Shown: positions 1 to 64,000 of the stretch, one piece after another | Numbering within the stretch: the first letter of the stretch is position 1 | Layout: every line of letters starts with the position of its first letter | Assembly: GCA_947175635.1 (NCBI GenBank) | Contig: CAMWNM010000004.1 | Location: 1-64,000, forward strand | DNA from: an uncultured Bacteroidales bacterium | Lineage (GTDB): Bacteria > Bacteroidota > Bacteroidia > Bacteroidales > P3 | Length of the DNA: 64,000 nt | Reading direction: 5' to 3' | Notes under the pieces: generated by a model | The model's database searches: none | What the model saw: the letters and a program-made list of their open reading frames with translations, nothing else | Told to the model about the DNA's origin: nothing | Translations under genes and position numbers: made by a program

Positions 1-33
1 ATTTAACAATATTCAAGCAAGTCTTTTCCTTAA

Positions 34-1512
<1,479 letters not shown>

Positions 1513-1565
1513 CAGTCTCCGGGCTCATACCGAGATTTAAACAGCTTTCGGGAATCTGATTCCTG

Positions 1566-1622
1566 AAAAAAGAGGTTGTGCAAAGTCTGGTATCCATTCC
1601 ATTTTGTACAGCCTCTTTTTAT
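1566..1622 (+). terminator. Putative intrinsic terminator after eno
   Basis: aaaaagaggttgtgcaaa ... tttgtacagcctctttttatc: long stem with G-U pairs followed by a T tract. Confidence 0.55.
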
Positions 1623-1634
1623 CCCTATACCGCC

Positions 1635-4019
1635 ATGAAAAAGTACCTTTTCGTTTTGTTCGCCCTGGGCTTTCTCCGGATTTTTTTACGGACAGGACTC
1701 TGCATGGCCGCACCCGGCTCCGATTCGGTGCAACAACTACAGTTTACCGTATGGGAAGTGGATTCGGTGCGGAGGTACGATACGGAAAAATACAAATACA
1801 AAGGTCTGCGTCCGCGTATCGGGGTGGTGTTGAGCGGAGGCGGAGCAAAAGGCATTGCCCACGTGGGGGTGCTGAAGGTGCTGGAAGAACTCGACATCCC
1901 CATCGATTATATCGGAGGTACCAGCATGGGGTCGATTATCGGGGGACTTTACGCCTACGGATATACGGCGCACGAACTGGATTCGATCCTACGTGCGGCC
2001 GATTGGAGCAAACTGCTCAACGACAGTCCGGACTGGACCAATGTTTTTTATCTCAACAAAGACAACTACGTGCTGCACCTGCCCTTCGGGTTCAAAGAAA
2101 ACACTTCTCTGGCCCCCATCGGTTTTCTGAAAGGACAGCATATCAACAATCTTTTCTACACCCTCACCTCCAGAGCCTACCGTTTTAAAGATTTCAAGGA
2201 ATTCAACATTCCCTTTTTCTGTGTGGCCGCCAATATCGTGAACGGCCAGGCGGCTTATATGGAAAGCGGCAATCTGGCAAAATCCATGCGGGCTTCGATG
2301 GCAGTGCCCGGTGTTTTCTCTCCGGTGCAGATAGACACGATGATGCTGGTGGACGGCGGCGTACTCAACAACTTTCCGGTTGATAAAATGCGGGAAAAAG
2401 GCATGGACATCATTATCGGTGTGGATGTAGGTTTCTCGTATGCCGGCGTGGAACATGTTTCCAATATGATGGATGTATTGGAAGAGGTGATTTTCATGGG
2501 TTCCAAAATGCAAGTGATGACCAACCGCGCCAACTGCGATATATTCATCAAACCCGATATGACGGGCTTTTCCACCACCAGTTTCGCAAAAACCGACTCA
2601 CTGTTGGCAAGAGGAGAAAGATCCGCCCGCGACAAAAGGATTTACACGCAGTTGCAGCAATTGGCGGAGGAATTGAAAGAATATGTACCGGAACCGGCCA
2701 AAGAAAAACGCCCCTATCTCCCGCCGGAGGCATTGCTGATTTCAAAAATAGAATACAACGGACTGAAGAGCTACAACTACGATTACATCAACCAGTTCTT
2801 ACAGATCGAGACCGACAAATGGTGCAAACTGAGCGACATCACCGCCGGGGTTGACCGGCTTTACGGTTTGAGCGTCTTCAAATCGGTATCTTACGAACTA
2901 CAGACGGATACCGCACGCCACGATGAAGCCACGGTATTGGTATTGAATATAGAGGAATCTCCGGCCAATGCGTTCAAAGTGGGATTCAGATACGACAACA
3001 CCCGTATGGCGGCGTTGCTGGCCGGTGTGGAATTTCAGAATTTCGGTCTCAAAAACTCCGTGCTTACCTTGGATGTGGAATTGTCCAAGATGCCGGCCGT
3101 TTCCCTCAACTATCGTTTCATGCCCAATTGGCGCAGCTCGAAGTCCGGAAAGAAGAAATATTCGATGTGGGTTCCCTCGCTGAACTTAGGTCTGAACTTT
3201 TTCAATACCCGCACCTATCTGTACCGGAATCCGGACGATATGACGGTGCGGACATCCGATATCCGTTCCAACCGTTATCAGGCAAAACTTTCCGGGCAAT
3301 CCAATTGGAAATGCAATATCCTCGGATTCGGACTAGCCTACGAATATGCCGACAATCAGGTATGGCTGGAAAGTGAATATTACCGATACGATATTTTCGA
3401 CAACCACTACCTTTACCCTTACGTATACTACCGTCACGACAACTACAACGCAAGATTCTTTCCCACCAAGGGGTTTTCGATGGTGATTGACGTTTATTTT
3501 CCCTTTGAATTGGGAAAAGCCTCCACCAACGCCGGACAGGAAGGACGGAATACGGCTCCCTATTTCTTAGGCGCATATTGGAAGGGAGACTTTGCCATTG
3601 CGGCCGGAAAACGGGTATGCTTCTATCCCGGATTCACCCTCGGTACCTCGATTAGCCAGAAAGGATTGAATATCCCCATCCAGTTCCAGTTTTTCCAGGG
3701 CGGATGCACGGATCTGAACGGTTTGTACACCACTATGATGCCGGGGGTGTTGCTGGGCCAGTCGAGCGGTTTTCATCTAGCCAATCTTCGCCTGACCGCA
3801 CAGGTGATGATTATCAAGAACCTATACCTGAGCTTGCGCGGCGGAGTGGGGAAAGCCGCATACGACTTATCGGATTTTCTCACCAACCTCGACAAGCTGA
3901 TTTACGGAGGAAACGTAGGGCTTTCGTACAATACTCCTATTGGCCCGGTGGGATTGAGTTTCCAGACCTCCAATATCCATAAGTTCAATCTTTTTCTACA
4001 TATCGGATACTGGTTCTAG
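1635..4019 (+). CDS. Patatin-like phospholipase with C-terminal Omp85/BamA-type beta-barrel
   Basis: GVVLSGGGAKGIAHVGVLKVLEELDIPIDYIGGTSMGSIIGGLYAYG (GXSXG) and DGGVLNNFPVD; C-terminal surface-antigen-like barrel ending in W-F. Confidence 0.9.
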   Translation: MKKYLFVLFALGFLRIFLRTGLCMAAPGSDSVQQLQFTVWEVDSVRRYDTEKYKYKGLRPRIGVVLSGGGAKGIAHVGVLKVLEELDIPIDYIGGTSMGSIIGGLYAYGYTAHELDSILRAADWSKLLNDSPDWTNVFYLNKDNYVLHLPFGFKENTSLAPIGFLKGQHINNLFYTLTSRAYRFKDFKEFNIPFFCVAANIVNGQAAYMESGNLAKSMRASMAVPGVFSPVQIDTMMLVDGGVLNNFPVDKMREKGMDIIIGVDVGFSYAGVEHVSNMMDVLEEVIFMGSKMQVMTNRANCDIFIKPDMTGFSTTSFAKTDSLLARGERSARDKRIYTQLQQLAEELKEYVPEPAKEKRPYLPPEALLISKIEYNGLKSYNYDYINQFLQIETDKWCKLSDITAGVDRLYGLSVFKSVSYELQTDTARHDEATVLVLNIEESPANAFKVGFRYDNTRMAALLAGVEFQNFGLKNSVLTLDVELSKMPAVSLNYRFMPNWRSSKSGKKKYSMWVPSLNLGLNFFNTRTYLYRNPDDMTVRTSDIRSNRYQAKLSGQSNWKCNILGFGLAYEYADNQVWLESEYYRYDIFDNHYLYPYVYYRHDNYNARFFPTKGFSMVIDVYFPFELGKASTNAGQEGRNTAPYFLGAYWKGDFAIAAGKRVCFYPGFTLGTSISQKGLNIPIQFQFFQGGCTDLNGLYTTMMPGVLLGQSSGFHLANLRLTAQVMIIKNLYLSLRGGVGKAAYDLSDFLTNLDKLIYGGNVGLSYNTPIGPVGLSFQTSNIHKFNLFLHIGYWF

Positions 4020-4045
4020 AAGATAAGCGGACCGCATTTCCCGGT

Positions 4046-4981
4046 TCATCGCTTGAACGGCATAGGCGCCGTTTGTTTTTTCACTATACAGGAGGCTTTT
4101 TCCACGGAATACACGGCAAAATAGCCGAAAGCGTTGTTGGAGATGTTTCCCTTGATATTGGAAGGGGCGCCGCTGAATACGGGGATATTGGAAGAGAGGG
4201 CGGAACGGACCTCACTGATATAATTGCTGTATCCTTCGGTAAAGCTATACCCCAATACGGACACGGTGTCTCCCTCATAAACAAACACCTTTACCAAGTG
4301 CTTATTCACCTCCGTGGTGTCCGGCAGACAGTACAGGGCCACACCCCGCAGATAAACTCCCGATGAAAAATTGTCCGGAAACAGGAAGATATTTGAAATG
4401 CTGTCCTCATACACCTTTCCGTTTACCGCATAGCTGAAACCGCAATACTCCTTAGTAGGCGGATCCATAGCATAGAGCAAGATGTTCCAGCCCTTGCGAT
4501 CCCCTGTATAGAAAGGCGGCATCGAATAACCATATACCGCCTTGACCGAATCTATCGTAGGCATGAAAGGCATCGTCTCGTTCCCGGTCTCGTAGTATTC
4601 CCGCACCCCGTCCCCGTCGGCATCGGCCCAAATATGCAGCGAGTACGTCTCCCCGCTCCTTCCCGAAACATCCGGTGCCGAGGCATACCAGCCGGGCATC
4701 GTATCGACAGGCGAAAAATCTATGCGCAACCCCTGTGCATCCGTAACATAGACCTCTGCACCGCGCACGCCCAAACTGTCGGTGTGCGGATCAAAATAAT
4801 CGCAGGTACGGCTCAACTTGACGATATGCGACTTGACCTCATCGGTAAAACGCGCATCCACCACCAACCGCACCTCCGTAGAAGACAGTTTCACATCTAT
4901 TATCTCCATACAGCCTCCCAGCCACAGCAGAAAAACCGGCAGGAGGCAAACAAAAAAAGTAAAAGTCTTCGTTCTTTTCAT
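4046..4981 (-). CDS. DUF4249 family lipoprotein
   Basis: Signal peptide with lipobox (LLWLGGC), DUF4249-like content, located immediately downstream of a TonB-dependent receptor. Confidence 0.75.
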   Translation of the reverse strand: MKRTKTFTFFVCLLPVFLLWLGGCMEIIDVKLSSTEVRLVVDARFTDEVKSHIVKLSRTCDYFDPHTDSLGVRGAEVYVTDAQGLRIDFSPVDTMPGWYASAPDVSGRSGETYSLHIWADADGDGVREYYETGNETMPFMPTIDSVKAVYGYSMPPFYTGDRKGWNILLYAMDPPTKEYCGFSYAVNGKVYEDSISNIFLFPDNFSSGVYLRGVALYCLPDTTEVNKHLVKVFVYEGDTVSVLGYSFTEGYSNYISEVRSALSSNIPVFSGAPSNIKGNISNNAFGYFAVYSVEKASCIVKKQTAPMPFKR

Positions 4982-4985
4982 CGCC

Positions 4986-7370
4986 CTACCATTTGAAATT
5001 GAAACTGATAAAGGGAACAGCCGAGAAAAGATAGATCTTTTCGGCATAGGCATGGGTGGGATCATTCCGGTCTTGGCGGAAACTTACCGCCCATGGATTC
5101 TTGCGGGCGTAAGCATTGTACACCCCGGCAGAAAGGTTCCAGCTGAAACGTTTGCCCGTATTGGGTCTAGACTTGAAAGTATAGGATACATCCATGCGAT
5201 GGTAATCTTCCATACGATCTGAATTGCGTTTTCCGTAAATAGGCACAAATTGCCCGTCGATAACGGCTTTCCCTACGGGATAAGTGGCGGGTTGCCCCGA
5301 ATAAAAAACCCAATTGAGCGAAATGACGTGACGCGGGTGAGGCTCGATATTCAAAAGCAGGTTTACCGCGTGGGGGCGGTCTTGCGGCGAAGGATAGGCC
5401 TTACCGTCGTTCACTTGGTCTATCACCCGCATGGAACGCGAATAAGTGTAGCTGACAGAACCGTTCACCATCCCTTTTCTGCGTTGCAGATAAAGCTCCA
5501 GACCATACGCCCAGCCTCTTCCCATACGTAATTCTCCGTAAAGATCGCTGTTGAGCAACACATTGGAATGGTCTTTGAAATCGATAACATGGTGCATGAA
5601 TTTGTAGTAGCCTTCCACCGAAGCTTCCCATTCTTGCTCTCCCCACTCAAAGCTGAGTCCTAAAGCCAGCATATCTGCCGTTTGCGGCTTTACGAAAGGA
5701 TTGGCCGGAAACCATATATCAAGCGGATTTCCCGAATTGGAATTGGTGGCAAGCTGAGAATACTGCACCGTGCGTGAATAGTTGAATTTGAGGCTCAGTC
5801 CGCAATCGAACAGATAAGCCAGGCCCACCCTCGGTTCAAAACCGAACCATGTATGGTAAAAAGACCTTGTATCGAAATATCGACGGCCGACGGCATTGTA
5901 ATCTTTATCGAAATAAGACACCGAATCGGGCCCCTGATTGGAGAAAGTACTTAAACGGACACCGTATTTGAGGATAAGACGGTTTGCAATGGTCTGCGTA
6001 TTGCCCGCATAAACGGCACTCTCCAAGGTGTGCAGTCTGTCCTGGTTGAAGGCGATACTGCGCGCGGAATCGAAGAAACCGAGACTCTCGCGCATGTTCA
6101 CGGTAAGTTTGCCCGGTTGGTACACATGGTATTGGAGGGAAAAGCCGGTACGGAATTCATGATTGGCCGGTGTAAAGGCCAGATCCGCCTGTCCGGCATA
6201 GTCGGTGATACGGGTTTTCCACACAAAATCGTATCCTCCGGCATCCTGCCCCACATAACTGAGATAATCGGACAGATGCGTATTGACGTTCAGCACCAGA
6301 CGGTTCGAAAAGAAATGCGTCCAGGTGAGCCCCAGCATCTTGTTTCCGAAATCAAGCCCCATGTGGATATCCGAACCGCCGGGCATGCCGAAACGGTCCT
6401 GCCCCATATAACCGGAAAGGGCCAGTCGGTCTTTCCGATTCTTGAACTTGTGTACCAGACGGGCATTCAGGTCGTAGAATCCCAACTTGGTACCTTTCAT
6501 GCCGGCCAGAGGCAGAAAGGCATCGAAATAAGTTGCCCTCCCCGATACCAGAAAAGAAGTGTGGTCTTTCCATATAGGGCCGTCCACGGTAAGTTTAGCC
6601 AACAGAAGCCCGATGCCGCCTTCCAGACGGTAGTCGTGGAAATTGCCGTCACGCATGGAAACATCCACCACCGAAGACAGACGGCCACCATAGGAAACGG
6701 GAATGTCTCCCTTGTAGATTTCGGCATTGCCTATGATATCGTTGTTGAAAACCGAGAAAAAACCGCACGTATGGGTCGGATTATAGATAATGGCCTTGTC
6801 GAGCAAGATGGCGTTCTGGTCAAGCCCCCCTCCTCTCACGCTGAAACCGGAGCTGCTCTCGGAAGCCATCAATACACCGGGCAACATCTGCACGGCCTTG
6901 ATGATATCGGCCTCGCCAAGCAATGCCGGAATACGCTGCACCATTTCGGATGTGAAACTGGACATGCCGATGGTGCTGCGGGCCGTCTGGTTGGTACGGT
7001 TGCCTTTTATCTCCACGCCTTGTAACAATACCGCATCGGATTCGAGATGGATGTTTTCCTGACGGTTGGCGGTGAGTTTTACCTGACGGACAACGGTTTT
7101 ATACGACAGGTAACTGATCTTGAGCGTATAATTGCCCGCCGGAAGCTGAAGACTGTAGCGGCCGTTCTGATCGGTGGTGGTGCCTTTGCCGCTTTCCTGC
7201 AACCAGACTGCCACATCCGGCAAGGCTTCGGAGGTGGTTTTGTCTACAATCTTACCCGAAAGCGTAAAAGTGTTCTGGGCAAGGCAACCGCCGCCAACCA
7301 ACAGGCAACACACCAATAAGAGCGTTCGAAACGCACCGAGGATTTCGGGTGGTACGGCCTTCTGATACAT
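4986..7370 (-). CDS. TonB-dependent receptor with CarboxypepD_reg-like N-terminal domain
   Basis: FTLSGKIVDKTTSEALPDVAVWLQESGKGTTTDQNGRYSLQLPAGNYTL, plug domain (LPGVLMASESSSGFSVRGGGLDQNAILLD), C-terminal barrel FISFNFKW. Confidence 0.93.
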   Translation of the reverse strand: MYQKAVPPEILGAFRTLLLVCCLLVGGGCLAQNTFTLSGKIVDKTTSEALPDVAVWLQESGKGTTTDQNGRYSLQLPAGNYTLKISYLSYKTVVRQVKLTANRQENIHLESDAVLLQGVEIKGNRTNQTARSTIGMSSFTSEMVQRIPALLGEADIIKAVQMLPGVLMASESSSGFSVRGGGLDQNAILLDKAIIYNPTHTCGFFSVFNNDIIGNAEIYKGDIPVSYGGRLSSVVDVSMRDGNFHDYRLEGGIGLLLAKLTVDGPIWKDHTSFLVSGRATYFDAFLPLAGMKGTKLGFYDLNARLVHKFKNRKDRLALSGYMGQDRFGMPGGSDIHMGLDFGNKMLGLTWTHFFSNRLVLNVNTHLSDYLSYVGQDAGGYDFVWKTRITDYAGQADLAFTPANHEFRTGFSLQYHVYQPGKLTVNMRESLGFFDSARSIAFNQDRLHTLESAVYAGNTQTIANRLILKYGVRLSTFSNQGPDSVSYFDKDYNAVGRRYFDTRSFYHTWFGFEPRVGLAYLFDCGLSLKFNYSRTVQYSQLATNSNSGNPLDIWFPANPFVKPQTADMLALGLSFEWGEQEWEASVEGYYKFMHHVIDFKDHSNVLLNSDLYGELRMGRGWAYGLELYLQRRKGMVNGSVSYTYSRSMRVIDQVNDGKAYPSPQDRPHAVNLLLNIEPHPRHVISLNWVFYSGQPATYPVGKAVIDGQFVPIYGKRNSDRMEDYHRMDVSYTFKSRPNTGKRFSWNLSAGVYNAYARKNPWAVSFRQDRNDPTHAYAEKIYLFSAVPFISFNFKW

Positions 7371-7539
7371 ATCGCTTATTTACCGAAAGCGAAATTATAG
7401 ATTTGTCGGTATTCGCACAAGTTTGAAAAAAACGAAGCATACTCTTCCCCGCCTTACGCACATTTTCTTGTCGGCCTTACACCGGAATCCGCCCGAACCG
7501 ATACCAAAACGTGTGCTTGCGATAACGCGCCTTTTACGT

Positions 7540-7547
7540 TAACTTTG
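7540..7547 (+). promoter_or_regulatory. Putative -7 box (TAACTTTG) for the holB operon
   Basis: TAnnTTTG match with a TTG about 20 nt upstream (7517-7519). Confidence 0.5.
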
Positions 7548-7573
7548 CAGGTTGGGGTTTTAGTCAGAAAAGG

Positions 7574-8773
7574 ATGTTCAGGAATATTGCAGGCCAAAGG
7601 GAACTGATTGAAAAGATGATCGCCGCCGTGGATAACGGACGCATCGCCCATGCCCAGCTGTTCTGGGGGCCGGAAGGCAATGGACAGTTGGCATTGGCCT
7701 TGGCTTATGCGCAATACATAAACTGTCAGCACAAAATGCGGGCATCCGAAGGTGCCGATCTGGCCGGCCTGTCGGCCGACAGCTGCGGCAAATGCCCTTC
7801 CTGTCTGAAATTCGAGAAGCTCGCCCACCCGGACCTGCATTTCGTTTATCCGAACAACATCAACGGAAGCGACATAAAAAAAGACTCGCAGAGCCTCGAC
7901 TATATCGATGTCTGGCGTAAAACGGTATTGGAAAACCAAGCCTTGTTCAGCTACAACGAATGGGTGGACGCCATGGGCATCGGGAACCGCCAGGCCATCA
8001 TCAATATCCGCGACTGCCATCGGATCTTACAGACGCTGAGCCTGAAGCCCTCCGAAGCCCGCTACCGTGTGGTGGTGATCTGGTTGATTGAGAAACTGAG
8101 CGAAACCATTGCGTCCACCTTACTCAAAACATTGGAGGAACCCGAACCTCAGACCGTTTTCCTCCTTGTTTCCGAAAATCCCGATCAGGTCTTGCCCACA
8201 ATCCTGAGCCGTACCCAAATGGTGAAAGTGCCCAAGGTGGCACTTTCCGACATGGAGAAGTTCCTACAGGGAAAGGGGCTGGATGCGGCACAGGCGCAAG
8301 CGCTGGCGCCGCGATGCCGCGGCAACCTGCTGGAAGCCAAAATCCTTTCAGGAAACAACGAGGTACGGAAAAATTTCCACACCTGCTTTACCGATTGGAT
8401 GCGGCTCTGCTTCAAAGTGGATATGCCCGCTTTGGTGGCTCTGAGCGAAAAATTGAGCGGATGGGGACGGGAACAGCTCAAGTTCTTTTTACAGAACTGC
8501 CTGGACGAATTCCGGAACTGCCTGCTTCTGACGAATGCCTGCGCGCATTGGACCGAAGGCGATGCGGAAGAGAAAAGTTTCTGGAAAAATTTTTCGCGCT
8601 ACGTCACCAATACCAACATAGCGCAATACTACGATTTATTCAACGGGGCGATTTATCTGATAAGCCGCAATGCGCATATCCCCACGCTGTTTACCGACAT
8701 GAGCATCCACCTCTGCCGGATTATCGCCGCCGCACAGCGGGATTTACAGCAACAGCCCGCCGGCACCCGCTGA
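7574..8773 (+). CDS. holB: DNA polymerase III subunit delta'
   Basis: MFRNIAGQRELIEKMIAAVDNGRIAHAQLFWGPEGNGQLALALAYAQYINC, CGKCPSC zinc motif, LLKTLEEPEPQTVFLLVSENPDQVLPTILSRTQ. Confidence 0.92.
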   Translation: MFRNIAGQRELIEKMIAAVDNGRIAHAQLFWGPEGNGQLALALAYAQYINCQHKMRASEGADLAGLSADSCGKCPSCLKFEKLAHPDLHFVYPNNINGSDIKKDSQSLDYIDVWRKTVLENQALFSYNEWVDAMGIGNRQAIINIRDCHRILQTLSLKPSEARYRVVVIWLIEKLSETIASTLLKTLEEPEPQTVFLLVSENPDQVLPTILSRTQMVKVPKVALSDMEKFLQGKGLDAAQAQALAPRCRGNLLEAKILSGNNEVRKNFHTCFTDWMRLCFKVDMPALVALSEKLSGWGREQLKFFLQNCLDEFRNCLLLTNACAHWTEGDAEEKSFWKNFSRYVTNTNIAQYYDLFNGAIYLISRNAHIPTLFTDMSIHLCRIIAAAQRDLQQQPAGTR

Positions 8774-8795
8774 CAACCTCTTTAACTTTTGAATC

Positions 8796-10229
8796 ATGAA
8801 CAATGAAAAAAACGACATATCGAACCGCAAGGCGATAGTGTTTGAACAAGACGAAAAACAGGAGTTCAAGCCCATCGGAAAAGATGATGCGCACGAATTC
8901 GATGAAAAAGAACTCTTCTGCCGCATGGCGGCCGATGAGAACATTTTCAACAGCCGCGGTCTAGCACACGCACCCAAAATGACCGACAACAGCCAGCGCC
9001 GGTATCATCAGATGGGCTGTTGCGCGCAGATGCACAGTTACCAATGGACCGACCTTTTTTCTTCCTTAAGCAACGAAAGCGATTTCCCTGTTGTGCAGGT
9101 TCGATTCAAGAACACGCACAAAGACTTTTTCCGTCTGCCGGAAAACGAATCTCCCCAAAATTTCCAAACCGGTGATATCGTGGTGGTGGAAAGCGCCAAC
9201 GGCCACGACACGGGCGTTATCTGCCTCAAAGGAGAGCTGGTTCGCCTGCAACTCAAAAAACGGGGCATCGCCCAGGATGCACCCGAAATGAAGAAGATAT
9301 ACCGCAAGGCCCGGCAAACCGATATGGAAAAGTGGACAGAAACCATTCAGGCCGAGAAAGAGATGCAACGCAGGGCAAGGGTCATCGCCGCCCAATTGGG
9401 ACTGAGCATGAAGATCAACAACGTGGAAATCCAGGGCGACTTCACCAAGGCTATCTTTTACTACACAGCCGACGACCGAGTGGATTTCCGCCAACTGATC
9501 AAGCTCTATGCCGATGAGTTCAAGCTCCGCATAGAAATGCGTCAGATAGGCGCCCGTCAGGAATCCGGCATCTTGGGCGGCATAGGAGCCTGCGGACGCG
9601 AACTATGCTGCGTTACTTTCCTGCACAACTTTACCTCGGTCGGGACGCAAACGGCACGTATCCAGCAGGTGTCGCTCAATCCTCAGAAACTGGCAGGACA
9701 GTGCAGCAAACTCAAATGCTGCCTCAATTTCGAATACGAGGTGTACCAGGACGCGATGAAAACGATGCCCGACCAGAAAACGCCGCTAAAAACCGAAAAA
9801 GGGGAAGCGCGCTGCGTGAAAGTGGATCCCCTGCGCCGCCGGCTCACCTATGCCTACGATGAAATACCGGGCGGTTATGCCGAACTTTCGGCCGAACAGG
9901 CTTTTGAAATTATCGAAAAGAACAAGCGCGGCGAAGTGGCCGTTGATATTCGGGAAATAACCAAATCCGCCAAAGAACCGGCAAAGGCCGAACCTGAATT
10001 TCAGCAGGTGGTGGGACAAGACGATTTGACCCGTTTCGACAAACCCAGAGACAACAACCGGAACAGGAACAGGGATAGGGACAGGCGAAAAAACAAATCC
10101 GAAAGAAACCCGCGCACGGAAGCACCCAAACCGGCAGAAAACCGTAAACCCTCCCGGCCGACTATCCAGAAACCTATTCTGAAAAACAAAAACAACCAAA
10201 CGCCCGTCTCCGATGAAAACGCCCGATAA
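8796..10229 (+). CDS. PSP1 domain protein (RicT/YaaT-like)
   Basis: GDIVVVESANGHDTGVI, RIEMRQIGARQESGILGGIGACGRELCC, QCSKLKCCLNFEYEVY; basic low-complexity C-terminus. Confidence 0.9.
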   Translation: MNNEKNDISNRKAIVFEQDEKQEFKPIGKDDAHEFDEKELFCRMAADENIFNSRGLAHAPKMTDNSQRRYHQMGCCAQMHSYQWTDLFSSLSNESDFPVVQVRFKNTHKDFFRLPENESPQNFQTGDIVVVESANGHDTGVICLKGELVRLQLKKRGIAQDAPEMKKIYRKARQTDMEKWTETIQAEKEMQRRARVIAAQLGLSMKINNVEIQGDFTKAIFYYTADDRVDFRQLIKLYADEFKLRIEMRQIGARQESGILGGIGACGRELCCVTFLHNFTSVGTQTARIQQVSLNPQKLAGQCSKLKCCLNFEYEVYQDAMKTMPDQKTPLKTEKGEARCVKVDPLRRRLTYAYDEIPGGYAELSAEQAFEIIEKNKRGEVAVDIREITKSAKEPAKAEPEFQQVVGQDDLTRFDKPRDNNRNRNRDRDRRKNKSERNPRTEAPKPAENRKPSRPTIQKPILKNKNNQTPVSDENAR

Positions 10230-10707
10230 ATCCCGCTTGTTCGGCAAAAGTCTGTTTTGGATCGGCTGTATCTGGGGCTGCCTGGCAATAACCGCCTGCC
10301 AACACGATACCGTGCTGAACAAAACATTCGACACCCCGCGGCCGGCATGGGCTTTCAACGATCCGGTATGCTTCAACCTTACCGTAATCGACACACTTAC
10401 CCGCTACGACCTCACTTTCAGCCTTAAGCACAGCGAGGATTACGCATGGATGAACGCCTTTTTCCTCATCACTACCGTGTTTCCCGACATGAATACCGCC
10501 ATCGACACGCTCGAATGCATTCTGGCTACGCCAGACGGGAAATGGATCGGAAGCCGTTTGGGAAAATACCGCAATCTGGGCTTCCTTTACAAACAAAACA
10601 TCGCTTTTCCCCAAGCGGGCGAATACCGGTTTGAAGTACGCCATGCCATGCGCAACGACACTTTACGCGAAATCGAGGCCGTGGGCATGAAAATATCCCG
10701 ATCATGA
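10213..10707 (+). CDS. gldH: Gliding motility lipoprotein GldH
   Basis: Lipoprotein signal (AITACQHD), GldH-like pattern, and position between the PSP1 and PBP1A genes; overlaps the PSP1 gene by 17 nt. Confidence 0.8.
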   Translation: MKTPDKSRLFGKSLFWIGCIWGCLAITACQHDTVLNKTFDTPRPAWAFNDPVCFNLTVIDTLTRYDLTFSLKHSEDYAWMNAFFLITTVFPDMNTAIDTLECILATPDGKWIGSRLGKYRNLGFLYKQNIAFPQAGEYRFEVRHAMRNDTLREIEAVGMKISRS

Positions 10708-12992
10708 AAGACAAAACATCTGATCAAGACTTCCGGCATTACCGCAACATCCTTTGGATGCTTTTCGGTTTCTTCGTGCTTGCCGTGGTTTTTCTCTTTG
10801 CCTGTATAGGCTGGGGCGTTTTCGGCTTTATGCCGTCTTTTGAGGATTTGGAAAACCCCACCAGCTACCAAGCCTCGGAAATCATCTCTTCCGATCAGCA
10901 GATTCTGGGTTCCTATTATGTGGAAAACCGCACCAATGTGGAATACAACGAACTTTCCCCGTTTCTGGTACAGGCACTGATTGCCACCGAAGACAGCCGT
11001 TTTTACCAGCACAGCGGCGTTGACCTGCGCTCTCTGGGCCGTGTGTTCTTTAAATCCATTCTGCGGGGCGACAGAAGCGGCGGGGGCGGCAGCACCATTA
11101 CCCAACAGTTGGCCAAAAACCTCTTTCCCCGCAAGGAACTATCCAAAATGGGGCTTGCCTTGCGCAAACTCAAGGAATGGGTGATCGCGGCCAAGCTGGA
11201 ACGCAACTACACCAAAGACGAAATTATCGCCATGTATTTCAACACGGTGGATTTCGGCAACAATGCCTACGGCATCAAAACGGCTTCCACCACCTATTTC
11301 GGCAAACGCCCTTCGGAGTTGGATGTGGATGAAGCCGCCATATTGGTGGGAATGCTCAAGGCCACGTCCTACTACAACCCCGTACGCAATCCCGAAAATT
11401 CGCTTAAAAGACGGAATGTGGTGTTTGCCCAGATGTGCAAGGCAGGATTCCTCACCGATGCCCAATACGAGGAACTTTCCGCCATGCCGCTCGATATGTC
11501 GCGCTTTGTGCGCCAGACTCACGAAGAAGGTCTGGCCACTTATTTCCGGGAACACCTGCGCCTATGGATGAACGATTGGTGCAAGACGCATAAGAAGGCC
11601 GACGGAAAACCTTACGATCTTTACAGGGACGGACTGCGTATCTATACCACCATCAATTCCCGTCTGCAGGCACATGCGGAAGAGGCGGTGGCCGAATGGA
11701 TAGGCGGAGTGCTTCAAAACGACTTCTACAAGGATGTGCGCGGCGGAAGATACGCGCCGTTTTCTTCGGATATCACCAAAGCCGAGGTACAGAAATTCAT
11801 GGAACAGGCCATGCGCAACTCCGACCGCTACCGCAACATGAAAAAGGCCGGCGCATCGGAAGAAGATATCGTGAAAGCCTTTCACGAAAAGGTACAGATG
11901 AAGGTCTTTTGTTGGCAAGGCGGAGAAAAAGACACCGTAATGAGCCCCTGGGACTCGCTGTGGTATCACAAATGGTTCCTGCACTGCGGCCTGATGTCGG
12001 TAGAACCGCAAACCGGTTATGTGCGTGCCTATGTGGGCGATATAAACTATAAATACTTCAAATACGACAACGTATCGCAAGGCCGCCGTCAGGTAGGTTC
12101 CACTTTCAAGCCTTTCGTTTACACGCTGGCCATGCAGGAAGGAGAATTCCTGCCTTGCACCCAGGTGCCCAACGTGCCGGTCTGCATTCCTCTTTTCGAC
12201 GGTACGGAATGGTGTCCTTCAAACTCATCCAAAAGCCGTGAGGGCGAGATGGTAAGCCTCCGCTGGGCCTTGGCCAATTCGGTAAACTATATCTCGGCCT
12301 ACCTCATCAAGCGTTTTCCGCCCGAAGCGGTAATTGACCTTACCCGCCGTATGGGTATCACCGCCCCCATGGAAGCCGTACCCTCGATTTGTCTGGGTAC
12401 GATGGATATTTCGGTAAAGGAAATGACCAGCGCCATGAGTACATACGCCAATCAAGGCATTCATATCGAACCTTTGTTTGTAACCCGTATCGAAGACAAA
12501 CACGGTATCGTGATTGAAAACTTCAGTCCCCGTCATGAAGAATCCATGAGCGCCAAAACAGCCTACCTGATGTTGGATCTGATGAAAGGCGTAGTGGATG
12601 AAGGCAGCGCGGGACGGCTCCGTTGGCGATACGGACTGAAAAACGCCATCGCCGGAAAAACGGGCACCACGCAAAACCATTCGGATGCCTGGTTCATGGG
12701 TATCACACCCAATCTGACCACCGGCATATGGGTGGGCGGAGAACTCCGTTCCATCCACTTCAACAGCATGCGGCTGGGCCAAGGGGCCAACGCGGCCCTT
12801 CCGATCTGGGGTATCTACATGCAAAAAGTGTACGGCGACTCCATCCTTGCCTTTCCGCAAGATGATTTCGAGCAACCCGAGGGCATCGATATCGATTTGA
12901 AATGCCAGGACGAACGGGATGAAAGCGAAAACCGTCCGAAAAGACCGCAAGTCTTTTCAAACGGTGAAGAACATCTCAACAGCCTGATGTAG
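10704..12992 (+). CDS. Penicillin-binding protein 1A (transglycosylase/transpeptidase)
   Basis: ATEDSRFYQHSGVD, GGSTITQQLAKNLF, KLERNYTKDEIIAMYFN, QVGSTFKPFVYTLA, GKTGTTQNHSDAWF. Confidence 0.96.
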   Translation: MKDKTSDQDFRHYRNILWMLFGFFVLAVVFLFACIGWGVFGFMPSFEDLENPTSYQASEIISSDQQILGSYYVENRTNVEYNELSPFLVQALIATEDSRFYQHSGVDLRSLGRVFFKSILRGDRSGGGGSTITQQLAKNLFPRKELSKMGLALRKLKEWVIAAKLERNYTKDEIIAMYFNTVDFGNNAYGIKTASTTYFGKRPSELDVDEAAILVGMLKATSYYNPVRNPENSLKRRNVVFAQMCKAGFLTDAQYEELSAMPLDMSRFVRQTHEEGLATYFREHLRLWMNDWCKTHKKADGKPYDLYRDGLRIYTTINSRLQAHAEEAVAEWIGGVLQNDFYKDVRGGRYAPFSSDITKAEVQKFMEQAMRNSDRYRNMKKAGASEEDIVKAFHEKVQMKVFCWQGGEKDTVMSPWDSLWYHKWFLHCGLMSVEPQTGYVRAYVGDINYKYFKYDNVSQGRRQVGSTFKPFVYTLAMQEGEFLPCTQVPNVPVCIPLFDGTEWCPSNSSKSREGEMVSLRWALANSVNYISAYLIKRFPPEAVIDLTRRMGITAPMEAVPSICLGTMDISVKEMTSAMSTYANQGIHIEPLFVTRIEDKHGIVIENFSPRHEESMSAKTAYLMLDLMKGVVDEGSAGRLRWRYGLKNAIAGKTGTTQNHSDAWFMGITPNLTTGIWVGGELRSIHFNSMRLGQGANAALPIWGIYMQKVYGDSILAFPQDDFEQPEGIDIDLKCQDERDESENRPKRPQVFSNGEEHLNSLM

Positions 12993-13046
12993 GATTTCTG
13001 TCTGGTGTAAGCGGCTATCGCTTCTGTACGGACAGGAAAGAGACCG

Positions 13047-15572
13047 CTATTCCTGATAATAGATACGCTTAACGCGTTGAGATATTCCGGTCAGGATCTC
13101 GTAAGGAATGGTTTCCAATGTCTCGGCCAGATTGGATATCGGATTCTGCGGGCCGAACACGATTACCTCGTCTTTCTCCACGGCATCGGTATCCGTCAGG
13201 TCGATCATGCACATATCCATACAGATACTGCCTATAATGGGAACCCGTTTCCCTTTCACCCACACTTTTCCCCTGCCATTGCCCAGATGCCGGTTCAATC
13301 CGTCGGCGTAACCGATTCCGATCACCCCCACTTTGGTTTCCCGCTCCGCCACAAAACGTCGTCCGTAACTTACCGCCTCTCCGGGTGCGATGGTGCGGAC
13401 TTGCGAGATTACCGTCTTGAGGGTGCTTACCGTTTCCAGATTGGCCTGCATCTCTTCATCGGTTCCCACCCCGTAAAGTCCGATGCCTAGCCGCACCATA
13501 TCGAACTGATACCGGGGAAAACGAAAGATTCCCGCCGTGTTGAGGCAGTGCCGCATCACCTTGTAGGGAAAAGCGGCCTGTATGCGCTCGCTCCAGCACT
13601 TGAATTTGTCCAACTGCGCCAATGTGTATCCGTCCATTCCGGGCATATCGGCGGTGGCCAGATGAGTAAACACCGACTTGAGCACGCAACGCCTTTCCTT
13701 TTGTATCAAAGGCAAAAATTCATCCAGATCTTTTTCCTCCAATCCCATACGATGCATGCCCGTATCCAGGGCCAGATGGATGCCTACCGGTTCCTTACCG
13801 TCGATAGACAGGCGGTCCATATAGCGTTGCATAGTCTTGAACACACGCATATTGTAGATAACCGGCTCCACGCCGTATCGCAAAACGGTCTCCATGCCTT
13901 CCTCTTCGGGATTCATGCACATGACAGGCAAACGGATACCGTTGTTGCGAAGCGCAACGGCTTCATCGGGATAAGCCACGGCTACATAATCCACATGATT
14001 GTATTCGAGTGTGTCGGCTATCTCATGGCTGCCGCTGCCGTAGGAAAAAGCCTTACCCATCACCATCAGCTTGGTGGAGGGCTCGATAAGACTCCTGAAA
14101 TAGTTGAGATTGTGCACCAATGCCGTGAGATTAACTTCCAGCACCGTTTCATGCACCTTGCGTTGCAAGAGGTTGCCGATGCGTTCGAAACGGAACAGGC
14201 GGGCGCCTTTCAGCAAAACGGACTTCCCGTAATAATGCCGTTCTTCAAAAGAGGCCAGGAACGCATCGGTATCAGGATAGAAACGGGCATTCAGCCCTTT
14301 GAAACTATCTTTCTGCCGCCCTACCGCCGCACCTATACACACGGTTTCCTCCACCTGCCGGCCGCGCAGGATATCGGCCACGTCTCTGTAGAGTTCTTTT
14401 TCCTGACGGCCCGATTCCAGAATATCCGACATAATCACGCAACGCGGACGGTTATGATGATGACGGTGCAGAAAATCAACAGCCATGCAGAATGAATTAT
14501 AGTCGGAATTGTACACGTCGTTGATAACCGAACTCTCGCCCACGCCTTCCTTCATCTCCATACGCATCTCAACGGCAGGAAGATGCTTGATCCGGCGGGC
14601 GATTTCTGCATTTTCATAGCCTGATATAAGCATATACAGCCAGCAGTGCATGGCGTTTTCAACGGAAGCCTTGTCGGAAAACGGTATCTCCACGCTGATC
14701 TCTTCATCCTTGTAACGGGCCTTGAGCAAGGTGCCTGTAAGGGTATCCGAAACCTCTTTCAACTGCAGGTCGGCCTTTGTTTCGGGCGAAAAAGACCAAG
14801 TGAAGATCCTTACGGAATCCCATTCACGGTTTTTAGGAATAGCCTCGGTGATTTCCTTATAATCGGCGCAATAAATCAATTGGTCGGCATATTCGAAAAG
14901 CCTGAGTTTCTCGGCGATCTTGGCCGCCCTACCCGAAAAACCCGCATCATGGGCAGGGCCGATATTGGTAAGAATCCCCACCGTGGGTTTTATCATGGCC
15001 GCCAACTGCTCCATCTCCCCTTCTTGGGAAATGCCGGCTTCGAACACCCCCACCCCGTATTCCTTCCTGAGTTGCAAAACCGAAAGGGCCACGCCCAACT
15101 GAGAGTTATAGCTTTGCGGAGAACGCACCACGTTGCGGTCGAATCCGAGGAGGTATGAAATCCATTCCTTCACCACCGTTTTGCCATTGCTGCCTGTAAT
15201 GCCCACCACCGGCAGGTTGAAGAGACTGCGGCGATAGCAGGCCAGACGTTGCAGGGCGGAAAGCGTATCCTGCACATCGATGAAACGCGCCCCTTTCATC
15301 GCCTCCTTATTCAGTTTACTCATGACCGGATTGAGCGGATCCACCATAAAATGGCGCACTCCCGAATCATACATTTCCTGAAGATAGCGATGTCCGTCGC
15401 CTTTACGGGTAACAAGCGCTACAAAAAGACTGTCGTGCCGGGTTTCGGCACTCCGGCTATCGGTAATGATACGGTCGATATACTCCTTTTTCTCCTTGGG
15501 AGCGGAATCATCGATACATCTCCCATTGGTGGCGCGGACAATAGCCCCGAAACTCAAACGTGCTATTTTCAT
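13047..15572 (-). CDS. Bifunctional UDP-N-acetylmuramoyl-tripeptide:D-Ala-D-Ala ligase / alanine racemase (MurF-Alr fusion)
   Basis: GITGSNGKTVVKEW and NIGPAHDAGF (MurF); GKAFSYGSGSHEIADTLE, HLALDTGMHRMGL, RLGIGLYG (Alr). Confidence 0.95.
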   Translation of the reverse strand: MKIARLSFGAIVRATNGRCIDDSAPKEKKEYIDRIITDSRSAETRHDSLFVALVTRKGDGHRYLQEMYDSGVRHFMVDPLNPVMSKLNKEAMKGARFIDVQDTLSALQRLACYRRSLFNLPVVGITGSNGKTVVKEWISYLLGFDRNVVRSPQSYNSQLGVALSVLQLRKEYGVGVFEAGISQEGEMEQLAAMIKPTVGILTNIGPAHDAGFSGRAAKIAEKLRLFEYADQLIYCADYKEITEAIPKNREWDSVRIFTWSFSPETKADLQLKEVSDTLTGTLLKARYKDEEISVEIPFSDKASVENAMHCWLYMLISGYENAEIARRIKHLPAVEMRMEMKEGVGESSVINDVYNSDYNSFCMAVDFLHRHHHNRPRCVIMSDILESGRQEKELYRDVADILRGRQVEETVCIGAAVGRQKDSFKGLNARFYPDTDAFLASFEERHYYGKSVLLKGARLFRFERIGNLLQRKVHETVLEVNLTALVHNLNYFRSLIEPSTKLMVMGKAFSYGSGSHEIADTLEYNHVDYVAVAYPDEAVALRNNGIRLPVMCMNPEEEGMETVLRYGVEPVIYNMRVFKTMQRYMDRLSIDGKEPVGIHLALDTGMHRMGLEEKDLDEFLPLIQKERRCVLKSVFTHLATADMPGMDGYTLAQLDKFKCWSERIQAAFPYKVMRHCLNTAGIFRFPRYQFDMVRLGIGLYGVGTDEEMQANLETVSTLKTVISQVRTIAPGEAVSYGRRFVAERETKVGVIGIGYADGLNRHLGNGRGKVWVKGKRVPIIGSICMDMCMIDLTDTDAVEKDEVIVFGPQNPISNLAETLETIPYEILTGISQRVKRIYYQE

Positions 15573-15596
15573 AACGGAAAGGAATCTTTGAGTCCT

Positions 15597-16676
15597 CTAA
15601 TTCTCCCGCATTTCCCGGCGGGAAGACGCAATATGATAGCCCAAGGGATTCTCGGTAAGTTTACGATATTGCTGGCGGGCGGCATCGATGTCGATGGCGC
15701 GGCAAACGGCCCGGAAAAGACTGCGGAAAGCCTTCTCCGCATCGAAATTCTCCCATATCGGTTCCAGATGCAGAACAGGCGAAGAGGCCGTATAATAGCA
15801 ACATTCTTCTTTGGGACAGGTATCGAACACGCATTCGGCCTGCTCCCTATACATACACAGTACGGCATCAAAGGAAAAACGTTCCTGCGCATGGAAAAAA
15901 GCATGCGCCGGATAGGGGCCGAAAACAGGAATACCTTTCTCGAAAAGACGGTTCACCAATGGTTTCAATATTCTTACATCGGCTTCCGCATTCGTTCCGG
16001 AACGCAAATCCTTCTCCATCCCCAACACGGCGATCCGGGGCGTTGTGATGGAGAAATCGGACTTGATGGCCGCATACAGGTCCAGTATACGCTGTTCCAC
16101 ACGTTGGGCGGAGAGATAGGTTTCAGCATCTTCCCGTTTTACGGTGGTGAGGAAACTGAGCCGCATGGCACGGGTAAGCAACATGCGGAAAGGATTACCG
16201 GCAAAGGCGGAGGCTACTGTCATGGCCTGATTCTTAAACTCAGGATGCCTTTCCCGCAACTTGTCTTCCGATACCGGAAGAGAAACCAAGGCGCGCACAT
16301 GCCCTTCGGCCATGTGGGAAACCGCCTGCTGCAAAGCCAGAAATGTATCGTTTTCTTCTTCCTGGCTTGCGTTTTCGGCCGAAAAAACCTGTATGCGCCG
16401 CCCCTTGATATCCTGTATCTGCTTTTGAACGAGAAAGGACTTCTCGTTCAAGCCTATCTTTTCACCCGCTGCGGCCAGAAGCGGAGCCGAACCGTAGAGA
16501 AAGGGCAAAGCGCCGTCAAAGATGCCGCTGTCGCCGAATAAACGCGCAACCGCCTCGTAACAAAGAGAAGTTCCGTCTCCGGGGGTGATGCCGATGCGCA
16601 GCCGCTCTTCTCGTTCGGAACGCACCGCCTTTACAGGACGGGATATCTCGGGATTATTTCCAGATCTGTTATCCAT
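15597..16676 (-). CDS. PdxA-like protein, divergent (catalytic and metal motifs not conserved)
   Basis: ITPGD N-terminus and RIAVLGM...RILKPLVNRLFEKGIPVFGPYPAHAFFHAQERFSFDAVLCMYREQ match the PdxA architecture; GHTE, TTH, NPHAGE and DHGTA motifs are replaced. Confidence 0.75.
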   Translation of the reverse strand: MDNRSGNNPEISRPVKAVRSEREERLRIGITPGDGTSLCYEAVARLFGDSGIFDGALPFLYGSAPLLAAAGEKIGLNEKSFLVQKQIQDIKGRRIQVFSAENASQEEENDTFLALQQAVSHMAEGHVRALVSLPVSEDKLRERHPEFKNQAMTVASAFAGNPFRMLLTRAMRLSFLTTVKREDAETYLSAQRVEQRILDLYAAIKSDFSITTPRIAVLGMEKDLRSGTNAEADVRILKPLVNRLFEKGIPVFGPYPAHAFFHAQERFSFDAVLCMYREQAECVFDTCPKEECCYYTASSPVLHLEPIWENFDAEKAFRSLFRAVCRAIDIDAARQQYRKLTENPLGYHIASSRREMREN

Positions 16677-16717
16677 GATGTTGCTGTGTTATGGGATTTC
16701 CCAGCCTTCGGCCGGGT

Positions 16718-18127
16718 TTATTTCATTTCCTGTTGCGCGAGCATACGGAAAAATTCCGTCATGAGGCGCAGCCCGAATGCGGTTGCACCAGGCCCCCGGT
16801 AGGCATCCCGACGATGGAGATACTCCACTCCGGCCACATCCAGATGCACAAAAGGGGCCGTGGTGAAACGACGGATAAACTTGGCGGCCGTTATCATGCC
16901 GGCTGCACCGTTTCCGCAATTCTTTATATCGGCCACACCCGATTCCAATTCCTTTTCATATTCTTTCCACATGGGGAAAAAGCAGAGCCTTTCGTGGGTA
17001 TCTTCTCCTGCCTGCTGCAGAAGGGGCACGTAGGCGTCGGCTTCTTCCTGCATGGCGGCGATCCCCTCACTGCCCAATGCCCGTGAGGCGGCGCCGGTCA
17101 AAGTGGCCATGGTTACAATCAAGGCCGGGTCAAGGTTCTTCTGGGCATACGCCACCGCATCGGCCAACAGCAGACGCCCCTCGGCGTCGGTATTGGTGAT
17201 CTCGACCGTAGTGCCGTCGTACATCCGGATCACATCGCCGCATACCAGCGCGTTTCCGTTGAGACGGTTGTCGGTGGCCGGAACAAGCCCTTTCACATGC
17301 AGAGGCAGCCCCAAAACAGCCAGACTGCGCATGATACCGATCACTAAAGCGGCTCCCGCCATATCGGTTTTCATGTCTTCCATATAGTTGCCGGTCTTGA
17401 TATTCATGCCGCCGGCATCAAACACCACGCCCTTTCCCACCAAAACAACAGGCTTTTTGTTTTTGGGCGCGGCCGGCCGATATTCTATTTCCGTAAAAGA
17501 AGGTTTGTCGACACTGCCCTTGTTCACACCCAGCAAACCACCCATCCCCGAACTGGCCAAAGCCTCTTCCGACCACACTTTTACCTCAAGCCCCAGTTCC
17601 GAGGCTCCTTTTTGCGCCCATTCGGCCAACTGCACGGCATTGAGTGCGGAAAAAGGCAGATCCACCAGATATTTGGCGCGGTTAACTTCCGCACAGAGCC
17701 TTTCGGTAAGACGCAGACGACCTTCTTCCATATATTCGGAAACAACATGAAAGCTGAATGCGGGTTTCTTTTCTGTCTTGAATTCCGAAAAACTGTAGGA
17801 AGAAAGATGAAGCGACTCCACAAACGCTTCCACAGAAGCCGTATCCGCCCAGTCTTCATCCAAAACCTCCGCCTCATACAGTTTTTCTTTCTGCAGAAGA
17901 TGGAGTATGTCGGATGCCGTTCGGCGCACCTTTTCCCATCTCTGGCTCTTTTGTGTTTCCTTTATCGGATAAAACACCGCAATACGGTATTCCGGAAATG
18001 GTAAAACGCAATAATCCGCATCCGAAGCGGCTTTCCGCGCCACGTATCCGGCTTCTTCCTCCGTAAACCGGCGGCAACCGGAGAGGGAATCATCCCCCCT
18101 GAGCAGGATTATCGAAACCTTTTTCAT
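16718..18127 (-). CDS. M17 leucyl aminopeptidase
   Basis: VLVGKGVVFDAGGMNIKTGNYMEDMKTDMAGAA and NTDAEGRLLLADA; start placed at MKKVSIILL. Confidence 0.95.
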   Translation of the reverse strand: MKKVSIILLRGDDSLSGCRRFTEEEAGYVARKAASDADYCVLPFPEYRIAVFYPIKETQKSQRWEKVRRTASDILHLLQKEKLYEAEVLDEDWADTASVEAFVESLHLSSYSFSEFKTEKKPAFSFHVVSEYMEEGRLRLTERLCAEVNRAKYLVDLPFSALNAVQLAEWAQKGASELGLEVKVWSEEALASSGMGGLLGVNKGSVDKPSFTEIEYRPAAPKNKKPVVLVGKGVVFDAGGMNIKTGNYMEDMKTDMAGAALVIGIMRSLAVLGLPLHVKGLVPATDNRLNGNALVCGDVIRMYDGTTVEITNTDAEGRLLLADAVAYAQKNLDPALIVTMATLTGAASRALGSEGIAAMQEEADAYVPLLQQAGEDTHERLCFFPMWKEYEKELESGVADIKNCGNGAAGMITAAKFIRRFTTAPFVHLDVAGVEYLHRRDAYRGPGATAFGLRLMTEFFRMLAQQEMK

Positions 18128-18185
18128 CTCTATCTTTTCCACTTTGAGGTTAACAGTCTTTTGCTTGAAGAAGCGGGGAATGCCG

Positions 18186-18434
18186 CTACACTTCTTCCGC
18201 CATAGCCGAAGCCTTGGCCATTTGCGAAGCGGTGTGGCCGTGGTGCAGTTCGTAATGCGGACAATCCTCATGGCGGCCGCTTGGAGAACAACTTCCGCAT
18301 GCGGCCTCTCCATCCGATTCCCTCATGGCGCAACGATGGGAAAACGTACCGTCGCGCCGAATCAAGAGTTTGATGGCCAAACCGGCCACGCAAAGCCCCA
18401 CCACGATTAAACTGAACAGCAGAAGCCTAAGCAT
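18186..18434 (-). CDS. Small membrane-anchored Cys/His-rich protein
   Basis: N-terminal TM helix ([21 protein letters not shown]) followed by [33 protein letters not shown]; start overlaps the recA stop. Confidence 0.65.
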
Positions 18435-19494
18435 CTTCCTGCATATCTTCGGCCATGCCGCCGTTTTCCTTGGCTTTCAAGGCGGCACGGACCTTGCTTT
18501 CCAATTCATCGCACAACTCGGGATTGTCGGCCAAGAGTTGTTTCACGGCATCCCTGCCCTGCCCCAGTTTGGTTTCGTTATAACCGAACCATGAACCGCT
18601 TTTCTTGATAATCGACAGGTCCACGCCCAAATCGATGATTTCTCCGACCTTGGAAATACCTTGCCCGTAGAGCAGATCGAATTCGGCCTGGCGGAAAGGA
18701 GGGGAAACCTTGTTTTTCACCACCTTTACCTTCACGCGGTTGCCCACCACATTGTCTCCGTCCTTGATTTGGGAAATGCGGCGGATATCCAGACGGACAG
18801 AAGCGTAGAATTTAAGGGCGTTTCCTCCGGTGGTGGTTTCGGGATTGCCGAACATCACACCGATTTTTTCACGCAATTGGTTGATGAACACACAGCAGCA
18901 ACCGGTCTTACTGATGGTGGAGGTGAGTTTGCGCAAAGCCTGAGACATCAGACGGGCATGCAACCCCATCTTGGAATCCCCCATCTCTCCTTCGATTTCA
19001 CTTCGGGGAGTAAGGGCCGCCACAGAGTCGATCACGATGATATCGATGGCACCTGAACGGATCAGATTGTCGGCTATTTCGAGGGCTTGTTCTCCATTGT
19101 CGGGTTGCGCCACCAAAAGGTCGTTGGTGTTCACGCCCAGTTTTTGCGCGTATGCGGGATCAAAAGCGTGCTCGGCATCGATAAAGGCCGCGATACCGCC
19201 TTTTTTCTGGGATTCGGCGATGGCATGAATGGCCAGCGTGGTCTTACCCGAAGATTCCGGACCGTAGATCTCCACGATTCTGCCTTTGGGGAAACCGCCC
19301 ACACCGAGCGCCATATCCACCCCGATGGAACCGGTGGAAATCACCTCTATGTTTTCGATAGCCGGGTTATCGCCCAGTTTCATCACCGCACCCTTACCGT
19401 AAGATTTTTCTATCTTGTCAAGCGTGAGCTGAAGCGCTTTCAGTTTCTCGGAGTTCACCGAAGGTGTTTCTTCTTTTTCTTCTTTTTTCGCCAT
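18427..19494 (-). CDS. recA: Recombinase RecA
   Basis: [71 protein letters not shown]. Confidence 0.99.
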
Positions 19495-19526
19495 GTCGGA
19501 TTATGTTTTCTGTTAGCAATCGAATG

Positions 19527-19534
19527 CAAAATTA
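19527..19534 (-). promoter_or_regulatory. Putative -7 box for recA
   Basis: caaaatta on the + strand = taattttg on the - strand (TAnnTTTG), about 33 nt upstream of the recA start. Confidence 0.45.
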
Positions 19535-19568
19535 CAGCCTTATTCCCTTAAAAAAGCTTAAGGCCCTG

Positions 19569-20273
19569 TTAAAAATCAAGTGCGGCATTCAAAAAATTGT
19601 TAAAAGGAACCGCCGCCGCCAATCCGTCGAGCAATTTTTTCCCGAAACCGGCATCGGCCACCTCCTTGTCCGTTACATTACGGGAAAGGAAATAATGACG
19701 GTACCTGAGCAGATCCATATCGGGAAAATTCTTGTCGTATCCTCTCGGCGCCACTTTCAAACGCATGCTCTCATCCATTTTTCCACCGTACACTTTCCCG
19801 ACAGCCGGAGCCTGCAGGATTTTCCGAAGCGTCGGGGCCTGAAAATAGATACCGTCGCGCACTTTCTTCTGTTTTTCCGAAGGCAGACCATACACACCCG
19901 CGCCGAACATGCTCTTGCCCGGTTCCAAATGGATGTAGTAGCCCGAACAGAATCCATGTCGACCTTCCTTGGAAAGGAATGTGCCGATATACTCCTTATA
20001 GGGACGCTTGTCGGAAGAGAAACGGGTATCGCGGTAGATGCGGTAGGTGCTTTTTCCAGGATCGACCAAGGCCATGTCCTTATCAAACCGCACAAGCTGT
20101 TGCAAGAGCCATGTCATAAATGTCTCCACCTGCGCCTTTACTTGCAGGTACTCGCCTTTATGGGCATTGAACCAATCTCGGTCGTTGTTTTTCGACAAGG
20201 TCTTCAAAAAATCCAGAACGCCCGCCAGACCGGGCGTCTCCGCATCGTTTCTTCTTTCTTCCCTTTTCATCAT
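19569..20273 (-). CDS. DUF2461 family protein
   Basis: FLKTLSKNNDRDWFNAHKGEYLQVKAQVETF, RIYRDTRFSSDKRPYKEYIGTFLSKEG, GYYIHLEPGKSMFGAGVYG. Confidence 0.9.
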   Translation of the reverse strand: MMKREERRNDAETPGLAGVLDFLKTLSKNNDRDWFNAHKGEYLQVKAQVETFMTWLLQQLVRFDKDMALVDPGKSTYRIYRDTRFSSDKRPYKEYIGTFLSKEGRHGFCSGYYIHLEPGKSMFGAGVYGLPSEKQKKVRDGIYFQAPTLRKILQAPAVGKVYGGKMDESMRLKVAPRGYDKNFPDMDLLRYRHYFLSRNVTDKEVADAGFGKKLLDGLAAAVPFNNFLNAALDF

Positions 20274-20288
20274 CTTTTCTACGATATA

Positions 20289-20942
20289 TTACCTTTTCCG
20301 CATCAGCATCAAACCGTCGCGCACGGGCAACAGCAGGTTTTCCATATCCGGATCCTCCTGCACGGTCTTGTTGAAAGCTCGTACCGCCAGCGTATCTCTG
20401 TCGCGGCATGCGGGATCGTACACCTTCCCGTTCCACAGCACATTGTCGGCCACCATCCATCCTCCCGGCACCAGCAAAGTTTTCAGAAGCGGATAATATT
20501 CCGAATAATTGGATTTATCGGCATCCAGAAACACCAAATCGAATGTTCCGGCAGGTAGCCCGGGCAGGATCCGCTCGGCTTCCCCCATCAGCAAGGTTAT
20601 CTTTTGCGATAACTCCGCCTGTTCAAAGGCCTTCAGTATGCGGTCTTGCAGTTCCTCATTGTGTTCAACGGTAAAGACCTGTCCCCCCTCGGGCAAAACT
20701 TGGGCCATACAGATGGCCGAATATCCGGTATAGGTTCCCACTTCAAGCACCTTCCGGGGTTTTATCATGCGGCAGAGCATTTCCAGCAATTTGCCTTGAT
20801 AGGCGCCCGAAATCATGCGCGGACAAAGCACATTCACGTATGTGTCGCGTTCCAAGGCCTGCAAAAAAGAACCGGCCGGCGAGGTGTGCGCCTCGGCATA
20901 CGCCATCAAGTCTTCCGGCAAAAGCGCAAAATCTCCGTCCAT
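20289..20942 (-). CDS. O-methyltransferase (class I SAM-dependent, COMT-like)
   Basis: KVLEVGTYTGYSAICMAQ, FDLVFLDADKSNYSEYYPLLKTLLVPGGWMVADNVLWNGKV. Confidence 0.93.
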   Translation of the reverse strand: MDGDFALLPEDLMAYAEAHTSPAGSFLQALERDTYVNVLCPRMISGAYQGKLLEMLCRMIKPRKVLEVGTYTGYSAICMAQVLPEGGQVFTVEHNEELQDRILKAFEQAELSQKITLLMGEAERILPGLPAGTFDLVFLDADKSNYSEYYPLLKTLLVPGGWMVADNVLWNGKVYDPACRDRDTLAVRAFNKTVQEDPDMENLLLPVRDGLMLMRKR

Positions 20943-20952
20943 TCCTCTCCTC

Positions 20953-22182
20953 CTAATCCTCAGCGGGATTCATCAGGGCAAGACCTCCCTTGCTGGTTTC
21001 CTTATAAAGTGCGGGCAGGTCGTGTCCTGTCTGTTTCATCACTTTCACCACCTCGTCGAAACTTACCCGGTGCCGTCCGTCGGAAAGGGCCGCGTACACA
21101 TTGGTGTCGAACGCCCGCACGGCCGCAAAGGCACAACGCTCTATGCAGGGAATCTGCACCAGGCCGCACATAGGGTCGCAGGTAAGCCCCAGATGGTGTT
21201 CCAACCCCATCTCGGCCGCATATTCTGTTTGATAGATGGTGCCGCCGAATATCTGATTGGCCGCCGCACTGGCCATCGAACAGGCCACGCCGATTTCTCC
21301 CTGGCATCCCACTTCGGCCCCCGAAATGGAAGCGTTGGTCTTCACTATGTTGGCGATAAGGCCGGCGGTTGCCAGACCTTTGAGTATTCGTTGCTCGATG
21401 ATATTGTAGTTCTTGTGGCAATGATAGAGCACAGCCGGCATCACGGCGGCGGAACCGCAGGTAGGCGCGGTTACGATGGCCCCGCCGCCGGCGTTCTCTT
21501 CGGCCACGGCAAGGGCGTAGCTGAAGATAAGCCCCCTTGTCCTGAGCGAGCGGTCGTAACCCTGGGCTTTGATATTATATTGGGCCGCTTTCCGCTGCAG
21601 ATGCAGACCGCCGGGCAACATGCCCTCATTGTTCAGACCGTTCTCCACGCTTTGCTTCATGCAGTCCCACACATGGGCCAGATAGTCCATATAGCCCGGC
21701 TTCTCGTGCAAATCCACGTATTCCCAAAGCGTGCGCCCGTTTTTATGACACCAATGCAGGATATCGTTCATCGTACTCAACTCGTAGATATCCTCATTCG
21801 AATACGGACTGCCTTCTTCCAGATAAATTTCGTCCGAGCCTTTCTGGCGGATGTCGCCCCCGCCGATACTGAACACCGTCCACTCTCCCAACAATTTTCC
21901 ATCGGCGTCAAAGGCCTGGAAAAGCATGCCGTTGGGATGCTCTGGCAAGAAGATTTCGGGATACTCGAAAAGGGTGGTCCTCTCCTCGCCCAATTCATGC
22001 AGAAGGGTTTCGTTGGTGAGGTGCCCCTTGCCGGTAGCCCCCAGACTGCCGTACAAGTTTACCCGATACGCGTCCGCCTCGGGATAACGTCTGCGGAATA
22101 TATGCGCGGCCCGCATGGGCCCCATGGTATGGCTGCTGGAAGGGCCATTCCCTATTTTGTATATCTGACAGATACTTTTCAT
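20953..22182 (-). CDS. L-serine ammonia-lyase
   Basis: YKIGNGPSSSHTMGPMRAA, GGAIVTAPTCGSAAVMPAVLYH, GCQGEIGVACSMASAA, GLTCDPMCGLVQIPCIERCA. Confidence 0.96.
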   Translation of the reverse strand: MKSICQIYKIGNGPSSSHTMGPMRAAHIFRRRYPEADAYRVNLYGSLGATGKGHLTNETLLHELGEERTTLFEYPEIFLPEHPNGMLFQAFDADGKLLGEWTVFSIGGGDIRQKGSDEIYLEEGSPYSNEDIYELSTMNDILHWCHKNGRTLWEYVDLHEKPGYMDYLAHVWDCMKQSVENGLNNEGMLPGGLHLQRKAAQYNIKAQGYDRSLRTRGLIFSYALAVAEENAGGGAIVTAPTCGSAAVMPAVLYHCHKNYNIIEQRILKGLATAGLIANIVKTNASISGAEVGCQGEIGVACSMASAAANQIFGGTIYQTEYAAEMGLEHHLGLTCDPMCGLVQIPCIERCAFAAVRAFDTNVYAALSDGRHRVSFDEVVKVMKQTGHDLPALYKETSKGGLALMNPAED

Positions 22183-22247
22183 CCGATTACCTCCAGACAA
22201 TTCCGTAGCCTTATGGCAAACGCCCGGCCTTTTGCGGAACCGCCACA

Positions 22248-22255
22248 CAAAAGTA
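22248..22255 (-). promoter_or_regulatory. Putative -7 box for the L-serine ammonia-lyase gene
   Basis: caaaagta = tacttttg on the - strand (TAnnTTTG), about 66 nt upstream of the start. Confidence 0.4.
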
Positions 22256-22505
22256 CATCATTCCGACTAATCTTAGGGCTATCGCCGCCATCATGTACTT
22301 TCACGGACAGTTCCTGCGTCCGATAAAAGTACTTCGGATGAGACGGCCCCGCATCCGCTCCGACAGAAAAATTATCAACACGCGGAAAAAAACGACAAAT
22401 TTGAAGGACAATACAATATTCAACCATCCGAATCTTCCTTATCCTTATTGTCAACAACTAATCAATCATTTTATTTGGTTTCTTTCGGATTTTGTTTGAT
22501 TTTAT

Positions 22506-22513
22506 TACCTTTG
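22506..22513 (+). promoter_or_regulatory. Putative -7 box for the exopolysaccharide-like locus
   Basis: tacctttg (TAnnTTTG) about 64 nt upstream of the TolC-like start; no correctly spaced -33 box seen. Confidence 0.45.
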
Positions 22514-22576
22514 CGCCGCCGAAAAGTGTACATATACATATTCCCGCACGCGGGAAACGGCAATCAATTTACCTGA

Positions 22577-23962
22577 ATGAACCGTAGCATATCTGTCATA
22601 TTATGTATGCTTCTCTTCGGAGGAGGAACATGTGTCTTTTCCCAAAACGGGGAGAGCGACATGCTCTTGCACCGCTTTGAAGAAAGATTCAGGTTGCTGG
22701 ATTCCCTGATTTTCGCCAGGCAAGCCTCATGGGAAGACAGTTCGGTCTGGAGCGTTGAGGCAAACGATTCGCTGATGGTTGCGCAAGACACCGTGCTTAC
22801 GCCCTACGACTCGGCGCTGATGGAACTTACCCACCGACGCATCAAGGAATTCAAAGGCAAGACTGGCCTGCAACTTACCGGGCAATACTATCACCGTTTC
22901 GACCACACCGTCGGTTTCGACGAGGAGGATGATCCCCGGGCCGGCTACGACGACAAGATTCAGGTAGAACTGCGCTGGTATTTTCTACAAAGCGCCCTCT
23001 TCCGCCGCAAAGGTCATATCGAGGAAATACGCATCAAGGAAGAAATAGAGCGGACCGCCAATAAAAAAGAGTCTTTCGGCATATCGATATACCGCCAGAA
23101 AGAAAATTTCCGCTTTCTGCACGACAGCCTGCTTTCCGGTATTCTCCAGCATAGAGTGAAAAATCTGGAATTGTTGAGCGATGCCAATCAGTACCTGCTG
23201 TTCAGCGAAAACATGAGCAGCGACGAGTTACTGAAGGTACTCGATGAAAAAGCCGCCGCCGAACGCCTGCTTTCTTCGCTGCCCGAAGGATTCCCTGTGG
23301 CCGGAGATTTCTCATGCGTCGAAACCGTTTCCGTACATATCGACACAACGGCCCTGATAAACCATATCGAGGAATCCCAAGAGGAGATGCGCATGCTCTC
23401 CCTGCGCATCAAACTGCTTGAACAGCAAGAAAGCAACACGAGTTATTGGGACAACTGCCGGCTCGCACCTTTTGTGCGTTATTCCTACTATACCCGCTAT
23501 CATGATCAAAACACCTCCAATTTCGATGCGGGCCTCACTTTCACCATTCCGCTTTCGGGAGAAGCCTGCCGGAGAAAGAAGACGCTTCGGGCCGAACAGG
23601 ATGTATTGTCCGTTGAAAGAGAAACCATCGCAAGGCGCGCAATGGATCAGATACGTCTCCGATATATGGAAATCGAGCAGATGAACCGGTCCATGGAAGG
23701 GGAATACCGACGCCTCCAGGAGCTGAAAGACTATCTGAAACTCCGTCAACAGGCCTATGCGAACAGAATCGGCGAATACAGCCGTCTTTCCCGCATCAAG
23801 GAATACAATATTTATCTCCAGAGCATTGAAAAACTGCTTGAATTTCAATACCGAAGAAATTGTCTGATAACAGACCTTCAAGGGCTCCTAGCCGATGATA
23901 CCATTTTGCGCTACTGCCGCACACAGCCTTTGTCGCAAGCCGCCAACCGCCCAAGCCGATGA
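22577..23962 (+). CDS. TolC-like outer-membrane/periplasmic coiled-coil protein
   Basis: Signal peptide (MNRSISVILCMLLFGGGTCVFSQ), long coiled-coil segments, FDAGLTFTIPLSGEACRRKK strand typical of TolC-type proteins; 4-nt overlap with the next gene. Confidence 0.7.
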   Translation: MNRSISVILCMLLFGGGTCVFSQNGESDMLLHRFEERFRLLDSLIFARQASWEDSSVWSVEANDSLMVAQDTVLTPYDSALMELTHRRIKEFKGKTGLQLTGQYYHRFDHTVGFDEEDDPRAGYDDKIQVELRWYFLQSALFRRKGHIEEIRIKEEIERTANKKESFGISIYRQKENFRFLHDSLLSGILQHRVKNLELLSDANQYLLFSENMSSDELLKVLDEKAAAERLLSSLPEGFPVAGDFSCVETVSVHIDTTALINHIEESQEEMRMLSLRIKLLEQQESNTSYWDNCRLAPFVRYSYYTRYHDQNTSNFDAGLTFTIPLSGEACRRKKTLRAEQDVLSVERETIARRAMDQIRLRYMEIEQMNRSMEGEYRRLQELKDYLKLRQQAYANRIGEYSRLSRIKEYNIYLQSIEKLLEFQYRRNCLITDLQGLLADDTILRYCRTQPLSQAANRPSR

Positions 23963-25131
23963 AAAATTTCACTTACCGTTCCTCCGAAGAGAAGGAAAAC
24001 ATAGAAGCCATCCTCCGGCAACGCAGGCGGAAAATGAACCGGCAACAGCTCATTGCCGGAAGCATTCTCGGTTTGATCATACTCGGGGTGGTGCTCTATT
24101 TCGGTTATCACACCTACTATACCGAATACGACGGCTACGTCCATGTGGATGCGAACCGTGTCCGCACACCGTTCGACATCTACTTGGACAGCGTTTACGT
24201 AAAGACAGGCGATATCGTAGCGCCCGGAGATACGCTTTATTCCTACTACATGCTTGATTTGTTGGTAAAGCAGGCCAATCCCGACGAAGAATCGAATCTG
24301 GCGGCCCGCAATCGGGAAATCTCCTTGCGCTACGAAAACACCAAGCAGCAAATCAATGTGCTGAAGGTGCGCATGGAAGAAATCCAACGGCAAATCGCCA
24401 TCGATGAACACAATATCAGTTTCGGTCTGAACAACAACACGCATAAACTCGATTTGGAACGGGCCCTGAAAGAAGATGAAGCCAAGATGAAAGCCTTGCG
24501 GCACGAACAAAACGTTTTGTACCGCATGAAACGGGAAACCAGCCCCCGCTTCAACAAGAAAAGCAAGAAAAACCCCGAGGAAAACCAAGGGCAGATTTAC
24601 GACAATATCGGTTCCTCTTCCTTAAAGGGGGCCATCAACTACCGTCTGGCCGGCGATTCGTCCATCGTAACCAAGGTGAACGCCCCCAAGAGGATGATTT
24701 TCTTCACCAAGGAAGAAATCCTCACCACCCAACACTTGAACCTGGATGCCAACAACCTCCAGGTTGTAGCGTACGTACCGGTGGAAAAGATACACAAACT
24801 CACGCAACATTCCAAAGCCGAGGTGGTGGTTACGGACAAGGTGTCGTTCAACGCGCACGTTTCCGTTTTGGGACTGAGCACGGATGAGATTCCGGCCAAT
24901 CTGCAAAGCTATTTCACCAAACGCACCACGGCCCTGATTGCCGTTTTCAATCTGGAAAAAGGACAGACCGCACCTTTTTGGAGCGTAACCTCCGGACTTC
25001 CCGTAACGGTTCGCGTAAAAAATCATCCTTTCCGGAAGAAAAGACTTGAAGAGGAAGATTACCTGTGGTTTACCACCGGAGAAGGAATACGTACCCATAG
25101 CCGCCAACCTCAAACCGAAGCATCCCGATGA
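23959..25131 (+). CDS. HlyD-like periplasmic adaptor / membrane fusion protein
   Basis: N-terminal TM; GYVHVDANRVRTPFDIYLDSVYVKTGDIVAPGDTLYSY lipoyl half-motif; coiled coil; VVAYVPVEKIHKLTQHSKAEVVV. Confidence 0.82.
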   Translation: MKNFTYRSSEEKENIEAILRQRRRKMNRQQLIAGSILGLIILGVVLYFGYHTYYTEYDGYVHVDANRVRTPFDIYLDSVYVKTGDIVAPGDTLYSYYMLDLLVKQANPDEESNLAARNREISLRYENTKQQINVLKVRMEEIQRQIAIDEHNISFGLNNNTHKLDLERALKEDEAKMKALRHEQNVLYRMKRETSPRFNKKSKKNPEENQGQIYDNIGSSSLKGAINYRLAGDSSIVTKVNAPKRMIFFTKEEILTTQHLNLDANNLQVVAYVPVEKIHKLTQHSKAEVVVTDKVSFNAHVSVLGLSTDEIPANLQSYFTKRTTALIAVFNLEKGQTAPFWSVTSGLPVTVRVKNHPFRKKRLEEEDYLWFTTGEGIRTHSRQPQTEASR

Positions 25132-26552
25132 ACCAGAAGACCGAAAACAGATACCAGATCATAACGAACAACAATCGCCGCAGGATTCTGGTCATAAACG
25201 ATGTGGTGGATGTGGACCGGAAGGCGGATCTGGCTTTCGAAGACTTCGATGCCGTTTTCATCAACGTTATCGACAACCTGATGGACCGCATCATGCTTGC
25301 CATACGTCTGGCTTCTCCCTTGCTCTCGGAGAAATGCCGGTTCAAGCCTTGCTACGTTACCAAACGTTTGACGGGATGGTTGGGTAAAGCCGAAGTGATT
25401 GTGGACGGATACGCCTCCCAGCCTACCGACAGCAATATGGCCCAAGGCATTGAGGAGATTTACGCCAATATGCGGCGAATCAATTTCTTGCTTGGAACCG
25501 AACCTGTAGTGAGCCACGCCGAGGAAATTTTCCGGCTGTGCCGCTACGCCATCTCGCGCGGACAGTACACTTTTTCTTCCCACCCCACACCGGGGCTCAG
25601 CTCAGGCTATATGTCGCTCTATTACTACACCCTTTGGTTCGAAGGACAGGAAAACCAGCAGTTGGAGGAACGCGACTTTTTCCATGCCCAGCTTTTGAAA
25701 CTGGGCTATATCCGTCCCACCCGCTTTATCGACAAGATTCACGTATGTCCTGTCTGCCGCCAGAGCCACTTGCTGTTTTTCGAATGCTGCCCGAAATGCG
25801 GCAGTTCGGATATACGGGAAGAACCTGTCCTGCACCATTTCCGTTGCGCCAACGTATCGCCCGAGTCCACCTATCAGTGGGACGGAGAGCTGCGTTGCCC
25901 CAAGTGCCACCACACCCTGCGGCATATCGGTGTGGACTACGATAAACCGTCGTCCATCTTCACGTGCAGACAATGCGACGAATCGTTCATGTACCCCGAC
26001 ATGCGGGTAATCTGCCCCGAAGACAGAAGAACATGGACGACCGACGACCTGCTGCCCATCGATGTTACCGAATACGAATTCACCCCTGAAGGCATCCGTG
26101 TTTTCGCCAACTACGATATCCGCTATACCCTCAGTCAGGCAGGCTTCTACGGCTACTCCTCCATGCGCGATTTCCTGGCTTACCTGCGCATGGTTTCCAA
26201 AGCGGAAGCCAAACAGGCGGATCTTTTCGTTGTTGCGCGGTTTTACGTGTTCGATCCTGCCATGGACAACATCGTTGCCCAGGAAACCACCCCGCCCGTG
26301 GTAAAGGCCATGAGCCGTTTCTTCAACTACAAGAGCGCACTCTGGGGCAACAACTATTATTTCCTCTGCCGCGCATCCAACGGAGAATTGGCGCAAGTGC
26401 AGAGCAGGATGGAATACGAGCTCAAAAACGAGCTGAAAGATTTCCAGCAACGCCACGAAGGATTCGAATTCGAACTGGTGGACACCTACGTGTACCACCA
26501 AGGAGAAGATATGGAACAGTTCATCCACCGCATAGAAGAAGACCGGAATTAA
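25128..26552 (+). CDS. Multi-zinc-ribbon cytosolic protein resembling the TackOD1 domain
   Basis: HVCPVCRQSHLLFFECCPKCGSSDI, HHFRC, LRCPKCHHTLRHIGVDYDKPSSIFTCRQC...ICPED; no TM or signal peptide; ATGA overlap with the HlyD gene. Confidence 0.7.
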   Translation: MNQKTENRYQIITNNNRRRILVINDVVDVDRKADLAFEDFDAVFINVIDNLMDRIMLAIRLASPLLSEKCRFKPCYVTKRLTGWLGKAEVIVDGYASQPTDSNMAQGIEEIYANMRRINFLLGTEPVVSHAEEIFRLCRYAISRGQYTFSSHPTPGLSSGYMSLYYYTLWFEGQENQQLEERDFFHAQLLKLGYIRPTRFIDKIHVCPVCRQSHLLFFECCPKCGSSDIREEPVLHHFRCANVSPESTYQWDGELRCPKCHHTLRHIGVDYDKPSSIFTCRQCDESFMYPDMRVICPEDRRTWTTDDLLPIDVTEYEFTPEGIRVFANYDIRYTLSQAGFYGYSSMRDFLAYLRMVSKAEAKQADLFVVARFYVFDPAMDNIVAQETTPPVVKAMSRFFNYKSALWGNNYYFLCRASNGELAQVQSRMEYELKNELKDFQQRHEGFEFELVDTYVYHQGEDMEQFIHRIEEDRN

Positions 26553-26565
26553 CCGCCCCAAGGCC

Positions 26566-27888
26566 ATGATAGACATAGCATTCAGAATCATCGACGGCAT
26601 CGCGGCCTGTTTCACCACTAATCTGTCGTGGGACATAGTGCTGTCTATCTATTGGTTTCTCTTCTTCATAGAGTTTCCCCGCTACTATATGCTCGATGTT
26701 ATCGCCGCCATCCGGTACGGGGCCACCTGGCGCAAACGCAAAAACCGCGAAGCCATCGCCCGGCGGATGCTCTACATAGAAAAGCCGCTCATTACCGTGC
26801 TGGCTCCGGGAAAGAACGAAGGCGAACATATCTACAAGTTGGTGTGCTCCCTCAAGGAACAGACCTACCAGAATTTCGAGATCATCATTATCGATGACGG
26901 CTCGGACAATTGCTCGCCTCAAATCTGCGAAGACCTCAAACAGGCCGGTTTCATCACGAAGTTCTTCCGCATGCGGGAACGTTGCGGCAAAGCCGCGGCG
27001 GCCAACTTCGGGGTGATGCATGCCCAAGGGAAATACATCGTGCACTTAGACGCCGACAGTTCCCTTGACCGCGATGCGATAGAAAAGATATTGCTGCCTT
27101 TCTACTATGACCGCAACATAAAAGGCGTGGGCGGTTGCGTGAAAGTGCGCAATGCCGACGCCTCGCTCTGCACGGCCATGCAGGCGCAGGAATACTTGAG
27201 AACCATCCAGGTCGGCAGAATGGTTACCGACATGTTGGGTATCTACCATATCATATCGGGTGCCTTCGGCGCGTTTGAGACAGAAACCATCCGACAGGTA
27301 GGCGGTTGGGACATAGGGCCCGGCCTGGACGGGGACATTACCCAGAAATTACGCAAGGCGGGATACAAAGTGCATTTTGCGGAAAACGCCATCTGCATGA
27401 CCAATGTTCCCGAAACCTGGAGCGCGCTTTTCCGCCAACGGAAACGTTGGTCCAAATCGCTGGTCCGTTTCCGCATCCGCAAACACAGAGACATTCTTTG
27501 GTCCAACCGGAATTTCTCGTTCAGCAATATGCTCTCCAATGCCGAAAACATTGTTTACGACTTTATCCTCAACTATGTATGGTTTTTCTACATTCTGGGG
27601 CTTCTGTTCGGCAACGGGGACAGATTGCCGGAAATCATCCTCATGGGCTGGCTTATCCGTGTGGCGTTTTCCATCGTGGCCTTTATCGTTATCCAATGTG
27701 TGTCGGAACGTTCCAGAGAAGAACGTTTCCTGGGTGGATACCTTGTCCTGCACACGTTCTATATGGGCTATTTCCTACGTCTGACCCGTCTGGTGGGACA
27801 TACCGAAGAACTTTTCTTCTTCTCTTCCTACAAAGACAGCTGGAATCCGAAAAAGGTTTCCACCGTGGCGCGCATGGAAGGATTGTAG
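26566..27888 (+). CDS. Family 2 membrane glycosyltransferase (processive synthase type, PgaC/HAS-like)
   Basis: ITVLAPGKNEGEHIYKLVCSLKEQTYQNFEIIIIDDGS, VHLDADSSLD, GLDGDITQKLRKAGYKV, RQRKRW (QxxRW); flanking TM segments. Confidence 0.9.
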   Translation: MIDIAFRIIDGIAACFTTNLSWDIVLSIYWFLFFIEFPRYYMLDVIAAIRYGATWRKRKNREAIARRMLYIEKPLITVLAPGKNEGEHIYKLVCSLKEQTYQNFEIIIIDDGSDNCSPQICEDLKQAGFITKFFRMRERCGKAAAANFGVMHAQGKYIVHLDADSSLDRDAIEKILLPFYYDRNIKGVGGCVKVRNADASLCTAMQAQEYLRTIQVGRMVTDMLGIYHIISGAFGAFETETIRQVGGWDIGPGLDGDITQKLRKAGYKVHFAENAICMTNVPETWSALFRQRKRWSKSLVRFRIRKHRDILWSNRNFSFSNMLSNAENIVYDFILNYVWFFYILGLLFGNGDRLPEIILMGWLIRVAFSIVAFIVIQCVSERSREERFLGGYLVLHTFYMGYFLRLTRLVGHTEELFFFSSYKDSWNPKKVSTVARMEGL

Positions 27889-27925
27889 AACCGAAAAAGC
27901 AAAATCCAAAATGTTTAACATCAAT

Positions 27926-30052
27926 ATGAAAACAAAATTCACTTTCAAAACCAGATGGAAGCTCGCTTTTATGGCGATATGCACAGTCGGGCTGTTGACG
28001 AGTTGCGAACGTGAAGACCTCAAACGCAACAAGTCCAACACCGAAACGATCTCGATGACCCGCATCGGCGGTGCTCAGCAAGGTCGTGTGAAGAGCGTAA
28101 ACATGAAATCCAAAGCGCTGAAGAAGAAGGAAAGACTCACATGGGTGGCCAATATCACGGCGCCCACAGACCGCCAGGATCTGCTTTGGTCCGCCACCTC
28201 GGTGGCTATTCATCCATCCAACGATGCCGAACACAACCGGGTTTACATTACCTGGCATTCCAACCGCCAGGCCACCAAACCGGCTACGGCCTGGGGCGGA
28301 GCCCTCGATATCGTGGATATGTCGGGTACGCCGACCTTGGTGAATACCTATACCAGTTCACAGGCCAAATTCAACCATGCCTGGATAGCCGGCGGCGGAC
28401 AAACCTTGTTCTTGGCGTCCTCCACTTCCTATAGCGGGGGAGCCGTTGCCCGCACCGCATTGACAATCAACGGCGACTTGGTGGGCGCAAACGAGGCGGA
28501 TCTGATCGGCTTCCCCGGCTCTTCGGTGAACGCCATTGCCGAATATGACGGCAAACTGCTGGCCGTTTCAGGTTTCAACGGCACCTATGCCACCTTTGAG
28601 GCCAATATGGTTCCTCAAGCCTACAACTACATCAATCCCGCCAAGAACGTAATCACGCCCCTGACCGAAAGCATGGTCGATTTCGGCGGAAAATACGTCG
28701 TTTCCATGAACGGGAACGCCTATATTCTGCACGATGGCGGAGAGGGCGCGGTTATCACCGACATGAACGGCCGGGACATCAAAACCGATGTTCCCCTCAA
28801 ATCAGCGCCGAAATACAAGGAAATATACAACGACAAGACCGGCGAATGGGAACTCTCCGGAGAACAGTCCGCCGCTTACGGCAAGCATACCATGGCGGTC
28901 AAGGACGACTATGCCTACATCGCATGCGGATACAGCGGCCTTATCGGCGTGAATCTTTCCTCCGGTGCCATCTTCCACCGCCAGAACCTGATGACCGTAG
29001 GTCTCTGTGTCTGCGACAGTCTGCTCTTCGCCGCCACCTCCATGGGGCTGAGGATTTATCAGATCGGGGAAGACGGTTCTTTGGAACTCTATGCCTACGA
29101 AGTGGAAAGCTACGATGAAGAAACCGGCATGCCGACTTCCGTAGAAACGGCCGCCATCGGTACCGAACTGCGCCACTCGCCCAATTTCGTGACCTACGAT
29201 CCCACCTCGGGTTATATCTATGTAGCCTACGGACAAAGCGGGGTCCGTGTGTACAAATGGACGTACGAAGAACCCGAAAAAGGCATCGACATGGGCGGAG
29301 ATGTGCTCTGGTATCCCGAAAATATAGATGGGTACTATGCCTGGGGTGAAATATTCAGTTTCGAGGATCCCCAAGATTTCGCGCTTACCTACGATGGGGT
29401 AACCTATTACAACAATCGTTCTTACTACCCTGTTTCCGGGAGCAACAAAACGATAGCCGACCATAAGAACTTCAACGGCTACCACTTTACCCAAAAAAAT
29501 TCGACAAAGCTTTCCAAGTACACAAATCAGAGCAAACTGAACAGCAACGGTTTTCCCATTTCCCAAGACGGAAAAAGCGTTCTGGAACCGATGGATGACG
29601 TGGCGACCGTACGTTTGGGCGAAGGCTGGCGCATGCCGACCGAAGAAGAATGGATGGAACTGCTTGCACTGGGCTACGAAATCCGGACTGTGGGAGATAC
29701 CACCGGCATCGTTTTCAAGGCAGCAAACGGCAATGAACTCTTCCTGCCGCAAACCGGTTATTACGGATGGCGCAACGCGCATTCTTTTATCGATTCCTGC
29801 TTCTACTGGACGGCTTCCCTCAGTAAGAAGCCCAACTTCGATGAAGAAACTCATCAGTGGCGGCCAGGCGGTCAGGCCCAGTTCCCTTCCGTTGCCACCA
29901 ATATCAATCCTTGGTGCGATGAAGCCAAGGCCTCCTGCATCGTGATACCGTTGGTAGGAAATAAAAAACCCTATCTGCATCAGCACGACCGTTGCTGCGG
30001 CATGGCAATCCGCCCTGTAAAAGACAAAAAAGCAAATGATAGAAACAAATAA
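27926..30052 (+). CDS. Lipoprotein with predicted beta-propeller-like repeats and C-terminal Fibrobacter-major-paralogous-like domain (copy 1)
   Basis: Lipobox LLTSCERED; repeated YAYIACGYSGLIGVNLSSG and YIYVAYGQSGVRVYKW; GEGWRMPTEEEWMELLALG...FLPQTGYYGWRN...CFYWTASLS. Confidence 0.7.
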   Translation: MKTKFTFKTRWKLAFMAICTVGLLTSCEREDLKRNKSNTETISMTRIGGAQQGRVKSVNMKSKALKKKERLTWVANITAPTDRQDLLWSATSVAIHPSNDAEHNRVYITWHSNRQATKPATAWGGALDIVDMSGTPTLVNTYTSSQAKFNHAWIAGGGQTLFLASSTSYSGGAVARTALTINGDLVGANEADLIGFPGSSVNAIAEYDGKLLAVSGFNGTYATFEANMVPQAYNYINPAKNVITPLTESMVDFGGKYVVSMNGNAYILHDGGEGAVITDMNGRDIKTDVPLKSAPKYKEIYNDKTGEWELSGEQSAAYGKHTMAVKDDYAYIACGYSGLIGVNLSSGAIFHRQNLMTVGLCVCDSLLFAATSMGLRIYQIGEDGSLELYAYEVESYDEETGMPTSVETAAIGTELRHSPNFVTYDPTSGYIYVAYGQSGVRVYKWTYEEPEKGIDMGGDVLWYPENIDGYYAWGEIFSFEDPQDFALTYDGVTYYNNRSYYPVSGSNKTIADHKNFNGYHFTQKNSTKLSKYTNQSKLNSNGFPISQDGKSVLEPMDDVATVRLGEGWRMPTEEEWMELLALGYEIRTVGDTTGIVFKAANGNELFLPQTGYYGWRNAHSFIDSCFYWTASLSKKPNFDEETHQWRPGGQAQFPSVATNINPWCDEAKASCIVIPLVGNKKPYLHQHDRCCGMAIRPVKDKKANDRNK

Positions 30053-30074
30053 AAACCATCAAAATCAAAACATC

Positions 30075-32201
30075 ATGAAACGATTACACTTTATCATGAA
30101 AGCGGCTTTCGTTCCTGTGCTTCTGATTTCCGCCGGTTTACTGACCGGTTGTGAAAAAGAAGGCAGCAAGAAAGATCCCAACGAATCTGCCGCCAACTCG
30201 ATTGTCTTGAAAAGGAGCTCTGGCAACAAAGGTAGATTGCAGATTGTAAAACAGAGCAAAAGACTGCCCAAAAGACATCGGTTGGCTTTCGTCGCCTCTA
30301 TTTCCGCGCCCCAGGATCGGCAGGATCTGATGTGGTCGGCCACCTCGGTTGCCGTCAATCCCAACAATACGGCCGAAAACAACATCGTTTACGTAACATG
30401 GCATTCCAACTATCAGGCACAGAATCCCGCAACACAGTGGGGCGGCGCTATCGATATCGTAAACATGAATGCCGCCGAACCCACGCTCACCTCCTACATC
30501 AATTCCGGAAAGGGCCTGAAGTTCAATCATGTTCTTTATTCCGGCAATAGATTGTTCCTTTCGGTTACCAGCTCCGAATGCGGCGGGGCCATCGGCCGCG
30601 CGGAACTGAACGCGGACGGAACGGAAATTATCGGAGAGAGCCATATCGACCGCATCGGTTTTCCGGGTGCTTCGGTAAATGCCACGGCCGAATACAATGG
30701 CCAGATGTTGGCCGTATCGGGCTATCGTGGCACCTATGCCACCTTTAACGCCAATATGGAACCGATGCCTTACAATTACATCTCCCCCGAAAAGAACGAA
30801 ATCGAGCCCATGACCGAAGATATGTCTGGTTTTGGTGGAAAATACGTGCTCTCGGCCAACGGTACCGCCTACGTGCTGTATGATTCCGGCGAAGGGGCCA
30901 TCATCGAAGACATGAACGGCAACAAAACCGAGATCGGTGTGAAACTCACCTCCGCCATGAAAGACAGGGAAGTTTATAATGAAACCACCGGTGAATGGGT
31001 GCTTACAGGCGAAACGAGCAACCACTACGGCAAACACACCATGGCCATCAAAGGCGATTATGCTTACGTGGCCTGCGGCTACAACGGCTTGGTGGGCGTG
31101 AACCTCTCCACCGGCGAACAAGTTGTAAACAACAACCTGATGACCATCGGTCTGTGCGCATATGAAGACTATCTCTTCACCGCCACCGCCAGTGGTTTGC
31201 GCATCTACGAAATCCAAGACAACGGTGCCCTCAACCTCTATGCGTTCGAAGTGGAATCCTACGATGAAACCACCGGTATGCCCACTTCCGATATTCCTGC
31301 CAGCATCGAAACCAGCCTGCGCCACTCACCCAACTTCGTTGCCTACGATCCGGCCACGGGCTACATCTATGTAGCTTACGGACAGACCGGGGTACGTGTG
31401 TACAAGTTCAGAACGGACGATACCCCCGATGCCCCCGTTACGGACGGTGGCGTAGATATGGGCGGCGACATCCTCTGGGCTACCGAAGACCTCGAAGGCT
31501 ACTACGCCTGGGGAGAAATCTTCACCGCGCAGGATCAAGCCGGCACAAGCTTCACATACAACGGAACAACCTATACCAACGACGGCAGTTACTACACCTT
31601 TTCCGGCACCAACAAAACTTCCTATACGGACTATACCAACTACAAATTCTTCGACAATACGGCCAAACTGACCAAATACACCTGGCGCCACACCAACGCG
31701 GCGTTGTCGGAAGACGGTCTTACGGTATTGGAACCCCAGGACGATGCAGCCGTAGTACGTAAAGGAGACGGCTGGCGTATGCCTACTGCAGAAGAATGGG
31801 TTGCCCTGATCAACGAATGCCAAAATGAAGGCAGCATCGAAGAAACAACGCAGGACGGGGTTAAAGGTCTGCTCTTCACCGCTGCAAACGGCAACACGAT
31901 CTTCCTGCCGCAAACCGGCTATTACAATTACTCCGGTGAATTGAAAAACACCACCGACTACTATTATTGGACTTCCTCTTTGAGCACACAGATAAACCGT
32001 AACAGCGATACGCGTGAAAATCTTCCCGGCGGGTTCATCACCGGAGGAGACATTGCCAGAAGCTGGTGCGATGAATCTCTGGCCACCGTGTTCATTGCTT
32101 ATTTTGCCTACGGCAATCTGTATATTCAAAAACAGGGAAACGAACTGAACGGCTTTGACCGTTGCTACGGCATGAAAATTCGTCCCGTAAAAGACAAATA
32201 A
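30075..32201 (+). CDS. Lipoprotein paralogue of the preceding gene (copy 2)
   Basis: Lipobox LLTGCEKEG; collinear similarity to 27926-30052 along the whole length; same GDGWRMPTAEEWVALINEC...YYWTSSLS C-terminus. Confidence 0.7.
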   Translation: MKRLHFIMKAAFVPVLLISAGLLTGCEKEGSKKDPNESAANSIVLKRSSGNKGRLQIVKQSKRLPKRHRLAFVASISAPQDRQDLMWSATSVAVNPNNTAENNIVYVTWHSNYQAQNPATQWGGAIDIVNMNAAEPTLTSYINSGKGLKFNHVLYSGNRLFLSVTSSECGGAIGRAELNADGTEIIGESHIDRIGFPGASVNATAEYNGQMLAVSGYRGTYATFNANMEPMPYNYISPEKNEIEPMTEDMSGFGGKYVLSANGTAYVLYDSGEGAIIEDMNGNKTEIGVKLTSAMKDREVYNETTGEWVLTGETSNHYGKHTMAIKGDYAYVACGYNGLVGVNLSTGEQVVNNNLMTIGLCAYEDYLFTATASGLRIYEIQDNGALNLYAFEVESYDETTGMPTSDIPASIETSLRHSPNFVAYDPATGYIYVAYGQTGVRVYKFRTDDTPDAPVTDGGVDMGGDILWATEDLEGYYAWGEIFTAQDQAGTSFTYNGTTYTNDGSYYTFSGTNKTSYTDYTNYKFFDNTAKLTKYTWRHTNAALSEDGLTVLEPQDDAAVVRKGDGWRMPTAEEWVALINECQNEGSIEETTQDGVKGLLFTAANGNTIFLPQTGYYNYSGELKNTTDYYYWTSSLSTQINRNSDTRENLPGGFITGGDIARSWCDESLATVFIAYFAYGNLYIQKQGNELNGFDRCYGMKIRPVKDK

Positions 32202-32253
32202 GCGGTTCATTTCCTCTTGGCCGTGCGGTCAAGACACTAAAATCCCTTGAGAG

Positions 32254-32289
32254 CAAAGGCCGCTCATTATGAAAGGGCGGCCTTTGTTT
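32254..32289 (+). terminator. Putative hairpin terminator after the paralogous lipoproteins
   Basis: caaaggccgc ... gcggcctttg perfect 10-bp stem followed by ttta. Confidence 0.5.
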
Positions 32290-32317
32290 ATATCGGAAGA
32301 AGCAACAGAACTATCCC

Positions 32318-35300
32318 ATGCTACACAAATTTTCCACACCCGTTTTCAAATACCTCCCTTCCTGCCTGAACCGGAAGCGCTTGCTTCTGGCCTGCATTTT
32401 GATTTTGCCGTTTTTCTTTCCCGGAACGGCTTCCGGACAACAAAAAAGATTAGGCGTCATCAGTGCCTATCATGAATCCGCACCTTGGCCCAAGGATCTT
32501 TTCACAGCAGTCAGTTTAAATTTAGCCGATCGGTCCGATATCATTATCGATCCCGTTTACATGAACGCCTCGCTCATTACCGACGAGAACTATCTCAACC
32601 GTACCATCGACGGCGTATTCCAACATTTCAAAAACAACAAACCCGACTACTTGCTTCTAATCGGCGGTATGACCATCACCCTACGCGACCGCATCGTGGA
32701 GGAATGGGGCGATATTCCGATGGCGATGATTTCCAAATCAGACAAATACGGCCCCCGCAACTATTATATCACCAACGATACCGCATTCATTTCGGATCAA
32801 ATGCTTCGCCCGATGGCCGACCTGCAGGGCCGGTACAACCTTACCCTTGTTCAATTTCCCGATCTGGACACGGCCACTACGGAAATGATGCTGCGAATGC
32901 AGCCTCAGATGCGGAAACTGGTTATCCTCTCCGACCCCAGTTACCAAAACCGGCACATGGCCACGAATATTCAGAAGTATCTGGCCATCAACCATCCCGA
33001 GATAACGAGCGAATGGCTTATCAGTAACAACGAAAACGTTACGCGCCTCCAATCCTATCTCACCAAATTCAATCCCGAAGTGGGATTATTGCTATGCTCC
33101 TGGTTCTACAGCCGCACCGGCACTCTCGGAGCCCAAGAAGTTCTCTCCGGAGGCGTTTCCCTGATGCCCGTTGTCAACCAACCCGTTTTCACCTTGCGGG
33201 AATCCTATCTGAAAGACGGAGCCCTCGCCGGCTACTTTCCCGACTTCGAACAAATCCGCAACTCGGTCAACAACATCATCGACAGCATGTTGAAAGGCGC
33301 CTCCATGCGCACCATTCCTTTCATCACCAGCAAAGACCTGAACGCAAGCCCAATTGTCGATTACACACAACTGCAACAAAAACAAATCCCTGCCTCGCTT
33401 TGTCCGTACAACACGAAGTTCATCAACAAACCGGTTTCTTTTTGGCAACGTTACAAATGGCAGATTGTATTGGTGTTTTTCATACTCATCGCCTTGATTC
33501 TGCTTGCATGGATCTGGCTATACTACCAACACAGGCAGATCAATTATCTGAAACTGCATCAAAACCTCATCGACAACATGCCTATCGGTTATACCCAGGC
33601 CGAAGTTTTGTTTTCCGAAGAAGGCGATGTTACCGACATACAGTATCACTCGGGCAACAACTCCTTCAAGACGCTGTTGAAAGAGAATGCCATTCCCGGC
33701 AAACCCGACAAGCTTTTCCCCGCCGAATATATATCAGGCTTCACGCAGACTATGCTGAAGACGCAAATGCCTGTAAGCTACACCTATTACTTCAACCAAA
33801 CCGATTCCTATTACGAGTTCCGCCTATATCCGCCAAAAGGAGAAAAACCCAACGAGGGCAAGATCGACATCGAGCTTTTCTGCATCAACGTCACCACACG
33901 CAGCAAAGCCGAAAACGATCTTCGGCAACTTACCCAGAAATTGGATCTGACCTTGAATCTGGCCCATATCATTCCCTGGCGTTGGGACATAAAGGAACAC
34001 AAAATCTACTGCGAGGCGCAACGGATCCTCAAACATATCGATGTAAAGGCACATTACTCCAAACGGCATGCCGCCTATGTAATCGATGAAACCGACTATC
34101 TGGACAGAATTCATCCCGACGACATCGAGCGGATCAACACTATCTTCCACAATATTTACGAAGGCCGCGCCTCCTATGCCAAAACCGAATTCCGATTGCT
34201 CTCTTCCAAAGAAAACGCACATATCTATTGGCTGGAAATCAACGCTTCCGTTACCGCTTACGATGAGCAGCATCATCCCTCCGCTCTGTCGGGTTCCCTC
34301 TTGCTTATCACCGAACGCAAAAAAAAGGAGCAGGCTTTGATAACGGCCCGTGAAAAGGCGGCCGAATCCGATCGCATGAAATCGGTGTTTCTGGCCAACA
34401 TGAGCCACGAAATACGTACCCCGCTCAATGCCATCGTGGGCTTTTCGGATTTGATCGGCCGCACCGATGATGAAGCCAAGAAACAAAAGTTCATGAACAT
34501 CATCAAAACCAACAACCAACTGCTTCTCCAACTCATCAGCGATGTGTTGGATCTTGCCAAGGTGGAAGCCAATACGCTTGATTTCTACTATCAGCCGGTG
34601 GATTTGAACGAACTTTTGCAAACCATCGAAAAATCGGTAAGTCTGCGTGTCAAACCCGAAGTGAAACTCACCTGCATTCTCGGGGCCGAGAAATGTATTA
34701 TACAGGGGGAACCCAACCGTCTCTCGCAGGTTTTGATAAACCTGCTTACCAACGCGAATAAATTTACCACACAAGGCCGTATCGACTTCGGATATGCACT
34801 GAAAGGCAAGGAAATCTATTTCTTTGTAAAAGACACCGGACTGGGTATATCCAAAGAGAATCAGGCAAAACTGTTCCAACGGTTTTCAAAGCTCAATAAT
34901 TTTGCCCAAGGCACTGGATTGGGTCTTTCCATCTGCAAGGGAATCATCGAAAAGATGGAAGGCCATATCGGTATGGAATCCGAAGGCGAGGGTTGCGGAA
35001 GTAAATTCTGGTTCACCATTCCCTACCTGCCCGTCAAAGACGAGACAACGGAAGCGGCAACGGAACAGCAACCCGTCAAAACGGTGAAGAAAAAGAATAT
35101 AACCATTCTTGTTGCCGAAGACAACGAAAACAATTACATGCTCTTCCAATCCATTCTCGAGCCCGAGTACAAACTGATCCACGCATGGGATGGAAAAGAA
35201 GCCGTGGAAATGTTCAAAGAGCAGAATCCGCAACTTATCCTGATGGACATCAACATGCCGAAAATGGACGGATACGAGGCCACCCGGGAAATCCGCAAAA

Positions 35301-35467
35301 TCTCGGCCAGCGTTCCCATCATCGCCATTACGGCATACGCTTTCGCCTCCGATCAGAAACGGGTGCTTGAAAACGGATTCAACGGTTTCATGCCCAAGCC
35401 TATCGAAGCAGACAGACTTTTGGGTGAGCTCAGATCCATTATCGGAAAAAGCTTTATCCTCCTATAA
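32318..35467 (+). CDS. Hybrid sensor histidine kinase/response regulator with substrate-binding-protein-like periplasmic sensor
   Basis: Signal/TM; periplasmic RLGVISAYHESAPWPKDLFTAVSLNLADR...; TM WQIVLVFFILIALILLAWIWLYY; FLANMSHEIRTPLNAIVGF; GTGLGLSICKGIIEKMEG; ILVAEDNENN...LILMDINMPKMDG...PKPI. Confidence 0.93.
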   Translation: MLHKFSTPVFKYLPSCLNRKRLLLACILILPFFFPGTASGQQKRLGVISAYHESAPWPKDLFTAVSLNLADRSDIIIDPVYMNASLITDENYLNRTIDGVFQHFKNNKPDYLLLIGGMTITLRDRIVEEWGDIPMAMISKSDKYGPRNYYITNDTAFISDQMLRPMADLQGRYNLTLVQFPDLDTATTEMMLRMQPQMRKLVILSDPSYQNRHMATNIQKYLAINHPEITSEWLISNNENVTRLQSYLTKFNPEVGLLLCSWFYSRTGTLGAQEVLSGGVSLMPVVNQPVFTLRESYLKDGALAGYFPDFEQIRNSVNNIIDSMLKGASMRTIPFITSKDLNASPIVDYTQLQQKQIPASLCPYNTKFINKPVSFWQRYKWQIVLVFFILIALILLAWIWLYYQHRQINYLKLHQNLIDNMPIGYTQAEVLFSEEGDVTDIQYHSGNNSFKTLLKENAIPGKPDKLFPAEYISGFTQTMLKTQMPVSYTYYFNQTDSYYEFRLYPPKGEKPNEGKIDIELFCINVTTRSKAENDLRQLTQKLDLTLNLAHIIPWRWDIKEHKIYCEAQRILKHIDVKAHYSKRHAAYVIDETDYLDRIHPDDIERINTIFHNIYEGRASYAKTEFRLLSSKENAHIYWLEINASVTAYDEQHHPSALSGSLLLITERKKKEQALITAREKAAESDRMKSVFLANMSHEIRTPLNAIVGFSDLIGRTDDEAKKQKFMNIIKTNNQLLLQLISDVLDLAKVEANTLDFYYQPVDLNELLQTIEKSVSLRVKPEVKLTCILGAEKCIIQGEPNRLSQVLINLLTNANKFTTQGRIDFGYALKGKEIYFFVKDTGLGISKENQAKLFQRFSKLNNFAQGTGLGLSICKGIIEKMEGHIGMESEGEGCGSKFWFTIPYLPVKDETTEAATEQQPVKTVKKKNITILVAEDNENNYMLFQSILEPEYKLIHAWDGKEAVEMFKEQNPQLILMDINMPKMDGYEATREIRKISASVPIIAITAYAFASDQKRVLENGFNGFMPKPIEADRLLGELRSIIGKSFILL

Positions 35468-35492
35468 CTTTTAACCGGAAAATCCTATCGCC

Positions 35493-36146
35493 ATGACAAA
35501 AGAACAGCTTGAGGCTTTTTTGAAGAATATACGCACACCGCTGAACATGATTCTGGAGTACGCCAGACAGATTGCCGAAACGGATAACGGAGAGACCCGA
35601 CGGCTCTATGCCGGCATCATAGAGACCAACAGCACACTGCTGCAACAACTCCTGAAAACGCTCGACAACGAACAGCCGTCGGATCCGGCACCCGCTCCGG
35701 CTGCAAGCGTGCAGGCCGTAAGCCAACCTGCACCCGTTCCGCCCCCTGCACCGGCAGAACCCAAAAAGGAAATGATCCGGAAAGAACCCGGTGACCGCCC
35801 CACCCTTCTGATTGCCGAAGACAACGAAAACAACTATCTCCTCCTGCAGGCCCTCCTGGAAGACAACTATCAACTTATTCACGCATGGGATGGGGTGGAA
35901 GCGGTGGAACTGTTCAAAGAACACCAACCCCGCCTGATTCTGATGGATATCAGTATGCCGAGAATGGACGGATATGAAGCCACTAAAGAAATCAGGAAAG
36001 TGTCGGATAGCGTGCCCATCATCGCCGTAACGGCATACGCCTTTGCCTCCGACAGGGAACGCATTATGGAGATCGGGTTCAACAGTTATATTTCCAAGCC
36101 TATCGATTCGATAAAGCTGGAAAACGAGATACTGCGTTTCTTGTAG
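35493..36146 (+). CDS. Receiver-domain protein with N-terminal degenerate HisKA-like segment
   Basis: FLKNIRTPLNMILEYARQIAE (HisKA-like lacking His) and LLIAEDNENNYLLLQALLED...LILMDISMPRMDG...SKPI receiver; no DNA-binding domain. Confidence 0.85.
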   Translation: MTKEQLEAFLKNIRTPLNMILEYARQIAETDNGETRRLYAGIIETNSTLLQQLLKTLDNEQPSDPAPAPAASVQAVSQPAPVPPPAPAEPKKEMIRKEPGDRPTLLIAEDNENNYLLLQALLEDNYQLIHAWDGVEAVELFKEHQPRLILMDISMPRMDGYEATKEIRKVSDSVPIIAVTAYAFASDRERIMEIGFNSYISKPIDSIKLENEILRFL

Positions 36147-36224
36147 AAGCCTCCGTTTCCATAAAGCACCACGAAAAAGCGTTTTGCTTACGCCACACCG
36201 CAAACCAAGGCGGATGGACACCGA

Positions 36225-37085
36225 CTATTTCTTGCAGAATTTTGCCGCTGTCCAGCGCTCATGCGCCACATGCCGGCGGTAAAACAGGCGGCAAGCGTTG
36301 CACGCACGCTCGACAATCTCCATATCCTCTTCGTAGAATCCGCTTAGATAGAGCGTGCCGCCCACCGGCAGCACCGCTGCGTAAGAAGCCATATCCCTTA
36401 CCAAAATATTGCGGTTTATATTGGCCAGTACACAATCGAAACGCATATTCTCCAAAAGGGCGGCATCCCCCAACTTGATTTCCACCTGCGGCCGAACAAC
36501 CTTGTTCCGGTCGATAGCCTCCCTATTGCGGTTCACATTTTCCAGCGCATTGCGATAAGCCCATTCGTCCACATCGATTCCCAACACACGCTCCGCTCCC
36601 TGCATGGCGGCCAGAATCCCCAAAACCCCCGTTCCACACCCCATGTCCAGCACTGCCTTACCCACCGGAGGTTCTTCCTCCAAAAAGCGTATCATAAGCG
36701 AAGTGGTGGGATGATGCGCCGTACCGAACGACATTTTGGGCTCTATCTCGATGTTGTATTTCACTTCCGCCAGCGGCGTATGGAAGGGCGCATGCACAAA
36801 GCAGAAATTCCCGAAACGCACCGGCTCGTAAGAACTTTCCCACACCGCGTTCCAATCCCGGTCGGGAATCAACTCATCCTTGCGTTCTTCTATGGGTGCA
36901 TACCCAGCCAGAACCGCATCGATTTCCCCCCGCCGTCTTTCATATTCCGGCTGCGGAATATAGGCCGTCAATAGGTTCCCTTCTGTTTCAAAACTTTCAA
37001 AGCCCGCGCCGGCCAAGGCATCCACACATAGATCGGTGTCGATTTCACTCATGGCATGGCGGAGTTTAAGGGCGATGTAGTTCAT
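36225..37085 (-). CDS. prmA: Ribosomal protein L11 methyltransferase
   Basis: MSFGTAHHPTTSLMIRFLEE, VLDMGCGTGVLGILAAMQGAERVLGIDVDEWAYRNALEN, CVLANINRNIL. Confidence 0.95.
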   Translation of the reverse strand: MNYIALKLRHAMSEIDTDLCVDALAGAGFESFETEGNLLTAYIPQPEYERRRGEIDAVLAGYAPIEERKDELIPDRDWNAVWESSYEPVRFGNFCFVHAPFHTPLAEVKYNIEIEPKMSFGTAHHPTTSLMIRFLEEEPPVGKAVLDMGCGTGVLGILAAMQGAERVLGIDVDEWAYRNALENVNRNREAIDRNKVVRPQVEIKLGDAALLENMRFDCVLANINRNILVRDMASYAAVLPVGGTLYLSGFYEEDMEIVERACNACRLFYRRHVAHERWTAAKFCKK

Positions 37086-37091
37086 ACCGGC

Positions 37092-37874
37092 CTATTCAAA
37101 AGCGTTGATGATGCGGATAAAATCATCGGCTTTCAAGGAAGCGCCTCCAATCAGACCGCCGTCGATATCGGGACAGGCAAACAACTCCGGTGCCGTAGCC
37201 GCATTACAGCTGCCACCATAGAGCAAGGTAGTCTGGCGTGCCATTTCCTTGCCGTATTTCTCCTGTATCAGGTTGCGGATAAACGCATGTACTTCCTGCG
37301 CTTCGGCAGGCGTGGCCGTCTTGCCCGTACCGATGGCCCATACAGGTTCATACGCTATCACCAAACGGGCAAAATCAAGCGGTTTGAGTTGAAACAGACT
37401 CTCGGCAAGCTGTTTTTCTATCACCTTGAAATGATTGCCCGATTCCCTTTCTTCCAAAGATTCGCCACAGCACACGATAGGCACGATTTCGTTTTGCAGG
37501 AGGATCTCCACCTTGCGCGCCACCTGCTGGTTGGATTCGGCATAATACTTGCGGCGCTCCGAATGCCCCACGATACAGTATTCAACATTCATCGAAGCCA
37601 GCATGGAGGCCGATATCTCTCCCGTATAGGCGCCTTTGTCGTGTTCGTTCACATTCTGGGCGCCCACACTGAAATACACCTGATTCTCATCTTCTTCCGA
37701 TGTACCCAAATCGTAGGCCATCTCCAGATAAGGCGCGGGCGGACACACAACCACGTCCACATCATGCCCCTCCAGCTCCTTATCGAGGCGATCCACCAGC
37801 TCGTCCAGCAATTCCTCGGCCTCCTGGAAGTTCATGTTCATTTTCCAGTTGCCGGCCACCATTTTTCTTCTCAT
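37092..37874 (-). CDS. tpiA: Triosephosphate isomerase
   Basis: MRRKMVAGNWKMN, YCIVGHSERRKYY, VIAYEPVWAIGTGKTATPAEAQEVH, LYGGSCNAATAPELFACPDIDGGLIGGASL. Confidence 0.98.
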   Translation of the reverse strand: MRRKMVAGNWKMNMNFQEAEELLDELVDRLDKELEGHDVDVVVCPPAPYLEMAYDLGTSEEDENQVYFSVGAQNVNEHDKGAYTGEISASMLASMNVEYCIVGHSERRKYYAESNQQVARKVEILLQNEIVPIVCCGESLEERESGNHFKVIEKQLAESLFQLKPLDFARLVIAYEPVWAIGTGKTATPAEAQEVHAFIRNLIQEKYGKEMARQTTLLYGGSCNAATAPELFACPDIDGGLIGGASLKADDFIRIINAFE

Positions 37875-37903
37875 AGCTTTCGGTTTTAGCGATTTTTCGG
37901 TTT

Positions 37904-39184
37904 TCAGAATGCGGCGAAATCCACGCATTCCGGAGCGGGAAGCCGTCTCCAATCCCACAGTTTCAGCACACGGGCGCTTTTAAGCAACACTATGCCCGGA
38001 TTAGACCTTATAATGGCCTTTATCGCGGTATTGTCCGCATAATAAAACGGAAAATCCGTCAAGTCATATTCCTTCCTGATGCTTTCGGCCTTTTCCACAG
38101 GAGAGGCGGTCAGAAAACAGCTTTCATAGCCGGCTTCCCTCATACGGCGCACGAAAGCCGCCGTTTTTTCCAGCCCCTTTTTATCGGCGGCATCCAAATC
38201 ATATACGGCTATCAGAAACAGGAAGCCCTCGCGTTCCAATAAATCGCGGGTGATGTCATAGCCCGGATCTTCCTCTTCGGATTTTTCCAGAATATTGATG
38301 TTGGCCTTCTTGGGATTGGGGTCGAAATCCCGGCGCGAAACGAATGTCCATTCCGCCAACCATCCGGCATCCGAAAACGGACAATCCTCCATCAGATATT
38401 CTTTCTCCTCTCCTGTGGCTTGGTTGCGGTAGGTTAGATAATGCGCCACCGGAAGCGGATTTTCAGGAAAAAGCCGCTCGCCTTCTTTCCAATCGAGAAA
38501 ATTGACAACCGGCAGGTATCGGTAGTTGTATGACTCAAAGCCGAGAAACAGCACTACCGTAGCCACGGCAATACCCAGATCCACCCGCGGGGGCTTATGA
38601 CTTTTCACCCTATTCTGCGCGAACAGCAACACCAGCACGCAGGCATCCAGCACCAGATTCTTGTAGAACGTCTGCCAGTTGGTAATCACCCATGCCTTGC
38701 CGAAACAACCGCAATCGGGCACAGGTTCGGCAACGACATCGTACCAGGTAACGCATGTAAAGAAAAGCATCATCAATGCCGCCAAACGCACCATAAACTT
38801 AAAACGCACATTGCAAATCAACAGCACCCCTACCGTGAATTCCACCAGATTGAGCGCGAATGAACCCAAGAGGGAAAGCCCCGTAAGCCAGGGCATATTG
38901 TATGCTTCCAGATAATCATGAATCTGGTAGGCGGTACCCAGCGGATCCACGCCTTTGGAAAAACCCGAGAATACGAAGACCGCCCCCACCAGCGTGCGGA
39001 CTATCACCACGACCGAATAGGAAAAATATTTGCGGTTCACGATACAGAAGAGCAGATCAAGCACCAACACGCCTAAAAAGAGCAGGCTTTTCTCAGGAAC
39101 GAACGGAATGGCGGCCGCGGCCGCAAGGGTCAAAAGCAGGATGCCGTAAGAGGGAATCCAGGCAGGAAGGGATGTGCGGTTCAT
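37904..39184 (-). CDS. DoxX/thioredoxin-like membrane protein (BT_3928 family)
   Basis: Multiple TM; FSGFSKGVDPLGTAYQIHDYLEA, DCGCFGKAWVITNWQTFYKNLVLD; C-terminal thioredoxin-like region. Confidence 0.8.
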   Translation of the reverse strand: MNRTSLPAWIPSYGILLLTLAAAAAIPFVPEKSLLFLGVLVLDLLFCIVNRKYFSYSVVVIVRTLVGAVFVFSGFSKGVDPLGTAYQIHDYLEAYNMPWLTGLSLLGSFALNLVEFTVGVLLICNVRFKFMVRLAALMMLFFTCVTWYDVVAEPVPDCGCFGKAWVITNWQTFYKNLVLDACVLVLLFAQNRVKSHKPPRVDLGIAVATVVLFLGFESYNYRYLPVVNFLDWKEGERLFPENPLPVAHYLTYRNQATGEEKEYLMEDCPFSDAGWLAEWTFVSRRDFDPNPKKANINILEKSEEEDPGYDITRDLLEREGFLFLIAVYDLDAADKKGLEKTAAFVRRMREAGYESCFLTASPVEKAESIRKEYDLTDFPFYYADNTAIKAIIRSNPGIVLLKSARVLKLWDWRRLPAPECVDFAAF

Positions 39185-39825
39185 TATCGAGATTTATTTT
39201 TTCTTTTGCCGGCGGATAGACAATCCCGGCTTGCTTTCTTGGTCTTAAACGGATTTGTTTTGTCGGGCAGGGCGTCCGTGCCGATACCTCCCCCCAGTTG
39301 AATAAGGGCGAACACCGCGTAATTGAGCATGTCGTAATAGTTGGCATCCAAACCTTCCGACACCAAGGTTTTTCCGCCGGCATCTTCAATCTGTTTGGTC
39401 CGCAATATCTTCATCAGGATGATATCCACAAGGGAACTGATACGCATGCTGCGCCAGGCCTCCCCGTAATCGTGATTTTTACGCACCATCAAATCGAAAG
39501 CCTTCTTGGCGTATTCATCATATTTCCGGGCCGCCGTGGATGCAGGCAATACGGTATCCTCAAAGCCGAGCTCAAGCTGAATCAACGCCATGATCGAATA
39601 GTTGACGATGGCCGCGAAAGCATCGCGGATATCTTCCTCCACCTTCTGTTCGCCCGTAATCTGGAACGTGCGGATCCGTTTGGCCTTGATAAAGATTTGG
39701 TCGGTAAGGGAGGGAGAGCGGAGGATATGCCACGCCGCGCCGTAATCCTGCAATTTTGCCATATATAAGCGGCGACATAAAGATATTACCTGTTCAAATT
39801 CCAAATTGGTCTGGTTGTCCTGCAT
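39184..39825 (-). CDS. DUF1599 family protein
   Basis: Two DYG.AW/DYGEAW repeats (KLQDYGAAWHILRSPSLTDQIFIKAKRIRT; KNHDYGEAWRSMRISSLVDIILMKILRTKQIED). Confidence 0.88.
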   Translation of the reverse strand: MQDNQTNLEFEQVISLCRRLYMAKLQDYGAAWHILRSPSLTDQIFIKAKRIRTFQITGEQKVEEDIRDAFAAIVNYSIMALIQLELGFEDTVLPASTAARKYDEYAKKAFDLMVRKNHDYGEAWRSMRISSLVDIILMKILRTKQIEDAGGKTLVSEGLDANYYDMLNYAVFALIQLGGGIGTDALPDKTNPFKTKKASRDCLSAGKRKNKSR

Positions 39826-39846
39826 ATCGTGTTTGCTTACGCTGTC

Positions 39847-39880
39847 TTGCAAAAGTAAGCATGTTTAGGTACTTTTGCAA
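39847..39880. promoter_or_regulatory. Symmetric bidirectional promoter (inverted repeat TTGCAAAAGTA-N12-TACTTTTGCAA)
   Basis: Each arm contains a TAnnTTTG -7 box for one strand plus the TTG -33 element for the other, with a 20-nt spacing. Confidence 0.65.
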
Positions 39881-39894
39881 CTTGGTAATTCCAT

Positions 39895-40773
39895 TTGAAA
39901 ATGGCGTATTCTCTCAATCTCGGTGGTTCTTTTTATTCGCTCGACGAGCCGAAAGTGATGGGAATACTCAACCTCACGCCCGACTCCTTTTTTGAGCAAA
40001 GCCGTGTTCCCGATCCGGAAGATGCCGTTGAAAAAACGCGGAAGATGCTTTCCGACGGCATGGATATTTTGGATCTGGGTGCCGTTTCTTCACGTCCCGG
40101 CGCCGAATTGCCCGATGCCGAAGAAGAATGGAGAAGATTGGAGAACCCGCTGAAAGCCATCGTTAAGGAATTTCCGCAACTGCCTGTCTCTGTCGATACT
40201 TTCCGGGCCGAAATAGCGCGCCGTTGCGCCGACTGCGGGGCAAGCATCATCAACGACATATCGGGCGGCAGCTACGACAGCGGGATGTTCCCTACCGTAG
40301 GCAAACTGCAACTGCCCTATATTCTGATGCACCTCAAGGAAAAACCGGTCAACATGCAACAAAATCCCCATTACGGGGATGTGGTGGCCGATCTCCTGAC
40401 CTATTTTTCCGGGAAACTGCACCAAGCCCGCATGGCAGGCATCCACGACATCATCATCGATCCCGGTTTCGGCTTTGCCAAAACTTTGGAACACAACTAC
40501 CGCCTGCTGGCGCACCTGCGCGATTTCGCCGTGGCGCTGGACGTGCCGATACTGGCGGGCATGTCGCGCAAATCGATGCTGTATAAACTTTTGGACTGCA
40601 CGCCTCAAGAAGCGCTTAACGCCACCACCGCGGCCAATATGCTGGCATTGGAGAACGGGGCGCAGATCCTACGCGTACACGACGTAAAGGAAGCTGTCCA
40701 ATGCGTCAAGATTTTTTGCCACTACCGTCATTACCACGACCTCAATCCCGATGCCGTGGATACGGGAGCCTAA
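39895..40773 (+). CDS. folP: Dihydropteroate synthase
   Basis: PKVMGILNLTPDSFFEQSR, DLGAVSSRPGAELPDAEEEWRRL, IINDISGG, DIIIDPGFGFAKTLEHNYRLL; start may be ATG at 39901. Confidence 0.95.
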   Translation: MKMAYSLNLGGSFYSLDEPKVMGILNLTPDSFFEQSRVPDPEDAVEKTRKMLSDGMDILDLGAVSSRPGAELPDAEEEWRRLENPLKAIVKEFPQLPVSVDTFRAEIARRCADCGASIINDISGGSYDSGMFPTVGKLQLPYILMHLKEKPVNMQQNPHYGDVVADLLTYFSGKLHQARMAGIHDIIIDPGFGFAKTLEHNYRLLAHLRDFAVALDVPILAGMSRKSMLYKLLDCTPQEALNATTAANMLALENGAQILRVHDVKEAVQCVKIFCHYRHYHDLNPDAVDTGA

Positions 40774-40783
40774 ACAAGCCCAC

Positions 40784-41599
40784 ATGGAAACACTGCTCCG
40801 CTGGACCGAGAACATCACCATACCTCAGATACTGGATATCCTTATCGTGGCCTTTTTGGCCTATCAGTTCTACAAACTGGTAAAAGGCACTTCCGCGCTC
40901 AACATCGTGTTGAGCATCATCGGCATCTACATCCTCTGGAAAATAGCCCAGCAGTTCGCCATGCCCTTTACCACTGAAATTCTGGACCGTGTTATCAGCG
41001 TGGGGGTTTTGGCGCTGGTGGTTGTTTTCCAACCCGAAATCCGACGCGCCCTTTTCATGCTCAGCACCCCCTCCGCCATCAAGAACCGGAAAAAGAATTG
41101 GTGGTTCGGCATATTCAGAGGCCGCGGCACCCAAGGCCGGGAACTCAATATAACCCCGCTTATCCAGGCCTGTATGCACATGAGTCAGGAAAAGACAGGG
41201 GCCTTGATTATCCTTACCCAACTGAACCGGTTGCCGGGTACGGTGGCTACCGGCGAAAGAATCGATGCGGTGGTGTCGGCCGCGCTTATAGAAAATATAT
41301 TTTTCAAGAACAGCCCGTTGCACGACGGGGCCGTGATCATAGAACGCAACAAGATCATCGCCGCCCGCTGCATCCTTCCCGTAACTTCCAATAAAAAGGT
41401 TTCGGCCTCCCTGGGATTGCGGCATCGCTCGGCCATCGGCGTTACCGAGCAATCAGACGCACTGGCCATCGTATGTTCGGAAGAAACCGGAGCCATCTCC
41501 TATTGCATGTTCGGCAACGTTACCTACAACGTCTCCCTGGCCCAATTACGAGCTAAAATAGAGGAATTCTTTTCCGAGAAAACAGTGGGACAGCAATAG
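40784..41599 (+). CDS. cdaA: Diadenylate cyclase (CdaA type)
   Basis: N-terminal TM helices, VVVFQPEIRRAL, GALIILTQ, NSPLHDGAVIIERNKIIAARCILP, LGLRHRSAIGVTEQSDALAIVCSEETGAIS. Confidence 0.95.
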   Translation: METLLRWTENITIPQILDILIVAFLAYQFYKLVKGTSALNIVLSIIGIYILWKIAQQFAMPFTTEILDRVISVGVLALVVVFQPEIRRALFMLSTPSAIKNRKKNWWFGIFRGRGTQGRELNITPLIQACMHMSQEKTGALIILTQLNRLPGTVATGERIDAVVSAALIENIFFKNSPLHDGAVIIERNKIIAARCILPVTSNKKVSASLGLRHRSAIGVTEQSDALAIVCSEETGAISYCMFGNVTYNVSLAQLRAKIEEFFSEKTVGQQ

Positions 41600-41606
41600 C
41601 CACCCG

Positions 41607-42710
41607 CTACACATTGAATCTGAAATGCAGGATATCACCATCTTGCACCACATAGTCTTTTCCCTCTACCGACAGTTTACCCGCCTCTTTGCAGGCCGCA
41701 TCGGTTCTGTAACGGATATAATCCTCATACTTGATCACTTCCGCCCTGATAAAACCTTTTTCAAAGTCGGTATGGATGATGCCGGCCGCCTGAGGGGCTT
41801 TTGTCCCTTTCACAAAGGTCCAGGCCCGGCTTTCATCGGGTCCCGTGGTAAAATACGTCTGTAGGTTCAACAAGGCGTAAGAGGACTTTATCAAACGGTT
41901 CACGCCCGATTCCTCCAACCCGATTTCCTGCAAGAACATCTGCCGCTCCTCGTAGGTTTCCAATTCGGCGATTTCGCTTTCGGTTTTGGCCGCCACCACC
42001 AACAGCTGCGCATTCTCGGCGGCAATAGCCTTGCGGACCGCTTCCACGTGCGCGTTGCCGTCTTTGGCCGAGGCCTCGTCCACATTGCACACATACAGCA
42101 CCGGCTTGTTTGTCAGAAGAAACAGCTCTCGGGCCAATTTCATATCATCCTTGTTGTCCCACTCCACCGTGCGGGCACTCAGGCCCTGGTTCAGCACTTC
42201 CCTGTACCTTTGCAGGATCCCCAACATCCGTTTGGCCACCTTGTCGCCACCGCTCTGCGCCTGTTTCTCCACCTTGCCGATACGGCTTTCGATGGTTTCC
42301 AAATCCTTGAGCTGAAGTTCGGTATCGATAATTTACTTGTCGCGCACCGGATCCACACTGCCATCCACATGCGTTACGTTGTCGTCTTCAAAACACCGCA
42401 ACACATGAATGATGGCATCCGTTTCCCGTATATTGGCCAAGAACTTGTTGCCCAATCCTTCGCCCTTGCTGGCCCCCTTTACCAAACCGGCGATATCCAC
42501 TATTTCCATCGTGGCCGGCACCACGCGTTGGGGATGGTCTATCTCCACCAGTTCGTTGAGCCGTTCGTCCGGCACGGTAATCACCCCCACATTGGGCTCT
42601 ATCGTGCAGAAAGGAAAATTGGCCGCCTGTGCCTTGGCATTGCTCAAACAATTAAACAAAGTTGACTTTCCCACATTGGGCAATCCCACGATACCGCAGT
42701 TCAAAGACAT
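41607..42710 (-). pseudogene. ychF: Redox-regulated ATPase YchF interrupted by one in-frame stop (or a sequence error)
   Basis: 42333-42710 encodes [20 protein letters not shown]...[10 protein letters not shown] then TAA; the same frame continues IIDTELQLKDLETIESRIGKVEKQ... to 41607. Confidence 0.9.
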
Positions 42711-42760
42711 ATCTTTTCGATTTTAAAACAAAAAAAAACGATGTATCCCATCTATAAAAT

Positions 42761-42792
42761 TTGAGCCTCCCTATTTGCATAGAAAGGCTCAA
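42761..42792. terminator. Putative hairpin between gcvH and ychF
   Basis: ttgagcct ... aggctcaa stem; weak T tract. Confidence 0.3.
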
Positions 42793-42813
42793 AAAACTGT
42801 TTTTCAACAAAAA

Positions 42814-43194
42814 TCAGGCACCGATTTTGGATTTGTAGTCGGCGGCCGAAAGCAAAGATGCCACTTGTGAAGCATCGCTGAGCTTGATTTTGATGATCCA
42901 GCCTTCACCGTAAGGATCGGTGTTCACCAATGCCGGATTGTCGGCCAAAGCGGGGTTGAGTTCCAACACTTCGCCACCGGCCGGCAACAGCAGTTCGGAT
43001 ACCGTTTTCACCGCTTCGATATTACCGAAAACTTCGCCCGCACCGAGCGTTTCACCTTCAGAGGTAACATCTACAAATACAATGTCGCCCAATTCTTTCT
43101 GTGCATAATCGGTAATGCCGATCAGAGCGGTCTCACCTTCCACCTTGATCCATTCGTGATCTTCGGTGTACTTCAGATTTTCAGGAAAGTTCAT
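42814..43194 (-). CDS. gcvH: Glycine cleavage system H protein
   Basis: [58 protein letters not shown]. Confidence 0.98.
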
Positions 43195-43300
43195 ATACGT
43201 ACTGTTGTTTAGTTGTTTTCAAATCTCTTCATAGGCCGCGGCCTGTCTCAGACCACAATATGCAAAGGTAAGTTTTTTTTGCCAAATCCCGTTACCCCGC

Positions 43301-46300
43301 TCATTGCGTAAACTTGTAGGTAACATTGATCCCGCCCCGGCCATTGCTGTTGTAGTATTGATTGGCGATATAGGGCTTGTTGAGCGTCATATCGTAAAAC
43401 AGCCGGACCGAAAGCTGCTGCGTGATTTCATATTCGGCATACACGTTGATGGATGTAATCAGAGCGCCCTCGGAAGGCGTGTTGTACCTTTGATCGATCT
43501 TGCGCAAGAGCCGGATATTGTCCCGGATGCTGAAATCGCCTCTGAGCACGATATCGCTGCTGATACGGCGTTTGCCCGATCCGCCGCCTGAATTGACCTT
43601 GAAGCCCACGTTCTTGATACGGTAACCGGCCCCCACGATCCATTCGCGGGTACGCAACTCGGTGATCTGGTTGTTCACGAAACTCAGTCCTATCTGACGG
43701 CTTTGCCGGTATTCGAAGTTAAAGGAAAGGTCGTTGACAAAGGTCATGCTGAGTTTGATAAGGGGGGAGAACTGTTCGCTCAACATAATCCCGTCCATCA
43801 CATAACGGGAACGGAAGTTTTCGTTCTCGTCCAGATTCTGCAGAAAGTCCGCCACATCTTTGTAAAGCAGGTTGTTGCTATAGGACCCCACGCTATAAGA
43901 GGATGTGTAGGCATGAGAGATGGAAAAATTCTTGAACACCTTCCGCATGGCTTTGATCTTGGTAAGCCCCGAATAGGTTACCGACCAGTTGGGCATCGGG
44001 AACTTATCGAAGGCCGAAAGCGAAACCTTCTGCGGATCCCGCCCCGTGTAAGCGGCAATCAAAGCGGGAAGCAGCACATCCGGATTGGAAGAATTGTAAC
44101 CTTGCGGGAAATAGCCGCCGGCCACCGTATCGTACACATATACGGAAGGATCATAACCGGGCGTCTTGTTGTCTTGCGCCAGACGTTCGGCTATCACGAT
44201 ACGGTTGTCGAGAAAGGCCTGATAGGTTTTGTCGAAATAATCCTTGTCGTACTGCCGGAAAGCGGTTCCTATCATCACGTTGGTAACCGTATAGCTTCCG
44301 GTCATGATCGGGTTGGTCTCGAAGAAATCTCCGTATTGGCTGTTGTAGGTATAGTAGGAAGAATTGTTTTCCACCTTGCTGTAGCCGAAATTCACCGTGA
44401 CGCGGAAATCGTTGAATGGTTCAAGCGATACTTGGGCGGTAACATTTTCGGTAAACATCTTGTAATACGGCTGCGTAAGCAGACTGTCGGTAGAAAGCCA
44501 GCCGTTCAGGGCCGCCCGCCGACGGATGTCGGCTTGCGAACCGAACAAGGCGAATCCCGCTCCGGGCGCATCATGGGAAAAGTTTATCCCGAAAAGATCC
44601 GGCTCCGGCATAAAACCGGGCAGCGAGGTACCCTGATTACGGGTCCAGCTGATATTGGCATCGCGCACCATCATCAAGAAACGCAAGGCTCCCTTATAGA
44701 AAGTCTGCCAGCCCCGGCCTTTCTCTTTTTCTTCCTCCTGCGTCTGCCGTCCCATCACCGTATTGCTCCGCGTGTTACGGCCCTTGCGCCGGTTGGCTTC
44801 GTTTATCTTCTTCAGGAACGGCACCTTGTTGTACAGACCCACCAGATTCGCCGAACCGTTGGCCGAAATGTCCATCGAGTTCGAAATCGTGTTTCCCAGC
44901 CGCGCCTGCGTGGCCAAAGCGCCACCCTCCCAACGGTACAGGGCATTGTAGGCCGCACTTCCCTCAATCCAGTCGAAAATGGGTATCTTGTTGATGGGCA
45001 ATGTGTAGGTAGCCCCCACATTCTGGTCGTAGTTGGTTTTCCGGCCGCCTTGGATGAAACTCCGCCATACCGAATCCCGTTTGTCGGCGGTATTGATGCG
45101 GCCCGGAGGTTCGTTCAGATAGGAATTGGCGTTGGCCGAATAATTGAAGCTGAGCGATTTGGTAATATCGTAGCGGAAATTGTAATTGCGGTTCCAATCG
45201 AAACGCTTGTAGCTTGTGGCCGGCATCACGATATCCCAATCGGCGTTTTTGTTGCGCATCTTGCTTTCCGAATATTCGCGTTCCAGATCCATGTTGAACG
45301 AGAACATATTGGGTATATAGTTCACATTGAAATCCGTGATGATCGCCGCCCACGGACTGGAGGCCATTTTGGTTTTTTCCAACGGTACAAAGAACTTGGA
45401 TGCCGTGGAATAATCGTATCCGAAACCGCCCCGGTGCGTTACCTGATCATCGTATTCCATATCCTCGTCGCGATGTTTCACGCTGGAGTAGGCATAGGAG
45501 AAATTGAAGTTCTCGATATCCCAGAACTGCGGCATCTTCTCGGCATTGGTACGTTCCTTGCGCACGTTCATCAAGTTCACGTTCTGACGGATGGTGTAAT
45601 CCTGAATCTGTTTCTTGAACGCTTTTTTCTCTTCCTTGGTCTGCAGGTTCTGCAATTCGTGCTTGGTCTTTACGTCCGGATCGAGCGGATTGTATTTGGG
45701 ATCACTCACGGTAGTGGACAAATCGTAGTGTACGGGCAATTTAACACCGGCTTTCTCGGGCAGGAAACGTCCCATTTCCAAATCCACGGCTATATCGTAA
45801 GAGCCGGTATTGCTTTGGGAAAGTTCGGTAAGCTTCTGCTCCAACTGTCCGAAATTGGCCTGCGTATAGGAACCGGCTACCGAAATGGAGCCTACATCGC
45901 CCAAGGTAAGCCGTGCACGTGCCATGGCCGCCACCCCGCCCTCTTTCTTAAACTCATTGAGACTGAATTCGTTTATCCAGACTTCCACGTTCTTGGCCCG
46001 TCCGTCATCCGAGTCGCCTTGCCGTTTCTTTGGATTGCGCAGACCTATCGTGATACATTTCACCGCGCTGATGGAGGGCGTACCTTTGATGGAGTACACA
46101 GCCTTGCCTATCTGCTCGGAATACACGGCAGTATAAGACGTGGTACCCTGTTCGCGCATCAACTGGTTCCGCCTTTCCTTCACGCCCACCAACTGGCTCA
46201 AGTCTATTTCGACCTTGTTGGCTTCCGGCCACACCAACTCCCTCGCGCTCTGCCCCCATTCGGTATAACTGAGCGGTATCTCATATTCGTAAAAATTGGT

Positions 46301-49300
46301 GATGTTGTCGGCCCCCAGACGAACGAAAAGGGTAACGTCTCCATCCACGGCATTGTCCAATTCGTTCACCTTTTCCATGTGCACGAACATCTCCACCTTC
46401 TTGAACTGCCGCATGTCGTAAGAGGTGTTCTTATAGATTCCGCGGGCATCGCCGTCGGCCAGATTGGTTACCCGCAGACTCAACGACTGTTCGTTCATCT
46501 CCACATTATTCTGCGCCGAAGGATCGAGCATACGTTCGATACCCGGAGGCAATACATAGCGGATAGGCGTGCGCTGGCCGTTTTCCTCCACATTGACCGT
46601 AGATACCTCAAATGTGGTTTCACCCGATCCTGACACGTATTCACCATCCTCCAGAAGCGAATTCTCGTACTTACGCCAATCGGAACGCACCAAATCGAGC
46701 GAAGCGAAACGCAGAATCACCGGTTCCTTAAATCCCTTGAGGAACATACGCAGAAAACGCACAGATTGCAGGTTCTGCATCTGCCCCACCACCCGGCTCG
46801 GCTCCTTTACCGGCACTTTAAACTGATACCATTTCACCCGCTCGGTATTGTTGTTGCTCAGCTTCACGCTGGCCTCATACATATCGGTGATAAAGTTTTC
46901 CCCCACCCTCATATGCTCGGGATCGAGCTGTATCTCGTATTGGTAGTAGTTTTCGGCTTCGTTGAGCGTATTGTCTTCGCTGATGTCTTCGGTATTGGGA
47001 TAATTGCTCTGCTGGGTAGGATAACTTTCGGGATTGTCGGCATTGGAGGGAGAGTTGCCCTCGGGATTGTTGTAGTATTTGTAGCGGTCGGCGATTTTGT
47101 TGGACGAATGCTGCACGGTATCCCAGAAACCCCGGCGGAAGTAAAAATAGTCGTCGGAAGCCGGGTCGTTGTAGAGTTTGCGGTAAGCCTCCGAATTCTG
47201 CCCCGCGATCTGCCCCATTTCGTTGAGGAAAGTGGCGAAGAACGCCCTTTCGTCCGTACTCGAAAGCCCGTCAAGCCCCACGTCCTGATATTTCCGCGAG
47301 GCGGGGTCGTTGTCGAAACTGTTTACGATTGCCTGAATGGAAGGCACGCGTCCCCATTGGGTCTCATCCACATTCTCCACCACAGCCGATGTGGGCAGAC
47401 CGTTCTCGAAAGACTTACGTCCGTCGCGCAATACATCTTCGGATATATCGCCCAGATTGAAATACAGCTTACCGCCCGAATGCATCGGATTGCCGTTTGT
47501 GCCGTCCATATCGATAAAGGGATCCATCACCCAGAACTCTATGTATTCCACATTGGCGGCTTCAAAATCGGTGTTGCTCATCTTACGCATGACCCCGCCC
47601 CAACGGCTTTCGGGCTCCTTCAGGCTTCCGTCCGGATTGGCACCGGCCGTTACCGCGGTGGGTAAAGCATCGTAGTTGTACGGTCCGCGTTCGGATGGAT
47701 AGAAAGCAAGATTGAGCACCGTCAAGGCCTGGGCTTCGCTGGAAGAAAGCTGACGTCCGGGAAAAACCTCGTTTACCAGCACCCGGCGGGAATAATGGTT
47801 GGACAGATCTTCCTTGGTAATGTTACCCGGACGGGCACTGCTGTAAAAGATGGGATCGATGGTGTACCAGGCCAGCTTGGCGCGGTTCCGCCCCGTGATG
47901 GTGGTAGAGGCGTATCCGTCGGCCGACTCGGGGAACAAATCATTTTGCTTCTGCGGCGTGCTGGCCAGATACCACGAATAAGGTTCCTTGAGATTGATCG
48001 TGCTCTTGCTGCTCTCGAAATCATCGATATAGGTTGTACCCGATTTACCGATGGCGCGGGAATGTCCCGGCAGGAAATGGGCGAATTCCCCGTACAGGCT
48101 GATACGGGAAGCGGCCTTGCTGTCTTCAAAAGGCAGTATGGCGTCCACCGCCTTGGTAAGCCAACGGCTTTCGCGGTCGTATGAGGCATCGAAACCGTAT
48201 ATGGTATTGGATATAGGCTCTTCGCCGTAATTTACCTTTTGCGTAAGCGAACTTTGGCGGAGGTTCATCAACGTACCGCCCACATAGAAATGCTCATCGA
48301 AGAAATGTTCCACCCGCAAGCCCATCATCCGTTTGGTGAGCAGACTGTTCGACATGCTTTCAGTCTTGATGTCGATAGGCACGCCTGAATTCAACACCCC
48401 CTGATTGATGATCTGCACGATACCGGAAGCATAGTTCACCGTATAGTCCTGATTCTCCACCAACGGGGTGTTGCCGGCCATCACCTTTACCGAACCTTCG
48501 GGCAGATTGTAAGCGCCCAAGCTGATCTCGCTACCGCCCGAAGACTGGTAGCTGCCCACAAACGAATACTTGTTCTTTTCGCTGTATTGCTGCGCTTCCG
48601 TTTTGGTCTTGCGGTAGAGTTCGTCGAAGCGGTACTTGGCCGCCTGCACGCTGTCTCCGCCGAACATTTCCACCAAGTCCTTCCCGAAAGGTTCCGGCCA
48701 TGGCAGATACACCAGTCCCTTGTCGGCCTGTATGTAGCCCGCACCCGTGGCCGCCCCGTCCAGATAGTCGAAAAGTCCGTCCGGATTCCGGTTCTGCCGG
48801 GTATCGAGATTATCCACGCCAAAAACCTGTATCAGCGGAACACCGCTTCTCGGACCGTCGGTAAAATAGCCGCTGGGCACCCCGCGTTCATTGCCCGAAT
48901 ACATGATATTGAAACGGAATTTGTCGCCGCTCAACTGGTAGGTGTTGAGCGAATACACGTTCTTCATCATCAGGTCCCAGAGCGGAAGCTCGGTATTGAG
49001 AACCGAAGATTTAAGCAATTTCACTATCAACACCTGCGGGTCGTTGATACCCTGGTCGGAAAATTCCCCCACCTGATACACCGCCGTATCGCCCACTATC
49101 TGGTACTGGAAGGCCACGGCCAACACCTGATCGCTGCTTAAGGACTGATTGAGCGTGATGAAACCCAGACGCGGGTTGTACGTATACTCGGAGGCGTCCA
49201 ATCTACGGGCGCTTTCCACTTTCTCGAACTCCTGTCCGTTGGTGATGCCCCTTCCTGTCAGATACTGCCCCACCGAATTGAGATTCCGCAAACTTCCCTT

Positions 49301-50596
49301 CGGATAAACCTGCAAAAGGTTGTTCGATCTGTTTTGATCGGGATAACGCACCGTAGGGTAAGCGGTCAGATTCTTATCCATCGGCTTACTTTCGCCCAAA
49401 TCGGTAAAGGCCACGATATTCCTGTTGTTCTGCACCGGAGAGCCGATGTTGGTAACCCAAACTTCTATTTTGGTGATATTCAGACGGCTGTTCACCAAAG
49501 GCAGTTCAGCCAAGGCTTCATGATAATGCTCGCGGAAATACTGGGCGATGAAAAAGTGACGATTCTCTTCGTAATCGTCTGCGTGAATATCGAAATCGGT
49601 GCTCTGCGCCCCGCCTTCGATGCGGATGCTGGTGCTTTCGGAACGTTGTTCGGAGAAAACACCGGTGATAAAGGTTTTGCCGAATTGCAAGCGGGCCTTC
49701 AAACCAAAAAGTTCCTGCACCCCGCTGATCAAGGTGGTGTTGAGCGGAAAATCGATATTGCCCGCGCTGATGGTCTTTACAATCTCATCTTCCTTGCCTT
49801 CGTATTCGAGCTTGAATTTGTTGTCGAACTGAAACAAAGCCTCGGTATTATGGCTGATGTTGAATTTGAGGCGGTCGGCGATGGTGGCCGTAAGGTTGAT
49901 GTTGATATCGGAAGAAAAGTCGAAGTTGAAGGTTTTGCGGTGCTTGATATCCAGAGAGGGATCGTCGCGCCGGGTTCCCACCAAGGCGAAATCAAGCCCG
50001 ATGGAACCGTTGAGATCGAACTTGATAAGGTCCTTGCCCAGTTTGTCGTCCAAAAAATCCAGATTGAGGTTCAATCCGGGAATCAGGCCACCCAGACCCG
50101 AAGAGGTGGTGGGGGTGTAGTCGGCTTTGGTTTTCCAGTAGTCCCGAATGGCCTTTTCGTTGTTGTACCTGAGATACTCGGCCATGGTCATGGTGCGCGA
50201 GGACAGCACCAGTTCGCCCAGTCTGCGGGTCAGAACATATTCGCCCGTGACAGGATCGAACGCAGCCTCCTCCACGATGTTGTCTTTGATGTAAAGGCTC
50301 TTGTCGGCAGGCAAGTCTTCATGGGGAGCGGTCTGCGGGATGGGATAGCGCAAGGAATCGTTATCGGCCGTTTCAAGATCAACCGCATACGGCACTTCCA
50401 GGCTGTTCCGGGATGCCGCCGCACCGTAATAAGCCTTGTAAAGCATTCCCGCCACACCGGGCATATCCTCCCAACTCGGCGGCATGGGAATCCCTGTCCG
50501 GCAAACCGGTACGCTTGCATACGACAAACTCACCCCCGCAGCGAGAATCCACGCTCCGAGTACGGTCAATATGCTACAAAACCAATACTTCCACAT
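43301..50596 (-). CDS. sprA: Cell surface protein SprA (type IX secretion outer-membrane translocon)
   Basis: 2431-aa exported protein; SprA-like segments such as YIDDFESSKSTINLKEPYSWYLASTP; located between ruvA and gcvH. Confidence 0.95.
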   Translation of the reverse strand: MWKYWFCSILTVLGAWILAAGVSLSYASVPVCRTGIPMPPSWEDMPGVAGMLYKAYYGAAASRNSLEVPYAVDLETADNDSLRYPIPQTAPHEDLPADKSLYIKDNIVEEAAFDPVTGEYVLTRRLGELVLSSRTMTMAEYLRYNNEKAIRDYWKTKADYTPTTSSGLGGLIPGLNLNLDFLDDKLGKDLIKFDLNGSIGLDFALVGTRRDDPSLDIKHRKTFNFDFSSDININLTATIADRLKFNISHNTEALFQFDNKFKLEYEGKEDEIVKTISAGNIDFPLNTTLISGVQELFGLKARLQFGKTFITGVFSEQRSESTSIRIEGGAQSTDFDIHADDYEENRHFFIAQYFREHYHEALAELPLVNSRLNITKIEVWVTNIGSPVQNNRNIVAFTDLGESKPMDKNLTAYPTVRYPDQNRSNNLLQVYPKGSLRNLNSVGQYLTGRGITNGQEFEKVESARRLDASEYTYNPRLGFITLNQSLSSDQVLAVAFQYQIVGDTAVYQVGEFSDQGINDPQVLIVKLLKSSVLNTELPLWDLMMKNVYSLNTYQLSGDKFRFNIMYSGNERGVPSGYFTDGPRSGVPLIQVFGVDNLDTRQNRNPDGLFDYLDGAATGAGYIQADKGLVYLPWPEPFGKDLVEMFGGDSVQAAKYRFDELYRKTKTEAQQYSEKNKYSFVGSYQSSGGSEISLGAYNLPEGSVKVMAGNTPLVENQDYTVNYASGIVQIINQGVLNSGVPIDIKTESMSNSLLTKRMMGLRVEHFFDEHFYVGGTLMNLRQSSLTQKVNYGEEPISNTIYGFDASYDRESRWLTKAVDAILPFEDSKAASRISLYGEFAHFLPGHSRAIGKSGTTYIDDFESSKSTINLKEPYSWYLASTPQKQNDLFPESADGYASTTITGRNRAKLAWYTIDPIFYSSARPGNITKEDLSNHYSRRVLVNEVFPGRQLSSSEAQALTVLNLAFYPSERGPYNYDALPTAVTAGANPDGSLKEPESRWGGVMRKMSNTDFEAANVEYIEFWVMDPFIDMDGTNGNPMHSGGKLYFNLGDISEDVLRDGRKSFENGLPTSAVVENVDETQWGRVPSIQAIVNSFDNDPASRKYQDVGLDGLSSTDERAFFATFLNEMGQIAGQNSEAYRKLYNDPASDDYFYFRRGFWDTVQHSSNKIADRYKYYNNPEGNSPSNADNPESYPTQQSNYPNTEDISEDNTLNEAENYYQYEIQLDPEHMRVGENFITDMYEASVKLSNNNTERVKWYQFKVPVKEPSRVVGQMQNLQSVRFLRMFLKGFKEPVILRFASLDLVRSDWRKYENSLLEDGEYVSGSGETTFEVSTVNVEENGQRTPIRYVLPPGIERMLDPSAQNNVEMNEQSLSLRVTNLADGDARGIYKNTSYDMRQFKKVEMFVHMEKVNELDNAVDGDVTLFVRLGADNITNFYEYEIPLSYTEWGQSARELVWPEANKVEIDLSQLVGVKERRNQLMREQGTTSYTAVYSEQIGKAVYSIKGTPSISAVKCITIGLRNPKKRQGDSDDGRAKNVEVWINEFSLNEFKKEGGVAAMARARLTLGDVGSISVAGSYTQANFGQLEQKLTELSQSNTGSYDIAVDLEMGRFLPEKAGVKLPVHYDLSTTVSDPKYNPLDPDVKTKHELQNLQTKEEKKAFKKQIQDYTIRQNVNLMNVRKERTNAEKMPQFWDIENFNFSYAYSSVKHRDEDMEYDDQVTHRGGFGYDYSTASKFFVPLEKTKMASSPWAAIITDFNVNYIPNMFSFNMDLEREYSESKMRNKNADWDIVMPATSYKRFDWNRNYNFRYDITKSLSFNYSANANSYLNEPPGRINTADKRDSVWRSFIQGGRKTNYDQNVGATYTLPINKIPIFDWIEGSAAYNALYRWEGGALATQARLGNTISNSMDISANGSANLVGLYNKVPFLKKINEANRRKGRNTRSNTVMGRQTQEEEKEKGRGWQTFYKGALRFLMMVRDANISWTRNQGTSLPGFMPEPDLFGINFSHDAPGAGFALFGSQADIRRRAALNGWLSTDSLLTQPYYKMFTENVTAQVSLEPFNDFRVTVNFGYSKVENNSSYYTYNSQYGDFFETNPIMTGSYTVTNVMIGTAFRQYDKDYFDKTYQAFLDNRIVIAERLAQDNKTPGYDPSVYVYDTVAGGYFPQGYNSSNPDVLLPALIAAYTGRDPQKVSLSAFDKFPMPNWSVTYSGLTKIKAMRKVFKNFSISHAYTSSYSVGSYSNNLLYKDVADFLQNLDENENFRSRYVMDGIMLSEQFSPLIKLSMTFVNDLSFNFEYRQSRQIGLSFVNNQITELRTREWIVGAGYRIKNVGFKVNSGGGSGKRRISSDIVLRGDFSIRDNIRLLRKIDQRYNTPSEGALITSINVYAEYEITQQLSVRLFYDMTLNKPYIANQYYNSNGRGGINVTYKFTQ

Positions 50597-50620
50597 AACC
50601 GCAATTTCAAAAAGTCGGTT

Positions 50621-51208
50621 TTACAGCATCCGCAAAGCTTGTTTGATTAAATCCTCCGTGCTCAAATCGGGTAATTTCGCCAAAAGGCCATCCACGGTCT
50701 TTTCCGCGGCATTCTTGGCAAAACCCAGCGTCACAAGCGCCGATACGGCTTCATCCCGTTCGGGACGGAGCTGGGGCAAGAGAGAGGAAGAAGCCGAAAC
50801 CACTTCCATTTTGGCTATTCTGTCGCGCAAATCCACAATGATACGTTGCGCTGTCTTAAGGCCTATTCCCTTTACCGACTGCACTTTCTTTACATCGCCG
50901 TCGAGAATGGAACGGACGGCAATTTCCGGACCGAGCGTGGAGATAATCATACGGGCCGTATTCGCCCCCACACCCGAAACGGAAATAAGTTGCAGGAAAA
51001 GTTCCTTTTCCGTTTTGTCGGCAAAACCAAACAAGAGCAGCGCGTCTTCGCGCACCGCCTGATACACCCAAAGCCTTACCGTCTGCTTGTCTTTGATCTG
51101 GGTGTAAGTGTGAAGCGATATGTGTATCTCGTACCCGACCCCTCCGCAATCCACCGTTACACATGCCGGATTTTGCTCCGTCAGCTTCCCTTCTATATAT
51201 GCGTACAT
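50621..51208 (-). CDS. ruvA: Holliday junction branch migration protein RuvA
   Basis: MYAYIEGKLTEQNPACVTVDCGGVGYEIHIS, LISVSGVGANTARMIIS, VKGIGLKTAQRIIVDLRDRI. Confidence 0.97.
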   Translation of the reverse strand: MYAYIEGKLTEQNPACVTVDCGGVGYEIHISLHTYTQIKDKQTVRLWVYQAVREDALLLFGFADKTEKELFLQLISVSGVGANTARMIISTLGPEIAVRSILDGDVKKVQSVKGIGLKTAQRIIVDLRDRIAKMEVVSASSSLLPQLRPERDEAVSALVTLGFAKNAAEKTVDGLLAKLPDLSTEDLIKQALRML

Positions 51209-51377
51209 GCCTTCTTTTGCAAAAAAATCCAACAAATGTAACGGATTATCCCCATATATGCAACCCCAAGGCCCCACAAAAGCATATCTGCCGCCCTACA
51301 CACGGCATTTTCAGCGCCTTATTTTCTGTCAAACGGCAAAAAGCCCGGCTTTCCTTCAAGCTTTAACTTATCTTTTG

Positions 51378-51385
51378 TATCTTTG
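51378..51385 (+). promoter_or_regulatory. Putative -7 box for ftsK
   Basis: tatctttg (TAnnTTTG) about 36 nt upstream of the ftsK start. Confidence 0.45.
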
Positions 51386-51420
51386 TAGTTTGGCCTTTAA
51401 CCATTCCATTGTCGCCTACA

Positions 51421-54123
51421 ATGTCGAAAAACAAAAGAAGACTCCCGCCCCCCGAGCCGGAACCGGAAACAACGCCGGCCGGACTTGCCCAAGAGGAAAC
51501 CTCCGGGAATACGGAACCCGATACCGATTCGGAAGATCCGTTTTTTCGGGAAGAGTCCTCACTTGCGGGACGCATCAAAAGCGCGGTATCAGCGCTTCCT
51601 TCCGACAAAACCCGCCGTATAACAGGATTTTTATGCCTGTTTGCCGGCCTTTTCTGCGCCATAGCCTTTATCTCCCACCTGCTCGTATGGTGGAAAGATT
51701 ACGACAAGCTCCTACCCATGCTTGCCGACGGTCCTTTCCGCAACGCGGATTTGCAACTCTACAACCGCGGCGGCAGCTTAGGGGCATGGCTGGCATTCCA
51801 GTTCATCAACCGGGGTTTCGGCATCGCCTCCCTCCTTTTTCCCTTTCTTCTCATCGCGCTCTCCCTGCAACTTCTCAACCTTAAGAAATTCAATTGGTTA
51901 GGAATGTCGCTCCGCTCGCTTTTCTTCCTCGTATGGGTTTCCATCCTCTCCGGATGTCTTTTCAGAAGCGGCCGCGCCTGCATTATCGGCGGTTCAGCCG
52001 GATTTCACGCAAGCCGCTATATGGAGGGACTTTTAGGCATATTGGGGCTTTGGGGGCTGCTTTTATGCACCTTGATCTGCTATCTGATCCTCAACTACAA
52101 TTTCCGCCACCTTCATTTTTCGTTGCGCAAACCCATGCCGGCGCCCTTTGCGCAGAACAAGGCCGGCAAACCGGAAACGGCTTCCGACGCACACGCCGCC
52201 CAATCGGCTTCACCTCTGCCCGACAACGAGGCAAACAATGAAAACGAAATACCCGGCGGGGAGGGCATGACAGTCAGCCTCCGGGTCAAATTGCAGGAAA
52301 ACGAAGAAACTCCGCCCGAAAAACCGGACGGAGCATCACCTGAGAGACAGATTTTCACCTTGGACATTGCCGACTCGCCTGAAGAAACCGCCTTCGCCGC
52401 GCCCTCTGTCTCAGCAATTCCTGTAGCAACAACAGTATCTGAAGCGGCCGCCGCTTCAGCTGAAACCGCCCTTCCTGTGTCCGAAGACCCGCAAACGCCG
52501 GCGGAACAGGATGTGGCGGAAATGAAAATCGTAGATACCCGTACCCTGCCTGAAAACAGACCTACCGTTCCGCCGCCCACGCATTTGGGCATCGATACGC
52601 CGTTTGATCCGCGTTTGGAACTTTCCCAATACCGGATGCCCGGCATCGACCTGCTGGCCGACTTCGGCGACCAGTCGCAGAAGATACAGGACATGAACGA
52701 GGAACTGCTGGCCAATAAGAAGCGGATTGTGGACACCCTGCAGAACTACGGCATCGGCATCAGTCAGATTTCAGCCACCATCGGTCCGACGGTTACGCTC
52801 TACGAAATAGTGCCGGCTCCGGGTATCCGCATCAGTAAGATCAAGAACCTCGAAGACGATATCGCGCTCAGCCTCTCCGCGCTCGGCATCCGTATCATCG
52901 CCCCGATTCCGGGCAAAGGCACCATCGGTATCGAAGTGCCCAACAGCAAAAAGCAGATCGTGCCGATGCGCGACATGATTACCTGCGGAAAATTCCGCAA
53001 CAAAGACTTCGCCCTGCCTATCGCCCTGGGAAAAACCATTTCCAACGAAGAGTATGTAACCGACCTTGCCAAAATGCCGCATCTTCTGGTGGCCGGCGCC
53101 ACCGGACAAGGTAAATCGGTGGGGCTGAACGCCATCATCGCCTCCCTGCTCTACTCCAAGCATCCCTCCGAACTCAAATTCGTGATGGTGGATCCCAAAA
53201 AGGTGGAATTAAGCCTCTTCAACAAGATAGAGAACCATTTTCTGGCCAAACTCGCCGATTGCGAAGACGAATCTCCCGTCATCACCGATACCCGCAAGGT
53301 TGTGCGCACCCTCAATTCGCTCTGTATCGAAATGGACAACCGTTATGATCTGCTTAAAGAAGCGGGCGCGCGCAATATCAAGGAATACAATCAGAAATTC
53401 ATCAACCGCCAGCTCAATCCCGAAAACGGACATAAGTTCCTGCCCTATATCGTGCTGATTATCGATGAATTCGCCGACCTCATCATGACCGCCGGCCGTG
53501 AAGTGGAACAGCCTATCGCCCGTCTGGCGCAGTTGGCCCGTGCCATCGGCATCCATCTGGTCATCGCCACCCAACGGCCCTCGGTCAATATCATCACAGG
53601 GCTTATCAAAGCCAATTTCCCGGCACGGATCGCTTTCAAGGTGAGCCAAAAAATCGACTCCCGCACCATTCTCGACGCAGGCGGCGCCGACCAATTGATC
53701 GGACGCGGCGATATGCTGATTTCGGTAGGCGATGGCCTTACCCGCCTGCAATGTCCGTTCATCGACACCCCCGAAATTGAAAAGATTACCGATTTCATCA
53801 GCAACCAACACGGTTTCGGAAACGCTTATCTCCTGCCCGAATGTCCGGACGAAAACGAAGAAGGCGGAAAAGGCGATATCGGTTCCGATGAATATGATCC
53901 CTTGTTCCGGGAAGCGGCGCAGTTGGTGGTAAGTTCCCAACAGGGTTCCACCTCCATGCTGCAACGCAAGTTCAAACTGGGCTACAACCGGGCAGGACGT
54001 ATCATGGACCAACTGGAAAACAGCGGCATCGTGGGCGGATTCGACGGCAGAAAGAACCGCGAGGTGAAAATAAAAGACACCGCCACGTTAGAACAGATGC
54101 TGAATGCTCTCTTACCCGATTGA
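51421..54123 (+). CDS. ftsK: DNA translocase FtsK/SpoIIIE
   Basis: N-terminal TM helices, acidic/Pro linker, MPHLLVAGATGQGKSVGLNAIIASLLY, LIIDEFADLIMTAGREVE, HLVIATQRPSVNIITGLIKANFPARIAFKV, gamma domain. Confidence 0.98.
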   Translation: MSKNKRRLPPPEPEPETTPAGLAQEETSGNTEPDTDSEDPFFREESSLAGRIKSAVSALPSDKTRRITGFLCLFAGLFCAIAFISHLLVWWKDYDKLLPMLADGPFRNADLQLYNRGGSLGAWLAFQFINRGFGIASLLFPFLLIALSLQLLNLKKFNWLGMSLRSLFFLVWVSILSGCLFRSGRACIIGGSAGFHASRYMEGLLGILGLWGLLLCTLICYLILNYNFRHLHFSLRKPMPAPFAQNKAGKPETASDAHAAQSASPLPDNEANNENEIPGGEGMTVSLRVKLQENEETPPEKPDGASPERQIFTLDIADSPEETAFAAPSVSAIPVATTVSEAAAASAETALPVSEDPQTPAEQDVAEMKIVDTRTLPENRPTVPPPTHLGIDTPFDPRLELSQYRMPGIDLLADFGDQSQKIQDMNEELLANKKRIVDTLQNYGIGISQISATIGPTVTLYEIVPAPGIRISKIKNLEDDIALSLSALGIRIIAPIPGKGTIGIEVPNSKKQIVPMRDMITCGKFRNKDFALPIALGKTISNEEYVTDLAKMPHLLVAGATGQGKSVGLNAIIASLLYSKHPSELKFVMVDPKKVELSLFNKIENHFLAKLADCEDESPVITDTRKVVRTLNSLCIEMDNRYDLLKEAGARNIKEYNQKFINRQLNPENGHKFLPYIVLIIDEFADLIMTAGREVEQPIARLAQLARAIGIHLVIATQRPSVNIITGLIKANFPARIAFKVSQKIDSRTILDAGGADQLIGRGDMLISVGDGLTRLQCPFIDTPEIEKITDFISNQHGFGNAYLLPECPDENEEGGKGDIGSDEYDPLFREAAQLVVSSQQGSTSMLQRKFKLGYNRAGRIMDQLENSGIVGGFDGRKNREVKIKDTATLEQMLNALLPD

Positions 54124-54129
54124 TATATC

Positions 54130-54825
54130 ATGAAAAGACTCGTTTTATCCTGCACATTCGCCTTGGGACTGCTGTTTTCAAGCGCCAGCCTGACAGCCCA
54201 GACAGCCATGCCGCAGGCCACGGTGAAAACGCCGGAGGGGGCCAATGATCCCCAGGCGCACGCCTATCTTTCCAAAACCCGCAAATGGCTCAATGCCTGC
54301 AAAAGCATAGAGTTCCGCTTTTCGGCCGCCATGCTGGAAAACGGCAGCGACAAGCCGTCCGACAGCCGGCGGGGTTCTATCCTGATACAAGGTAACCGTT
54401 ATCGCCTGATTACCGGCGCCGACGAATATTATTGCAATGGCAAGGAACTCTGGGCCTATTCTCCGGCCTTGAAAGAAGTTGCGGTCTACGACTGCAACGA
54501 ATCGCTTTCGGACATGAACCCGGCCGTACTGCTGCAAGACTATGAAAAGCATTACCGGGCCAAATACATCCGCCAGCAAACCATTGACGGCAGCGCGCGC
54601 AATATCATCGACCTCACCCCCATAGAAAAGGCCGAAGTGCTCAAAATCAGGATTTACCTCAACAACAGCGACAACCGTATCTTCAAGATGGAAATGTACC
54701 TGCCCCAAAACCACCGTTTCGATTACAAAATCCTTTCCATTCAGGAGAATGTATCCGTTTCGGAATCCGATTTCGTATTCGACAGCAAGAAATACCCACA
54801 GGTGCAGATCAACGACATGCGTTGA
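54130..54825 (+). CDS. LolA-like outer-membrane lipoprotein carrier protein
   Basis: Signal peptide; KSIEFRFSAAMLENG, RGSILIQGNRYRLITGADEYYCNGKELWAYSPALKEVAVYDC. Confidence 0.88.
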   Translation: MKRLVLSCTFALGLLFSSASLTAQTAMPQATVKTPEGANDPQAHAYLSKTRKWLNACKSIEFRFSAAMLENGSDKPSDSRRGSILIQGNRYRLITGADEYYCNGKELWAYSPALKEVAVYDCNESLSDMNPAVLLQDYEKHYRAKYIRQQTIDGSARNIIDLTPIEKAEVLKIRIYLNNSDNRIFKMEMYLPQNHRFDYKILSIQENVSVSESDFVFDSKKYPQVQINDMR

Positions 54826-54846
54826 AATATCGGATTTCATCCGTAA

Positions 54847-54888
54847 AAAAAATCCGGCACCGATAAGAATCGATGCCGGATTTTTCTT
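54847..54888. terminator. Bidirectional terminator between convergent lolA and ribBA
   Basis: aaaaaatccggcaccgat-aaga-atcgatgccggattttt: 14-bp stem with one mismatch, A and T tracts on either side. Confidence 0.8.
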
Positions 54889-54919
54889 TATACAGGCAAC
54901 ATCTCCACCCTACCCGGAA

Positions 54920-56125
54920 CTAGAACTTGAGCTTATGCCCCATCTTATCTTGCTTGGTGCGCAGATAAGCCTCGTCGTACTGGTTGGGCTGTTCGATAAT
55001 GGGCACGGTCTCCACAATCTCGATACCGTAGCTTTCCAACCCCACTCTCTTGGCCGGATTATTGGTGATAAGGCGAATCTTGTGCGCTTCGAGGGCGCGC
55101 AGAATCTGGGCGCCGATACCGTAATCACGTTCATCGGGCTTGAATCCCAACAATACGTTGGCTTCCACCGTATCCTTTCCCTCATCTTGCAGCTTATACG
55201 CCTTCAGTTTGTTGAGCAAACCGATGCCGCGGCCTTCCTGATTCATGTACAACACGATACCCTTGCCTGCTTTCTCCACCATATCCATCGCATCGTGCAA
55301 TTGTTCGCCACAGTCGCAACGGCAGGAAGAAAGCACGTCGCCGGTGAGGCAACAGGAATGCACCCGAACCAAAATCGGTTCGTTTTCTTTCCATTCTCCT
55401 TTCACCAAGGCCAGATGCAATGTACCGCTATTGTTTTCAGTAAAGGCATAGAGCTGGAAATTGCCGTGATGCGTGGGCAGTTTCACCACCACCTCTTCCT
55501 TTACCAGACTTTCGGTCTTGATGCGGTAGGCAATCAAATCCGCAATCGATATCAGCTTGATGCCATACTTGTCGGCGAACTCCCGCAATTCGGGCAGACG
55601 GGCCATGGTTCCGTCTTCACTCATGATCTCCATCAGTGCGGCGGCCGGATAAAGCCCTGCCAGACGGGCCAAATCCACGCAAGCTTCGGTATGGCCGGCT
55701 CTCCTCAAAACACCCATATCCTGCGCATAAAGCGGATTGATATGCCCCGGACGACCAAAATCCTCGGGTCTGGCATCGGGGTCGGCCAATGCCAAAATGG
55801 TGGCCGCCCTGTCGGAGGCCGAAACACCGGTGGAGCAGCCTTTCAGTTTGTCTATCGTTACTGTAAAGGGCGTACCCAATACCGAGGTATTGTTTTCTAC
55901 CTGATGGGGAAGGTTGAGTTCGGCGCAACGCGACAGCGTGACGGGCGCACAAAGCACTCCCCTGGCATGCTTGAGCATGAAATTGATTTTTTCAGGCGTA
56001 ACCTTTTCGGCGGCAATCACCAGATCGCCCTCGTTCTCGCGATCCTCGTCATCCACCACTATCAGGAACTTACCTTCCTTAAAATCTTTAATTGCGTCTT
56101 CCACGCGATCCAATTGTATTTTCAT
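54920..56125 (-). CDS. ribBA: Bifunctional 3,4-dihydroxy-2-butanone-4-phosphate synthase / GTP cyclohydrolase II
   Basis: [89 protein letters not shown]. Confidence 0.97.
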
Positions 56126-56180
56126 CGGGTCTTTATTTCGGGCTTCGGAAAACCGTTGCAAAGGCAACGCTCCTCGCGGG

Positions 56181-56229
56181 GCAAAGGTAATACTTTTTGA
56201 TTTTTTTCCTACCTTTGCACACGTGTGCA
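56181..56229. promoter_or_regulatory. Divergent ribBA/corA promoter region with 14-bp palindrome
   Basis: caaaggta (- strand TAccTTTG, 56182-56189) and tacctttg (+ strand, 56210-56217); palindrome tgcacacgtgtgca at 56216-56229. Confidence 0.55.
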
Positions 56230-56356
56230 GAAGTGCACGAATAACCAAATCATATACCGGCATGTAGTCGATTTTCAACAAAGAAAACCTTTCTCCGCAT
56301 CTTGACCACACCGTGTCGCATGCAGGAAAAACGTTTTCGCAAAGGGGGGTAACGTC

Positions 56357-57280
56357 ATGATTGAAAGCCTTGACTTGGGTGCCTTGAAATGGCACTATAT
56401 ACAGAATCCCACGGAGGAAGATTTAACATTTCTGGAAGAGAATTTCCATTTTCACCCCCTCGATATCGAAGACTGCCGGAGTATGGCGCAGCGTCCCAAG
56501 ATAGACACCTACGACGACTACAACTTCCTTATCCTCCACTTTCCCGGTTTCGACAGATTGGGCAAAATACTCAAAGTTCGCGAAGTAAAGATATTCTGGG
56601 GAAAATCCTACATCATCACCCTTACCCGTTCCCAATGGATGCTCAAGAATATTTTCGAGCAGACCGAAAAGTTGCCTGAAAAACTGGGGGACGACTTCAA
56701 ACAGGCCAATTCCGACAACCTGCTCTATACCATCATCGACAGACTGCTGGTAGATTCCTACTCTCTCCTGTTGCGCGTAGGGGCCAACATAGAGAGCATC
56801 AACCGGGAACTGTTCAATAAAAAACAAGCCGATCTCACCATCGAACGGATGTCTATCACCCGCAGAAACATCATCCTGCTCAATACAATCTTCAAACCCC
56901 AGCTGCGGCTTTTCCAGCGGCTCGAATCCGGCTCCATCGCAGGCTTTACCGAAAACAGCGACTTCATGGAAGTTTACTGGGGCAACATCGTCGACTACTA
57001 TCAGAAAATGTGGGATATGGTGGAAGACAACGGCGAGCTTATCGAAGGTCTGTCGAAAACATTCGATTCGATGCAGACCAACCGCATCAACGAAGTGATG
57101 AAAATCATGACCCTCATCTCCACCATCTTCCTGCCGCTCACTTTTATCACCGGGGTTTACGGAATGAATGTGGAACTGCCCTTCATGTCCCGTATCTATG
57201 TCTTCTGGTGCATCGTGGGATTCATGGCCCTCGTGGCAGGCTTCTTCATCTTCTTTGCCAAAAAGCGGCGGTGGATGTAA
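56357..57280 (+). CDS. CorA-family magnesium/divalent cation transporter
   Basis: [32 protein letters not shown]-terminal two TM with YGMNVELP (GMN motif). Confidence 0.95.
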
Positions 57281-57303
57281 GCCTTTTACCTTCCGGCAGG
57301 CAA

Positions 57304-58293
57304 CTACTTGTAAAAATTTTTCCGAAAGGCGGAGAACTCGTCTTTACCCCGTACACAGCGCTTCCACCATGCCCGCAGGAAGCCCGTTCCATAACCGACA
57401 AGCTGGATAAAAGAAGCGGCGATGGAAAGCAGGCCTATCTTCAGGCTTTTGTTCTTGACGGAGGCATCTATACCCACCGCCAAAGCGAACAGCAGCAAAA
57501 GCGAAAGAATCCATCTTGAATAAACGGCGCCCGCTATCACCAAAACCACTCCAACGGTAAATACGGCCGGAAGCAGATGCACCAACTTTAAGGATTCCGG
57601 ATATTTTTTATACAGATTGATCCGGGCGATACCCGAGTTATGCACTTGTCTGAAGAATTTCTTCAGATCCGTGCGCCGTTTATGCCACACCCATGCTTCC
57701 GGAAACAGACGGCAGGAATATCCGCCCTTGAAAATCCGGATACTGAAATCGATATCCTCGCCGAAGCGCATTTTTGAAAATCCGCCCAAAGTGCGGTAAA
57801 CCTCCGCGCGGATGCCCATATTGAAACTTCGCGGATAAAATTTGTCCAACTTCTTTTTTCCGCCGCGAATCCCGCCGGTGGTGAAGAAAGAGGTCATGGC
57901 ATAGTTGATGGCCTTCTGAACCGGGGTGAAAGACGGATGCGCCCTGTCGGGTCCGCCGAAAGCGTCGGCAGGTTCCCGCGCCAGTTCCGCCTCAACGGCA
58001 CGGAGATAATTCTCTGGCAGGATACAATCGGAATCCAATACAATCAGGTATTCGCCCTTGCTGCGCTCGGCCCCGTAATTGCGGGTCTGCCCCGGCCCTG
58101 AATTGGACTTTTCGTAATAGCGCACCTCCATCCGGGAAGAATAACGGTCGCATACATCCTTGCAGGGTCGCGTGGAACCGTCTTCCACCACCACCACCTC
58201 AAAGTTCTTCAGGCTTTGTCCGCTCAGGCTCTCCAGCAGCTCCTCCACCTCCTCAGGGCGGTTATAAACCGGTATGATAAAAGAATACAGCAT
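57304..58293 (-). CDS. Glycosyltransferase family 2 with C-terminal TM segment
   Basis: MLYSFIIPVYNRPEEVEELLESLSGQSLKNFEVVVVEDGS, EYLIVLDSDCILP, FGEDIDFSIRIFKGGY. Confidence 0.92.
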   Translation of the reverse strand: MLYSFIIPVYNRPEEVEELLESLSGQSLKNFEVVVVEDGSTRPCKDVCDRYSSRMEVRYYEKSNSGPGQTRNYGAERSKGEYLIVLDSDCILPENYLRAVEAELAREPADAFGGPDRAHPSFTPVQKAINYAMTSFFTTGGIRGGKKKLDKFYPRSFNMGIRAEVYRTLGGFSKMRFGEDIDFSIRIFKGGYSCRLFPEAWVWHKRRTDLKKFFRQVHNSGIARINLYKKYPESLKLVHLLPAVFTVGVVLVIAGAVYSRWILSLLLLFALAVGIDASVKNKSLKIGLLSIAASFIQLVGYGTGFLRAWWKRCVRGKDEFSAFRKNFYK

Positions 58294-58334
58294 TGCACAT
58301 TCCTCCACTTATGCATTCCATCAGGCCATTCGTC

Positions 58335-60782
58335 TCATCGGGATTCCACCGTGGGCGCACCGGCATTCTTTCTCCGCAACGTACCCCATGCGGTCAATCC
58401 CAATATCAACAGCACATTGATCACCGAACCCGCATTGGTAATCGGACCGCTGGCGGCCTTGATCGGATTGCGGCATTTTAATTCCAGCACATGGTTGCCT
58501 TCGGGCAGGGTTACACCGCGCAGGATATAATCGACCCTGTAAAGCGGCACTTCCCGGCCATCCACAAACGCCTTCCATGTTTTGTAATACACTTCCGAGA
58601 ATACGGCCGGACGCTGTGTCGAGGCGGTGTATTCGTATTTGAGCGCATTGGGATAATATTCCACCAGACGGATATTATCCGCGACTGAATCGCCGCCGGG
58701 AAAAACAACCTGACCTACCGCACTTCTCCACACTGTATCGATAACCGCATCCTTGGCGGGATCGAAGTCATAAAGGGCCCTGATCTCCTCATCGGGACTG
58801 TTGACCCAACGGATTTTTTCCACAAACCATGCATTTCCCAATGCCGCCACATTACGCTGCACGGTAGGCTGACCGGAAGCGTCGGGCGCGATGAAATAAC
58901 GGGTATTGAGCATATTGAGCACTTTCACATTCAGATTGTGCGAAAGATGATAATCGATGATATCCTGATAGCGCCGCATCTTGATGGGACTGTACCCCCC
59001 CACGGATTTGTGGAAACGGGAGGTGGAGGCATCGTTAAAGGTGTTCACCGTTACGTTGAACACCCTGTAATCGGGATCCGTATCGGCCAGAATCATATTG
59101 TCCAATGCCGTGGGCAGCACCGTATTTACCGAACGGGCGGAAAGAAAGCTATGATCGCCCACATACTTGCGGTCAAGCTGCCACAAATCCACCAATACGA
59201 ATATCAAGAGAAGGGCGATGATCCGACCGGGCGCGAAACCGCGTTTGAGATAAAGCCAAAGCGTTCCCGCCGCCAAGGCGATAAAGAGCAATGAACGGAG
59301 CGCGCTGCCCGTAAGAAGTGCGGCCCTGTCCGCATATACAGCCTGCATAATCCAATCGGGAAGCTGGTAGGCGGCATCTGTTGCCCCCGAAAAATCAAAG
59401 ATGCTTTTGCCGAACAAGGCAAAGAAAAGACAAATGCCGCCCGTAATGCCGGCCGCATAGAGCAGATCACGGGTGTACCGTTGTTTTTCCTGCGGGTTGT
59501 CGAGCAATGTCTTTACCGCCAGCACCGCCAGCACCACCATCGAAAGCTCGGCCATCACCAAGGCCATGGAAGGCGTACGGAAACGGTTGTAGAGAGGCAG
59601 ATGGTCAAAAAGAAAATTATTGAAACCTGGCAGATTACGCCCCCAGGAGAGCAGGAGCGAAAGCGCCGTAACTGCCAGAAGCCACCATTTTTCAGGCCCT
59701 TTCACCACAAAAAGTCCCAACAGAAACAGAAAGCAGATAACGGCCCCCATGTAAACCGGGCCCGCCGTAAAAGGTTGGTCGCCCCAATACATGGGTGCAT
59801 TCTGGGCGAAAGCCGTCTGTCCGCTCGGACGCAACAGCTGATACAACTCCGAATCCTCGCCCAGGCGATAATGGCTGCTGCCGCCATAAAAACCGGGAAT
59901 CAACAAGGTAAAACTTTCCATTTTACCGTAACTCCACTGAAAGGCATAGTCCCTTTCCAAGCCTGCGCTTTCGGATTTTCCTTCGGCGTTTTGCTGCAGT
60001 ACGCTGCCCCCGCGCATGGTGTCTTTGCTGTAATCGTATGTTACCCACCAAGCCCCCAAAGAGGGAAGAAGTGAAATCAAAGCCATGGCCACCGCCACCA
60101 CCCCGCCTTTAAGGTAAGTTTTCATACGCTTGTTGCGGAAAGCGTCCACCGCATAGGCGATCGCCACGATAACCAGTATCATCAACAGGTAGTAGGTTAT
60201 CTGCTGATGGGAATACATGATATGCAGCCCCGTGAACACCAATGTGGTCAATGCCCCCCAGATGTATCGGCCTTTGAAACAGAGTATCACACCGGCCACA
60301 ATCGGGGCCATGCAGGCCATCGCCCAACATTTGTTGGCATGACCGGCATCGATGATAAGGATGTTGTAGGTGGAAAACGCATACGCTACTGCACCGATGA
60401 CGGAAAGCCATGAACGACACCCCAGCACGCAAAGAAGGATGTAAAATCCCAGCATATAGAAAAACAGTATGCCGGCGTGAAGCACGGGCAATCCCCCCAT
60501 CACGACCCGTCCCAGTTTCGAATAGACGTTCACGCCTTCCGAGCCCGTATTGGGCATCCCGCCGAACAGCATATTGCTCCAATCGGTATGTTGACCGGTG
60601 GCTTTCACACAATCCCGGTCTTCCTGATGAATGCCATACACGCTATGGACGTCGCTCTGCCCCATCGACTTGTTCTGAAAGATCAGAGGCGCGAAATATC
60701 CCGCACTCAACACAAAAAAGATCAAAATCGCCCATACATGCGGCAGACTCCTTTTCACCAACGGTTTCACATCCATATTCAT
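58335..60782 (-). CDS. YfhO-family polytopic membrane protein (putative GT-C-like)
   Basis: Many TM; PLIFQNKSMGQSDVHSVYGIHQEDRDCVKATGQHTDWSNMLFGGMPNTG; C-terminal YTASTQRPAVFSEVYYKTWKAFVDGREVPLYRVDYILRGVTLPEGNHVLELK. Confidence 0.9.
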   Translation of the reverse strand: MNMDVKPLVKRSLPHVWAILIFFVLSAGYFAPLIFQNKSMGQSDVHSVYGIHQEDRDCVKATGQHTDWSNMLFGGMPNTGSEGVNVYSKLGRVVMGGLPVLHAGILFFYMLGFYILLCVLGCRSWLSVIGAVAYAFSTYNILIIDAGHANKCWAMACMAPIVAGVILCFKGRYIWGALTTLVFTGLHIMYSHQQITYYLLMILVIVAIAYAVDAFRNKRMKTYLKGGVVAVAMALISLLPSLGAWWVTYDYSKDTMRGGSVLQQNAEGKSESAGLERDYAFQWSYGKMESFTLLIPGFYGGSSHYRLGEDSELYQLLRPSGQTAFAQNAPMYWGDQPFTAGPVYMGAVICFLFLLGLFVVKGPEKWWLLAVTALSLLLSWGRNLPGFNNFLFDHLPLYNRFRTPSMALVMAELSMVVLAVLAVKTLLDNPQEKQRYTRDLLYAAGITGGICLFFALFGKSIFDFSGATDAAYQLPDWIMQAVYADRAALLTGSALRSLLFIALAAGTLWLYLKRGFAPGRIIALLLIFVLVDLWQLDRKYVGDHSFLSARSVNTVLPTALDNMILADTDPDYRVFNVTVNTFNDASTSRFHKSVGGYSPIKMRRYQDIIDYHLSHNLNVKVLNMLNTRYFIAPDASGQPTVQRNVAALGNAWFVEKIRWVNSPDEEIRALYDFDPAKDAVIDTVWRSAVGQVVFPGGDSVADNIRLVEYYPNALKYEYTASTQRPAVFSEVYYKTWKAFVDGREVPLYRVDYILRGVTLPEGNHVLELKCRNPIKAASGPITNAGSVINVLLILGLTAWGTLRRKNAGAPTVESR

Positions 60783-60877
60783 CTCGCTGTTTTTTATATG
60801 CAGACGCAAAGGTAAACAGATTCGCTCCTTTGCGTCTTCTTTTTGCGGTAAAATATTGCGGTTACAAAAAAAAAGCC

Positions 60878-60885
60878 TATTTTTG
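60878..60885 (+). promoter_or_regulatory. Putative -7 box for tRNA-Gln
   Basis: tatttttg (TAnnTTTG) 16 nt upstream of the tRNA. Confidence 0.45.
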
Positions 60886-60900
60886 CCCCCTGTTTCCGAT

Positions 60901-60971
60901 TGGCCAATGGTGTAACGGTAACACAACAGATTTTGGTTCTGTTATTCTGGGTTCGAATCCCGGTTGGCCAA
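60901..60971 (+). tRNA. tRNA-Gln (anticodon TTG)
   Basis: Acceptor TGGCCAA/TTGGCCA, anticodon stem ACAGA-TTTTGGT-TCTGT, T-loop GGTTCGAATCC; no encoded CCA. Confidence 0.95.
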
Positions 60972-60981
60972 CTTTCTTTCC

Positions 60982-61437
60982 TTATTCTCCCAATTTCAAG
61001 TATTCCCTCACATCCAGCACGTCTTTCACGATAAAGGCGTAAGGATAGTCTTGCTTGAGCTCACGCAAAAAGAAACCGGCTTCTATCCTGTGTGTAAAAT
61101 TGCCTGCTTTCACTTTGAAGTAAGGCTCTTCAAACAAGATATAACTTTTGTATTCGGGATACACCATATCAAAATCCGCCTTGGCTTCGATAGCCGCCGT
61201 TTTGGATCGGTTTCCGCTTTGAGAGAACAACAGCACCCGATAGCCTGCGTCACGATATTGGATTCTGTAATCCATATTGTTCACCAACAAGGTATCCACC
61301 TGAGCGGGATATTCTATATGGGAAAGCACCGACGGCAATACCGCCGTACCCGTTTGCGGAAACACATCCGCTGTCTGCGCCTTGAGCGCATTTACGCCCA
61401 AAAACAGAAAAAGAATCAAAAACGCTTTATTTTTCAT
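60982..61437 (-). CDS. Secreted protein with SPOR-like C-terminal domain
   Basis: Signal peptide MKNKAFLILFLFLGVNALKAQ; YRIQYRDAGYRVLLFSQSGNRSKTAAIEAKADF...YFKVKAGNFTHRIEAGFFLRELKQDYPYAFIVKD. Confidence 0.7.
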   Translation of the reverse strand: MKNKAFLILFLFLGVNALKAQTADVFPQTGTAVLPSVLSHIEYPAQVDTLLVNNMDYRIQYRDAGYRVLLFSQSGNRSKTAAIEAKADFDMVYPEYKSYILFEEPYFKVKAGNFTHRIEAGFFLRELKQDYPYAFIVKDVLDVREYLKLGE

Positions 61438-61457
61438 GACTTTCGCTAATGCAAGAT

Positions 61458-62717
61458 TTATAAATCGCCCGCGCCTACGGTAACGGAACAGAAGTTGTTG
61501 AGATCGAACCAACGTATGGCCGTACGGCGTATCTGCGCGGGGGTGATGGAAAACAAGGTTTCTTCGTTCCTTTGATAAAACTCGGGGCCGATACCGCATT
61601 GGATAAAGAATTTCATACGCTCGGCAATATCGAAGGTTCCGTCCAGATCCCGCATGAAATCCCCCATAAACGACTGGCGGACCAATTCCAGCTCCGACAC
61701 CGGAATCTCTTTCTTCTGCAAGGCGGATATCTCCTTCTCTATTTCAACAAAAACCTTCCGCACGCAATCGGCCTTCACTTCCGAACTTATCATCCATACC
61801 GGCTTGTAGCGCAATGGCACGATATAAGAAGAAATACCGTAGGTATAGCCCTTTTCTTCGCGGATATTGCGCATCAGACGGGAACCGAAATACCCGCCCA
61901 GCACATAATCGGCAATCTTGAAATCAGCAAAACCCTCGTCCTTGAAGCTGCAAATCGGCATCCCGATACGCACCGACGCCTGCAAGGAATCTTTCATCTC
62001 GATATCCTTTCGCCTTTCCGCGGGCAGAAACACCTGCATGCCTTCTCCTGCCAACAGATCGGCGGCCGCTCCGCTCCAGTCCCCGCCGCCGAAACTTTGA
62101 TCAAGCAACTTCAGATGCCGCTCGGTATAGCCGCCGGCCAACACGATCTTGCAGTTTTCAGAAACATAGTACCGTTTGTAAAAACCCGTGAGATCCTCGC
62201 GTTTCAAAGCCGCGAAGTCGGATTCCTCCACCACCCTTCCATAAGGATGCCCGGGGCCGAACACCAACGAATAAAACGCCCGGCGCGAAACTTCCGACAC
62301 CTTCCGGTTATTGACCAGAAACCGCCGGTGATTCTTACGGAGATACGTATCGATTTCCTCTTGCGGAAATACGGAATGTTTCAAGGCCTCCTGGCAAAAG
62401 GGAATAATCTGCTCGAAATAGCGGCTCAGGCAGTAAAAAACAACCGATGCCTGATCCCTGTCGGGATAGCGTTCGATATAGGCGCCGTAATAATCCAGCT
62501 GTTCCGAAAGCGCATCGGCCGTAAAGTGCCGCGTACCGGCACCTATCAACGAACAGCAGGCGGCGGCCTGCATGGCTTTCTGCTGAAAATAACTGCCCGC
62601 TTCAAAAATAAACTCCAAACGCACCAATTCCAATTCCGAATCGGGAAAACCGTAAACCGGCACACCATTGGTCAGATGCCGGGTCTCAGGCTGCAATTTT
62701 GAATAATCGAATTTCAT
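61458..62717 (-). CDS. M16 family peptidase-like protein, predicted non-catalytic subunit
   Basis: M16 fold similarity (GSYFQQKAMQAAACCSLIGAGTRHFTADALSEQLDYYGAYIE) without HxxEH. Confidence 0.85.
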   Translation of the reverse strand: MKFDYSKLQPETRHLTNGVPVYGFPDSELELVRLEFIFEAGSYFQQKAMQAAACCSLIGAGTRHFTADALSEQLDYYGAYIERYPDRDQASVVFYCLSRYFEQIIPFCQEALKHSVFPQEEIDTYLRKNHRRFLVNNRKVSEVSRRAFYSLVFGPGHPYGRVVEESDFAALKREDLTGFYKRYYVSENCKIVLAGGYTERHLKLLDQSFGGGDWSGAAADLLAGEGMQVFLPAERRKDIEMKDSLQASVRIGMPICSFKDEGFADFKIADYVLGGYFGSRLMRNIREEKGYTYGISSYIVPLRYKPVWMISSEVKADCVRKVFVEIEKEISALQKKEIPVSELELVRQSFMGDFMRDLDGTFDIAERMKFFIQCGIGPEFYQRNEETLFSITPAQIRRTAIRWFDLNNFCSVTVGAGDL

Positions 62718-62736
62718 GGCGATCCTTTAAATGGAA

Positions 62737-63978
62737 TTATTTTTTTGCCTGATAATACAAGGTGCTGCTGTTGGCGGGCGTCAGACAACGCTTCACCGCT
62801 TCCTGGATCTGCAAGGCCGTTACCCCCCGGTACCTGCCGTCTTCTGCGTTCAAGGCTGCCGCCGAACCCATCAGTTCGAAATACCCCAGATTCATGGCCT
62901 TGTCGATCGCTTTCATGTTCGAAAACAAAAGTGCCGTTTCCAGTTTGTTCTTTACCTTTTCCAACTCGCTTTCCCGTACCGGTTCAAGCATCAGTCGTTC
63001 TATTTCCTGATTAACGGCATCTTCGGCGCGGGCAAAGTCCACCCCTTCCTCCAAAAAGCCCGACACAAGGAACATACCCGGTTCGATATCGCCCGAGACA
63101 TAGGCGTTGATGCTGTTGAACAGCTTCTTTTCCTTTACCAATGATGTATAGAAACGGGATGATTCCCCATTGGAAAGGATATCGGAAACAAGGTCGAACA
63201 CATAAAAATCATCGCTCATGCGCGGCCCCATATGAAAGGTCTTGTATATGGCATCTGCCGGTACCTTCCGGCCTACGGTCTTGGTACGGGCCTTGGTCTG
63301 AACCGGTTCCTGCGGCAAACGGCGGGGGGGACGGTTACCCTTCGGAATGGCACCGAACCACTGACGGGCCATCTCGAAAACCGCATCGGCCTCCACCGGA
63401 CCGGCCACGGTAAGGATAGCGTTGTCGGGTTTGTAGAATGTGTTGTAGAACGATTTCACTTCCGCCAGCGTTACCTGCTCGATATGCTCTATCTTTTTGC
63501 CGATGGTTGACCATGCGTAAGGATGTTTCCGATAGCACAGCGGCCGTACCAGAAGATCCGAATCTCCGTAAGGCTGATTGAGGCAACGCTCTTTAAACTC
63601 TTCTATCACCACCCCTTTCTGCACCTCCAGCTTCCGGGGAGTAAGGGTCAGATCCCGCATCCGGTCGCTCTCTACCCGGAAAGCCACTTGCAGCGCGTCG
63701 GGCGGAACGGTGATGTAGTAGTTGGTGAAATCGTTGTTGGTGAAAGCATTGTTGGATGCCCCCACCTTTTCCAGTTCCATGTCGAAATCCTTCACGTTTT
63801 TGGATCCGCCGAACATCAAATGTTCAAAAAGATGCGCAAATCCCGTGCGTTGCGGATCTTCGTCTTTAGCCCCCACATCGTAGATAAGGTTGAATGCCAC
63901 CATAGCCGTGCTGCGGTCGGTATGCACCAACACTTTCAAACCGTTGTCTAAAACGGTTTCACGATAGTTTATCTGCAT
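62737..63978 (-). CDS. M16 family zinc peptidase, catalytic subunit
   Basis: GFAHLFEHLMFGGSKN (HxxEH) with distal VVIEEFKER. Confidence 0.93.
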   Translation of the reverse strand: MQINYRETVLDNGLKVLVHTDRSTAMVAFNLIYDVGAKDEDPQRTGFAHLFEHLMFGGSKNVKDFDMELEKVGASNNAFTNNDFTNYYITVPPDALQVAFRVESDRMRDLTLTPRKLEVQKGVVIEEFKERCLNQPYGDSDLLVRPLCYRKHPYAWSTIGKKIEHIEQVTLAEVKSFYNTFYKPDNAILTVAGPVEADAVFEMARQWFGAIPKGNRPPRRLPQEPVQTKARTKTVGRKVPADAIYKTFHMGPRMSDDFYVFDLVSDILSNGESSRFYTSLVKEKKLFNSINAYVSGDIEPGMFLVSGFLEEGVDFARAEDAVNQEIERLMLEPVRESELEKVKNKLETALLFSNMKAIDKAMNLGYFELMGSAAALNAEDGRYRGVTALQIQEAVKRCLTPANSSTLYYQAKK

Positions 63979-64000
63979 AGGTCTTTCCCTATATCTTTTC

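Follow-up and report, generated by a model that had tools for sequence, protein, structure and literature searches.

A TackOD1 zinc-ribbon protein with a degenerate GGDEF-like domain is encoded in a conserved OEP-HlyD-GT2 operon of Bacteroidota

The best-studied synthase-dependent exporters are run by c-di-GMP, which acts through PilZ, PelD, BcsE or PgaCD. In DgcZ of Escherichia coli, a zinc-binding CZB domain governs both the GGDEF domain of the protein and poly-GlcNAc (PMC8262984). A survey of synthase-dependent operons mentions neither HlyD, TolC nor TackOD (PMC7112194). The TackOD1 domain (PF18551, arCOG06883) is defined by 11 conserved cysteines arranged as five CxxC units plus an HxxC; its fusion or linkage to receivers is usual but not obligatory, its function has been called obscure, and bacteria are mentioned only in passing (Galperin et al. 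2018, PMC5847659). In Thaumarchaeota the domain has been located in type IV pilus loci (PMC4858521). Our literature search found TackOD1 or PF18551 named only in PMC5847659 and met no description of a TackOD1 operon of the kind reported here; most subscription papers lay outside its scope, and an earlier description is possible.

Here we analyse a stretch of 64,000 nucleotides (the window) from the genome of an uncultured Bacteroidales bacterium (contig CAMWNM010000004.1, positions 1 to 64,000). On its forward strand a co-directional run of genes opens with a TolC/OEP-like outer-membrane channel protein of 461 residues (22577..23962; Pfam OEP, E=5e-4; signal peptide recognized by eye). It continues with a HlyD/EmrA-type periplasmic adaptor of 390 residues (23959..25131), in which one N-terminal transmembrane segment is discernible by eye, a TackOD1 protein of 474 residues with an ATG start (25128..26552), and a membrane GT2 polysaccharide synthase of 440 residues resembling PgaC, hyaluronan synthase (HAS) and chitin synthases (26566..27888). 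The HlyD stop and the TackOD1 start share the tetranucleotide ATGA at 25128-25131, an overlap of 4 nt, and only 13 nt separate the TackOD1 stop from the GT2 start. The coupling to HlyD and GT2 and the membership of an export operon, both claimed in an earlier note on this DNA, thus hold, with OEP, HlyD and GT2 co-directional and their order kept in relatives. The run extends into two overlapping paralogous lipoprotein genes (713 residues, 27911..30052, lipobox LTSC; 721 residues, 30036..32201, lipobox LTGC; both lipoboxes assigned by eye) with weak Pfam matches to LVIVD/FISUMP, and ends with a hybrid histidine kinase of 1049 residues (32318..35467) composed of an ABC_sub_bind-like sensor, PAS, HisKA, HATPase and REC. 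Two relatives of the same genus (loci L007 and L008) retain the whole run, with the kinase at 56% identity and in the same place in both; it is a possible input kinase for the TackOD1 module. The lipoproteins, which lie 3' of GT2 in the window genus, are lineage-specific accessory genes of the module, and DUF4114 lipoproteins occur near it in other clades (L053, L102). Elsewhere in the window, the reverse strand encodes a 2431-residue open reading frame (43301-50596) whose translation, by eye, resembles the type IX secretion protein SprA.

The window GT2 displays the motifs DAD (residues 162-164), DGD (255-257) and QRKRW (291-295), and among 71 module GT2s the DxD (D162/D164), DGD and QRxRW motifs are invariant. 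Since the PgaC/IcaA model TIGR03937 scores 158.6 bits, under its equivalog cut-off of 422, the enzyme is not PgaC. Among PDB entries, GT2 matches hyaluronan and chitin synthases, and, as far as sequence can tell, these motifs and matches mark it as a processive polysaccharide synthase of the membrane. All 18 module adaptors searched contain HlyD_3 (best E=7.8e-11), and in the PDB the adaptor-family profile finds EmrA and a protein of the MFP family (8dck); OEP is found in 13 of 17 module channel proteins (best E=3.4e-7). Pfam searches returned no PilZ match in the window TackOD1, HlyD or GT2 proteins, and the window operon encodes no periplasmic hydrolase or modifying enzyme. In most relatives the OEP gene (for example L064:4501-6633) specifies about 700 residues, including a C-terminal extension that the 461-residue window OEP lacks. 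The extension bears GIHLDxEPH and gives weak GH18-like matches, by which it may be a hydrolase that trims the polymer, fused to the channel. Several modules hold a UDP-glucose/GDP-mannose-type dehydrogenase inside or beside the operon, inserted between HlyD and TackOD1 in L102, L120, L142 and L052-L055, which hints at uronate-containing polymers in those clades only. The window genome encodes two dehydrogenases over cut-off, both outside the operon.

The distribution of TackOD1 proteins scoring over cut-off is patchy: the genus has them in 3 of 13 genomes and the order in 8 of 295, and among 396 genomes drawn from the phylum about 12 encode one. A GTDB scan with the single sequence gave no relatives; with an alignment as query it gave 381, and 80 loci were retained for gene-order counts, nearly all from Bacteroidota, plus one Nitrospirota and one Desulfuromonadales genome. 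Counting only loci whose contig has room, GT2 is the next gene after TackOD1 in 70 of 71, HlyD precedes it in 72 of 73, and OEP lies upstream in all 68. Most intergenic gaps within the module range from -8 to +50 nt, and the order OEP-HlyD-TackOD1-GT2 recurs in the Nitrospirota and Desulfuromonadales genomes. The listed exceptions, L089 and L122, reflect calling or spacing effects, as all four parts were found by six-frame search. In other Desulfobacterota the parts are reordered to TackOD1-GT2-OEP-HlyD (L169, L172), and in L173 an epimerase-like gene is inserted among the reordered parts. Moreover, the 8 order genomes, out of 295, that encode TackOD1 over cut-off are precisely those with a module-type HlyD (above 200 bits, the next best scoring 59). 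Given the order counts, the Desulfobacterota reordering and this co-occurrence, the linkage is close to obligate and survives rearrangement. Two Desulfobacterota loci, L171 and L174, encode TackOD1 with no adjacent GT2, so being a synthase subunit is not the domain's only role. The hosts of TackOD1 modules include culturable Roseivirga, Prolixibacter, Tenacibaculum, Salibacter and Crocinitomix. A GTDB record titled Candidatus Kuenenia (L137) carries a module much like the Fluviicola-type one of Bacteroidota and is probably a misnamed bin.

We consider it probable that the TackOD1 protein is a cytosolic regulatory subunit or scaffold of a synthase-dependent exopolysaccharide exporter. Such an exporter would consist of the GT2 polymerase in the inner membrane, the HlyD-type periplasmic adaptor and the TolC/OEP-type channel in the outer membrane. 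The zinc-ribbon array and the GGDEF-like domain would dock on the cytosolic face of GT2 and/or on the short cytosolic N-terminus of HlyD, and the docked protein would either gate polymerization or keep the complex assembled. We think c-di-GMP improbable as the signal and see two candidates, a protein-protein input from two-component partners and the metal or redox state of the cysteines. We consider the two-component input because a true REC is fused to TackOD1 in one clade and a hybrid kinase is encoded in the window operon.

The identity of the central domain (residues 154-317; 25587..26078), which the earlier note had proposed from the cysteine pattern, was borne out by a profile search against the Pfam model: the window protein scores 148.5 bits with PF18551 (E=2.1e-43), where 32 bits is the cut-off. 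The motifs listed there were likewise all located in the 474-residue reading frame, with CPVC at residues 207-210, CCPKC at 220-224, CPKC at 257-260, CRQC at 280-283 and the segment LRHIGVDYDKPS at 264-275. NCBIfam has no model for the TackOD1 protein, and a PDB sequence search gave no significant match to any solved chain. Sub-threshold Pfam matches to the zinc-ribbon models DUF7836, HypA and DZR are accounted for by TackOD1, and weak TackOD1 matches elsewhere in the window genome, such as one of 19.8 bits to a DnaJ-looking reading frame (G000:C35), were set aside as zinc-finger cross-matches. The Cys/His ligand positions fall at residues 207, 210, 221, 224, 236/237, 240, 257, 260, 280, 283, 296 and 299, the last being Asp: the final ligand pair reads CPED (C299 to D), and 10 of the 11 family cysteines are present. 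Both same-genus relatives have CPTS here, and most other homologues a CxxC; in an alignment of 78 homologues the last Cys departs only in the window protein (P0001, Asp) and a same-genus relative (Ser). Three zinc sites are predicted, of which the third would be CCCD in the window protein. Thirteen Cys/His positions in this alignment are near-invariant, much more so than other parts of the protein, and the HHFxCA and G(V/I)DYDKP motifs of TackOD1 homologues are conserved to the same degree. Orthologues in relatives are 77% and 65% identical to the window protein; this identity, the near-invariant zinc ligands and the gene order kept across phyla show that the reading frame is not a product of chance.

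Such strict conservation of the ligands would also be expected by an alternative in which the cysteines sense metal or oxidants and the GGDEF-like domain relays their state to switch the synthase, as the CZB domain does in DgcZ; a zinc module beside a GGDEF fold, together with a GT2 that resembles PgaC, parallels that protein (PMC8262984). Zinc ribbons, however, are mostly structural, the equal conservation of HHFxCA and G(V/I)DYDKP points to a binding surface over labile metal, and the window protein, presumably functional, has exchanged C299 for Asp. We regard zinc or redox sensing by the array as unlikely, while giving it some weight.

The C-terminal part of the protein (residues ~346-474; 26163..26549) had been described simply as an alpha/beta region, which proved incomplete. 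Pfam GGDEF (PF00990) does not match the window TackOD1 protein at E<=1, but 6 of 21 homologues give sub-threshold matches and one (L099) exceeds the cut-off, with 29.2 versus 23.8 bits (E=9.4e-7, residues 341-450). The AF2 model of the homologue L064 was confident (pLDDT 87.4) and matched GGDEF structures of diguanylate cyclases with probability 1.00, E to 1e-6 and TM up to 0.74. The window protein's own AF2 model (pLDDT 72.6) follows the strand-helix order of the GGDEF topology at modest confidence. In a fold search this low-confidence model returned nothing below E=0.001; its best meaningful PDB matches were SiaD (E=0.04, probability 0.99) and PelD, both weak, and a profile comparison of the window C-domain with that of the family was not significant. 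Where the GG(D/E)EF active-site motif would stand, the window protein reads WGNNYYF, and the motif is missing throughout the 78-homologue alignment. As judged from the homologue matches and the predicted structures, the C-terminal region of TackOD1 proteins is a degenerate and, in our reading, catalytically dead GGDEF fold devoid of the GGDEF motif; for the window protein, whose own match is weak, the assignment leans on whole-protein homology. Forms from Desulfobacterota, such as that of L171 with RKVDLLSRFQQDMVWLLLPQTG, look nearer to a classical GGDEF domain and may bind c-di-GMP. In L171:9335-10861(-) and L174:6468-7910, a near-canonical C-terminal GGDEF-like domain (RKVDLLSRFQQD) is found with no GT2 nearby; these two loci are a second context for the TackOD1 domain.

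Alternatively, the degenerate GGDEF domain could be a receptor for c-di-GMP or a different nucleotide, bound at an RxxD resembling an I-site as in PelD and BcsE. The Arg at the -3 position of this motif is present in 27 of the 78 homologues, but the window protein has no RxxD, nor have most members of its order. Profile searches found no GGDEF protein in the window genome or in 19 other TackOD1-bearing Bacteroidota genomes, the single weak match among them being the TackOD1 protein itself. Among 47 further genomes, real GGDEF repertoires are confined to the hosts from Desulfuromonadales (14 matches) and Nitrospirota (11), a point in favour of such a receptor; all Bacteroidota matches map by coordinates to TackOD1 proteins. 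Since none of 65 TackOD1-bearing Bacteroidota genomes, those with an RxxD included, contains any other GGDEF domain, c-di-GMP is unlikely to be the signal in Bacteroidota. For the window protein, c-di-GMP sensing was rejected as a candidate on the lack of both the RxxD and GGDEF genes in its genome, and, by the evidence of these sequences, c-di-GMP is unlikely to be its signal. We regard a nucleotide-receptor role of the degenerate GGDEF domain as improbable.

The N-terminal region of about 110 residues (residues ~17-121; 25176..25490) had been taken to lack a receiver, and in part rightly so. Response_reg of Pfam does not match the window TackOD1 protein and the phospho-acceptor position, within FINVID, is Asn; a canonical receiver was therefore ruled out. 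The region is nonetheless receiver-like: it aligns with the family N-domain (hhalign, E=7e-4), which displays a reduced receiver-like order of strands and helices in a homologue AF2 model and a receiver-like register, DAxIID. The profile comparison of the family N-domain with REC (hhalign, E=0.38, Prob 0.16) failed to prove a receiver by sequence. Secondary-structure order and alignment register suggest a reduced receiver-like domain devoid of the phospho-acceptor. In one clade this N-domain is a separate open reading frame and the TackOD1 protein carries a true REC instead; Response_reg is found on the TackOD1 proteins of 6 of 21 homologues (3.7e-25). The description of the protein as stand-alone in the earlier note hence applies to the window protein, but not to the clade with canonical REC fusions. 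REC genes lie near the module in 20 of 49 loci, against a background of 6 of 168 per gene, and the enrichment is not clear. One Bacteroidota genome (G530, contig C116; L052 and L061) carries both N-terminal types: of its two TackOD1 modules, which lie on opposite strands at a distance of about 15 kb, one has the receiver-like domain and the other a true REC.

These N-terminal domains also bear on whether the TackOD1 protein merely organizes GT2 with the HlyD/OEP conduit and switches nothing. Its obligate co-occurrence and fixed position would suit such a scaffold, as would the precedent of BcsE, which brings BcsRQ to the Bcs complex (PMC7439463), but the receiver-like domain, the REC fusions (6 of 21) and the GGDEF fold suggest a signal input, and we see little chance that scaffolding is its only role. 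That OEP and HlyD form an independent small-molecule or protein exporter, with GT2 and TackOD1 as mere neighbours, is very improbable: HlyD relatives do include EmrA and hemolysin D, adaptors of such exporters, but, GT2 aside, the four-gene core has no energizing inner-membrane pump, the genes remain grouped in three phyla even when reordered, and none of 295 genomes has the module HlyD without TackOD1.

Regulation of a synthase-dependent exporter by the TackOD1 protein is the reading we retain. We hold more tentatively, at somewhat under an even chance, that OEP-HlyD-TackOD1-GT2 is an undescribed exporter class controlled by TackOD1-GGDEF* across Bacteroidota, Nitrospirota and Desulfobacterota, in which the Bacteroidota would have lost c-di-GMP in favour of two-component and/or zinc-thiol input and kept the GGDEF fold purely as an allosteric module between proteins, in cells devoid of c-di-GMP enzymes. 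If true, this would add a regulatory type to the synthase-dependent exporters, and a GGDEF fold kept without any diguanylate cyclase would bear on the evolution of such receptors. The conserved four-gene context makes a role for TackOD1 concrete and open to test, and it offers hosts that can be cultured.

The window protein and archaeal TackOD1 (PMC5847659) share the same domain by HMM, with the CxxC array and HxxC, and both stand-alone and REC-fused versions exist. In contrast, the module protein has a GGDEF-like C-terminal domain and resides in a GT2/HlyD/OEP operon, and the last Cys of the family is Asp in the window protein. As for a regulator of the synthase in the place that PilZ occupies elsewhere, the tie to GT2 is supported by adjacency (70 of 71) and by the Desulfobacterota reordering, and direct regulation is what we infer from it; PilZ, though, is not the closest analogue. 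BcsE and PelD are closer, because the flanks of the TackOD1 domain are a receiver-like domain and a degenerate GGDEF fold. BcsE (PMC7439463) is likewise cytosolic, combines a degenerate receiver with a degenerate GGDEF domain (REC*-GGDEF*) and serves a synthase-dependent exporter, but no zinc-ribbon array has been described in it and it binds c-di-GMP via an RxxD that the window protein lacks. PelD (GAF-GGDEF*; PMC8461298) is also a regulator with a degenerate GGDEF domain, encoded alongside an exopolysaccharide system; it differs in being membrane-anchored, in its GAF domain, in binding c-di-GMP and in its GT4 partner, PelF. Alginate Alg8/Alg44 (PMC8461298) resembles the module in its GT2 polymerase, membrane-fusion-type adaptor and cytosolic regulatory domain, and in the nucleotide-sugar dehydrogenase linked to some TackOD1 modules. 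There, however, PilZ is fused to the adaptor and AlgE forms the channel, whereas the TackOD1 module has a separate protein, no PilZ and a TolC-like channel. The nearest export-side architecture is the XcsAB-TolC model of cyanobacterial cellulose export (PMC12430437), which also joins a GT2 to an HlyD-like adaptor and a TolC-like channel; its genes can be scattered and its GT2 has PilZ, whereas the TackOD1 module is a compact operon with TackOD1-GGDEF*.
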